Positions 1-64,000 of a stretch of DNA of 64,000 nt are shown in pieces (position 1 is the stretch's first letter; each line of letters opens with the position of its first letter). The position numbers and the translations under genes were made by a program. The DNA is from Phorcus lineatus (lineage: Eukaryota > Mollusca > Gastropoda > Trochida > Trochidae), in the NCBI GenBank assembly GCA_921293015.1, contig OV121097.1:18537924-18601923 (forward strand). Direction: 5' to 3'. The notes beneath the pieces are model-generated. The model worked only from the letters and a program-made list of their open reading frames with translations, was not told the DNA's origin and made no database searches.

Positions 1-143
1 ATGTCGCTTTTCAATATTTTCAAATAAAGATTTATGAACGACGCCACTTGCATTTAACAACGAGTTTATTGATATTCTGACGATATTCTGATTAGTCTCA
101 TGTAGTTAAAAGCAGTAAGTATGTTGCGTCAACTGTGTTGCAG

Positions 144-3100
144 TGGCTTATACCAGAAGACAGGCTGGCCGGCAGGTGCTCACAACAGATGGTGGTGAGT
201 GTCCATTGTATCTCCTACAACCGTATCCGCTATAACCCTATCTGCTACAACCCTATCTGCTACAACCCTATCTCTTGCAACCCTATCTGCTGCAACCCTA
301 TCTGCTACAACCGTATCCGCTATAACCCTATCTGCTACAACCCTAAGTGCTACAACCCTATCTCCTGCAACCCTATCTGCTACAACCGTATCCGCTGTAA
401 CCCTATCTCCTACAACCCTATCTGCTATAACTCCTATTCTCCTACAACCTTATCTCCCACAACCCTATCTCCTACAACCCCTATTCTCCTATAACCCTTA
501 TCTCCCATAACCCCTTTCTCCTATAACCCCTATCCTGTTATCATTCTCAGCAAAAAAACATCCACTTGTGGTCAAATATCGACCAACGATCGTCGTCTGT
601 AAACTTTCAAATGGTCAACTCCTTCTTTAGAACTGCTGAATCCCAAGTTGTATTTTTGTCCAAAGTTCTTTACCTCTTGTGTTGTAAATACAAACGATCA
701 TGTTTTATATTTGTTGAAAGTTATTGTGGTCTAACACCAAAGCATTTCATAAGTTTTCAAATAAAAATTATACAAACTCTGTAACTACTAACTGACTAAC
801 TAACAGTTGTCCTTTTCGCAGGTCGCCGGAAACGTCATACGCCAAACAAAATGGTGGTCAGTTTGAATTCATCATTGAGAAGCAGAATGGGAGAGCAATA
901 CCGATTGAAGAGGTAGGACTCGTAGGCGTCACTATGTATTTGATAGCTTTATTTGTCTAGAAGGCCCATCACTGATGTTTCGAGTTTTATTGTGCTATTC
1001 GAAACCTCATCATCTGACTTAAACAATTTATGCTTCCAGGCGTTCTGGAATTACTTGTTTGACAGTTCACGAGAATGGGGCCTTACTCTATATGAACAGG
1101 TGAGCCACTTACTTATCAGTTGTAAATGTCGAAGTGGAATGTAGCTGTTTGTTGAAAACTTACTTATTGAACATTTAGTAAACGACTAGTTTTTACAGGA
1201 CTGGTTAGATTATGAGTTCAAGGGCCTTAATGCCACGCTGACGGACATCAACCTTGGAAGGACGTGGTTGATGCAGATGGGTCGAGCTGCCCTGAAGAAC
1301 GGAATCACAATCCAGTACTGTATGTCCCTACCAAGACAAGCCATGCAGAGTGTCGAGATTCCAGTAGTCACACAGGTATATTCAGCCTATTGGTAACTTT
1401 TATCAAACAAAGAAAGCAGAAACTCCGGTAGTCACACACACAGCAGAAACTCCGGTAGTGAACAAAGAAAGCAGAGATTCCAGTTGTCACACAGGTATAT
1501 TCAGTTTATTGGTAACTATTATCAAACAAACAAAGCAGAAACTCCGGTAGTGAACAAAAAAAGCAGAGATTCCAGTTGTCACACAGGTATATTTAGCTTA
1601 CTAGTTACTGTTAACAAACCAACAAAGCAGAGATTCGAGTCGTCACACATATATATTCGGTGACTTTTAACAAACAAAGCATTTATTCCAATAGTCACAG
1701 GTCTATTTCCGTTTGTTTGTAAATGTTTATAACAAAGCAGAGATAAGTTTCGACTTGTTGGTAACTGTTAATACTCATATAAGATTTAAGTTCAAGTTAC
1801 AATATCAGCATTATCTAATAGTTAAACATAATCCTGAAGTCGTTTAGTATTAACGAAGAGATTTCGGTTTTCACATTTGCATATTTATTCTTGATACAGT
1901 ATGTATGTCATTAAGTATAGGTTAAGGTAATTCTTGACGTTTGTAACTTGAAAAGGTTACAAGAGACGTTTCGATCTGATACTTTGGGTCAATAATTCCT
2001 TCAGGAAAGCCTTCGTTATGTCATTTGTCGACGACGGTGTACCATAAAACCGAAAAAAGTGAATTAAATTCAATCTTTGTGACAGCATGTCAACGTTTGA
2101 TTGTTGAAGGCACGGGTGAGTGGCGATTACAGAGCGGGCGAGGACAACTGGAAGATTGGGCCTCAGTCTCTCTTCGCGGACGCCATGGGCATAGCTCCCT
2201 TCAAGGACAACTTCTGGTCCTCCAAGGTGCAGCCTGGCAACCCCAAGTATCCTGGTAGAGGCTGACTAAGACTTGTTGCTGTGTCATTAGTCAAATGTTA
2301 ACTTGTTGAATGTACCATTGAATTTTAATGTTCTATAGCGTAATCATAAATAAAGATAGAAAACGTTCAAAAGGCAAGGCTTTGAACTGAATACTGTTAA
2401 ACGGTTATGTTGATTGAGTTTGAACAATTAATAATATTTTTAAAAAATACCTTTAGGCCATATAAATATCGACTTCTTCATCTGATATGTTTGTTTAGAA
2501 ACAATCAATGTTGAAATATGAATCGGATAATAAACCCATATTCACGAATGAATCACTACTTTCATGCTGCATTTTATGTCCGATACTATATTTTTATTAT
2601 AGCAGGTTTTTATGGGACTTTTTGACATTTACCCATTTGTTCTTAATACTACAGGAGGTCTATCAAATGATCTCTGTTTAAGACTTGCAGGAAACCCACT
2701 CAGAGCTGCACGCTATGGTTGCCACTCTCAGCACGGGACCTGTGGCTCCTGGGGACAAGATCAACGCCACCAACGTCACCATGCTCATGCAGTAAGAGAC
2801 ACAACTCTTAACACGTCCCAAAGTCCCAGTGGCGGATATTGGGATTCAGAAGGTTGTATGGATGCCCCCGACCCCCTCTTTTATATGTGCCACCAACACC
2901 CCCTCCCTCCACCCCTTACTAAGTTCATGGAATTAGTTTTGAATGTTTTAGTATTTAACTGTACTAACTATTATCATTAATTTGTCGTTCTGAAATAAGA
3001 TATAATACGTTATATATACGTAGTACTCGAGTACATTTCTCATGTCTCATCAGATGCTGTAACTCAGACGGACTGATTCTGAAACCGTCCAAACCCGCCA

Positions 3101-5059
3101 TGGCTGTAGACGCACAGATAATCCAGGTTGGACCCTGTAGCTTGTAACTATAACTGTAGTGAAAATCATAATATATCTGAAGTTCATCGAAAAATCTACA
3201 AATATACAGGAATTCTCAACAATAACTCTTAAATGAAAAATACATAGTATTTCCCGATATGGAAGAAAGGGTACTTCTTTGAGTTTCGAAGTGAGGTCAC
3301 ATTTCTGCTGAACGTTGAGTAGCCGTGGTAGCAAATGATATTGCCAAGGGTCAGTTATAGGTTTTCGAAGTTGCCATTTGCGTTTGATTATGTGTGGCGA
3401 CACTTTTGCAAAGCCTATTATTGCCACTTGTAGTGCCGAAAGATACGTTACTTGGACTTAAGACGAACAGATAGGTCGATTTAGCTCCTTGTCGCGAGCT
3501 TTACAGATAATCTATGGTTTCAAGTTTCGAAATTGAGCTATTTTCAGATTTCTCGGAAAACAACATATCACTTTCCGAAACAAGTTAGTTAACAAATCAA
3601 AGACCTGCTGTAGTTTTTTGTCCTGTTTTCATGATATGATTTGACTTGACTTATTATTTTATGTCACAGAAAGTAGCAATTAATTATTTCGGCGTTATAT
3701 TTCGTAGACTTGTGTATTGCTAAGTTTGAAGCGACCCGAAAATGTCATTGTCACAATAACTTCATAACTTTCATGCCAATGGTCTTTTGGTTTAAAAGAT
3801 TGTTAATGATGGACGTATTGTGAATTGTATATTCACGTCGGTAAAATGTTCAGGTTTCACCGCAATGTATAGCCACAATGGTACTGTGGGCTTTCTCCCT
3901 GCAATTATACTAGCAGCCGCAAAATAAGTGAAATACCCTTGAAAGCGGCGATAAACCCCATATCACCTCACCTCACCTCGGTGAAATGTTAATTTTGAAA
4001 AGATAAATGGTCTTGAGGGAAAGTATTCTTTTTACTTTAATCCTTTCGACTTTTCAAAATTCCGACTATCGTCTTTTAAACTAAATTTGGACTTCGTTAC
4101 ATTCAAAACTTTAAATAAAAGACTGAAGACTGGTATCTTCGGTCCTAAAAGATACTATAAGTATAACTTGATACATTTTACAGCAATCTCTGGGGGCGGG
4201 AGGACCTGAAGGAGAACTGTACACGACCTACTCACAGATAGGACAGGACTACTTCGGGGTTATACTGGCCGTACTGAACAAAACCTTTGTCCTCGACGAA
4301 CGAATCGCTGGATTTAAGGTAACCATAATTTATACTACTGCACTTTTCATAGACGAAAGTACGGTTTGAGACGTTGGGTGAGACATAATTATATATATAT
4401 AAGAACATAGTACAAAATTGAACAAGAGAAAGTAATGTTCAGTCCTTACCACGATCACAACTCGACAAATCTACACCTACACATGTAGCATAGCCTGTTG
4501 CAAGACAGTGATGTTCTTCCAGTTCCCTGCTCGCACAGTGTTTTCCCGCCTGCGGAATGGTGTTACGATGGTGCAGCCCTTCACCCCCGGGATCCCTCTA
4601 GACCAGGAGTGCTCCAAAACCTCGCCCTGTCTTTACTACACCAGCCCTACATACAGCATTAGGTGTGTGGACATTAGCGATCAAAGTAGTCATCTGTTTA
4701 TGAACTCAAAGTTAATTCTTCTAATAGCCCCATAGTTTGTAAATGCTAATTTTCGCGGAGAACGTTTGAAAACGGAATTTCAGTTTTTAAACATTCTATG
4801 TGACTTTTTTTATTCCAGAGACGTTAAGGACCTTTGGATCTACGGAGAAATCGACAAGTTTGTGCCAATGTCGCCACAGCGAGTGATTAACATTGCAGCA
4901 GATATAGATGATGTTCAGGTGACGGTAGAGGGCGCTGTAGGGGAGGAGCTCAACTTTCTATATCTGACACTTGGGACTCAAGTATTGGTGCCCTGCACAT
5001 TAGGAACTTCCGGTACAGCTATCATCAGCTTCAAGTCGAGGTCTTGTCGACCTTTCTGA
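144..5059 (+). CDS. Uncharacterised glycosidase-like protein, 3' ten exons (5' end outside window)
   Basis: Spliced model read from the sequence: exons 144-194, 822-912, 1040-1099, 1199-1375, 2110-2254, 2683-2791, 3054-3126, 4184-4318, 4505-4662, 4819-5059 (stop TGA). All junctions are GT-AG and the phases agree throughout, giving about 412 codons. Recognisable stretches in order: GWPAGAHNRWWS, YAKQNGGQFEFIIE, WGLTLYEQDWL, ARVSGDYRAGEDNWKIGPQS, APFKDNFWSS, LVATLSTGP-like ELHAMVATLSTGP, CCNSDGLILKPSKPA, GGPEGELYTTYSQIGQDYFG, then a beta-rich C-terminal part ending SFKSRSCRPF. From memory this resembles a conserved but unnamed invertebrate family with a glycosidase-type (TIM-barrel) core and a C-terminal beta-sandwich; that assignment is inference and no substrate can be given. 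N-glycosylation sequons (NATL, NATN, NKTF) fit a secreted protein. The start codon and signal peptide must lie upstream of position 1. AATAAA at 5295-5300 is a plausible poly(A) signal. Confidence 0.82.
200..540. repeat. 15-bp minisatellite in an intron
   Basis: About 22 tandem copies of a 15-bp unit close to CTACAACCCTATCTG, decaying to the right into CTCCTATAACCCCTAT. It starts immediately after the splice donor at 195 and sits in the first visible intron of the glycosidase-like gene. Several units contain TAACCCTA, a telomere-like octamer, but the period is 15, not 6. Open frames across it on the plus strand are repeat artefacts. Confidence 0.9.
1345..1710. repeat. Tandem copies of the exon/intron boundary
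   Basis: The 3' end of the 1199-1375 exon plus its donor (GATTCCAGTAGTCACACAG then GTATAT) recurs downstream around 1478-1500, 1568-1592, 1632-1658 and, degraded, near 1685-1715, with AGCAGAAACTCCGGTAGT pieces between. At least two copies keep an intact CACACAG/GTATAT decoy donor. Confidence 0.85.
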
Positions 5060-5675
5060 TTTGACCGCACCAATGTTTATTTCCAATTCTTAAGACCAGT
5101 ATTCTTAAGACCAGCATTTATAGTCCATCCATTACCAAACCCGGTTTTTATTGGAACAACACCGTTTAACGTTGATTAGCTCAATTGTAATTCAGTCGCT
5201 CTATTACTTAGCATGATCAGTGTTAAATAGTTATATTGAAAGTCAACATATTATAGTCTAAAGACATGCATTCTAAATCTATCTTTCATATGATAATAAA
5301 ACCATTAAACCTCACGTTTGTTTAATCTAATTGCAACCATGTAAGTATGTTCTTTACGTAGCGTCGTTTTCAATTGTATGACATCGGGTTTAGATGTCTT
5401 TCTCAAGTATGTCTCGTAATAACTTACCTTGTAGCCGTGTTATCTGTTAATTAAATTTTCCATTAAGAATAAATAAAAAATAAAAATAAATACACTTATC
5501 TTCAGATTCAACTGACAGCATGTTGAACAGGATTACAAAATGCAAGATTCAAGATTCAATTTTATTATTGTACAAATATGTCTTGCCGACCTCTTCTAAA
5601 TCAAACGTACTTAAGCAGTTAAATAAGCACTTGGAAGATGAATAACTCCATATTGATATAGGCTTTATGTATATA

Positions 5676-6235
5676 TACTAGTGGTGTAACGATTCAACGA
5701 TAGTATCGATGTTTGCATCGTCTATACTACGCGATACGAGTGCATTGATACAAAACATGTTTAGACAGTATATCAGGATATTTATATCGTGAGAGTCTAC
5801 AATACATAGTTGTATCGCCATGAGAGACAATATATCCTAATACTGTTAACATTCAAACAAATAACTATAAAAGCTAAAAAGGTTTTTCTTCTATTTCAGA
5901 GATAACAGTGATTAGAACAGAAATAGAAAGAGAAATTATATGATATTTCTGATATTTTATATGTAATTTCACAGTCACTCTCATTCTGTGATTTCCCTTC
6001 ATGTAATATCTTTGACAACTTTGTATCTAAGGATTAACATAACTGTCCTATCTATAGTTTTTCATAAACTGTAGAGAATCGGGATACGTATTGTATCGCA
6101 ACCACTGTATCGTGATGATAATCATCTCACAGGTTCCTTTGCAATAATTCCATGATATATCGTCTCGCCTAATAAAACTAGAATCGGGATATATCGTCTT
6201 TCCACTAAGGCCAGGATACACAGGTCTAATATATA
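5676..6235. mobile_element. TATCG-rich interspersed repeat, hAT-like remnant
   Basis: Begins CTAGTGGTGTAACGATTCAA and is studded with TATCG/CGATA words (GATAGTATCGATG, GCGATACGAG, TTGTATCGCAACC, TGTATCGTGATG, GATATATCGTC). The GTGGTGTAACGATTCA-type terminus and internal TATCG words are typical of non-autonomous hAT elements in invertebrates and fish. I could not find a convincing matching right terminus or target duplication, so the boundaries are approximate. Confidence 0.35.
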
Positions 6236-7769
6236 CCATGCTTATATAGAAAGTATACGGGTGTTCATTGAGCCTCGATCACTGCTTGCAGACAAACTTG
6301 TCGAGACCCCTGGTCCGAGATGGTGACCGGACAGTTCAATACACAGTTTCAATAGAGACAAATCCTTGCATACAATCTCATTAGAGTTTATTCAGTGGAC
6401 CGATAATTAACTATCGTTCTGGATCACAACTTAATCGCTTAGTGACAGAATCAAAGTCTTATAGTATATGCTTATTCTTTATTCGCGAGTGGTGTTGTTT
6501 TAACGAGTAGACACAATGGGACCTGGGGCATAATATGCAGATACAAGATTCTCAGCTATATCAGGACCACGAGATGAGACACATAAATGTCGGCCGGGGC
6601 ATGATCTATGTGGCCTATGAACAATCTGTCATAACCTGTGCTGCAGGCAACATGACCCTGAACACGCCAAGCTGAGCCTCGCTAGCTACCCCCTGCACCA
6701 CGTCCTGTAGCAACACCCCCCTGTCTGCGTCTCCTACCTCGTTTAGTCAGCCTTCATACGTTATGCTCTTCACTGCAATACGATAAGTGAGACAACGCTA
6801 GACACGCCCCTTCAACACGTGCTATAACAACATCCACAAACCGCGCCCGTCTTTCATCTTAAACATGGGTTATTTCCTTCATTTTCTCCATGAGTCCATC
6901 GGTAGAAAAATCCAACACCTAACATCATGTCTCTTGAAAGACCTAACTTACATTTGACATAGATTTCGTACGTGTGTTATATAATCAGTGAAGATAACAA
7001 ATATCTTTTGTCTCATGCACTCATAACTAGAGGGTATCTTCTATATGTCATGTAGGGTGTTAGTAAGTGACAATATTTCAGTGACTCACTTTTGGTGTTC
7101 ATTTGGGGGTTGAATTTAAGGGGTATGCAAAATATTGTTAAACAGTTGTTCGGGAGAGTAATAGGTAAGGTATCATGATTATACAATTTGGGAAGGCCAT
7201 ATGTAATGACGCTTACATATCATGCTATTGAAAGAACAATATCCTGCATATCAGTTTAAGTTATCATTCACCTAATACTTATTTCGCTTTCACGATTTTC
7301 AATATTGGAGATGCGTCTTCAGCCTGCATTTTTTATAGCGACAAATTAACACCACAAGCAACAAAAAACCATATCAATGCAATATATACTTGAATTCATA
7401 GTGCAATGGGAATATTACAGCCCCTGAGAAATGTGAGTGTTAATCGTAAAGAAGGGCGACACTTTCATGATACATAGTTTGTGATGGAATGTTACCTCGT
7501 TTACATGATTGTACAATGTTTAAACCAACAAAATGGTTGTCATGTCTAGTGAGAGAATACTCTGCATACCGACCTGTTCATCAAAACACCGCGTGTGTCT
7601 CATCTCGACACTGTAATTCATTTTTGAATTTTCAAATTCTAAATCAAAGTTATAAGTCTTAGAGTCATGCAATATTTTGATTCTCACCAGTAATTGTTTG
7701 AGGGAGCATAGAGTGTGTTGTTTCTTGACACAGCGAGGTACGAGGGACAAGTTTCCATCCGATTTCAAT

Positions 7770-7990
7770 TAGATAAAAGGTGTTATTTTATGTCAGAAAA
7801 TCAAAACCTTAATGCTCATCAGTTCAGAAGAGTGACAATGAACGGGTAAACGTCCTAATTTGTGATAAGAAAACTGGACATTGGCGCGCCCAAGTATCTA
7901 AAACGTAATTTTGAAAACTTTTTTACATAAGAAACAAAGACAAGTAAACATTGAAAGTGTCAAATAAGTCATGTATCTAATATACATGTT
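7770..7990 (+). repeat. Dispersed repeat family, partial copy
   Basis: Shares GTGACAATGAACGGGT, AACTGGACATTGGCGCG and AAACGTAATTTTGAAAACT with copies at 51290-51690 (same orientation) and 43265-43700 (opposite orientation). No coding capacity seen. Likely a non-autonomous mobile element; class unknown. Confidence 0.6.
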
Positions 7991-8948
7991 AATCTTAAAC
8001 ATAATTTCTACTTTTCAACATAATCTGTTTTCCGGTTATAACAAAAAGACAAATATTGACAAAAAGAAATTGAGCTACCTCGGCAGAATATGTCGAACAA
8101 GCTCTACCCAAATGATAAAACAACTGTTTTATTTCAGATAGTTACAATTAAAAATTGCCGAGTCAGCAAAATTGAGAATTATTTCAAAATGAAAATACTA
8201 CGTTTCTTTATTTTGATGAATATTCAATTAGAAATCTTTAAAATTGAGAAATTACCGCTTCGTTTTGGTTTATTATATAAGAACATTATGATTAAAGGTT
8301 ATTTGAGTTTTGTAACTGTGACTGAGGAGCGAACATCCTTAACGTCCTGTTACATACACTATAGTTATTAGTCCCGGCATACTTGGTGTGTTTTTAATCC
8401 ATAAAATATAGTTTGTGTTATGTTTGCATAGTAGAGTTTGGTTCCCAAACTGGAATTTTATAAATTTCTTATCACTCAAACCCCTGTCAGAAAGCGTTTC
8501 TGCGCCGCATGTTTTTGTTGTATATCCAACAAGTCGCCCTGGTGATTGATGGCGGTGATTACAGCATCTTAAACATTTTACTGCCTTTAACTCTTTTATG
8601 AGCGTGACAAGAATGTGCGCCGGGTGTGTATATGTAATATAATGCATCAAACAGACAACACGTACATACATGTAGAGCATGGCTTTTATCATTAATATGC
8701 ACGGAGAATGATGGCTCATTAGAAAAACCTAATTCTAGTAAAACATGATGAATCACGATAACAGAAACATGACAATGATGAAAACACAGTCACCTAGAAA
8801 ACTGTAGCGATATACATTTGTATATTTCTATGCTATTTGATTTTATCTACACTTATAAATCTTGTTTATATGATTGAGAGGTTTATATTAGCTGATGTCA
8901 TATCAGTGAAAAAAAACTTGATAAAGGACTAGTGACAATGACCTTTAG

Positions 8949-8950
<2 letters not shown>

Positions 8951-8983
<33 letters not shown>
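8951..8983. repeat. (AT)n microsatellite, left border
   Basis: A run of about 16 AT dinucleotides directly abutting the left inverted terminus at 8985. A matching tract lies at 25625-25650 next to the right terminus. Confidence 0.95.
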
Positions 8984-8984
<1 letters not shown>

Positions 8985-9299
8985 GTACAGTTATTACCTT
9001 TTTGACCATATAGCAAAATTGTTACCTTTTTGGCTCATTTTTTATTAGCTGCAAAATGACTTATTTAAGACTGTTAAAATATTAATTATCATTAAGCTAA
9101 CAATAAAAAGTGGTTTTGAACAGTTAATTGTTATTTTTGAATTTTTTATGAGAATTATATTTTTTGGGAGCCAAAAAGGTGGAGCCAAAATTGTTAGGCA
9201 TTTTTGTTCAAGCAAAATTTACAATTTTGGCTCTTAGCAAAATTATTACCTTTTTGGCACACCATGTTATCGCATATATATTACAGTTTTGGCACCATG

Positions 9300-10326
9300 T
9301 AAATAAGCACAATATAGTTATTCCATTAGATTCTATTATTTCTTTCATATATAAATTGTTCTAAACCTAATTGTTTGCATAAAAATCTCAAAAATGTGCC
9401 GTTTTACATCCTACGGTAAAATATTCATCATTCCTTCTCTCCCCAAAACTCATTTAGGTAATAACCAATATTCAAGAGTATTTCACTTATTCTGTGGCTG
9501 CTAATATTATTGGAGGGAGAAAGCCCACAACACCATGGTGGCCATGCAATGCGGTGAAGCCTGTGAAACCTGCAAGCATCTGCTGGAACTAGCAAACCAT
9601 TAGTGGTAGTGCAGTGAAATTCAGTATTGCACCTAAATAACTCAATGCGTGTAGAACAGTTCCCTACTGCAGACAAAGCCTCTGGCAGGATTTGAATTCT
9701 TGAATTTCAAACATTGACAGCCGGAAAGTCAGTTTGCCATGAGCATATTTCCCTTTTCAATAATTGCTTAATCAAACTTAATACATCACAGATATGCCTT
9801 TTTTGGCTTAGCCTTATGCTTGATTGACCTTTATAGATCTTAAGCCAATGATTTCAACAAATTTATGTAACAAAATATTTTACTGCTTCACAGTCATGTT
9901 GAAACAGAAGACATAAATGATTTGATTATTTTTTATTGCAAACACAGAAATCTGTATATATTTTTTTACATGCATTTTGATCGTTTCCACTGAAGTTTCC
10001 ACTATGATCTCCTGAAACAGAACATGAAGTTCCATCACAATGTCTGTGTAACTCTGTAAATATCAAAGAGCTATATCTCAATAGACATGGCATGGAAGGA
10101 CAAGCTATACAAGCAATCCGAAATGGCAAATTATCATTTGAATATCGAGGAGAAAGCAGAAAAACTTTCACTTAAGCAGACGAAGACTGATTATATTTAA
10201 ACGTTTTGATGTCGGGTCAAAAACAAATAAACAAAAAAATATTTTCAATATTCACATTGATTTTTTTTAATAACAATCTAGAACATTAAGTCTCATAACA
10301 AAGGTGTTATTCTGAACAAAACTTTC
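9300..10326. other. Gene-free stretch
   Basis: AT-rich sequence with no recognisable protein. Short open frames on the minus strand (9428-9676, 9926-10171) show no domain or codon pattern that I can support. Confidence 0.5.
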
Positions 10327-10334
10327 CACTACAA

Positions 10335-10607
10335 CACCCTGCTACATCAGCGTATTTGTCACTGCCCACCTCCATCATATACCCTGATACCCTGATATCC
10401 TTTGGCCTAAAACGCTTGTATCGCTAAATATAGCAAGCTAATGAAATGACTCGCATTCAGCAATAGCGACTTCAAAGAAATGTCAATTTAGGCAATAAAT
10501 AGCCATGAGTAACCAGCTGTAAGCAATACAAGCTTTATAGGCCGAAGGATATCAGGGTAAAGAGAGTCTCAGCTAGGCGGAGACAAAAACGCTGATGTAG
10601 CAGGATG
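10335..10607. mobile_element. hAT-type MITE with perfect 8-bp target duplication
   Basis: A 273-bp element flanked on both sides by CACTACAA (10327-10334 and 10608-10615). The left end is CACCCTGCTACATCAGCGTA; the right end, complemented, is CATCCTGCTACATCAGCGTT. The inverted arms continue inward with ACCCTGATATCCTTTGGCCT against ACCCTGATATCCTTCGGCCT and CGCTTGTAT against AGCTTGTAT, so the arms are about 95 bp. An 8-bp duplication with CA...TG ends is the hAT signature. There is no coding capacity, so it is non-autonomous. Confidence 0.88.
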
Positions 10608-10789
10608 CACTACAAACTGGTCTTGGTTAACCATCCTATAGTTGCACCCCTGCAACACCCTTATCTGTTAGATCATCAGTGAGATTTCAGATCTTATCCA
10701 GAAGAGGTCTGCTCAAAATTATGCAATTTTACAATCTCTCAAAGTACAAAAGAAATTACAAATAAAAACTAGAAATGGAATCATTGCTA

Positions 10790-13700
10790 GTATGTCAAAT
10801 TTCTAGCATATATATTACCATTTTGGTTCAATATGTATATATTTCAGATGAGATCTGTTCCAACACTTTCCCTTTGACACTCTCTCCAAGTCCAAAGAAG
10901 CAGTTTATATTCTATAGATTAGTATCTTGGCTACAACAAGAGCCCAACTACAAGTAGATCTTACTTATTCATCTTACATATATATTACCATTTTGGCTCA
11001 CAAGCCCTTAGGATTACATCTCAGATGAGATCTGTTCCGACTTTTGCCTTTTGACACTCTCTCCAAGTCCAAAGAGATCAGTTTACATTCTACCGATAAG
11101 TATCAAAACTACTACAAGATCTCAATTACAAGTAGTTCTTACTCCCTTATATATATATATTACCATTTGGCTCACAAGCCCTTAGGATTACATCTCAGAT
11201 GAGATCTGTTCCGACTTTTGCCTTTTGACACTCTCTCCAAGTCCAAAGAGATCAGTTTACATTCTACCGATAAGTATCAAAACTACTACAAGATCTCAAT
11301 TACAAGTAGTTCTTACTCCCTTATATATATATATATTACCATTTTGGCTCACAAGCCCTTAGGATTACATCTAAGATGAGATCTGCTCAAACTTTTGCCT
11401 TTTGACACTCTCTCCTAGTCCAAAGAAGCAGTTAATATTCTACAGATAATTATCACAGCTACCACAAGAGCCCAATTACAAGTAGCTCTTACTTCTAGTA
11501 TATAAATTACCATTTCGGCTCACAAGCCCTTAGGAGTATAGCTGAAATCTATTCCAAATAATATCTTTTGAAACTCTCTCCAAGTCCAAAGAAGCAGTTT
11601 ATATTCTATAGATTAGTATCACAACTACTATAAAAACTGAATTAAAAGTAGGTATTACTTTTAGCATAAAAAATAAGAAGGCAACAGGAATATATCTAAG
11701 ATGAGACCTGTTCCAACTTTTGCCTTTTGACACTCTCTCCCAGTCCAAAGAAACAGTTTACATTCTACAGATAAGTATCAAAACTACTACAAGATCTCAA
11801 TTACAAGTAGTTCTTACTCCCTTATATATATATTACCATTTTGGCTCACAAGCCCTTAGGATTACATCTAAGATGAGATCTGCTCAAACTTTTGCCTTTT
11901 GACACTCTCTCCTAGTCCAAAGAAGCAGTTAATATTCTACAGATTAGTATCACAGCTACCAAAAAAGCCCATAATTACAAGTAGCTCTTACTTCTAGCAT
12001 ATATATATTACTTTTTTGGCTCACAAGCCCTTAGGATTACATCTCAGATGAGATCTGTTCCAAATAATGCCTTTTGACACTTTCTCCGAGTCCAAAGAAG
12101 CAGTTCATATTCTACAGATTAGTATTACAATTTCCATAAGAGCTAAATTACAAACAGGTCTTTCTTCTAGCATATATATATTACCATTTTTGCTCACAAG
12201 CCCTTAGGATTACACCTTAGATGAGATCTGTTCCAACTTTTGCCTTTTGACACTCTCTCCCAGTCTAAAGGATCAGTTTATATTTTACAGTTTGGTATCA
12301 CAATTTCAATAAGAGCTCAATTACAAACAGGTCTTTCTTCTAGCATATATATAACATTTTGGCTCACAAGCCCTTAGGATTACACCTTAGATGAGATTTG
12401 TTCCAATTTTTGCCTTTTGACACTCTCTCCCAGTCCAAAGGATCAGTTTTTATTTTACAGATTAGCATCACAATTTCCATAAAAGCCCAATTACAAGTAG
12501 CTCTTACTTCTAGCATAAATATTACCATTTTGGCTCACAAGCCATTAGGATTCCATCTCGGATGAGACCTGTTCCAACTTTTGCCTTTTGACACTCGCTC
12601 TCAGTCCAAAGAAACAGTTTATATTCTACAGATTAGTATCTCAGCTACCAAAAAAGCCCATAATTACAAGTAGCTCTTACTTCTAGCATATATATAACCA
12701 TTTTGGCTCACACGCCCTTAGGAGTTCATCTCAAATAAGACCTGTTCCAACTTTTGCCTTTTGACACTCTCTCCCAGTCCAAAGAAACAGTTCGTATGCT
12801 ACAGATTAGTATCACAGCTACCACAAAAGCCCAATTACAAGTAGCTCTTACTTCAAGCATATATATTACCTTTTTGGCTCACAAGCCCTTAGGATTACAT
12901 CTCAGATGAGATCTGTTCCAAATAATGCCTTTTGACACTTTCTCTGAGTCCAAAAAAGCAGTTCATATTCTACAGATTAGTATCACAATTTCCATAAGAG
13001 CTCAATTACATACAGGTCTTTCTTCTAGCATATATATTACCATTTTGGCTCACAAGCCCTTAGGAATACACCTTAGATGAGATCTGTTCCAACTTTTGCC
13101 TTTTGACACTCTCTCCCAGTCCAAAGGATCAGTTTATATTTTACAGATTAGTATCACAACTTCCATAAGAGCCCAGTTACAAGTAGCTGTTACTTCTAGC
13201 ATATATATTACCATTTTGGCTCGCAAGCCCTTAGGAGTACATCTCAGATGAGACCTGTTCCAAAGTTTGCCTTTTGACACTCTCTCCCAGTCCAAAGAAA
13301 CAGTTTATATTCTACAGATTAGTATCACAGCTACCAGAAAAGCCCATAATTACAAGTAGCTCTTACTTCTAGCATATATATTACCATTTTGGCTCACAAG
13401 CCCTTAGAATTACATTTCAAATGAGACCTGTTTCAACTTTTACCTTTTGACACTCTCTCCCAGTCCATAGAAACAGTTTATATTCTACAGATTAGTATCA
13501 CAGCTACCAAAAAAGCCCATAATTACAAGTAGCTCTTACTTCTAGCATATATATATTACTTTTTTGGCTCACAAGCCCTTAGGATTACATCTCAGATGAG
13601 ATCTGTTCCAAATAATGCCTTTTGACACTTTCTCCGAGTCCAAAGAAGCAGTTCATATTCTACAGATTAGTATTACAATTTCCATAAGAGCTAAATTACA

Positions 13701-15005
13701 AACAGGTCTTTCTTCTAGCATATATATATTACCATTTTTGCTCACAAGCCCTTAGGATTACACCTTAGATGAGATCTGTTCCAACTTTTGCCTTTTGACA
13801 CTCTCTCCCAGTCTAAAGGATCAGTTTATATTTTACAGATTAGTATTACAACTTCCATAAGAGCCCAGTTACAAGTAGCTCTTACTTCTAGCATATATAT
13901 TACCATTTTGGCTCACAAGCCCTTAGGAGTATATCTCAGATGAGACCTGTTCCAAATTTTGCCTCATAACACTCTCTCCCAGTCCTAAGAAACAGTTTAT
14001 ATTCTACAATTTAGTATCACAGCTACCAAAAAAGCCCATAATTACAAGTAGCTCTTACTTTTAGCATATATATTACCATTTTGGCTCACAAGCCCTTAGG
14101 AGTACATCTCAGATGAGACCTGTTCCAAATTTTGCCTTTTAACACTCTCTCTCAGTCCAAAGAAACAGTTTATATTCTACAATTTAGTATCACAGCTACC
14201 AAAAAAGCCCATAATTACAAGTAGCTCTTACTTTTAGCATATATATTACCATTTTGGCTCACAAGCCCTTAGGAGTACATCTCAGATGAGACCTGTTCCA
14301 AATTTTGCCTTTTAACACTCTCTCTCAGTCCAAAGAAACAGTTTATATTCTACAATTTAGTATCACAGCTACCAAAAAAGCCCATAATTACAAGTAGCTC
14401 TTACTTTTAGCATATATATTACCATTTTGGCTCACAAGCCCTTAGGAGTATATCTCAGATGAGACCTGTTCCAAATTTTGCCTTTTAACACTGTCTCCCA
14501 GTCCAAAGAAACAGTTTATATTCTACAATTTAGTATCACAGCTACCAAAAAAGCCCATAATTACAAGTAGCTCTTACTTTTAGCATATATATTACCATTT
14601 TGGCTCACAAGCCCTTAGGAGTACATCTCAGATGAGATCTGTTCCAATTTTTGCCTTTTGACACTTTCTCCCAGTCCAAAGAAGCAGTTTATATTCTACA
14701 GATTAGTTTAAAAACTACCATAAGGCCAAATTACAAGTAGCTCTTACTTCTAGCATAAACATTACCATTTTGGCTCACAAGCCCTAAGGATTATATCTCA
14801 GATGAGATCTGTTCCAACTTTTGCCTTTTGACACTCTCTCCCTGTCCAAACCAAATCACATATATACTCTACTGATAAGTATCACAATTACCATAAGAAT
14901 TCAAAATTACAAGTAGGTCTTACTTAAAGCATATATATTACCTTTGAGGCTCACAAGCTTTTAGGATTTTATCTCAGATGAGATCTGTTTCAACTTTTGC
15001 TTTTT
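10790..15005. repeat. ~172-bp satellite array, about 24 copies
   Basis: Tandem units each carrying TATATATTACCATTTTGGCTC, ACAAGCCCTTAGGATTACAT, CAGATGAGATCTGTTCCAAC, TTTTGCCTTTTGACACTCTC, CAGTCCAAAGAA and CAATTACAAGTAGCTCTTAC. The spacing of GGCTCACAAG is about 172-177 bp in the left copies measured (10995, 11169, 11346, 11518). The copy near 11640-11700 is degenerate. Neighbouring copies group into subtypes (GGATCAGTTTATATTTTACA against GAAACAGTTTATATTCTACA), and near-identical runs recur (12004-12300 against 13550-13850; three near-identical copies at 14050-14560). Bivalves have comparable 160-170-bp satellites linked to mobile elements; relationship to those is inference. Confidence 0.92.
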
Positions 15006-15260
15006 TGCCATCCTTTCTCATCAGCCTATCTATAATGGTCACGTGGTTCCTGTGGTCCCAAGAGGTCATGGTTTCACCAAATCTATATAATAGAATCCCC
15101 ATCAAGTCTCTATACAAGATTTCACCTTTTTTGGCCTCTGGCTTCTGGAGAAGAAGATGAAAATAGGCTTATAGGGTGTGGACCCATGAGGTCACATGGT
15201 CAGAAGTATTTAATTAGAATCCTCATGCAGATGGACAGATGTCAAATGAGCTAAATTGTG
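15005..15260. repeat. ~145-bp bivalve-type repeat, locus 1
   Basis: Diverged copy of the family also at 16060-16690 and 17811-18198. It shows TCACCAAATCTATATAATAG, AATCCCCATCAAGTCTCTAT, GGCTTCTGGAGAAGAAGATG and ends near AATGAGCTAAA. Follows directly on the 172-bp satellite. Confidence 0.7.
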
Positions 15261-16059
15261 AGGGGATGCCCCCAGGCCCTTATGAGGGGCAACAGGGTTT
15301 TAAATACCAATTTGCCAAGGTGTCTGATCTTAGGATTTTTGGTGTATAGAGCGAATGGATTTAGAGAGGAAGTAAAAAATAGAGCCATGGGCTCTGTAGT
15401 TCATCACACTTTTGATAGGAATAGGTGTTTGGGTTTAGACCATGGGGTCATGGGCAGTGTAGGAAAGATAGCTTGTCCCAACGTCCGAGACGGGTAACTT
15501 TGCTTGAGGACAGGCTGTAAAATTATCTAGTCTGTCCTTGTGTCGGGCCAATTTTGTCTAACCATAAATGCATTTATATCTAATAACCCCGAGAGAAAAA
15601 ATAAACAAAAGTAAATAGCCACATAAATTACGGACTAAAGGGCACTTAGCAGGTTTTGTTCATTAATAATTAAATTACAGCAAAACTAAAATATTTTTTT
15701 TCAAATTATGCTCTCTTGGATAAGAAAATTCAGATATAAGTAAATCAAATCAAGTGACAAACGTGTTTACTTGAGTCAAGCAACTGAAACGTCAATCAAA
15801 GTCTTAGTCGACTTGGTGAAATAGCTGAAAGATTGCCGACACGCTAAACACAATCTCACTCACACCAAGCTTGAGGGATGGACAAGACTTTAGACAGTGT
15901 TTGAAGGGCTAAAAAAAAGTCGATTGATTTCCATAAATGCATCTATCTTAAAACAAATCCCTAAAACTTTATGATTCAGTTTTGATTCAAATTTTGTCAC
16001 TCCATGATCCCTACATGAAAATGGACGTGTCCATCCATGCTGAGAGAGGGGACTGATGA

Positions 16060-16692
16060 TGTGTCTTTGGGTCAAGGGGTCACTGAACCTACAATTCAGA
16101 ATCCCCATTGTCTAAGGAGTCTACACACAACAATTAAGCTATCAAGACCTTTTGGAACTGGAGAAGAAGATGAAAGTAGGATTTTAAGGTTTTGACCCCT
16201 CTGACCCCATTTGGGGTCAAGTGGTCACCAAACCTACAATTTAGAATCCCCAGTGTCCAAGGAGTCTTCACACAATTTTTCAGCTCTCTAGACCTTTTGG
16301 AACTAGGGAAAAAGATGAAATAAGGTTTTTTAGGTTTTGACCCCTCTGACCTCATTTGCGGTCATGGGGTCACAAAATCTACAATTAAGAATCCCCATTG
16401 GCCAAGAACTCTACACACAACTTTTCAGCTCTCTGGACCTTTTGGAACTGGAGAAGAAGATTAAAATAGATTTTTAAGGTTTTGACCCTTGTGACCCCAT
16501 TTGGGGTCATGGGGTCACGAAATCTACAATTTAGAATCCCCATTTGCCAAGGAGTATGCACATAAAATTTCAGCTCTCTAGAGTCATTGGTTCTGGAGAA
16601 GAAGTCGAAAAAGTGAAAAGTTTACGGATGGACGGACGCCGGAAGCCATGCCATGCCATAAGCCCATCGGGTCTTTCAGACCTGATGAGCTA
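16060..16692. repeat. ~145-bp bivalve-type repeat, tandem locus 2 with terminus
   Basis: Four tandem copies of a unit containing GGGGTCACNAAATCTACAAT, TTAGAATCCCCATTG, CAGCTCTCTAGACC, TTTTGGAACTGGAGAAGAAG and TTTTGACCCCTCTGACC. The array ends with GGATGGACGGACGCCGGAAG, CCATGCCATGCCATAAGCCC, then GGTCTTTCAGACCTGATGAG and CTAAAA. The GACGGACG tract and GATGAGCTAAAA terminus are a common repeat end in bivalve genomes as I recall them; the element class is uncertain. Confidence 0.85.
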
Positions 16693-17810
16693 AAAATGTT
16701 AAAAGTTTACAGATGCGGGACAACATGCCGTGATGTAAACCATCGGCATAATCAAAGTCTACATTGGTGCCGAGGAAACAGAAAAAAATAAAATTGATAT
16801 AGAACTTAAACCCACAAAAGGGGCATCTACATGAATAATAGGGAGAATACCAAATATAGTGAGGATGGGTCAAATGATGGTAATGATATGCTCCAGAAAA
16901 AAAACCTGACCCTTCTGAGTCATGGCCTAGAAATTAAAACATCTTGGAATCATGTACATCATGAAATTATGGTCGGATGCTAATACATTGTGTCTCTCAA
17001 ATTGCTTTTTTGGGAAAATTATCACTAATAAGTGTTACTATATCATGTATATTCAAAACATATATCATATATATGAACATTTGTGAAGCCAAGCCCATTT
17101 GTCTTACTAGCCCATTGAAGACACAACTGAAACTAACAATGAAAATAATAGTAGACTTTTCTCCCAAACCTGCAATGTCACTTTGAAAGGGTGAAAGGAA
17201 GGCCAGGCCTGCAAGCAGTCACTAGAGGTCGAGTCCTGCTGCTCGTCCTTGACAAAATCGCGTAACTATAAAAATAATATAAAACTTTTAAATTTGAAAC
17301 AGTAAGTAACTTAACATCAATAGTTACAAACAGACTGAGTAAGCTGAAAATGTTGTGATATAAACTGATTATGATAATGAATTTTAGTTTTCAACATATC
17401 ATTAATCACTCACACTTTTGCGTAAGAAATTGAAATATCAAAATTTGTCAATATATTCTGAAGCTGTCATTACTTATATGCCATGTTACAACCATTTGTT
17501 ACAACCATTTGAAACATTAACTGGAGTTGAAAGTAATCACTAAATACATTAAAATAGCTGAAACATCTGGAAAAACTATTTTCAAACTACCATACCAACA
17601 GTCATTTACATATTCTGATCCTTACAGACCTGAATTGGACAATGTGAACAAGATTTTATGCAAGGACATAAAATATGTAATTTACAAACTATACCGCGTC
17701 ACGTATGACATAGACTGAACATTATTTGTTCAATGCATTACGTGCAAAAGTAACTTGTAAGTTGAAAAAGCTAATGATGGTTAGATATGCTGTTGAATCT
17801 CTGTTTTCAG

Positions 17811-18198
17811 CTAAAAAGGTCTCTTGCTTCTGGAGAAGATGAAATAAGCATTTGGGGCAGGGTCCCTGTGGCCTAAATAAAGGGTCACTGGGTCACCAAA
17901 TTGATAAATTAGAATCCTATCAGCTAAGGAGTCTATAAACAAAGTTTCAGGCCTCTTGCTTCCAGAGAAAAAGATGAAAATAGGTTTTAAGGCATGACCC
18001 TGGTGGCACTTATTAGATGTCACAGGATCCCCAACCTGTAAAGTAGAAACCTCATTAATCAAGGAGTCTGTAGCCAAGATCTCAGGTTTCCTGAGCCAAT
18101 GGTTCTGTAGAAGTAGATGAAAATCTCACAGGTGCTGGACACTGGATGCCATGACATTTCATAAGCCCATTTGGCCTATCAGGCAAGATGAGCTAAAA
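17811..18198. repeat. ~145-bp bivalve-type repeat, locus 3 with terminus
   Basis: Two to three units (GGGTCACCAAATTGATAAAT, TAGAATCCTATCAGCTAAGG, AGAGAAAAAGATGAAAATAG) followed by the same terminus: GACACTGGATGCCATGACAT, TTCATAAGCCCATTTGGCCT, GGCAAGATGAGCTAAAA. It has the same orientation as the copy ending at 16692. Confidence 0.8.
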
Positions 18199-20473
18199 CA
18201 ATACAAGTATCCAAGGGTTGCAGATGATATTTTAATCATAACCAACAGACGTTGATGTATTAGATTACAGAAGATATAAGGTTTAAATATAATTTGTCAT
18301 CTGAAAATCTTTACTCAACAATTACATGTAACATAATTAGTATCTAGACAGAAATCTGCCATTATTGTTTCTTGAGTAGTGAGGGCACATCAATCAGATT
18401 TTATCAACCATACAAAGCCATACTTATAAAGATGAAATCACCAATCTCATTAGAATAGTATCTAAAATTCGGTTGTTTAAAACTTACCCTGCTTGATCGT
18501 TTAAGATCTCATGCTTTCAGCCTGATAAAGACATCCTGATGACCTGTGGCCTGGAATAGACCCCAAATTACTCTGCACAGCGTTAGGTTATCATCCATGG
18601 GGACAAGCAACTCGTTCAGGTTTCATAAGATCTTCAGTTCACTTATCCACCATTGACCTGAAAAAAAGCAGAATGAAAGTTTAATAGAAAATACTTAATG
18701 TGGGTGAATTGGAGTCAAATATGTGCGCACACTGATTCAGTATTGTCACCACCTCTGGTGTGCAGTACACAACCAAAAGCACTTGAGAGAACCCACAAAT
18801 CTATTAGTAAATGACTGTTGGTGGGCATATGAAAACATGCAAACACCTAGTTGGGAATACAGCAATAGCAGAATAATTGTTCAAAATCATGTGACAATGT
18901 GTCAATTCATCCAGCTTTGAATCGGTACATCGCAAAAATGTGCATGAAACTTGGACCTGGTGCATTAAGGTGCAAATGTTGCATACTCCATAAGAAGCTG
19001 ATGTTGAAAAAATGTGTAATGAAGGGTGATATCAAGTGATTGAGGGGAAAAAAAGCCTGTATGAGCAGCAACGCTGGATTTTGATATTTTTTTTATTTTT
19101 ATATATTTTAATGTTGATATGAAGATGTCGTTGAATTGTGTCTCCAAGCATTACTTGGAGAGAAATGAAATAAAGGATCAAGGATGAACAATCTTCCCTT
19201 CTATTTGAGGGACATTCAAGACCAATTTACAAACTTTGTCTAAAAATGTGAGCTTCATATACCAGTTGGTTTCTTAATATGATCCCGTGAAAATAGTTGC
19301 ACAAAAATTGTGAAAAGTTTGACAGACGATGCCAAAAAGACCCCAGAAGATTGGCAATGCCCTAAAACCACCTGGCTTTAGAGGCCAGACAAATAATAAA
19401 CAAATAATAATAATACTGCACATTTGTATATTTTACATATAAAAATACATGCTGAAGACAATAATTTTAAAAAGTATCAATAAAAAGATTATGTCATTCT
19501 GAAAACTTTACCTTCTACATAAATTTTGTAGAAAAGACCCAAAAAATCAATTTCAAGGAGCCAGGTGCAAATTTAATAAACCTAGAAAAATTTAGATTGC
19601 CTTGCTTCAAGTTCAAAGGATTCAAAACAATAAGCTCGTTAAGCCTTATGAGCCCAATGAGCAGAAAATTAAATCATTTTCTCTTTAGATATACAGACTG
19701 TACAATATTTACTATAAAGCATCTAAATAAAAGATATCTGCCAACAGAAGTTTAACTGCCATATTGATAATCAAGTCCACAGTTCAGAGGCAAAGTTCCT
19801 GTGGTTGTTGTAGCCCTTATTGTGAACCTCAGGGCCAACAAATATACAATTAATAGTCCTATGAAGCACTTCCTGCTTTTTGCTCTGAAGGTAAATAAAT
19901 ATATATAAGGAGGTGACACACTGGCCATTTTAAGTGGCCGCATAGTCCCATATCATAAAATTGATTACCTTTATTGGATAAGTGACATCCACACAACATT
20001 AACACTTTCCAGGACTCCACTTTCTGCAGCAAAATATTAAATAGATTTTAAAGGCTTTCATTCTACAATAGCTTTATCTAAGAAGTCTGTTTACATCCCT
20101 TCAGATCTATTAGGCTTTTTGTTCTGGTTAAAAAGCAAATACAGCATAATCTCAAAGGATAGCAAAAGGTTTATTGATAACTGAACACTAGAATCAATGC
20201 CATTAGCCAATCATAAGATAAAATTTTATAGAATAAAATCATTACATTAGATATACTTTGACTTACCTGGAGAATAATAGTTTCACATTCATACAGCCAA
20301 CACTAACATTTTGCCCCCATGGCTTTTTTGACCGAGGTCAATGTAAGTCAGCGGCCAGTTAATTCCTGCAATGTTTCATAACTAGAATCAGAACAAGATG
20401 TCTCATGGTATCATACCAACCATCATAAGACTTCTTTCATCTCCCCTCATCCAAAAAACCAATAAAATAACTA

Positions 20474-21233
20474 CAGTCGGTGGCCAAAAGTCTGTTCGCA
20501 CTGGTGATGTCACGGCTATTTTTAGAGTTATCAACCCCAAAGTTTAAATGAGCATATCTATGTATATAATAGGTACTTACCCAGAAATTTCAGAATTTAG
20601 GAGATATGACCCTGAGCCCAAAGTACATCTCGTCTTCGTATCGGCAATCTGTCATAAAGACTTCGATTGTAGACTGGACTAAGCCCACTCCAAATGTCAT
20701 TCACTACACAGATAGATCCTGTCTCAAGTCAATGTCACCTAATCTTGCTTTCAGCTGATACTTAACAGTTTTCCATACATTCTCAATGATATTAAGATCT
20801 GAGCTTTGTGTTGGCCACGGCAAAGTAGGAATATGATTTTAGTGTTTCCAACGATTAGCCCAAATGGACACATGACAAGGAGCATTGTCTTCTTGAAAAA
20901 TCCAGTTGCGATTAACAAAATGTCTGGCAACAACTGGCCATAAATGGTTGTCAAGAATGGTTATGTAGTTGTCTGTGTTTATGTTGCCATCAACAACCGT
21001 TAAAGTTCCAACACCAAATGCAGACACGGCCAAAACATTACTGAAAACTTCGAATTTCGTTCATTATCGGCTCGAGTTCCAAAACAAACAGGCAAGCGCT
21101 CACTAGACTTCCTCCACACGTAATCTTTTCTATCTTTCCCAATCTGTATTTGAGTTTAATCAGCGCTTTCAAAGTTAACCTAGCCCAATGGCAACGTAAC
21201 ATTGTTTGCGAAAAGACTTTTGGCCAACGACTG
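20474..21233 (-). mobile_element. Tc1-like transposon, internally truncated
   Basis: A 760-bp copy between TA dinucleotides (20472-20473 and 21234-21235). Terminal inverted repeats: CAGTCGGTGGCCAAAAGTCT at the left; CAGTCGTTGGCCAAAAGTCT at the right on the complement. The minus strand keeps decayed pieces of the transposase catalytic half: YVWRKSSERLPVCFGTRADN, TVVDGNINTDNYITILDNHL, NRNWIFQEDNAPCHVS and IPTLPWPTQSSDLNIIENVW. The FQEDNAPCH block contains the second catalytic Asp and ENVW the third acidic residue. The DNA-binding N-terminus and first catalytic Asp are missing and the frame is broken, so it is inactive. Confidence 0.9.
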
Positions 21234-22049
21234 TATATATTGAGATCCAGTCATTGTGTGTTTCATAAAAAAAACTGTACAACACAACTCTAGTTTTTAC
21301 AACCTTTTTACATTTTAAAAGTCTGAATAAATGAGGGATTTTTCAATTATTTTTAATTTTTCTCAAACCTGTCTAAAACAAATCAAAAGTTATCTTGAAA
21401 GAAAATGTGATGGTCTTTCTCTAAGATACTTAAATAAACCTTTTCATAAAATGTCTATAATTACCTTTTACTGCATTGTCATTCATATAATTTTACTATA
21501 TGGGTCAATCTTCCCATATAGGTAATAAATATACCATTGAAATAAAAATCAAATGTTACCTTCGTTAAGACATTAACTCTTTTAGTCAAACTATAAGCAG
21601 TCGTTTAGAAAAATAAAATGTCAAATCTTTACATTATGACTGAAAATAAAATTACTGACCAATAAGACTTACCATTGCGCTGTTTTACCATCAAATTTTT
21701 AAACTGAGGCCCAAAGCTCCTTTTGTCCTGTTAAAAAACAAAAATATCAACATATGGTCAAGTTTGTATCAATAATATTTGTTTTTCCATATCTTTCATA
21801 ATGATATGGAGTGCTAAAAGAATTATCATCACTAAAATCCACATCTTTGGTCTTTATAGCTTGTCTTTGCTGACAAATTGAATTTGAGGGGGTTAATTTA
21901 TCTAAGTAACAGTTAGAACTGAAACACTGTCTTTGTTACAAATATTTGTGATCATGGACTACAATGATCAATTCGATTTATGTCTTAAAGGTTTCTGATA
22001 TAGCAGCAATGATGTTTTCAACAGATTTGATATCTAATGGCATAAATCC

Positions 22050-24090
22050 TGCATCTCTATGTACACTCAAGTAACCTGTTTTCATGGCCACCTATTTCAC
22101 AGTATTTACAAATGATTAAGTTATCCTCTTACTGGCCATGACCAGTCAGCAGTTATTTTATTGATGGGTTGTTCTTAGCTGCAGAGATGTAACTACATAT
22201 TCTATTTTGGCTAGGCAACTGTAGCTATAGGTTGTTTTACATGGTCCCAAGCAGGAAATGGTCATTTTTTCATCCATCAAATTATATTTAATAATTCTCT
22301 TCAGTGATGAAAATTAAATGAAATTTTATGCTTTTCATGTATTACTATTTTTGGAGAAAACTTATGTTTGATTCTAAAAGTAAAATCGCAATAAAGTTTT
22401 TTCAAATAATATTTTCCTGTGAAGCTATATTGATCTTATCCTGAAACACCTAATATTGGGGTGTAATCTGTTCTATTGATGAATAAGTGAAATCATAGAA
22501 AGCTTATTTCTTATATATATTTTGGTTATTAGTAGAATTTTCTTTTGCAAAGAAAGCAAGTTATTAATCGAACAGTTAAACATTGCTTGGATTGCTCACA
22601 TTAAATCTTTAGCCGCATTAAATACAAGACATTTTGTGACTAAAAGGTTTCCTATGCCAAATTTACACTGAACAGAAGAATGACTTTTTTAACTTGACCA
22701 GAAATATGACATTTTATGTTCAATATTTGTGAAAATAAAATAATAATATGACTAAGTAAATACTTTCAAAATGTGTCAATGTTAAATTAAAAGCTATTTT
22801 TCACTATAAATCTGGCCTAAGAGTAATTTAGGGGTGCAAATGACGAGGTATCTAAAATGTCTATAAAATGCTACCTAGTCCTTGAAAATACTAAAAGCTG
22901 TTATAAGTGACTGTAACATATTGTATAATTAGGCATCCTGGCGTTTGGTTGCAAAAAGGAAAATCATCATGAATTCGAGCGATTTTCAAGTTTGGTTGCA
23001 GTCCCTTACAGGCAACTGCTACCACATTATTTTTTGTCAAATATTCATCATTTTTCATGTCTTGGCTAATAAAATTTTGGTTGCGGGTAATAAAAATTTG
23101 TTTTGAAAAGCTTACCAGATCAAATTGTTTGCAGCAGACTTCAAATTTACCTAACTTCAAAACGATCAAATCAACAGTTTCAGTTTGACATGTTCCCTCT
23201 GACACAATGTGTCACGTAATGCCATGCGCTACGTAACAGGTCTTTCAATTGGCTAATTCAGTATCAGACAGACATTAACATTTTCTATAAAATTTTGATG
23301 TTCCTTTTTCATTATTCATGATTGATTTTGATCGTATTTTTTAGATAGAAACTAGTCAATAAACTTACTTGCTGATGTTTATTTTCCATCAAAATTAGTT
23401 TGTAATCAGAGGCATCTGTTACAGCCAATGATACCATGGAGTAACCTGTTTTCATGGGTCACCTGTTTTCGTGGTATTTATAAAAGATGTCTATTCTCTC
23501 TAACCCCTTACTGCAGCCAGACATGTTAGCACTTATTTTATTCACCAGTTGTTCTGAATTGATCCAAGAAGGAAATGATCACTATTTCCTCAGTCTATTC
23601 ACTGATTCATTTCAGTGATGAAAATCAAATGAAATTTCATGCTTTTCACATAACACCTTTTTTGGACAACATTTATGGTTCATTATAAAGGATACAATCC
23701 ATGTATAATTTTTCAAACATTTTTTTCCAGTAAACCTATGTTATTCTAATCCTGAATCACCTGACTTTTGAGTATAATACCTGTTCTACTTAAAAATATA
23801 TGGAATCATAGAAAGGTTGATTCTTATATATTTTTGGCTATTTTGTAAGATTTTCCGGTGCAGAGAAAGCAAGTTATTGCTTGCAAAGTTAAACTTTGCA
23901 TTGCTTGCTAATATTAAATCTTTAACTACTTGAAATGCAAGGTATTCGGTGACTAGAAGATTTTCTAATACTAAATATGCTCTAAGCAGCCTCATGATTT
24001 CTTTACTTTACCAGAAATAGACATTTTATGATAAATATTGACGAAAGTGAAATACTTCAATGACCCTGTAAATATTTTAAACACATGTCA
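22050..24090. repeat. Diverged direct duplication of ~700 bp
   Basis: The segment 22060-22760 recurs at about 23430-24080. Shared blocks: GTAACCTGTTTTCATGG, TTCAGTGATGAAAAT(T/C)AAAT, CATGCTTTTCA, AATCATAGAAAG, CTTATATAT(A)TTTTGG and GAAAGCAAGTTATT. The word CCTGTTTTCATGG also appears reversed near 24193 and, as CCACGGAAA(T/C)AGGTA, near 24358 and 24735. No protein was recognised in either copy. The 23415-23369 candidate exon lies just before the right copy. Confidence 0.7.
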
Positions 24091-25624
24091 ACATCAATTT
24101 AAATGCTATTGTACACTATCGATCTGTGTTTAAAAGAAAGGAAAAATTGAAGTTGTTACATGCGTTGTATTCTCATAATTTTATATAATAGAAATACCAT
24201 GAAAACAGGTGACACCAAATAAATTAATAACAATTTGCATCTGTTTTTAAAATGTGAAACTGTTTGTTTAACATTACCTAGTTGAAAAATATGTACTCTA
24301 TCACTTTATGATGTTTAGGAAGTTTGACATTATCTTATAGAAGATTATTTCTTATTACCACGGAAATAGGTAACACGAGGGTAATTTAGTTGAGATTTTA
24401 CTGCCATTCGAATTCGTCTTGGGGCCACATTGTAAAAACAACCGGCAATTTAGGAATAATTTTGTCAAGGAATAAATACTTACCAAGACATGATAAACTA
24501 TAGAGAATGTTAGATTCAAGGTTAGTAGAAAATTTCCATCCACTTTGTCAGAAAAGACAGCAAAGGACAACATGATCGAAAACTCGACTCGGTAGCTTTG
24601 AGCAAGTTGCCAATGTTTCATTAAAATGTAAATATACAGCCAGGTAAAGTTCCAACAGTTGCCACGTCATCATTTAGTTTCTCTCTGCAACCAGATTATG
24701 TTTAGTCAAGACTAAATTATACTCAAGATTTAATACCACGGAAACAGGTAGCTAACACTACGATACAACTGTGCCGAAGTGACACAAACAAGGCCAAAAC
24801 GGTGATAAGACTGATTTACGACAGAGTCAAATCAGTGCTACTATCTTTTTTATTACTAAGATATTCAAATTTGCAAACATTAATTGGTATACTCACTGTG
24901 AATACATGAAACAGCAACGAAATGAAAGTCGGGCAGCCACTTGAAATGGAATGCTTGCGATGTTCACTTCCGGCGCGCTCAAATCGTGTTTACGATAAAC
25001 TTTTCAGTATTTTGTTTATAGATGAAAATACCAAAAGAATAAAATACTCCTTATGCATTTAAATTAGTAGCATGTAATAGAATAATAGGCATTAGATCTA
25101 ATATATCGACTTAATTATTACTATTAGCATCATATATGGTTCTCCGAAATTGTTACGCTGCGCTGCGACTGGAGCCAAATGACAAGAATGATCGGCGACC
25201 AACTCTGATTGTGCGGCTGGATGTATAAAAAGGAAAAACTTATTTGAATATATAAACGATATGTTTTTGCATTTATTTTATCACGTAAATCAGCCTATTA
25301 TATGCTAAAAGTTTGGATGTCATTATATACATTCAGTCTCGAGATTTAGCTGATCAAATATCGTGTGCCAAAAAGGTAAACCGAGATTATACATGAAAAT
25401 ATTTTCATGATTTTTACCAAAAAATATTTGTCAACAATTTTCATTTTCAATTCCATATACCTCTAACAATACCAAAAAAGTATATTAGCTAATAATAAGA
25501 TGTTCAGAAGTGTTGGATTTATTTGAATAGCCCGATGTTATTTTGGCTCCTCAAATGTGAGCCAAAAAGGCAGATGAGCCAAAAAGGTTCATGTATAAAG
25601 CCCAAAATGGTAATGATTGTACTA

Positions 25625-25650
25625 ATATATATATATATATATATATATAT
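25625..25650. repeat. (AT)n microsatellite, right border
   Basis: About 13 AT dinucleotides directly following the right inverted terminus (25574-25622). Confidence 0.95.
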
Positions 25651-25865
25651 TCTTTAAGATAGAATCGTTTTGAATTTTGAATTATTCCTAAATTAGGTGG
25701 AAGTATCACATAATGTAATAGGCCGAATTGCGCCACATGTACACACATTTTAGAGTTAAATTCATTCACCTTCAGGAATAATTCAAAATTCAAAATAATG
25801 GAAAATATGTCTTGCGCCTCCAGAAACGATTCTTTATTGATAGATATACCCCTAAATTGAACTGT

Positions 25866-26470
25866 AACTAATATTAAATCACAGCCGCTTTCTTTACACT
25901 GTCTTGTACTAGACTTTCAGGATAGTTTTGTATCAATAAAAAATCCTTGAGTTCTTTTAAACGTTCCCTCTTTTGTGTGTCATCTGTTACAATAGCACAA
26001 ATTCTTCTAGCGAGACAGTACGGGATGTTACGCTTAGTATGACTTGGATGACATGATTGAAAGTCCAGATATTGATGTGCATCTGTATAGGTTTATAGTA
26101 CAAATCCGTCTCTAACCGACCGTCCTCTTTTACAATGGAAACAAGTGACTCTAATTTGAATTTTTTGGACGTGACCGTGGTTGTAAAAGAGGACGGTCGG
26201 TTAGAGACACAGGGGCGTGTATCGCTTAGAAATAGCTTTAGAAAGACATATATACCCATAGACCCTACCCTACTACTATAGTAGAGTAGGGTCTATGGGT
26301 ATATATGTCTTTCTAAAGCTATTTCTAAGCGATAAGTAGGGTAGGGTCTATGGGTATATATGTCTTTCTAAAGCTATTTCTAAGCGATACACGCCCCTGT
26401 GGTTAGAGACGGATTTGTACTATAAACCTACAGATACACATCAATATCAATATCAGTATCAATATATATA
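25866..26470 (-). mobile_element. Penelope-like element RT remnant with fold-back rearrangement
   Basis: Minus-strand translation of 26160-25866 with frameshifts gives pieces of a reverse-transcriptase C-terminus: VKEDGRLETDLYYKP, HQYLDF-like residues, SCHPSHTKRNIPYCLARRIC, then RERLKELKDFLL. The TDLYxKPTDTHQYLxxxSCHPxHTKxxIPY block is characteristic of Penelope-like retroelements. Plus-strand copies of part of the same coding segment follow: LDVTVVVKEDGRLET at 26167-26211 and LETDLYYKPTDTHQY at about 26403-26447. The copies form nested inverted repeats, including a perfect 28-bp stem (GTCTCTAACCGACCGTCCTC ... at 26108-26135 with 26182-26209) and a ~57-65-bp arm (26208-26272) with two inverted copies (26277-26333, 26336-26400). 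Confidence 0.8.
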
Positions 26471-26588
26471 TATCTTTGAAAATTTCCCCCTAGATATGTA
26501 TTTAGTTAGTAAAGGTATGTCATTTTAGGAGTGATGTATGTTATCAATGGGATGTATTTTGTCATATTTAAAACTTGATTCACTAATA

Positions 26589-27014
26589 CAATCGGACCCC
26601 GATAATCCGGCCACCGATAATCCGAATCTCGCAGTATCCGAACGGTAGCAAACTGTAACCAAACTAATCTCTACATAAACTCATTAAATTCGTGGTCGAG
26701 TGGATCTAAAGTCTGTTTTACAAGATTATGAACAAGAAGATATCTTCAACATTGACGAGACAGGTTTATTTTATAAACTTGGTCGAAATCACACCTGGCA
26801 AGCAAGAAAGTGACTGGTACGAAGAGATCAAAGGAAAGAATTACCGTCGCCGTACCGTCCCAGTTGTTATGTGTATATGAAATAAAACTCTTTAGATATT
26901 CGTAATACGTTGTCGTCTGTCTGTCGATTTGGTTCGTTTCAGTAGTCCGAACGTTTCACCATCCGAACGTTTTTGATGAAAAACGGAAGTGTTCGGATTA
27001 TCGAGGTCTGACTG
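26589..27014 (+). mobile_element. Pogo/Tigger-type DNA transposon remnant
   Basis: A 426-bp element flanked by TA (26587-26588, 27015-27016). Terminal inverted repeats: CAATCGGACCCCGATAATCC at the left; CAGTCAGACCTCGATAATCC at the right on the complement, with further GTCCGAACG/CCGAACGTT subterminal words. The plus strand at 26739-26798 reads DIFNIDETGLFYKLGRNHTW, the first catalytic-Asp block of Tigger/Jerky transposases, followed by WQARK and a stop. Most of the transposase is deleted. Confidence 0.88.
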
Positions 27015-27016
27015 TA

Positions 27017-28754
27017 CATAACATCACGTAATCTTTGCTGACGCTTTGATCCAGGAATGTGTGAAGAAATATTCAAATGGTATGCAAAACATATCGTGAA
27101 CGATTATAATCGAACATAATTCAATCCAAAACTATCTTTATTAAACTATTTGATGGTTTAGTATAAAACGTGAGAAAACGAGTTCAATACCAAATCACCA
27201 CCGAGTGTAAAAAATAGCATTTTATTTTAGGGAATTTAGTATTATGTAATATTTAGAACCATTCAGCGACTTGCTTTCATCGTGACGTCACAACCACGCA
27301 CTATTGCGACATCATCATTACCCTGTAACTATCAGTACACTACGGTATTATAAACGGACGAGTAATAAGCAAGAAACCGTAACTCCTGAATCAAACCGTT
27401 TACAAGGAAAGTAAGCCAAGAAGAAACAAGAAGTGACATATCGCTATGGTTATCACTTCATTATTGACAACACATTCTTTTATTATCACTCGATCATTAT
27501 GACAACTAAAGAGAACTAATAACAGGAAACCAATGAAGACGCATCAAAATAGTGCTCAAAACCTTAGTAACATTGAAAGTTGAATATTTTTTATAAGAAT
27601 TCATATAAGATCAAAGTTTGTTTCACTGCAATCAACTGAAAAATATGACATGAGCATTGAGCGAAATGTCTTGCAGTGTTTGCATCACAATGTATCTTAC
27701 CTACAATTTTTTTTGAAATAGCTCTTAACAATTCATTTTCCTTATAATAGTTAACTTACTTAACAATTTTGGATATGCGTGTAATGTGCAATCCTTCAAA
27801 GAGATAGAGAGTGTGAAGAGTATAAGGACGAGGGAGAGACGGTAGACAGACAGACAGACAGACACGATGACGGGAGTGATGGAGCTACATGTATAGGAGA
27901 GCTGTGGGCGTTTGGATCTCCTAGACGTTCGTTGAAGGACGCGCTGTCGATTTGGTTCTACTACTGTCAGTCCACCAAATAACACTACATGTGACCTTGG
28001 TTCTCGCCAACAATCAATCTCGCTATTGACACGTAAAACTATTACATGACAACCTTGGACTGTTTTGGAAACAAGTGTACAAACGAGCGAAGTTCCTTAA
28101 TATGTTATGCTTCAGACGAAATGACTACATTGAAGTCACTAGGATAGTCGAGTTTCGATGAAACCGCCAAAAATCGAATAATCAAAAGGCACGTCCTGGG
28201 ATCATGGCTGACACTGAGATGGAGATAGCATGTGTAGTTGAGATGATCAGCTCCGGATAAAATGAATGTCATAGAGTAACTGTTCATGTTTCTATGGAAA
28301 CCGCTGTAAGGGAAATTTACGAAGGTCCTACCATCAAAAGGCACATCAAGGGATAACTGTTAAACTGTATTTTAAGTTTGGTTACGCTAGTATGAATAGT
28401 TTAGAAGAAATACTCCGGACAGACGGACAGAATGAATGCTAAATGCTATATATATGCTCCAGCTTCCGCTGTAAGGCGGGGGTATACAAAAATTCAAAAT
28501 AAATGTAATACACATTGTGCTTATCAAAATGATGATAAACAAAATTCAAAGAATTGATTTATTCAAATTGGCTGTGAATTTTCAGTAATAATGACTTAAA
28601 AAGATGAAACAAGACATAACTTTAAACGTGGATATACAAACACCTTATGATTGCAACATAACACATAGCTATTCAAAATCTTTGACTAACAATAGATTAA
28701 ACTCTTTCGTTAAAAAAATGATAAAAAAGACGCTGTTTTTTAAAAAATAATTTT
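27017..28754. other. Gene-free stretch with a (GACA)n tract
   Basis: No supported gene. A short GACA microsatellite occurs at 27844-27865. Small minus-strand frames at 27725-27985 and 28105-28344 carry no recognisable domain. Confidence 0.5.
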
Positions 28755-29395
28755 GCATTAGGGCATCGTCAATGGTCAGTGTGTGCTGACTGTTTTTTCC
28801 AGGAAATGCTGGCAGTTACATTTTTACTCTGTCTGCGACGTCATCTATCCAAACGGTCCCATAGATCAGTGGAAAGTCAGAGGAGCGTGATGGCACAGGC
28901 AAAACCTCGATGTTTTGTCTGTTTACGAAGTAAATGGTGATCTTAGCGGTATGCGGTCTTGCGTCGTTGAAAAGCATCCCTTGCTGCTGCATCTGTATAA
29001 ATGGGACCACCACAGGCTGTAACACTTGATCCCGCCACAGACCACGACGTCTCTCTCCTCAACGTCTGCATACTCTCACTCTGCCGTCTTCTTGGAACAG
29101 GTTGAATATACTTTCGTCGATGAAGATCACTCTTGCTCAATAACGACGTTGCCAGCGACTCACGCTCTTGCCCAGTGTATACGTTTGAGGCGGTGTTCGG
29201 GGGTCAAGGCCATTCCGCAGAACGGTCGATACGCCCTTATACCGGTAGCTTGAAGACGTCTTATGACACTGTTCCCGTTGATATGGTGCCCTAATCTCGC
29301 TCTGCTGCAGTTAAACGTGGCATTTTTCCGTGAATGTGAATGTGAATGATCGCATTCACCTCTTTTTATACTCCAATTCATGTGCAAATGCATTC
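28755..29395 (-). pseudogene. Tc1-like transposase remnant
   Basis: The minus strand, in several frames, keeps RRLQATGIRAYRPFCGMALT (end of the DNA-binding half), VIFIDESIFNLF (first catalytic Asp block), LQPVVVPFIQMQQQGMLFND, DARPHTAKI and NIEVLPVPSRSSDFPLI. The wording RLxAxGIRAYRPFxGMxLT matches the element at 35457-36753, so they belong to one subfamily. Frameshifts, a stop between the blocks and loss of the middle make it inactive. Terminal inverted repeats were not identified. Confidence 0.85.
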
Positions 29396-29402
29396 TCTCC
29401 GA

Positions 29403-29835
29403 ACAGAGGTAACTCCGTCATATATTCCTATACAACCTCTGTCATAATACGAACGTTTCTTGATCTAGAAATGTCGAACGCTGATTTAATCAAATCGAAG
29501 TTAGTTGTGCAATCAGCGACGCCGTTTCAAAAGTTATCATTCAAATTGCCAAAGTTATTTCCGTACGTTTTCCAAAAACCAAACTTTTTTCGAATATGCA
29601 CCTTGCACTTTGAGTCTTCTTTGCAGAACACATATGCCTCATTTTACGACTGCATTATTGCATAGGCCTGTGACAACACATATGTTATTCATGCAGTCGG
29701 TGTTTTCATTGGCTGAAATATTTCCAGGTGGTTTAAGTTGCGATATTTCGCCGGTAGAGGAAACTGCCGGAAGCCCGAGAAACCGTCGTATTCAGACAGA
29801 GGTTGTATAGGAATTAATTACGGGGCTACCTCTGT
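29403..29835. mobile_element. MITE with ~55-bp inverted ends
   Basis: The left arm 29403-29460 begins ACAGAGGTAACTCCGTCATA, continues TTCCTATACAACCTCTGTC and ATAATACGAACGTTTC. The right arm on the complement begins ACAGAGGTAGCCCCGTAATT, TTCCTATACAACCTCTGTC, TGAATACGACGGTTTC. Each arm is itself a short hairpin (ACAGAGGT ... ACCTCTGT). The plus frames across it show no transposase. No clear target duplication was found, so the superfamily is open. Confidence 0.8.
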
Positions 29836-32800
29836 GAGGAGAGAACGGTACAAATGAAAAAAATCTCTGTCAATTAATATGCGGCACTTGCGTTTGGACC
29901 ATATGTTGTCATTGTTTCCATTCGTTACATTACGATAAAAAATTTAAAATTCTATTTTGTCAAGAATTATATCAGATACGAAAATCTTTGGGTGTGTACT
30001 TTCTTTTCAATGACAGAATAACAGTATCCGTCTCGTGAAATCAACTCATCCAAAAGTGATCAGTCTTTCTGACTCTTTACTTATGCCTTAGGTTTGGTGA
30101 TGCGCATATCGAAAGTCGGTTGGCTTGTTGGTTGACATATTGTAACATTGTCACATTTTTGTTGCCTAGTTTTCATGGTTAAGATGAATTTTTCAGATTT
30201 AGATAAATATAGGTTAGGTATGCACAGTGCTGTCTTATGAAAATCAATAAATGTTCTGTTAATAATAATAATACATATACACTGCACATTCATCTGCATC
30301 TTTGGAGGTAAAAAGGACATCTGGCGAGGGATAATGTGCTCTCATTGCAGACTTGTTATTACATTTACATGTATTAACCCCTATGGTTTTTATTACGCCC
30401 GTTGGCTTTTGTGTGCAGTTGTTGTCATTATTAGATTAATTGGTGTATAAGTGCATGAAAGTATTTCTGTCAGTCCAAGCACGCAGCCTTCAGTTATGCA
30501 TCACATTTATCCTATTGACAACATACAATGTACAAGACCGTCAAGGTAAAAGAAACCATAGCCATCAGCATGTTCGCATTCATCAAGAAGCTTACATTGA
30601 CATTAATGGAGATAGCCTTATGGAGACCTTTTCTCCATTATTGCCAATACTAACAAACGTATGATATTGTACCACTATGGACGTATACAGTTTTGGATTC
30701 ATCACACATTTTTCGATGTCCGTTGAAAACAAGCGATTATTATAGATTTTCATTGTGAATGAATATTTCAGTATTTCATTGATGTGATCATTATATTGTT
30801 AGAAGTTCGTATCAAAAATCAAAACAATAAGTCAGGAAATATGGAGTGTCTTTTAATCTTATTTACATTATGTTACATACGTATTGAACGACAACAATGA
30901 AACTTGTGTACATATGGGTTTTGCAGTATCGGTATAATTCTCGTGGATTTTCATCTGAATATTGACAAATATAAAGTCACATTCGTGATTCAAAGTTATT
31001 GGAATACAATTGAGCTGTACCAAAACTTTTACATCCACAATTTAAACTAAATTCAAGCAATGCCATATCCTACCGGTGAGTGAAATCGCGCACTGCCTCA
31101 CTATCATATGTGATGGGGGTAGGTAGGGTGAAAGAATTAAAAAGCAGTACGGGACAAATCAAAATCTGGTACTTGGCATACAGACTAAAATACAGACCGT
31201 CGAGAACGTATATTAAGGGATTTATGAACATCGTGTTGCATTTCGTTCTCTTATGGTTGGTGATGAATTTATCGAATTTTTTTATATTATTTTAAGCTGA
31301 TGAATTGTGTTTATTTGAGGATAATGTTATTCTTGTTAGTTCTTTCAAAACTTTTTTCCTCTGGTAATTATAAATAAGGTAGAAATCATGATCTTCAGAA
31401 GTTGCGTGATGTTATGAAAAATGGTTCTTATGTGGATATTAGATCAAGGTTACTACTCATTATAATTATTTGGGTATTTTGTTCTCGAACAGATCGTCTT
31501 GTTCAAAATGCATAAAGCTTTATATCTTTTTATCAGTAACTTATTAAGTTGCCAGTAATGCCATTAAATATTGTTTGACACTAGAGTTAAACGATTTTTG
31601 TTGCATGGTGCCGAAGTTTCTGAGGTTCCAGACATTTTGCTTTTGATGGGAGTAAGCGAGTACAGTTCTAGCAATGTTATCTTGACAGAATGTAACAGAC
31701 ATTAGTTATATGTTGATTATCATGCTAAATGTGTAAAGAATTGGTGTTAACTTTTGAAGGTGGCAAATAGGTTTCCTAGGCAAAGTTATATTTTGATGAA
31801 AAGCTTAAATCCATCGTAGATAAGATATGGAAAGCAATTACTTTTTAGTTTCGGATTTGCATGTGGGTTGCTTTTTCAGGGTACTAGCAATACTGATAAA
31901 AATATTAGGGTTTTCAGGCAACGCCTATGTAATGGAAATACACAAGGTTTTTCGTTTTATTCCGGAAGCATTGCAACCACGATTTCACAAACAGCGCCCA
32001 TATACATGGCCAACGTGGCTGGGGGTCGGTTGGTGTATTCTTTTAAAAGCATGGGGAAATTTACTGTTGTTTTAGCAAGTTTACAAGTAATGTTTACAAT
32101 CAATTTTCAGTAACATAATCGCATCTTCATAAAAAACAATTTTCGCTATAGACGCTAATGGACGTTATTTTTTTATAAAGAACATCAACGATTTATTTCA
32201 CGAATATTATATGCATTTGTCACTCCATCCGTGCGTCAGTGTTTTCGTTACAGAACCAAAAATTGTTAAATGAACAAACTCCACATGGACATCAATTAGA
32301 TCGACTATCTTTCCGGGCAAGATAAAAAAAATATAAACAATTTCCTTTGAAAGGTATGAGTATTGTTTTTGGGGATTTTTTAGGAATTCGAAATTGTAAA
32401 CATTTTTTGGTAGAGAGCTCTTGAAGGTTTCTCTCTTTGTTTTATAATTAATGCTTCCGACCGTTAATACGTGACCGACTGAATTATCGCTGTATAATGT
32501 TTTATTGAGTTCAAAATGATTGATTTCAAGCTCTGAAAATGACTAAGTCTAAAACAGAAAAAAATTACCAGACTGAAAACTGCACTGAGAAAATGTATTT
32601 TTTTTCTAAAGAATCATATGGATAGTTTTTATGCAATCGGTTTGATAAAACATAGATGTAAGAAAATGATCAATTAAAAAAAACATTATATATAATTACT
32701 ATATAGAAATTAATTGTAAACCCTTCACACGAAAATGCACGAATTACGAGTAATTCTCCTAGTAGAGTAGAAAACATGTAAAACCTTTTAAATATTATAT

Positions 32801-35225
32801 AGTTCTTCTTCAAGGAGCAAGCGCACACCAATATTTCGTATATATAGCGCGCCTTTAACTTCATATACCTTCAAATAGCCAATTTTAACCGAAAAAGCAT
32901 GCTACAGTGCCGTCATAAGAAGGGCAATTGTATCAAATCGACTGTGTTTCGAGGATACAAAGATCCTAGTCCGTGTGGGAAAAAACCTCGACGATGGAAA
33001 AGGTTCGTATCCCAGTTGTATACACATTTTGTAGCTTTTATTACTCGGAACACATTGGAATTTAATCGATTGTCAAAGGACGGAATCGTTGGTGTAACAT
33101 ATACCCTTACCCATTGGTCAGAGTATCATAGGCCTCACCAATTCGCTGGCCAAATCTAAAAACCATTTGAAAATTCCAAAATAACAAAACGAATATATTT
33201 TTCTCATTGAATTCAACTGTAAACGATTTTGATAAGTGCCCATGTTTTCTATTCTTTAAGAACACTGGACGCTTAATGCGGCTTAATAACTATAGGGTTA
33301 TCATTTTCATTCAGATCAACTTTTTAATAAACGTTCTTCAGCTTGTCAAATGCTTCAACAACATGAAATAATTACTTAATCATAGCTAACAAAACAAATC
33401 TGTACTTCACCAAAAGTGTGGTAGCCGCTGCAGATTAAATTAGGAATTGAAGAGAGGGAATAAAACTTCACAAATTAGAAAAGTCGAGTTTTGATTATGG
33501 TTGGATATTTCGGTTTACCCTCGGTCTACACGTGTCAATAATGGTCTGATTATTGAAAATTAACACAGTACCAGATCAAACCTACTGTACATTTGTGTTA
33601 GTGATGTTATAAATATAAGTTCATCATTTGATATTTTTCAATTCGCCTTCATTGATTTTTTTTCAAACTGGCTTACTTGATTTACAATCATTTGAGAACT
33701 GCTATCGTTTATGAAAATGATAGTTAAGGTCTAGGTCTCGACCAACATAACGTTCAACTAAACGTAAGCATAGATTGCTTGCCCGCGGTCACGTGAATTT
33801 TCAAAGGGGTGTCAGTCTAAACCGACTCGACTCGACGTCTATTTTGTTTTGGCTAAAGCACTTTTTTTATTTGGTGACATTTCGACGTTATTTCTAAAAT
33901 TGTTGTCAATTTAGAAAATTAAGAAAGCTCCTACATGATGAAAGTTTATATTCCGAATCGTTGAATCAATTGGCTTATGAATACTTTGAAATATCTGAAA
34001 GTCAAAGAAAAAAGAGGACAATGTAAAAATCAACTTTCAGATATTTTTAGGGTTGGTCTGAGAACACAAAATGCGATTGAGTAGGGGTAATGTGACCGAT
34101 GTTCTTGTGTACATCAATTTTGCTCGTCGATCCGTAAAATACTTGATTAAGATGACATTTACCTAACGAATTGCACAATATGTAACTTCACACGAATGAT
34201 ATTTACCAACACGCATATGGCTTAAGAAACGTCGAAATTATTTCTTTGCATAAAAAAGTAGTAATTTTTATGAATATTTTGACTTTAGGGCAAGATCAAT
34301 ACCTTTCAAAATTAAAACTCACCACTAAAATACAGTTAAAAGCTGAACTTAGACAGAAGCAATTTGATAGGGGTAGTAGGTGATTCATGTTGAAGCTCTA
34401 GATCATTCTGAGAAATCAGTATGATGGGAATATTATTAAATTTCTGTTTGTATATCTTTGTATAATTATATTTAAAGAAACACTGTAACTAATAAAAACT
34501 ATCTCTGGGCACATGAGCGTATTCAAAACAATTTGTTTCTACCAATGACAGTTATTCATTGGAAAAAAATAAGCCTCTTAGTATTTTCATCAGACGAAAA
34601 TTCCGGTTCAAACTTGTGACCATTTATCTACATTCCTGTTCTTTTTTGCTATTGCATTCTGTACTGTATGTGAAAGGTGAATCCCTGTATTTGAGATCAA
34701 ACTTCTGTGTAGAGGCTTATTTGAAAGAACATCGGAGGCTATTTGTTCATGAAGCTTTTCAAACGCAACAATATTCATTCTATTATGTAGAACATCAGTA
34801 GTGTCATCCTTCATAACACAAATGAAAGTAGTATAATATTTTATCATTATTCAAATAAAAGAAAAATATTTGCAAATATATCTCATTCTAACTATTATTC
34901 AATGAAAATTCCCAAGATACACGTACAGAATTCAGGACAGGTGTTTAAGTTTAGGTTACATTCGAATTCTCTTTCATCTTTCCTGATTACTGTTAAATAG
35001 CATCTGTCATCCTTCTAAAAGTATGCATACACGGAATTGAACGCCCGACATGCTTGTCAATCGAGAAGCTGACTCATGACGGAGATCCTCCGGGTGACAT
35101 AACTGGCTTGCTTTTTATGGTTATATGGCCCGGCATGACGACCTTACATGACGTCTTGTTAATGTTTTAAATAGAGTAATCATCGACATGTCAGCTTGAT
35201 TTCCTTAAAATTGATAACGTTAATG
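29836..35225. other. Long gene-free stretch
   Basis: About 5.4 kb of AT-rich DNA. Open frames of 60-86 codons (for example 30440-30664, 31827-32113, 32899-33159, 34559-34801) show no signal peptide, domain or splice-consistent extension that I can support. The last kilobase is upstream sequence of the acidic-protein gene. Confidence 0.5.
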
Positions 35226-35229
35226 GCAG

Positions 35230-35237
35230 TATATAAA
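35230..35237 (+). promoter_or_regulatory. TATA box of the acidic secreted-protein gene
   Basis: TATATAAA followed by GGAG. It lies about 65-75 bp upstream of the ATG at 35304, so a transcription start near 35260-35268 would leave a short leader. Confidence 0.75.
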
Positions 35238-35303
35238 GGAGATGACATGTCTCCGATTTGATCTATACGTGTTTTGAGGGACGACCTGTGTAAGCTGTTC
35301 GTC

Positions 35304-38300
35304 ATGCTGTCTGCTTCCCACTCGGTTGTGCTGGTGAGTACTTGCTTCAAACTATCTATGGAACTAGCTTTACTACTATCAACACTACTAGCGTCATACC
35401 TTCATATTTTCTTATAAAGTACTGGCTTCATACTATCTATTGTAAAATATTCAAACTAAACTGACGGGCAAAAGTTAGTAAATGGCTATTTTGACAGCAT
35501 GTAACAAAGCCATACAACAACATTTCTTCTCTCAACTCACAATCAAAAACCACTTACGATCTAAATAACAACAAAAGTGCAAGTTCTTTGTTAAACGTCT
35601 TTGACATCTTGATCCTCAAACACACATGGGGTCGATTATCTCGGAATCAATCGTGACAGAATAAACCGGGGCAAAGTTAATGAGTCACTGGATGGATCAT
35701 TCATTAACAAGAGCGTCAGTAACGGATGTGGCCACCCTCTGCGTCGATGCATGCCCTCAAACCTCATTGACGTTGTCAAACGGCGGATGACGTATTGGGA
35801 ATGTGGTTCCACTCTTCCGTCAGGGCTTGCTCTAGTTGTTGTCTATTCTGTGGAACTTGTTGTCGTCTTCTGATGTGTCTGTCCAGATGATCTCATATAT
35901 GTTCAATAGAATTCATATCCGTTGAGAAGGCTGGCCACGGCAAAACATCGATGTTAATTCTCTGCAGAAAGTCACGGGTCTCTCTGGCAGTGTGGGGTCC
36001 CGCATTGTCCTGTTGAAAGATGACACCCTGGGGTTGATTCTGTATGAAAAGGTACCGCAACAGGCTGTAAAATCTGTCCAATATTCCTACGCGCATTGAT
36101 ATTTCCTTGCCCATCGAACTCTGTTTTGGCGACATCTGAGGGTCAGGACCATGCCGCGGAAGGGCCGATAAGCCCTAATACCAGCAGCTCGCAATCTTCG
36201 GGTCACTGTGCGTCGACTTACACGATGTCCCAGTGCTGTTTCCGCCGTAGCCGTCGCTGTCACAAACCTGTTCCTGAGATGAATTGTCCAGATGTCATGG
36301 TCTTCCCGGTCTGAAGTAACCCGTGGTCGTCCACTTCTTGGTCTGACTTGGGTACTACCAGTGTTACGGTAACGTGAGAACAGCCTAAAGATTGTTGCTA
36401 GCGTGCAGTTGAAGGTTCTCGCAATCTGAGCTTGAGAAACTCCCATATCTCTCATTCCAATGGCTCGCTTTCTCTGTATTTGCGTTAACTTCGGCATTTT
36501 TTCATGTGCTTTCACTCACTGTGAACGATCCGATTTATACCCCTCTGTGGCACGCGCATTTAATAAAATTTGAAAAAGTTCTATTTTACCATTTTCTCGT
36601 GTTATTGATCACTTGACTTCATGCAGTGAAATCACGTGCATTTTGTAGTATTCGAACAAGACACACAATGTTTGTTTCCGTTATTGCAGTGATACACAAT
36701 TTTTCTACAAAACGATTTGAAAACGTTATACTAACTTTTGCCCGTCAGTTTATCAATACATCAAGCTTCTGTCACGGTATATCGAGGTCTAAACTCAGAT
36801 GAGAGCCGTTTATCCTGCAGAAATATAAAACAATATAATAATCAAGCCAATAAAAGTAAGAGAGAAGCAGTGAGTGAATAAAGTGAATTATTTGTACAAG
36901 ACGACACAAAGATTACGATAACTGACTACCCGTAGACAAATCATCAGTTAACAGCTAATCAGAGAAGTAAACTACCCGTGAATAAACAATAGACAAGCAC
37001 TAAGCAATCACTCTAGCGTAATACCAACCAACAATTTTAAACAACAGGACAGGGCTAATGGCCGTCTGGCGTGAAATAACAGGGAACCAACGGGAACAGA
37101 TAGGGACTAAATAGTAATGAATATAACAACAAGTACATAGTACTTTAGATAATCCCTTATCACTACTTGAGTGAATAAATAAATAAGACTACTAGATAGG
37201 CAAAGTAGAACTAATGAAAAATAATGGATTTGGGATGGTAAGGTTAAACTGTAGGTCTTTAAAGGAAGTGATCACATACTCCTATACGCTACAGAGAAGC
37301 AAAGGGATATTAACCTTAAAATTCTAACATCAGTACGTCCCAGAGTCTAGTCCCATCCATTACCTTGCGTGTCACTTCTGACCAGCGCCAATTCGTTCTT
37401 TCCACTAATTCTGTCGCAGCTTATAAGCAGCCAGTGCAGACGTAAGAGAAAGCCACTGTGGCGCATTTGAAATTTTAAAGCCTTAATTCAAGAGAACACG
37501 GAGTTGTGTTTCTTGTCTCCACTAAAAAAAGTCCTGTCTCCCATACTATCGGGGTTACAGTACCAAACAATGGCTTATTGTAACTAACTACTCTACAAGT
37601 ACATGTAAATATGAATACATATATCATCTAAAAAAGCTGGTAAAAAGGGCATGAAGAATACATTTGAACATTTAACAGTGGCCACAGTCGGCAAATTAAA
37701 AACATAAATGATGAAAGTTGATACATGAATGGACAGTACATAACATGTTCTTTCAATATATACAATAATTGGTACATTGGAAAAATACATTAGATGAGAG
37801 GCGGGGAAAGGAAGGATCGCTCGAAGAGCGTGACATTTCCCAGCCCTTAAATTAGAGGAAATTTGTCACATTACATTTGATAAAATTTTCGACAATATAA
37901 AAATACACAGTTTTCCGAACATATAAACAAGGCAGTGTCAATAGAATGTACGGTAGTCTCCCACGTGACGCTATTCCGCCTGGCAAGAATCCTCTTTTGT
38001 GCCGCGAAATTCCAGTATTGCTTGTGATATGTGTATCCGGCGGCACAATAACTCCCCCCGGCTGAAGATCCAAAGGTCAGTCACACTCTCCATCACACTC
38101 TCCATCAGACTCTCACACGGGGTAATCTCATCAGGCCTCGAAGCTCTGCTTTGAAATCCCTCCGCCGTCGCGGTTGGGTGATTCAACAGCAGTCACTGTT
38201 TGGTTTTGGTGGCGCCGGCTTGGTATTCTGTGCCCTGTCTTTGAAGCAGGCCGACAGTGTTTCGAGATGTTCTCGTCATCTTCAGGCTGTCAGTCCTTTG

Positions 38301-40879
38301 TTCTCTATTGGTCAAGTCTGGCCGTCCTTGCTTCCGTTCGATGGCTACTAGAGGAGGCTGGTCTCGAACATGAAGACGCCTGTATGGAGATCGACGTTGT
38401 CGAGGCGTCCGTCATCTCCATGTCTCGGAACACTGGCGTTGTGTCCGGGACGAAAGCTCTCTTGACGCCTCTCTGCTGGGTTGGAAGAATCCAGGTCTTC
38501 CCGTAGCTGAGTCTGGTTGACGTCGGTTGAGCTCGTGTGGACGAGGGGAACAGCAGTCCTCGCCTGAAACGCTTTCATTTGGCTGGCATGGCAAACCCTC
38601 GATTTCCTGCGCCTCTCTGTAATATTGACCACGTAGCCTAGTTCACTAACCCTACGCCTAACAGTATATGGGCCAGATCTCTTTTAATGGCATTCTCGAA
38701 GTTGAAGTAGTAATGAAATACTAGGTTTTTATGGATATTCAACTTCTTTATTAACATATTTGCGACGATTCGGTATAGCTCCTTATACTTGCTTGCATGA
38801 TTGAAATCGGTTTAATATCCATGAAATCGTGTATTCATTACTTTCTGTAAGCTCCACACTATCGAAAGTGGCCGCTTTTTCTAAAGTACTAGTTCAACAT
38901 TTTATGTAGTGGCCACTTTCTCTAAGGTACTAGATGCACGCTATCTATAGTAGCTGTTGTCTCCAATGCCAAGGACCACTCTTTCTACAGTGGCTGCTTT
39001 TCTCACGTATAAGCTCAACACTACTAGCTAGATCTACTAGCTGCTTTCTCTCCTGGATTAGCTCCACACTAAATATAGTAGCCACTTTCTTTGAGGTACT
39101 AACTTCGCACTATCTATAGTGACTTCTTTCTCTAATGTACTAGCTTAAAACTATCCAACGTAGCCGCTATCTGTAATGTACCAGCTCAACAGTATCCAAC
39201 GTAGCCGCCTCCTCTATGTACAACTTCACACTTTCTGTAGTAGCCGCTTTCTTAAAAGTACTAGCTTCACCATTTATATAGTAAACACTTTCTCTGAAGT
39301 ACTAGTTTCACAATCTTTTATAGTAAACACTTTCTCTAAAGTACTAGCTTCACCATATATAAAGTAAACACTTTCTCTGAAGTACTAGTTTCACCATTTA
39401 TATAGTAAACACTTTCTCTAAAGTTCTAGCTTCACCATTTATATAGTAAACACTTTCTCTAAAGTACTAGCTTCACCATTTATATAGTAAACACTTTCTC
39501 TAAAGTACTAGCTTCACCATAATATAAAGTAAACACTTTCTCTGAAGTACTAGTTTCGCAGTATCCATAGTAGCTGCCTTCATTTAATGTACTTGCTTCA
39601 CCATTTGTATAGTAAACACTTTCTCTTAAGTTCTAGCTTCACCATTTATATAGTAAACACTTTCTCTAAAGTACTAGCTTCACCATTTATATAGTAAACA
39701 CTTTCTCTAAAGTACTAGCTTCACCATAATATAAAGTAAACACTTTCTCTGAAGTACTAGCTTCACAATTTTTTATAGTAAACACTTTCTCTAAAGTACT
39801 AGCTTCACCATATATAAAGTAAACACTTTCTCTGAAGTACTAGTTTTACAGTATCCATAGTAGCCGCCTTCATTAATGTACTAGCTTCACCATATATATA
39901 GTAAACACTTTCTCTAAAGTACTAGTTTCACCATATAAATAGTAAACACTTTCACAAAAGTACAAGCTTCACCATATATATAGTAAACACTTTCTCTAAA
40001 GTAGTAGCTCAACAGTATATTTAGAAGCTGCTTTCTATAGGTACTAGTTTTCTGTAGGTACTCATCTGAGGTACTTGCCTGATAGAATACGTCTACTGTA
40101 GGTCGTGCTGAACTAGTATCTATAGAAACCGGCTACCATATACAGATAAAGTTAAAAACTTGGTTTCATTGATTTTCTCCTTATTTTCAACTCCATCATA
40201 AAGTTTAGCATTCATTGTTATAGCTGTCCTTCTAATAAAGAAATCTTTGAAACATGTTTCAAATCAAATCATTGATCGTACGAGGATTTCCTTGCAGACA
40301 GTGCTGTTGCTATTGGCAGTGGTAGGGTTAGACCAGGCGCATGGCTGGGGGAACCGACCTCAGAGCAACAACAGGCTGCAGCAGCGCCAGTGGCCATCAT
40401 CGCGATATGCTATATGGCAGGATGACGACGACAATGACAGCAACGATGATGATGATGATGACGACAACTACTACGGGGGCTTATGGAAGAACAACGGGTC
40501 GAGTATTCGCAATATGATCCAAGAGCGACGTCGCCAGATGAAGAAATACGATTATGACGACGACGATGACGACGACGATTACCCACTTGCACGTGGTGGG
40601 CAACGCATCAGTCCAACAATATCACGCTTCCATCGACTCCGTGACCGCTACTACAGGAACAGAAACCAGGTGGTCCGGCGTTATGAGGAACCCGACGATG
40701 ACTATTGGGAAGACAGGGCACCTCGTCGAGGAGCAGTTTGGGGGCGTCAGCCACCGCAACAGCAGGGGCAGCAACAAACGCAGCAGAAGGAACAGATGAC
40801 TCAATACAGCGACACGCAGATGCTGAACCTGTACGGGCGGATGAAACAGTACCTCTCCTCAAGGGGACTTCGGTCTTGA
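35304..40879 (+). CDS. Asp/Arg/Gln-rich secreted protein, 203 aa, two exons
   Basis: Exon 1 codes 35304-35333 (MLSASHSVVL) and ends at a CTG/GTGAGT donor. Exon 2 is 40298-40879, preceded by GATTTCCTTGCAG. Joined in phase 0 they give a textbook signal peptide, MLSASHSVVLTVLLLLAVVG then LDQAHG, with cleavage likely near residue 26. Exon 2 alone has no upstream Met in frame, which is why the first exon is needed. The mature ~177 aa has two poly-Asp blocks (DDDDNDSNDDDDDDD and DYDDDDDDDDY), basic stretches (QERRRQMKKY, HRLRDRYYRNRNQVVRR), a PPQQQGQQQTQQ tract and a C-terminus NLYGRMKQYLSSRGLRS. No known domain is present; it is probably disordered and Ca2+-binding. Such composition is typical of molluscan shell-matrix proteins, but that role is inferred. 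AATAAA at 40984-40989. It is convergent with the GH10 gene. Confidence 0.8.
35457..36753 (-). mobile_element. Tc1-like transposon with intact ends, defective transposase
   Basis: About 1.3 kb in the intron of the acidic-protein gene. The terminal inverted repeat CTGACGGGCAAAAGTTAGTA (35461-35480) is matched exactly by its complement at 36730-36749, and the match extends outward through TAAA/TTTA. On the minus strand from about 36497 the transposase reads MPKLTQIQRKRAIGMRDMGV, then the helix-turn-helix region QAQIARTFNCTLATIFRL, SGRPRVTS, and RLRAAGIRAYRPFRGM. After WARKYQ the sequence jumps to the FIQNQPQGVIFQQDNAGPHT block and DVLPWPAFSTDMNSIEHI, where a TGA replaces the expected Trp codon. 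The region with the first catalytic Asp is deleted, so the enzyme is dead, although the element could in principle be moved in trans. Confidence 0.93.
37370..37835 (-). mobile_element. 3' LTR of a Ty3/Gypsy-like retroelement
   Basis: Minus-strand LTR of about 466 bp with TGTCAC...GTGACA ends. A purine-rich tract AAGGGCTGGGAAA immediately precedes it (37836-37848), as expected for the polypurine tract before a 3' LTR. A TATA-like CTTATAAG occurs near the 3' side. The paired 5' LTR is not in the window. Confidence 0.55.
37836..38710 (-). pseudogene. Ty3/Gypsy pol C-terminal fragment and 3' region
   Basis: The minus strand around 38690-38560 encodes KRSGPYTVRRRVSELGYVVN then ITERRRKSRVCHASQMKAF, the chromatin-proximal end of a Gypsy integrase (GPYxVxxxxxxxxYxVxxxxRRxxxxCHxxxMKxy). 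The tail, about 38560-38160, is Ser/Arg-rich, and a Gly-Gly-Val-Ile-Val-Pro stretch follows. Everything upstream (gag, RT, RNase H, integrase core) is absent, so this is a 3' fragment. It lies antisense in the acidic-protein gene intron. Confidence 0.75.
38846..40060. repeat. 41-bp minisatellite in the acidic-protein gene intron
   Basis: About 29 copies of a unit near AGTAAACACTTTCTCTAAAG followed by TACTAGCTTCACCATTTATA. Copies in 38846-39260 are diverged (GTGGCCACTTTCTCTAAGG, AGTAGCCGCTTTCTTAAAAG); those from 39260 onward are near-identical. The array ends about 240 bp before exon 2. Confidence 0.9.
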
Positions 40880-40983
40880 ACACATCTTGATCCAGCTTAC
40901 TGTGGACTTTGACACTTCTAGTGAACCAGATGGGTGATGCATGATTACTTATTTTCAGTTACACTCACTCTTTGAATCACATC

Positions 40984-40989
40984 AATAAA
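40984..40989 (+). terminator. Poly(A) signal of the acidic-protein gene
   Basis: AATAAA about 105 bp after the stop codon at 40877-40879. Confidence 0.6.
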
Positions 40990-41346
40990 TAGATACATTC
41001 AGAATGTTTAAAAGGTTTATTTATGTTTTCATTTTCATTTCAGTCTAGCCAACCAAGATGTTTGAGAGATGCAGAGTGTTGTCTGAAATCAGATTTTTAT
41101 TATCAGTTTACTTCAAGTTTGTTAACTTCTTTGAAAGGTAAATTGGAAATTGAAAGCTAGAAAAGAGAAAACGACACCAGATTATATAAATGCATTTGCT
41201 AACAATCGTGCAGATATAAACATATAGACATCGGTGATGATATCCAAATGTCGAAGTTTCATTGATTGCCATAACACGGTTTTGAATTCATAGGGTTCGG
41301 TTAGATCTAAATTCGGTTATCTAGTCATTTCAATCCACTATTAAAT

Positions 41347-41352
41347 TTTATT
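41347..41352 (-). terminator. Poly(A) signal of the GH10 gene
   Basis: AATAAA on the minus strand, 84 nt downstream of the stop codon ending at 41436. Its position supports 41436 as the real end of the coding sequence. Confidence 0.5.
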
Positions 41353-41435
41353 ATAAATGAGCTGCTATGAACGGAGTGTGATTACTGGCAGACTCGATAG
41401 CTTATAGACCAGCTATATAATGAACAGTACTTTTT

Positions 41436-41711
41436 TCAAAGTATCAACGAAAGAACACTTAGGAATAGTTGATACTTAAATCCCACATTACACTCACCCA
41501 AACTTGCTAGTGTTGCAGAGACAGTTGAACTGCCAGTGCCAAGAACCACTTTTTCTTCATGTATCAAAACCCCTTTGTTCTTGAACTGTAAAGAGTATTC
41601 TCCCTTGAACCCCCTAACAGTTGCAGTTCCTGACACTAGAGAGCGCACTTCCTGTAACGTCATCCAGTCGTGTTTCACCAGTTGGATCCACTTCCGACCT
41701 GCTGCATTTGG
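41436..41711 (-). CDS. Last GH10 exon (C-terminal tail, residues 495-585)
   Basis: The acceptor is TTTTCTTCTATCAAAAG. It codes PNAAGRKWIQLVKHDWMTLQ, then VRGFKGEYSLQFKNKG, and reads to a stop after NVGFKYQLFLSVLSLIL. A strong cryptic donor (TTGG/GTGAGT, exon end 41498) lies inside the exon. If it is used, the hydrophobic last ~20 residues would be replaced by an exon not found here. The hydrophobic tail is not typical of the family, so the exact C-terminus is the least certain part of the model. Confidence 0.7.
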   Translation of the reverse strand, partial: PNAAGRKWIQLVKHDWMTLQEVRSLVSGTATVRGFKGEYSLQFKNKGVLIHEEKVVLGTGSSTVSATLASLGECNVGFKYQLFLSVLSLIL

Positions 41712-44700
41712 CTTTTGATAGAAGAAAATGTAATTGCTTTGCTCACCTTCGCCGCAACATTTACACTGTCTGCATGTTGTCTTATCTGACACCACTAACT
41801 GTGATCGAAAACAATACATAAATAATCCGGAGGTAAATGTACACGAGCTTAGTGAAAGGGAATAGTGGTAAATGTTTCGTCGATGAGCTTCCTAAACATT
41901 TGATTAAGTAATGCAGAATATCATCACCCTCTGAATAAGTCCACATATTAGAACACAGTAGTTTATAAAAAGTTAAATGTTAGTCTCTTCTCAGAAAACT
42001 GCTGTTATGTTTCTGCTGCAGGTATCCCCTGGCTGTTTTGAACCCAGAGTCGTTTCTAGCACTTTAATTTCTGATGAGTTAAGAACAACGATAAAACATC
42101 ACTTATGTTACAGTGTCATTGTGTTTGCCCCTCTTCTATCTTAGTTGTGGCTTTCTTAATGAAACTATGTCTGAATATTCTGCGACTTGCACTTAGTTTT
42201 ATTTACGTTCCATGAAACCATCTATGATCGCACAAAAAGCAAAAATGTTTTTATGTTAAGACATCTTTTTGGTGAGAAAGGAAACATTTACTCTTATTAA
42301 AAAAAAAATTTCATGTCAGACTCTCCTAGTGAGTATCTGTAGGTTATCAGGCCTAAAAGAGATGAGCTTCTGATGATCACCTTCCGTCTGTCCATTGACT
42401 CTAGAAATGAAGTTTCCCTGAAGAAGTTCCCTGGCTAATGAGAATTACAAAATGTAGATGTATTGAGTCTCTGACCTTAAAAGAGCAAAAAAGGCATCGC
42501 TTTATCCCATTTCAATCTTCATTTATTTTAACAAAGAGCTGAAAGCTGCATTTTTATTAACATACTCCCTATATAGCTAGTATATTTTCATTTTCTCTTG
42601 AATCATAGTGCGTTCAAAGCTCAAATGCTGTGGATTATCAAATTAAGTATCTGTAAATTGGTATTATAAACTGTAAACTGAATCAAATGTAAATATAAAG
42701 ATTAAAATTAGTATACAGATGCATGATGAACTACAAGGCAAGAGACAGCGAAAAAGGGTTTAATTGTAGTAAAATAGAAGGTAAGTATACAACAGACTCA
42801 CCTTTACGTTGGATCCTGTAGCTAAAGCTGCAGTAGGAGCAGCCATCTTGCCGTCCCAGAATCCCCAGAGCATGATCCCGTGCACCTGTGGAGTGCTGAA
42901 GTAGAGCGTCAGGACGTCCTCCAGAAGGTTGGCCTTGTGGTCAGCGTTTGGCTCATTGATGTCCAGCTCCGTTATCCACATTGGCAGTCCCAAAGCCACC
43001 AACGCGTCCAGGCGGTACTGGGGTTAAGAATAAGGGGCACTCATATATTATCACATTTTTGGATAAATCATAGGCGGAATACATGTCGTTTGGTACAGAA
43101 AGAGGGGAGAAGTAATTGGGTTGGTAAACGTGCCGTATTAACTGTTAACGCCGTGCGGATCGATTTGTATGCATATTGCTTTTTATATGATTAATTGTCA
43201 GTGTTACCCGTTATCAATTCATAAGAACTTGATATGAAATAACATTATTACTAGTTTAAAATACTCACATATTAAAGTGACACAGAGTATGTTTCATTAT
43301 TATTTAATTTGGTTTTAGTAAGAGCCAATTACCTTATGACCTGGTTTAACACAAAATCGCCCCCTAAACTTGCATCTTTATCTGTAAAATGCCAAAATAA
43401 TGATATTTTCTTGATTTCACTGATAATCGATGAAAGGGTCCTACAAATGTTCAGATTTCGAAATGATGTGTCCAATTAACATGTCTATTAGTTAGATAAC
43501 TTACTTAACACTATGAACCAATGTTTGTCTTTTGTATCTGATGTAAACAATTTTCCGAAATTACGTTTGATTCATTGGCGCGCGCCACTGTCCAGTTTTC
43601 GATCACAAATTGGGATATTAACCCGTTTATTGTCCGTATTAAGAGTTGATAAGCATTAGCATTCTGATTTTCTGAAACGATCACTACTTCTCAATGAAAT
43701 AACACCATTTATGAAGTTTGACTCATTTGACTCCAACAACATGATCTGTGCCCCTTTAGAGTAAAAATGATGAAATAAATAGAAAGTCTAAATGGTACGA
43801 ATCAATACCGGGTTTCATGTGGATAATCATATTAAGCTATATTTGGGTACTTCTCTCTCTTGTTTTATGTACTAACATGCATGCAGTTAAATGGGAAGAA
43901 TCTACACATATTTGGATATAGATACTTCTATATATTCAAAAGGGCCGAAACTATACAGGGGATGCTGATTAAACAGTTCATGAGACGACTTTTTTCTGGG
44001 TTTGATAAACATACTGATACAGAGTAAGTAAGGGGGAATCTACACTGGGTTAGATGTACATACTGATACACAGTAAGTAGAGGGGAGAATCTACACTGGT
44101 TTGGATGTACATACTGATACACAGTAAGTAGAGGGGGAGAATCTACACTGGGTTAGATGTACATACTGATACACAGTAAGTAGAGGGGAGAATCTACACT
44201 GGTTTGGATGTACATACTGATACACAGTAAGTAGGGGGGGGGGGAGAATCAACACTGGGTTAGATGTACATACTGATACACAGTAAGTAAGGGGGGGGGA
44301 GAATCTACACTGGGTTAGATGTACATACTGATACACAGTAAGTAGATGGGGAGAATCTACACTGGGTTAGATGTACATACTGATACACAGTAAGTAGAGG
44401 GGGAGAATCTACACTGGGTTAGATGTACATACTGATACACAGTAAGTAGAGGGGAGAATCTACACTGGTTTGGATGTACATACTGATACACAGTAAGTAG
44501 AGGGGGAGAATTTACACGGGTTTGGATGTACATACTGATACACAGTAAGTAGATGGGGAGAATCTACACTGGGTTAGATGTACATACTGATACACAGTAA
44601 GTAGAGGGGGAGAATCTACACTGGGTTAGATGTACATACTGATACACAGTAAGTAGAGGGGAGAATCTACACTGGGTTAGATGTACATACTGATACACAG

Positions 44701-47700
44701 TAAGTAGAGGGGGAGAATTTACACGGGTTTGGATGTACATACTGATACACAGTAAGTAGATGGGGAGAATCTACACTGGGTTAGATGTACATACTGATAC
44801 ACAGTAAGTAGATGGGGAGAATCTACACTGGGTTAGATGTACATACTGATACACAGTAAGTAGAGGGGAGAATCTACACTGGGTTAGATGTACATACTGA
44901 TACACAGTAAGTAGATGGGGAGAATCTACACTGGGTTAGATGTACATACTGATACACAGTAAGTAGAGGGGAGAATCTACACTGGGTTAGATGTACATAC
45001 TGATACACAGTAAGTAGAGGGGAGAATCTACACTGGGTTAGATGTACATACTGATACACAGTAAGTAGAGGGGGAGAATTTACACGGGTTTGGATGTACA
45101 TACTGATACACAGTAAGTAGATGGGGAGAATCTACACTGGGTTAGATGTACATACTGATACACAGTAAGTAGATGGGGAGAATCTACACTGGGTTAGATG
45201 TACATACTGATACACAGTAAGTAGAGGGGAGAATCTACACTGGGTTAGATGTACATACTGATACACAGTAAGTAGATGGGGAGACTCTACACTGGGTTAG
45301 ATGTACATACTGATACACAGTAAGTAGATGGGGAGAATCTACACTGGGTTAGATGTACATACTGATACACAGTAAGTAGAGGGGGAGAATCTACACTGGG
45401 TTAGATGTACATACTGATACACAGTAAGTAGAGGGGAGAATCTACACTGGTTTGGATGTACATACTGATACACAGTAAGTAGAGGGGGAGAATTTACACG
45501 GGTTTGGATGTACATACTGATACACAGTAAGTAGATGGGGAGAATCTACACTGGGTTAGATGTACATACTGATACACAGTAAGTAGATGGGGAGAATCTA
45601 CACTGGGTTAGATGTACATACTGATACACAGTAAGTAGAGGGGAGAATCTACACTGGGTTAGATGTACATACTGATACACAGTAAGTAGATGGGGAGAAT
45701 CTACACTGGGTTAGATGTACATACTGATACACAGTAAGTAGAGGGGAGAATCTACACTGGGTTAGATGTACATAGTGATACACAGTAAGTAGACGGGAGA
45801 ATCTACACTGGGTTAGATGTACATACTGATACACAGTAAGTAGAGGGGGAGAATTTACACGGGTTTGGATGTACATACTGATACACAGTAAGTAGAGGGG
45901 GAGAATCTACACTGGGTTAGATGTACATACTGATACACAGTAAGTAGATGGGGAGAATCTACACTGGGTTAGATGTACATACTGATACACAGTAAGTAGA
46001 GGGGAGAATCTACACTGGGTTAGATGTACATAGTGATACACAGTAAGTAGAGGGGAGAATCTACACTGGGTTAGATGTACATACTGATACACAGTAAGTA
46101 GAGGGGGAGAATTTACACGGGTTTGGATGTACATACTGATACACAGTAAGTAGATGGGGAGACTCTACACTGGGTTAGATGTACATACTGATACACAGTA
46201 AGTAGATGGGGAGAATCTACACTGGGTTAGATGTACATACTGATACACAGTAAGTAGAGGGGAGAATCTACACTGGGTTAGATGTACATACTGATACACA
46301 GTAAGTAGAGGGGAGAATCTACACTGGTTTGGATGTACATACTGATACACAGTAAGTAGAGGGGGAGAATCTACACTGGGTTAGATGTACATACTGATAC
46401 ACAGTAAGTAGTGGGGGGGGGGGGGGGGGGAGAATCTACACTGGGTTGGATGTACATACTGATACACAGTAAGTAGAGGGGGAGAATCTACACTGGGTTG
46501 GATCAAAGACATGTATAGACCTTAATCCTTGGTTGGATGAACATACTGATACACAGTAAGTAAGGGGGAAGGGGGGATCTACACTGGGTTGGATTTACAT
46601 ACTGATACACAGTAAGTAAGGGGGAAGGGGGGATCTACACTGGGTTGGATGAACATACTGATACACAGTAAGTAAGGGGGAAGGGGGGATCTACGTCTAT
46701 ACACTGGGTTGGATTTACATACTGGTACACAGTAAGTAAGGGAGAATCTACACTGGGTTAGATGTACATACTGATACACAGTAAGTAGAGGGGGAGAATC
46801 TACACTGGGTTGGATGTACATACTGATACACAGTAAGTAGGGGGGGGGGAGAATCTACACTGGGTTGGATGTACATACTGATACACAGTAAGTAGAGGGG
46901 GAGAATCTACACTGGGTTGGATGTACATACTGATACACAGTAAGTAGAGGGGGAGAATCTACACTGGGTTGGATGGACATACTGATACACAGTAAGTAGA
47001 GGGGGAGAATCTACACTGGGTTGGATGTGCATACTGATACACAGTAAGTAGAGGGGGAGAATCTACACTGGGTTAGATGTACATACTGATACACAGTAAG
47101 TAGAGGGGGAGAATCTACACTGGGTTGGATGTACATACTGATACACAGTACGTAGATGGGGAGAATCTACACTGGGTTGGATGGACATACTGATACACAG
47201 TAAGTAGAGGGGGAGAATCTACACTGGGTTGGATGTGCATACCTATATAAAGTTAGTAGGGGAGAATCTACACTGGGTTAGATGTACATACTGATACACA
47301 GTAAGTAGATGGGAAGAATCTACACTGGGTTGGATGTACATACTGATACACAGTAAGTAGAGGGGGAGAATTTACACGGGTTTGGATGTGCATACTGATA
47401 CACAGTAAGTAGAGGGGGAGAATCTACACTGGGTTGGATGTACATACTGATACACAGTAAGTAGAGGGGGAGAATCTACACTGGGTTGGATGTACATACT
47501 GATACACAGTAAGTAGATGTGGAGAATCTACACTGGGTTGGATGTACATACTGATACACAGTAAGTAGAGGGGGGAGGGGGAAGGGGAGAATCTACACTG
47601 GGTTAGATGTACATACTGATACACAGTAAGTAGATGGGGAGAATCTACACTGGGTTGGATGTACATACTGATACACAGTAAGTAGAGGGGGGAGGGGGAA

Positions 47701-50700
47701 GGGGAGAATCTACACTGGGTTAGATGTACATACGGATACACAGTAAGTAGATGGGGAGAATCTACACTGGGTTGGATGTACATACTGATACACAGTACGT
47801 AGGGGGGGGGGGGGAGAATCTACACTGGGTTTGATGTACATACCTATATATAGTTAGTAGGGGAGAATCTACACTGGGTTAGATGTACATACTGATACAC
47901 AGTAAGTAGAGGGGGAGAATCTACACTGGGTTGGATGTACATACTGATACACAGTAAGTAGAGGGGGAGAATCTACACTGGTTTGGATGTACATACTGAT
48001 ACACAGTAAGTAGAGGGGGAGAATCTACACTGGGTTAGATGTACATACTGATACACAGTAAGTAGAGGGGGAGAATCTACACTGGGTTAAATGTACATAC
48101 TGATACACAGTAAGTAGAGGGGAGAATCTACACTGGTTTGGATGTACATACTGATACACAGTAAGTAGAGGGGGAGAATCTACACTGGGTTAGATGTACA
48201 TACTGATACACAGTAAGTAGGGGGGGAGAATCTACACTGGGTTGGATGTACATACTGATACACAGTAAGTAGAGGGGGAGAATCTACACTGGGTTGGATC
48301 AAAGACATGTATAGACCTTAATCCTTGGTTGGATGAACATACTGATACACAGTAAGTAAGGGGGAAGGGGGGATCTACACTGGGTTGGATTTACATACTG
48401 ATACACAGTAAGTAAGGGGGAAGGGGGGATCTACACTGGGTTGGATGAACATACTGATACACAGTAAGTAAGGGGGAAGGGGGGATCTACGTCTATACAC
48501 TGGGTTGGATTTACATACTGGTACACAGTAAGTAAGGGAGAATCTACACTGGGTTAGATGTACATACTGATACACAGTAAGTAGAGGGGGAGAATCTACA
48601 CTGGGTTGGATGTACATACTGATACACAGTAAGTAGGGGGGGGGGGGAGAATCTACACTGGGTTGGATGTACATACTGATACACAGTAAGTAGAGGGGGA
48701 GAATCTACACTGGGTTGGATGTACATACTGATACACAGTACGTAGATGGGGAGAATCTACACTGGGTTGGATGGACATACTGATACACAGTAAGTAGAGG
48801 GGGAGAATCTACACTGGGTTGGATGTGCGTACCTATATAAAGTTAGTAGGGGAGAATCTACACTGGGTTAGATGTACATACTGATACACAGTAAGTAGAT
48901 GGGGAGAATCTACACTGGGTTGGATGTACATACTGATACACAGTAAGTAGAGGGGGAGAATTTACACGGGTTTGGATGTGCATACTGATACACAGTAAGT
49001 AGAGGGGGAGAATCTACACTGGGTTGGATGTACATACTGATACACAGTAAGTAGAGGGGGAGAATCTACACTGGGTTGGATGTACATACTGATACACAGT
49101 AAGTAGATGGGGAGAATCTACACTGGGTTGGATGTACATACTGATACACAGTAAGTAGAGGGGGGAGGGGGAAGGGGAGAATCTACACTGGGTTAGATGT
49201 ACATACTGATACACAGTAAGTAGATTGGGAGAATCTACACTGGGTTGGATGTACATACTGATACACAGTAAGTAGAGGGGGGAGGGGGAAGGGGAGAATC
49301 TACACTGGGTTAGATGTACATACGGATACACAGTAAGTAGATGGGGAGAATCTACACTGGGTTGGATGTACATACTGATACACAGTACGTAGGGGGGGGG
49401 GGGGGGGGGGGAGAATCTACACTGGGTTGGATGTACATACCTATATATAGTTAGTAGGGGAGAATCTACACTGGGTTAGATGTACATACTGATACACAGT
49501 AAGTAGAGGGGGAGAATCTACACTGGGTTGGATGTACATACTGATACACAGTAAGTAGAGGGGGAGAATCTACACTGGGTTGGATGTACATACTGATACA
49601 CAGTAAGCAGAGGGGGAGAATCTACACTGGGTTGGATGTACATACTGATACACAGCAAGTAGAGGGGGAGAATTTACACGGGTTTGGATGTACATACTGA
49701 TACACAGTAAGTAGAGGGGGAGAATCTACACTGGGTTGGATGTGCATACCTATATATGCTGTAGTTAGTAGGGGAGAATCTACGCTGACAGAACATTTTT
49801 TTTCAAACTTCCATTTAAGTGTTTTGATGGCGGCATATTGTTTACTCTTTTGAAAGAAACACATATATTTTCTTTCATTACGATTTGGTCAGCATTTTCA
49901 TTTAAAAATAGAATAATGTCATGTCTATACACAATTTGTAGCAAGTTCAATGTTTGGCATTCCAGCTATGTAAGTGATAATTTAGCCGTGTAAGTGGCAT
50001 ATGATTTCAGAGATTGGACGCAAGTAAGAGTTTAGAACATACTTATTTAATCGAAGTATTGAATAGAGAGATATTTCTCATGAAGGCGTGATCTATGATG
50101 GGCGAGGCAGATTATTATTATTGACCAATCGATATAATTTGTTGGTGCGGTATCAACCCTAACTATGATATATCAAAATGTGCCTTGTAAATAAAACGGA
50201 GTTTACCGTCCGATGTTTAAACACAAACGAAGTAAAATAGGAATACATCGTCATGTAAAAAAACTAGATAATTTTCATATAGACCTCGTATTTCATGATT
50301 AATGCATGCGAGGTGCATAGGTTACTGGTGACTCTTATGCATCCATATAAAAGTGGGCGTTGATCTATGAAGCATATTGTCCAATGATATTATATGTACT
50401 TTTATTCTACAATTGTTACGTGACAAAAATAGCGAAATGTATACAGATGCTTTCCTGCAGGAATGCTATTTCATGGTCATTACAGTTGCTCAAATATTTC
50501 GTTAATGTGATCTGATTTAATGATTATTTACAGTAGTATCAATACCTTAGCAAATACATTATTCTTCTTGTACTATTTATTAATCAAAAGAGACTCACTT
50601 TATTGAATCGAATAGAAAATACCTTGCATTTAGGTGAATTGAGTGACCTAGTGCTTTGATGAATCAAAAATGCAAGAGAGATGCATGAATTACAGGTGTG

Positions 50701-53700
50701 TATGTAATTATTTGATAAGAGATAATGGTGTAAGTCTGTGAAGCATTTTATCCGATTATATAAAACACATGTGCTTGCTTATTCTGTAAATATTATCAAT
50801 TTCAGATTGATAGGTAATGACATAAGTCTTACGTGATACACTGAAGAATGAAAGTTCAAATCAAAATGGAACTTGTACTAGCCTCAAAATTATTCACCAG
50901 TAATTTCCTTATACAGGTAGATAAATGCCAGATTATAACGCTTGTTCTCATTTAGTCTTACATATTCGAATTGAATGCGTTTCAAAGATCAAATATATCT
51001 AACAGTGTTAGAAAAGTGATGAAGGCTCGAATCATTTCATCATGTGTTTGTAAAGTGTTAATCATCCTCTTCAAATGAAAAATTCCAATATCTTGCCTCT
51101 GTATAAACTTCTTACAATCCTCTTTCTTAACGCAATGTGTTCATTTAAAAAACGTGTTGTATTGTTGAATAATTACTGGCAATTTCTATCAAAACAGTTT
51201 AATTGATTCCTGTCATTAAGACTAATAAAACTTCCAATTTAAAAGGCAACATAGTATGTTGTAGGAGTCAAATATTTCAAACCTCATAAATTTTTTATTT
51301 TATCGAGGAGAGTGGTTTGGTCTGAAAATCAGCATCCAACTGCTTAAAAGTTCAGTATAGTGACAATAAACAGGTTAAAATCGTGATTTGTGATCGAAAA
51401 CCGGACAATGGCACGAGTCAATGATTCAAACGTAATTTTAAAAACTGATTTACAGATGACACAAAGACAAATATTGATTGGTAGTGTTCAGTAGGTCATT
51501 TAATTAATATGTATGTGAACTGCAAGCCTGACATTTATAAATCTTTGAAAACAAGAAAATATAAAAGTTTGGGTATTTTAGCGATATATATGCAACTTTA
51601 GAGGGGTAATTTGAACATAACTTAGCACTATTTTGGTTCTATGATAGCCACAGAAAAAAATCATCAAACATACTCAGTGTCACTTTAAGATACGCTAATC
51701 TTCGTTTATTGATACCAAACTGATTGCAAAAATTGGCTATATTGTAATATGATAGGACGGACGCACATGTGTGGCTCTCGTGGAATAAGACGTGCCGTCA
51801 ATTAACGCACATAAGCATGTCTCGCTGTGAGAAACTGCTAATTAACGGACGCTTGTACGCTTGAAAATCAGTATAGATTTATCCCGTTTTACTGTACAGA
51901 AGTAATGCATTTTATGACATTAAACCGTATATAAGTAAATACGTATACCTCATCCCAGGTAACGCTGTACCAAATTTAACTAGATATATAGATAATAACT
52001 ATTATAAATAACAGATTATCTCTTTTCATGCATTTCAAAATGTAAAAAGTATATTTCAAGCATGAATGGAAGAGAGGTGGGGGCAAAACTATTCAGAGGG
52101 AAATTTTAATTTGTTGAAGAGGGCAATGTTATAGTGATGGGGCGGTTTTGTACATATTTGACATACTTTCCTCAAGACTGTCGCAAACGATTGTACTGTA
52201 TTCTCATTATCAAAAAGCCAAATGGTCAAAAAAAGGGGCAGCATATAAGGTAGGGCTCCTCTTCTAAAAAAAAACTCAATTTTATTGATAACCATGAACG
52301 TCCTTAGAAAACTGTTTATCAAGAAAACGGTGTCATGCAGTCATCGTGTACATGGTAGGGATTGTCTCCAGAGATGACCCCGATCGAAATTCATTGGTGG
52401 TTTCTGGCATGTGTCAGTTGTGTGGAACATATAATAGTGGTTTCTGGCTGTGTCAGTTGTGTGGAACATACTAGGGTGGTTTCTGACATGTGTCAGTTGT
52501 GTGGGACATATAATAGTGGTTTCTGGCTGTGTCGGTTGTGTTGAACATATCATGGTTATTTCTGACGTGTGTCAGTTGTGTGGAACATACTAGGGTGGTT
52601 TCAGACATGTGTCAGTTGTGTTGAACATATAATAGTGATTTCTGGCTGTGTCAGTTGTGTGGCACATACAAGGGTGGTTTCAGACATGTGTCAGTTGTGT
52701 GGGACATATAATAGTGGTTTCTGGCTGTGTCAGTTGTGTGGAACATACCATGGTTGTTTCTGATGTGTCAGTTGTGTTGAACATATAATAGTGGTTTCTG
52801 ACATGTGTCAGTTGTGTGGAACATATAATATTGGTTTCTCTCTGTTTCAGTTGTGTGGAACATATCATTGTTATTTCTGACGTGTGTCAGTTGTGTGGAA
52901 CATATAATAGTGGTGTCTGACATGTGTCAGTTGTGTGGAACATACCATGGTTGTTTCTGATGTGTCAGTTGTGTTGAACATATAAAAGTGGTTTCTGACA
53001 TGTGTCAGTTGTGTGGAACATATAATATTGGTTTCTCTCTGTGTCAGTTGTGTGGAACATATCATTGTTATTTCTGACGTGTGTCAGTTGTGTGGAACAT
53101 ATAATAGTGGTTTCTGGCTGTGTCAGTTGTGTGGAACATATCATTGTTATTTCTGACGTGTGTCAGTTGTGTTGAACATATCATGGTTATTTCTGACGTG
53201 TGTCAGTTGCGTGAACATATAATAGTGGTGTCTGACATTTGTCAGTTGTGTGGAACATATCATGGTTATTTCTGACGTGTGTCAGTTGTGTGGAACATAT
53301 AATAGTGGTTTCTGACATGTGTCAGTTGTGTGGAACGTAACCGAAAATAAATTCCGCTGACCCTTGGATAAATCGATGAAAATTATCCATAAGTGCTAGA
53401 AAATTATTTTGTTGTGTTATATGTATTTTTGTGAAAATAAGTTATAATAGAAAAGGTTTAAATATGAAACTGACTCTCTATTTCAGTTCACTATTTTCAA
53501 AACAGTATATGGGCTTGACTAATGAAGATACCAATTATGATATCTAACGGGAAATACATAATCCAATTTATCTAAAAAGAACTTACTTTAAAGATATTAA
53601 AACTGTGAACACTTCATATTTCCAACTACTTAGTTGAAACTATTTCAAACTTGAAGGTTTTGAATATTTACCTTAATAAGGGATATGTCGATTGGAAGCC

Positions 53701-56700
53701 TGAGATGACTTTGTATACCCAGTCCGTACAGTGGTACCTTCGGCGTGTTCTTCATTTTCATTGCCTCATTGTAGTAGGCCTAAATGTAACATTTTTCTAT
53801 TGATATTTTTAAACTATCATCTGGAAGAGTTTTACTATTCATTCTGTGTTTGTTCAAATTCGCTTTGTGTAGCAAAGCTATTTAAGTTGAATTATAGCTC
53901 AGGTACACTCAGAGCCCCTTTGACAATGTTTAATAGACAACAATAGGATGATCCTGCTTAGGAATTGTTTACTTAGGATAATTATCAATTTGTTTTACAA
54001 AGGAATCCTGTAATAGACAGACGTGAATTAACCTAACAAGCCAACATGACTAGCAAAGGGCTTCAGAAAAAAAAGGAGACCAAATGTTTGACCCGAACCC
54101 ACCTCAGTTGAGTGTCCACCATTGACCACATCAAAGTCGTTAAGGAAGAGTTTCACTTGGGGGTCCAGTTTGTGTATCTGTTGGAACATCCAGTTTGTAA
54201 CGTTAGCGTCCCCAGTGCCAATCTCGTAGAAGTGTCCGTGTAAGTTTTCGTTGTTCACATCCCAGTGTAGAACCCTCACCATAACACACAACATTATGTT
54301 AGTCTCGGTAGCGGATAATGTTGATCGTGTAAACGTCTTCACTTAATACGTAATATACATATTGGCAATGTGTCACTATTAATTTTTTCGAGGGTCTACA
54401 GAGGTAAGGCGAGTAAATCATAATGTTTATACATCATGGTAAGGATGTTACTAAAATCTAGCTTCATGGTAATATTGTCCAGGTTTGCTTTAAATATAGT
54501 GTGATCAAAATGTTATAAATATAGTCATGGACCATTGGTATCATTGGTAACACCAGGGAACTACACGACTCACTTTCCCCGTGTCCTCGGCACTATGTCT
54601 TGTAACCGTCTCTCCATCTGCGTCTTCAGCGCCTGACCTTTGACCCCTGTCTGCCAAGTGGGTACATGTTTCTCGACGTCCCAGAAAACGTTGTGCGCGC
54701 GCAACTTTATACTGATAAGTAAATACCCTAGGATAAATCATACATGGTTATCCAAAATGTCTAATAGCTAAGATTTATCATATCAACCAACTGAGGTTCT
54801 CAGTAAATGTTTTCTTTCACAGAAATTAATTTTGTACAAAACGGTTCCTACGTTTATAGTAAGGAGCGATTTTCCAGGATGTTTGAGGGCAAGTGTTATC
54901 GAACTCTCGATACTCAATATGAACGAAAAGGTTCCGTGACCTCACTTAACTGATTAAATTCTTTTTATGAAACGCTAATACAAGTGGGTTTTAAAGATGA
55001 ATATAAGTCTTGTGACTTTATCATACAAGATACTCACTTATGTTCCATTGCATCAATCGCTTTCATTGCATCCTCATAGTCCGGATGACCCTGTCGAGGT
55101 GTAACCAAGATATCAGTAGCCACAAATAAAATACGTTCAGACCCATTTCTTCTATCGCCAGATAACTTTGTTCAATCGATAACGCCAGTGCTACTCGAAG
55201 AGTCACTACATGTGTTACAAATACACTGACATGGACTGCGTCCTTGTTATTCTTTACCCTTATCAGAATTATGGCCACCTTACCTCAGTCCTTTCAGCGA
55301 TTCCCCATTTGAGTTTATTTTCTAAAACTCCCCATTCGAAGTTCTTGTAGAAGAAGTTTCGGTACGCTTTGTGTTCAACTTTCTCAAAGATCATGGTATT
55401 CACGCACGTTCCGAACCCGAACTCGTGATTCAGCTGGTTAACCTGTGTTAAGAATACCACGTGTGCATACACTTAACTCTATATTAACTATCACGATTAG
55501 TATTATTTTCAAAAAATTTGACCGAAGTGATTAATGAAATGATCATTTATGAGTGCCATTCAAAAGGTTCCCCAAAATGCAAAATGATGTCAGACGTGTT
55601 TGCAAGCAAGGAAAAAATCAACACTCAAAAGGCATAATTGGTGGTAAAAATCTTTGTTTTTAAGTCCTAGTTACCATTTCTGATAGATCGTTCTAAAGAA
55701 ACCTGCTCAATGTATGAAATGTTTTAGAATTTGAATTTTCCGTTTTTAGCTGTTTCTGAAATCCGCCATAAAGACAATAATCCTATTTCATATACCCTTT
55801 ATCTAATCTGAAGGAAAGTCGTCTTGTTTGGCTTGTAAGCGAACAAAGTGCTGAAATCATTTAAATCTCCTTACGTTCAGTGACAGTGATAATAACAAAA
55901 TGATGTCGGATATGTTACATTAGTATTTACAGAAAGGGTATCAAGATATCTATGTATGACACTATGATTTCAAAGTCTAGTTAATTTTCACACTGGAAAG
56001 GGATTATTACCGTGACAGTGAGATCTTTCATTGCGGTTTTATCTCCAGAAATCCTGTAACACACCAGTGAGCTCGTATTATAATGCAGAGAGTGTACTTT
56101 AAGAATTGGTATGCAGTTATCATAATGCAGATAGTGTACTTTAAATATGTCGATATTATGATGCAGACAGTCTACTTTAGGTATGCTGATATCATAATGC
56201 AGACAGTGTACTTTAGGTATTAGTTTGCCGAAAGCAGACAGAAATTGTACTGCAGAGAGAAAGGGTAAAGCAGACAGAAAGGGTACAGCAGAAAGAAGGG
56301 TAGTAGAGACAGAAAGTGTACTGCAGACAGAAAGGTTAATGCAGACAGAAAGTGTACTGCAAACAGTAAGTGTACTGCAGACTGAAAGATTAATGCAGGC
56401 AGAAAGGTTAATGCAGACAGAAAGTGTACTGCAGACTGAAAGATTAATGCAGACAGAAAGGGTAATGCAGACTGAAAGATTAATGCAGACTGAAAGATTA
56501 ATGCAGACAGAAAGATTAATGCAGACTGAAAGATTAATGCAGACTGAAAGATTAATGCAGACAGAAAGGTTAATGCAGACAGAAAGTGTACTGCAGACAG
56601 TAAGTGTACTGCAGGCTGAAAGATTAATGCAGACAGAAAGATTAATGCAGACTGAAAGATTAATGCAGACAGAAAGGGTAATGCAGACTGAAAGATTAAT

Positions 56701-59700
56701 GCAGACAGTAAGTGTACTGCAGACTGAAAGATTAATGCAGACAGAAAGGGTACAGCAGAAAGAAGGGTAGTAGAGACAGAAAGTGTACTGCAGACAGAAA
56801 GGTTAATGCAGACAGAAAGTGTACTGCAAACAGTAAGTGTACTGCAGACTGAAAGATTAATGCAGGCAGAAAGGTTAATGCAGACAGAAAGTGTACTGCA
56901 GACTGAAAGATTAATGCAGACAGAAAGGGTAATGCAGACTGAAAGATTAATGCAGACTGAAAGATTAATGCAGACAGAAAGATTAATGCAGACTGAAAGA
57001 TTAATGCAGACTGAAAGATTAATGCAGACAGAAAGGTTAATGCAGACAGAAAGTGTACTGCAGACAGTAAGTGTACTGCAGGCTGAAAGATTAATGCAGA
57101 CAGAAAGATTAATGCAGACTGAAAGATTAATGCAGACAGAAAGGGTAATGCAGACTGAAAGATTAATGCAGACAGTAAGTGTACTGCAGACTGAAAGATT
57201 AATGCAGACAGAAAGGGTAATGCAGACTGAAAGATTAATGCAGACAGAAAGGGTAATGCAGACTGAAAGATTAATGCAGACAGAAAGATTAATGCAGACT
57301 GAAAGATTAATGCAGACTGAAAGATTAATGCAGACTGAAAGATTAATGCAGACAGAAAGATTAATGCAGACTGAAAGATTAATGCAGACTGAAAGATTAA
57401 TGCAGACTGAAAGATTAATGCAGACAGAAAGGGTAATGCAGACTGAAAGATTAATGCAGACTGAAAGATTAATGCAGACAGAAGTGTACTGCAGACTGAA
57501 AGATTAATGCAGACAGAAAGGGTAATGCAGACTGAAAGATTAATGCAGACTGAAAGATTAATGCAGACTGAAAGATTAATGCAGACAGAAAGATTAATGC
57601 AGACTGAAAGATTAATGCAGACAGAAGTGTACTGCAGACTGAAAGATTAATGCAGACAGAAAGGGTAATGCAGACAGAAAGATTAATGCAGACAGAAGTG
57701 TACTGCAGACTGAAAGATTAATGCAGACTGAAAGATTAATGCAGACTGAAAGATTAATGCAGACAGAAAGATTAATGCAGACAGAAGTGTACTGCAGACT
57801 GAAAGATTAATGCAGACAGAAAGGGTAATGCAGACAGAAAGATTAATGCAGACAGAAAGATTAATGCAGACTGAAAGATTAATGCAGACAGAAAGGGTAA
57901 TGCAGACAGAAAGATTAATGCAGACTGAAAGATTAATGCAGACAGAAAGGGTAATGCAGACTGAAAGATTAATGCAGACAGAAAGATTAATGCAGACTGA
58001 AAGATTAATGCAGACAGAAAGATTAATGCAGACAGAAGTGTACTGCAGACTGAAAGATTAATGCAGACAGAAAGATTAATGCAGACAGAAAGATTAATGC
58101 AGACAGAAAGGGTAATGCAGACTGAAAGATTAATGCAGACAGAAAGATTAATGCAGACAGAAGTGTACTGCAGACTGAAAGATTATTGCAGACAGAAAGG
58201 GTAATGCAGACTGAAAGATTAATGCAGACAGAAAGATTAATGCAGACTGAAAGATTAATGCAGACTGAAAGATTAATGTAGACAGAAAGGTTAATGCAGA
58301 CAGAAAGTGTACTGCAGACAGTAAGTGTACTGCAGACTGAAAGATTAATGCAGACAGAAAGATTAATGCAGACTGAAAGATTAATGCAGACAGAAAGGGT
58401 AATGCAGACTGAAAGATTAATGCAGACAGTAAGTGTACTGCAGACTGAAAGATTAATGCAGACAGAAAGGGTAATGCAGACTGAAAGATTAATGCAGACA
58501 GAAAGGGTAATGCTGACTGAAAGATTAATGCAGACAGAAAGTTTAATGCAGACTGAAAGATTAATGCAGACTGAAAGATTAATGCAGACTGAAAGATTAA
58601 TGCAGACTGAAAGATTAATGCAGACTGAAAGATTAATGCAGACAGAAAGGGTAATGCAGACTGAAAGATTAATGCAGACTGAAAGATTAATGCAGACTGA
58701 AAGATTAATGCAGACTGAAAGATTAATGCAGACTGAAAGGGTAATGCAGACTGAAAGATTATTGCAGACTGAAAGATTAATGCAGACAGAAAGATTAATG
58801 CAGACAGAAGTGTACTGCAAACAGTAAGTGTACTGCAGACTGAAAGATTAATGCAGACAGAAAGATTAATGCAGACTGAAAGATTAATGCAGACTGAAAG
58901 ATTAATGCAGACTGAAAGATTAATGCAGACAGAAAGGGTAATGCAGACTGAAAGATTAATGCAGACTGAAAGATTAATGCAGACTGAAAGATTAATGCAG
59001 ACTGAAAGATTAATGCAGACAGAAAGATTAATGCAGACAGAAAGATTAATGCAGAAAGAAAGGGTAATGCAGACTGAAAGATTAATGCAGACAGTAAGTG
59101 TACTGCAGACTGAAAGATTAATGCAGACAGAAAGGGTAATGCAGACTGAAAGATTAATGCAGACAGAAAGATTAATGCAGACTGAAAGGGTAATGCAGAC
59201 AGAAAGGGTAATGCAGACTGAAAGATTAATGCAGACTGAAAGGGTAATGCAGACAGAAAGGGTAATGCAGACTGAAAGATTAATGCAGACAGAAAGATTA
59301 ATGCAGACTGAAAGATTAATGCAGACGGAAAGGGTAATGCAGACTGAAAGATTAATGCAGACAGTAAGTGTACTGCAGACTGAAAGATTAATGCAGACAG
59401 AAAGGGTAATGCAGACTGAAAGATTAATGCAGACAGAAAGATTAATGCAGACTGAAAGATTAATGCAGACAGAAAGATTAATGCAGACAGAAAGGGTAAT
59501 GCAGACTGAAAGATTAATGCAGACAGTAAGTGTACTGCAGACTGAAAGATTAATGCAGACAGAAAGGGTAATGCAGACTGAAAGATTAATGCAGACAGAA
59601 AGATTAATGCAGACTGAAAGGGTAATGCAGACAGAAAGATTAATGCAGACAGAAAGGGTAATGCAGACTGAAAGATTAATGCAGACAGAAAGATTAATGC

Positions 59701-62700
59701 AGACAGTAAGTGTACTGCAGACTGAAAGATTAATGCAGACAGAAAGATTAATGCAGACTGAAATATTAATGCAGACAGAAAGATTAATGCAGACAGAAAG
59801 ATTAATGCAGACAGAAAGATTAATGCAGACAGAAAGGGTAATGCAGACTGAAATATTAATGCAGACAGAAAGGGTAATGCAGACAGAAAGATTAATGCAG
59901 ACAGAAGTGTACTGCAGACTGAAAGATTAATGCAGACAGAAAGGGTAATGCAGACAGAAAGATTAATGCAGACTGAAAGATTAATGCAGACAGAAAGATT
60001 AATGCAGACAGAAAGATTAATGCAGACTGAAAGATTAATGCAGACTGAAGTGTACTGCAGACTGAAAGATTAATGCAGACAGAAAGGGTAATGCAGACTG
60101 AAAGATTAATGCAGACAGAAAGGGTAATGCAGACTGAAAGATTAATGCAGACTGAAAGATTAATGCAGACAGAAAGGGTAATGCAGACTGAAAGATTAAT
60201 GCAGACAGAAAGGGTAATGCAGACTGAATGATTAATGCAGACAGAAAGTTTAATGCAGACTGAAAGATTAATGCAGACTGACAGATTAATGCAGACTGAA
60301 AGATTAATGCAGACAGAAAGATTAATGCAGACAGAAGTGTACTGCAGACTGAAAGATTAATGCAGACAGAAAGGGTATTGCAGACTGAAATATTAATGCA
60401 GACAGAAAGATTAATGCAGACAGAAGTGTACATCAGACAAAAATGGGACTGCAGACAGAAAGTTTACATGCAGACAAAAAGTGTACTGCAGACAGAAAGG
60501 GTACTGCAGACATAGAAGGTTGTGCAGACAGAAAGTGTACTGCAGACAGAAAGGGTAGTACAGATAGAAAGGGTAATGCAGACAGTGTACAGCAGACAGA
60601 AAGTGTACAGCGCACAGTAGGGGGTACAGCAGAAAGAAAGGGAAAAACAGAAAGAAAGGGTACAGCAGACAGGAAGGGTAATGCAGACAGAAAGTGTACA
60701 GCGGACAGTAGGGGTACAGCATACAAAAAGGATACAGCAGACAAAAAGGGTAATGCAGACAGAAAGGGTAATGCAGACAGAAAGGGTACAGCGAACACTA
60801 GGGGTACATCAGACAGAAAGGTTACAGCAGACAGAAAGGGTAATGCACACATAAAAGGTAATGCAGACAGAAAGGGTAATGCAAACAGAAAGGTTAATGC
60901 AGACAGAAAGGGTAATGCAGACAGAAAGGGTAATGCAAACAGAAAGGTTAATGCAGACAGAAAGGGTAATGCAGACAGAAAGGGTAATGCAGACAGAAGA
61001 TTTTAGATAAATACAGTGATCTCAATTGAAAAATTTCAAACCGTTTCCGACGGATTGACCACATTTGTAACTCTTAAATTAACAAGCTTTGAAACGTTGA
61101 AGGATTTTGACAAATAAAGGTGTCAGTATTTGCAACTGATTGGAATTTAATCTTTTAATTTTAGAATAATCGTGCCCTCCTTTCACTTTTGTAACCGCTC
61201 AATACGTTTAATCAAGGTTTAATCAAAAACACCGCACTGTTATCCTTTGACATAATACGTAAACAAACCATGGAAACCGATAAAACCGCTTATTGATAAA
61301 GGCTTATTATGGTTAAGACTAGGTTAACTTTCATTTCATTCATGTTTTATTCATTTTAGTTTTAGAATAGTACAACAGTGACATAAATTGTAACATCGCT
61401 CCCGGGGATAAATAAGGAATGATAACGTTACCTGATAATCATGTCTGCCTTCCTGACGGAGTCTATGGTAGCATTGGCCTGACTCCTCCAGTCGTCGGGC
61501 AGAGGAGGGACCTCCTGAAGAGTGGCGGCGTCCATCACGTAGTTCACATCGGTGTCACTCACTCGTATACTCACCTCCACCGCGTCCGTACCTGCAAAAT
61601 CTTTCACCTGTAGATCCCGTCAGCTTGCTATTGGCGTCAAATATGATAGACAACAAGGACGACCGAAAACCCACATCCGTGTGACCAAAACCTTGAGGAA
61701 GTTAATGATTTGACCGGAAATAGATTACTGGAGGCAGACCTTTATCGTGTAATACCATGTAAGATTCGACAAGAATAGAAGAAACACCGGTGTTTGAGTT
61801 TACCTTCTCTTTTCATTTTCATCATCATTTCTTTGTTTAAAAAACACCTAACGATACCTGAGGCCAAAATACAAAGACCCTACTATCTGTGTTTATTTTT
61901 AAGAGTCAATAAGTGACAATTTCGCAATCGAATATTTTAATTTTATCATCTGTAAAGTTGTTTTATCTCCCGTGAGTAGGACACTTACATCAGTTGAATT
62001 TTCTACTGAGCTAGGAAAGACTTACGTACCTGGCAAGGTAGTGAAGTCCCCGCCCGCCACTACCCATTCGTCAGCTTCCATGAAGCGCAGTTCACTCACA
62101 AACAGGTGCTTCAACACGACTGGTAACATAGAGAGCACATTGTCAAGAAAGATATATATTCAATAAAAACAATCCAATTGACACAAATACAGTATCATTT
62201 GTTTTACTGGTTGTTTTCTTATACTAGTTACAATTAAGGCAATATTAAGGTCTGATTGCTGATAGTACAAGAGTATACCTTGATGAGAGTAGAGTTTCGC
62301 CAAGACAGTCAGTTTAGTGTACATGGCACCAGCGTGAGTGTTGAGGAGTTTCACTCTAGAGTTGAAGAAGTAGTTCTTGTTCGACAGGACGCTCACTTTC
62401 TGGCTGATTCCTGACCATTCGGTGTGTCTGTAACACAATCATGGTATAACTCAATAGATAAATAAATACATTTTTAGAATATATGTGTATGTGTGTACAT
62501 GTAAAAGCAAATTACAAAAATGATGTGTGTACATATGTATATAGTATCTCCAGTTGACCCTTTACATGAATAATCACTTATTATACACTTGTGCAATCTC
62601 GTACAGGATTTCAATATGTAATACTTCTCACAATTACTAAAAAGCAAAGACATGTCATGATGGAACTGATCTAAACATTCCCTGTCGAAAACCTAGCGGA

Positions 62701-62988
62701 TTTCATTACACAAAAAACGTTCCAGATTTTCAAACTCTTTTGCTGAAAACCATGGCTTCTAATCTCGAATGGCGAGAAAGACCAAGTGACAAGCCTGTTG
62801 GTCACGCTGACACTGTGTGATCCAGAGAAGGCATCTGAGCTCCATGATGCCTTGCAGGCGGAACAGTACCATCCCCCGGAGCCCTTGTGGAACTGGTCAA
62901 GCTCCAGGCCAGGGTTAGATAGCAGCTCCTGGTCTGCCAGCGCCACCACCAGCAGCAGGCAGACACCCAACACCAGCATACCCTCCAT
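41436..62988 (-). CDS. GH10 endo-1,4-beta-xylanase with N-terminal CBM, 12 exons, 585 aa
   Basis: Hydrolyses internal beta-1,4-xylosidic bonds (family knowledge); secreted. Exons, transcript order: 62988-62795, 62427-62279, 62119-62030, 61591-61432, 56053-56011, 55442-55284, 55090-55038, 54711-54574, 54274-54103, 53779-53672, 43017-42802, 41711-41436. They sum to 1758 nt with every phase consistent. Signal peptide MEGMLVLGVCLLLVVALA, residues 1-18. Residues ~20-170 form a CBM4/9-type beta-sandwich (NPGLEL, GGWYCSACKASWSSDAFSGS, WSGISQKV). The GH10 barrel follows from about 200: GFGTCVN (221-227), NFEWGVLENKLKW (246-258), IKLRAHNVFWD, HWDVNNE with acid/base Glu338, YGLGIQSHL, WITELDI with nucleophile Glu439, and HGIMLWGFWD. 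The C-terminal beta-rich tail contains VRGFKGEYSL. Both catalytic Glu are present, so it is probably active. Oddities: a GC donor in intron 1 and giant minisatellites in introns 4 and 10. Start 62988 was chosen because the signal peptide begins there. Confidence 0.93.
42802..43017 (-). CDS. GH10 exon with nucleophile Glu439
   Basis: Seventy-two codons, phase 0 on both sides. It starts YRLDALVALGLPMWITELDI, continues NEPNADHKANLLEDVLTLYF, then HGIMLWGFWDGKM. ITELDI is the GH10 nucleophile motif, and the Trp-rich WGFWD strand lines the active site. Separated from the previous exon by 10.65 kb of repeat-filled intron. Confidence 0.95.
43265..43700 (-). repeat. Dispersed repeat family, inverted copy in a GH10 intron
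   Basis: Begins AAAGTGACACAGAGTATGTT and includes CATTGGCGCGCGCCACTGTC, CAGTTTTCGATCACAAATT and TTTATTGTCC. It matches the complement of 51290-51690, so the two copies face each other across the 51-bp minisatellite. Confidence 0.7.
43990..49790. repeat. 51-bp minisatellite, ~110 copies, intron 10 of the GH10 gene
   Basis: The unit is close to GATGTACATACTGATACACA, GTAAGTAGAGGGGGAGAATC, TACACTGGGTT. Length varies by the G-run (4 to about 18 G). The left part (44-46.4 kb) is a GGTTAGATG subtype, the right part mostly GGTTGGATG. Higher-order repeats: a 258-bp five-unit block repeats around 45.6-46.2 kb. A block from about 46501 (AAAGACATGTATAGACCTTA) recurs from about 48297, an offset near 1796 bp. 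Minus-strand frames reading TVYQYVHLTQCRF are repeat artefacts of a unit divisible by three. Confidence 0.96.
49800..52385. other. Intronic sequence between minisatellites
   Basis: AT-rich intron 10 sequence. Apart from the dispersed repeat at 51290-51690 I see no gene, RNA or element. Confidence 0.6.
51290..51690 (+). repeat. Dispersed repeat family, direct copy in a GH10 intron
   Basis: Contains TGATTTGTGATCGAAAACCG, GACAATGGCACGAG and AAACGTAATTTTAAAAACTG and ends CATACTCAGTGTCACTTTAA, the complement of the start of the 43265-43700 copy. Confidence 0.7.
52395..53338. repeat. ~40-bp minisatellite, ~23 copies, intron 10 of the GH10 gene
   Basis: The unit is near TGTGTCAGTTGTGTGGAACA, TATAATAGTGGTTTCTGACA. 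Copies alternate between TATAATAGTGGTTTCTGGCT, TATCATGGTTATTTCTGACG and TACTAGGGTGGTTTC versions. A longer multi-unit block recurs (about 52740-52900 against 52930-53090). Confidence 0.93.
53672..56053 (-). CDS. Six GH10 catalytic-barrel exons, including acid/base Glu338
   Basis: A cluster of exons: 56053-56011 (ISGDKTAMKDLTVT), 55442-55284 (HEFGFGTCVN, FEWGVLENKLKWG), 55090-55038 (GHPDYEDAMKAIDAMEH), 54711-54574 (IKLRAHNVFWDVEKHVPTW), 54274-54103 (VLHWDVNNENLHGHFYE, KLFLNDFDVV) and 53779-53672 (PLYGLGIQSHLRLP). All have GT-AG introns with canonical GTAAG or GTGAG donors, except that the acceptor before VLHWDVNNE (ATGGTGAG) is pyrimidine-poor. Confidence 0.93.
56060..61005. repeat. 18-bp minisatellite, ~265 copies, intron 4 of the GH10 gene
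   Basis: The core unit is ATTAATGCAGACAGAAAG or ATTAATGCAGACTGAAAG, interspersed with GTACTGCAGACAGTAAGT variants. The left edge (56060-56225) starts with longer units around ATAATGCAGACAGTGTACTT; the right edge (60430-61005) drifts to GCAGACAGAAAGGGTAAT. A block of about 466 bp at 56300 recurs at 56768. As 18 is divisible by three, frames stay open on both strands: RLMQTE repeats on plus (58851-59930, 359 codons) and LSVCIN repeats on minus (58820-58023). These are not genes. Confidence 0.97.
61432..62988 (-). CDS. GH10 signal peptide and CBM exons
   Basis: Exons 62988-62795, 62427-62279, 62119-62030 and 61591-61432. They encode the signal peptide, the carbohydrate-binding beta-sandwich and the linker PPLPDDWRSQANATIDSVRK that leads into the barrel. 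The junction 62795/62427 joins SVTN-R-HTEW only if the intron begins GC (AACAG/GCTTGT); no in-frame GT donor does this. Confidence 0.9.
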
Positions 62989-63169
62989 CTGGTCTGGTGA
63001 CGTGTAGAGAGATAGATAGCACACCTGGCTCATTTACTACCTCACACATTGATCGCTTCATTGATAAGGCTATCTAAAGCATGTTGGTTTAGACGTTGAA
63101 ATTTTTTCGACCGGTGGCAGAACACAGTGACCTTTATCTAGACAGTACAAACCATTACCAGTGACTTAC

Positions 63170-63240
63170 CGTTATTTTAGTGCTAAAACGGCTAAAGAAT
63201 TCTATTCTCGGTTGCACCTTTTCGAGATTCCCAATCCAAT
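63170..63240 (-). other. Possible 5' UTR exon of the GH10 gene
   Basis: Minus-strand AATAACG/GTAAGTCAC at 63170 is a good donor, and an acceptor-like ACCAGACCAG lies just before the ATG at 62988. The upstream limit is approximate and no TATA box was identified. Confidence 0.3.
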
Positions 63241-63360
63241 CTCTCTTTCCATAATTCAGTACTAGTCTAGACTGTAGTAATCACCCCTCTCAGTATGTGA
63301 AAAACTATTCCCTATACATTCTGTAACTTAACATTAAACTTAAAATTAAACGTAGACAGA

Positions 63361-64000
63361 CAGATATAGAAGATAGAAGCTTTATTCAGTAATGTAAGGC
63401 CATATGACCTAAAGTACAGTAGTGGATTACATTGAAATATTAGAGTCACGTGGAAAAACATTAATAGAATTATTTACATCAGATATAAGTTATTAGAGTG
63501 TCACATGTATGTACACACATAAAAAAAGACATTGGTATATTGGTAAAATTATACATACATCAAGCCATAAAAGGCTTATGAGACACTATAAAGTTTAGGG
63601 CGGATAAAAGGGACAAAATAATATAGCAAAACTATAAAATTTGATATAGAAAGTTAAATAGTTGTAACCATTTAAGAAAATAAATTTTTCCTTATAAACA
63701 TGTCATTAATAGAAGTGGCTAAAATAGCTAAGGAAAATGGATCTGATGACATAAAAGCATTTAGAAGGTGCAACTCGCAAGCGGTAATATTTAACAAAGA
63801 TAAAAACTTGAGTCTCAAATCACGGTTCATATGGCAATTTAAAAGGAAGTGAACTTCATTCTCTATATGTGGGCAGAAAGGGAAAATTTTCTCAGGCAGG
63901 GGGCTTGTTGTATCGTCCTTTTTCAACATGTAGAGGTTTCTTCTTGTGTTTCTGTTAACTATGGTCTTCAAGTATAACTCTGGTTGGCGATCTTTCTTGA
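63361..64000 (-). mobile_element. LINE 3' end (ORF2 C-terminus and 3' UTR)
   Basis: The minus strand from the window edge to 63672 encodes the end of a non-LTR retrotransposon ORF2: FPFCPHIENEVHFLLNCHMN, then LRLKFLSLL and a stop after NDMFIRKNLFS. CPxCxxxxExEVHFLxxC is the cysteine/histidine knuckle after the reverse transcriptase. AATAAAGC near 63383 and a TCTGTCTG tract mark the 3' UTR. The reverse transcriptase itself lies beyond position 64000. Confidence 0.75.

What the first reader, a model, noticed from the sequence alone, without database searches (positions are those of the whole stretch)
8985..25622. 16.6 kb segment bounded by inverted termini set in (AT)n tracts
Ends at 8985-9037 and 25574-25622 are imperfect inverted repeats (GTACARTNATTACCWTTTTG...CCTTTTTGGCTCAT). 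A second inverted pair sits about 250 bp inside each end at matching distance, and each end abuts an AT dinucleotide run. The internal satellite unit carries the same TTACCATTTTGGCTCA word, as if the array were expanded from the terminus. This could be a large, undescribed mollusc DNA element that uses (TA)n targets and carries cargo and its own satellite.
Basis: partly seen in the sequence, partly recalled or inferred. Interest (0 to 1): 0.72.

Follow-up and report, generated by a model that had tools for sequence, protein, structure and literature searches.

The report
Giant transposon targeting TA microsatellites
The 16.6-kb stretch is one copy of a family of very large mobile DNA elements that sit inside TA-repeat tracts and carry a satellite array repeating the element's own end motif, which offers a natural case of a satellite that may have been born from transposon ends.

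Summary
The window lies in a held 957.8-Mb genome. The terminus pattern GTACAATNATTACCWTTTTG occurs 133 times there, reversed control 0. Of the 100 places listed, 88 form 44 inverted left-right pairs 12.96-42.7 kb apart. An (AT)n of more than 20 nt abuts 29 of 30 left ends fetched and 9 of 11 right ends read. Two copies lie at the same (TA)n of a repeat whose flank-plus-(TA)n occurs 283 times; none of the 100 listed copies is within 3 kb of a listed terminus, so there the microsatellite came first. Four other complete copies align end to end with this one; the five carry 22-101 satellite units of about 171-173 bp that repeat the subterminal motif. Apart from a nested Tc1 relic no transposase was seen, but few ORFs were scanned. 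Best reading: a giant non-autonomous inverted-repeat DNA transposon moved in trans by an unidentified motif-binding transposase. Superfamily, TSD and autonomous partner stay open; the transposase search did not complete.

The parts
8950..8983 (.). left (TA)17 target microsatellite
   Evidence: an AT tract beside 30 of 30 fetched left ends, more than 20 nt in 29, 10 nt in L010
8985..9037 (+). left terminus GTACAGTTATTACC... with first motif TTACCTTTTTGGCTCA (9022-9037)
   Evidence: 71 left-type sites in the genome with at most 1 mismatch (control 2)
9167..9297 (.). left subterminal repeats, both orientations (core TTTTGGCNC at 9168-, 9182-, 9225+, 9252+, 9287+)
10815..15005 (+). internal satellite, unit mostly 171-173 bp, most units with TTACCATTTTGGCTCA or a near form
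10335..10607 (.). imperfect palindrome of about 270 bp, MITE-like; not in the aligned parts of copies C12 and C25
16069..16611 (.). 145-bp minisatellite, 3.7 copies
20466..21241 (-). nested Tc1/mariner relic (35-nt inverted ends; the same segment in copy C7 matches DDE_3); missing from C12 and C25
23434..24185 (.). segment absent from copies C15, C7, C25, C12, near a pair of 25-nt inverted repeats (23458-23482, 24189-24213); probably a nested element
25364..25379 (-). right inner motif TTACCTTTTTGGCACA
25541..25591 (.). right subterminal repeats (core at 25541+, 25559-, 25576-)
25603..25622 (-). right terminus GTACAATCATTACCATTTTG
25625..25650 (.). right (AT)13 target microsatellite
   Evidence: long (AT)n beside 9 of 11 right ends read

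Best explanation
A giant non-autonomous inverted-repeat DNA transposon. Shown: 71 left-type termini (at most one mismatch, control 2) and about 69 right-type ones, 88 of 100 listed exact ends paired as units of 13-43 kb; AT-tract insertion sites, pre-existing where tested; several subterminal motif copies at both ends (outer and inner); an array of 22-101 units that repeat this motif in the five complete copies. Inferred: a transposase supplied in trans binds TAGCAwAwwTTACCwTTTTGGCwCAC at the outer and inner sites of both ends, pairs the ends and integrates the unit into the unwound or cruciform-prone (TA)n, with a target duplication hidden by the repeat. The satellite probably grew from a subterminal motif by unequal exchange or slippage. 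It may act as a reservoir of binding sites that helps find or compete for transposase, or it may be a passenger.
For: Pairing of ends: 26 of the 40 best left ends pair with one of the 40 best right ends, about 0.025 expected; 44 proper pairs among 100 listed exact termini. End-to-end homology of C16, C7, C25, C12 with the window copy. Long AT tract at 29 of 30 left ends and 9 of 11 right ends. Paralogous empty sites for two loci. Two elements share one (AT)n at C16:47320901-47321010. Right end of C12 at 96-97% identity while the 600 nt just inside are 89-92%. Subterminal core layout the same in five complete copies apart from one left core missing in three. Low divergence: median 1.9% between 30 copies beyond alignment column 300. 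Motif shared by ends and satellite.
Against: No enzyme of its own is known: in the window copy and the element parts of seven other loci the longest listed ORF is 134 aa, only 10 of 88 window ORFs were scanned, and the only transposase match is the nested Tc1 relic. The genome-wide search for PF13359 was tried nine times and never answered (last). TSD cannot be read inside (TA)n. Left end L010 has only 10 nt of TA, and two right ends on C15 have short AT runs. None of the 44 pairs is a short MITE-like derivative, although cut-and-paste families often have them (recalled). 12 of 100 listed ends are unpaired in the list, and head-to-head and stuttered ends on C15 hint at a replicative or repair step. 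The left ends were chosen by similarity over their first 281 nt, so their conservation is partly selected.
Confidence: 0.68

Rival explanations
1. A Helentron-type rolling-circle element (HINE), like the satellite-carrying Cg_HINE elements of oysters.
For: Central array of about 170-bp units and AT-rich insertion resemble Cg_HINE (PMC7492417 passages).
Against: Ends are symmetrical with several inverted motifs on each side, not an 11-12-bp subTIR plus one 3' palindrome; the site is (TA)n, not TT or oligo-T; arrays of 22-101 units in five copies against a longest of 29 in Cg_HINE.
Confidence: 0.1
2. A self-encoding element whose transposase gene is split into short exons on the minus strand.
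For: Minus-strand donor-like sites, among them 24896, 24483, 23368, 21672, 20266 and 18487, some in locally conserved DNA; 9 such sites on the minus against 3 on the plus strand.
Against: About 8 per strand are expected by my own uniform-base estimate (no call); indels of 1 or 2 nt shift the frame of e5 in C16, C7 and C12, while those in e3 (C7, 9 nt) and e6 (C25 and C12, 6 nt) keep it; in C15, C7, C25 and C12 homology starts only 12 nt inside e3, so its acceptor is missing there; no Pfam match up to E 10 and one PDB match at E 0.83 for the joined peptide.
Confidence: 0.1
3. The (AT)n is made by the element (a terminal tail), not a target.
For: An AT tract is present at every left end fetched and at the right ends read.
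Against: The flank of L011 and L027 occurs 283 times followed by (TA)n, and none of the 100 listed is within 3 kb of a listed exact terminus; the pure tract beside left ends varies from 9 to 84 nt.
Confidence: 0.04
4. Two unrelated short insertions that happen to flank 16 kb.
For: Imperfect identity of the ends; alignment score only just above background.
Against: Pairing genome-wide and end-to-end homology.
Confidence: 0.01

Closest known systems
MuTAnT (Mutator-like, Medicago truncatula; PMC4486113, passages seen)
   Same: Inverted-repeat DNA element that targets (TA)n microsatellites; TSD hard to read for most copies
   Different: 90% of MuTAnTs are 200-300 bp (putative autonomous one 4.9 kb); here 13-43 kb with a satellite, and no link to a MULE transposase was shown
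Tetris and Galileo (Drosophila foldback elements; PMC4079207, passages seen)
   Same: Internal tandem repeats derived from the end region; in Galileo they hold extra transposase sites; Tetris seeds satellite arrays
   Different: Long TIRs with the repeats inside them and 8-10-bp TSDs (Tetris); here one array near the left end and short imperfect TIRs
Cg_HINE / CvA (bivalve Helentron derivatives; PMC7492417 and PMC5874043, passages seen)
   Same: Interspersed elements with a core of tandem units, 140-180 bp in Cg_HINE
   Different: Mostly up to 5 monomers, asymmetric ends, short microsatellite inside, T-rich target
ISL2EU (PHIS; PMC4482050, passages seen)
   Same: AT dinucleotide TSD would suit an (AT)n target
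   Different: No transposase found here and A|AT|T context not readable
Giant eukaryotic transposons (review PMC6431247, passages seen)
   Same: Size class
   Different: The review deals with large TEs for their coding content (Helitrons, Polintons, Teratorn, Terminons); none of its own was seen here

Membership tests
TIR DNA transposon (cut-and-paste class) | Paired terminal inverted repeats bounding a mobile unit | tested here: met
TIR DNA transposon (cut-and-paste class) | Target site duplication | tested here: inconclusive
   both ends lie in AT tracts, duplication cannot be read
TIR DNA transposon (cut-and-paste class) | DDE/D transposase in an autonomous member | tested here: inconclusive
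   only a nested Tc1 relic seen; 10 of 88 window ORFs scanned, ORFs of other copies listed but, two peptides apart, not scanned; family search busy
Mutator-like (MuTAnT type) | MULE transposase and a TSD of about 9 nt | not tested
   no MULE search was run; TSD not readable
Helentron/HINE | Asymmetric ends: subTIRs plus 3' palindrome, T-T insertion | tested here: not met
   symmetrical ends, AT-tract sites
Foldback (Tetris/Galileo) | Long TIRs containing the tandem repeats at both ends | tested here: not met
   in the five complete copies the array starts 1.3-1.8 kb from the left end and minus-strand motifs lie only near the ends
ISL2EU | AT TSD with A|AT|T context | tested here: inconclusive
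   target hidden in (AT)n
ISL2EU | PHIS-type DDE transposase | not tested
   family search PF13359 did not complete
Polinton/Maverick | pPolB, integrase and capsid genes (recalled) | tested here: not met
   this copy only: no ORF above 106 aa lies wholly between array and right end; ten of 88 ORFs scanned without a Pfam hit above cut-off

The most novel reading that the evidence does not exclude
The satellite is a working part: a mobile, self-expanding array of transposase-binding sites that recruits transposase and makes a 13-43-kb element with hardly any coding capacity mobile, moved by a transposase of a so far undescribed (TA)n-specific lineage. If the transposase were domesticated, such arrays would resemble how CENP-B-box satellites (pogo-derived binding sites in a 171-bp monomer; recalled, from no call) may have arisen.
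Probability: 0.2. Interest if true: 0.85.

Novelty: new variant of a known kind. Interest (0 to 1): 0.62.

Why it matters
Non-coding animal DNA transposons are mostly short (recalled). Here at least 45 units (44 pairs plus the window copy) of 13-43 kb exist, and in the copies read no enzyme of their own was seen. All five complete copies hold the satellite on the same side with the subterminal motif in its units, so the long-debated step from transposon end to satellite can be studied copy by copy. (TA)n as a safe, self-renewing target (two elements share one tract) is a second testable point.

Tried and rejected
Exon chain on the minus strand: joined and searched, then judged weak. Motif-versus-spacer footprint in 30 left ends: 8 of 177 motif-block sites vary against 6 of 134 spacer sites, no difference; together 14 of 311 sites vary against 89 of 689 beyond, but these loci were chosen by similarity over the first 281 nt. 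Rfam at gathering threshold: 0 matches in the window. Tc1/mariner membership by a TA target: not adopted, because AC before GTAC at 30 of 30 left ends and TA(A) after it at 11 of 11 right ends are constant and so look like part of the element.

Literature: searches (listings). PMC7492417, PMC4486113, PMC4067079, PMC4079207, PMC6431247, PMC4482050 and PMC5874043 seen as passages (the last also abstract and outline); PMC10294476 and PMC9587614 as abstract and outline; all others only as search listings.
Full report
1. Observation. The two ends and their AT tracts are at the stated places. The terminal 60 nt align inverted at score 35, reached by 0 of 5000 shuffled pairs (maximum 34); the five other flank combinations score 10-15. 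In a scan of 12,788 windows of 60 nt, places without an evident relation reach 30-31, so this alone is modest evidence. The 34- and 26-nt tracts are the longest of six AT tracts of at least 12 nt in the window. The core TTTTGGCTC is found 25 times inside 8985-25622 and 0 times outside. With the looser core TTTTGG[CG]N the left end has + sites at offsets 43, 177, 240, 267, 302 and - sites at 184, 198; the right end, read inwards, + at 15, 38, 55, 249 and - at 74.

2. Genome test. The window is G000:C39:18537924-18601923 in a 957.8-Mb assembly of 74 contigs. A search with 281 nt of the left end scored 40 of 72 candidates, all 40 at 98-100% identity; the right end gave 42 matches, 40 of 75 candidates scored. 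Of these 40 left ends, 26 have one of the 40 right ends in inverted arrangement 15.7-34.2 kb away, against about 0.025 expected by chance; one other arrangement was seen. An independent pattern search found 133 exact termini (reversed control 0), of which 100 were listed: 50 left-type, 50 right-type, 44 proper pairs (88 ends) of 12.96-42.7 kb, median 21.2 kb; 12 listed ends are not in such a pair. One of them, C25:31062741, faces a right end at 31078934, and C19:37971302 faces a left end with one mismatch at 37998982. Left-type sites with at most one mismatch number 71 (64 exact), control 2. The figure of 69 right-type termini is 133 minus 64, which assumes that the 33 unlisted sites are of the same two types. 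The search for right-type sites with one mismatch did not complete.

3. Anatomy across copies. Seven further loci, chosen from the best left-end hits, were read over 20-30 kb. Four (C16, C7, C25, C12) are complete and align with the window copy from end to end; C15 has a damaged right end facing a second, inverted copy; in C11 (34.2 kb) and C39 the right end was not reached. Lengths and motif-marked array units in register: window 16,638/23; C16 17,273/26; C7 16,472/26; C25 26,872/101; C12 12,963/22; the non-array part is 8.9-12.3 kb. Units were counted by the motif itself, so these counts cannot show how many units lack it. C12 and C25 form a diverged subfamily (interior mostly about 89-96% identical to the window) without the Tc1 relic. 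The right end of C12 is 96-97% identical where the 600 nt just inside are 89-92%; this end was not chosen by similarity. Motif matches with at most 3 mismatches in 44.4 kb outside the elements: 2.

4. Target. All 30 fetched left ends (the best 30 of 40) are preceded by an AT-dinucleotide tract ending in C before GTAC; pure tails, C included, run from 9 nt (L016, much longer beyond one G) and 11 nt (L010, really short) to 84 nt. Of 11 right ends read, 9 have a long (AT)n: window, C16, C7, C25, C12, L051, L053-L055; the two on C15 have short AT runs inside another copy's right end. At C16:47320901-47321010 two elements share one (AT)n. L011 and L027 have flanks 98% alike over 123 nt and lie at the same (AT)n of that repeat. 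The repeat junction with (TA)6T occurs 283 times (control 0); of 100 listed copies, on C1-C9, none is within 3 kb of an exact terminus listed for those contigs, the nearest being 3,124 nt away; matched letters were printed for 49 of the 100. At these two loci the microsatellite is therefore older than the insertion; that it is so everywhere is inference. The TSD cannot be read.

5. Satellite. 22 monomers give a 171-nt consensus. It shares blocks of 27-31 nt at 81-85% identity with four left subterminal repeats, one of which also has the GCATATATATTAC stretch. This fits birth of the unit from a subterminal repeat; outside this block no match over 21 nt to the two ends was found. Array length differs between copies, and C15 shows a period of about 2.56 kb, seen as the same ORF at 5350, 7911 and 10472. 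Whether the unit also occurs outside the element was not searched.

6. Coding. No ORF over 106 aa lies wholly between the array and the right end. Of 88 element ORFs of at least 45 aa outside the array ten were scanned; two gave Pfam hits below cut-off (E 0.05 and 0.09). In the seven other loci ORFs of at least 100 aa were listed, at most 12 per locus; inside the elements the longest is 134 aa, and of these only the C7 peptide of the Tc1 relic was scanned: DDE_3, E 1.5e-11. That relic has TACAGT-type ends of its own and is absent from C12 and C25, so it is probably not the element's enzyme. A splice-like exon chain on the minus strand was examined and judged weak.

7. Mechanism. Shown: paired ends, AT-tract sites, motif repeated at the ends and in the array, low divergence (median 1.9% beyond column 300 among 30 copies), which suggests recent spread. 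Inferred: trans-mobilisation by a transposase that binds the motif. Outer and inner sites about 250 nt apart recall the IR/DR layout of Sleeping Beauty (recalled, not tested). The absence of short derivatives among 44 pairs may mean that internal sequence helps transposition, as the reservoir model predicts, or that such copies have other ends.

8. Place among known kinds. It works like the (TA)n-targeting MuTAnT elements with Galileo/Tetris-like internal repeats, but size and layout differ, and membership in Mutator, P or PHIS was not tested. It is not a Helentron by its ends. I rate it a new variant of a known kind.

Noticed in passing
window 36087-36515 (-): Tc1/Tc3-type transposase ORF fragment (HTH_Tnp_Tc3_2, E 1e-11).
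   Followed up: partly
window 43996-49749: 5.7-kb array of a 52-bp unit.
   Followed up: no
window 56234-61002: Array of 265.8 copies of an 18-bp unit with overlapping long ORFs on both strands, up to 592 aa stop to stop.
   Followed up: no
window 26088-26430: Nested inverted and direct repeats (67-nt arms, 100%) about 440 bp beyond the right AT tract.
   Followed up: no
G000:C15:33564447-33564534: Stuttered right ends: a truncated right end, a second partial one and a full inverted copy in a row, which looks like template switching or repair.
   Followed up: partly
G000:C15:8412426-8450282: Two left ends facing each other 37.9 kb apart without an exact terminus between them.
   Followed up: no
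L015 1-1500: The left flank of this copy matches the element interior (window 22814-24713) at 83-86%, as if an older copy lay beside it.
   Followed up: no
right flanks of copies C7 and C12: By eye both hold the same repeat in opposite orientation; next to C7 an ORF with a GIY-YIG domain (E 4.7e-6), perhaps Penelope-like, starts near the (AT)n.
   Followed up: partly
window 40202-40879 (+): 225-aa ORF with a signal-like start and long aspartate runs, by eye; no Pfam match at E 0.01.
   Followed up: partly
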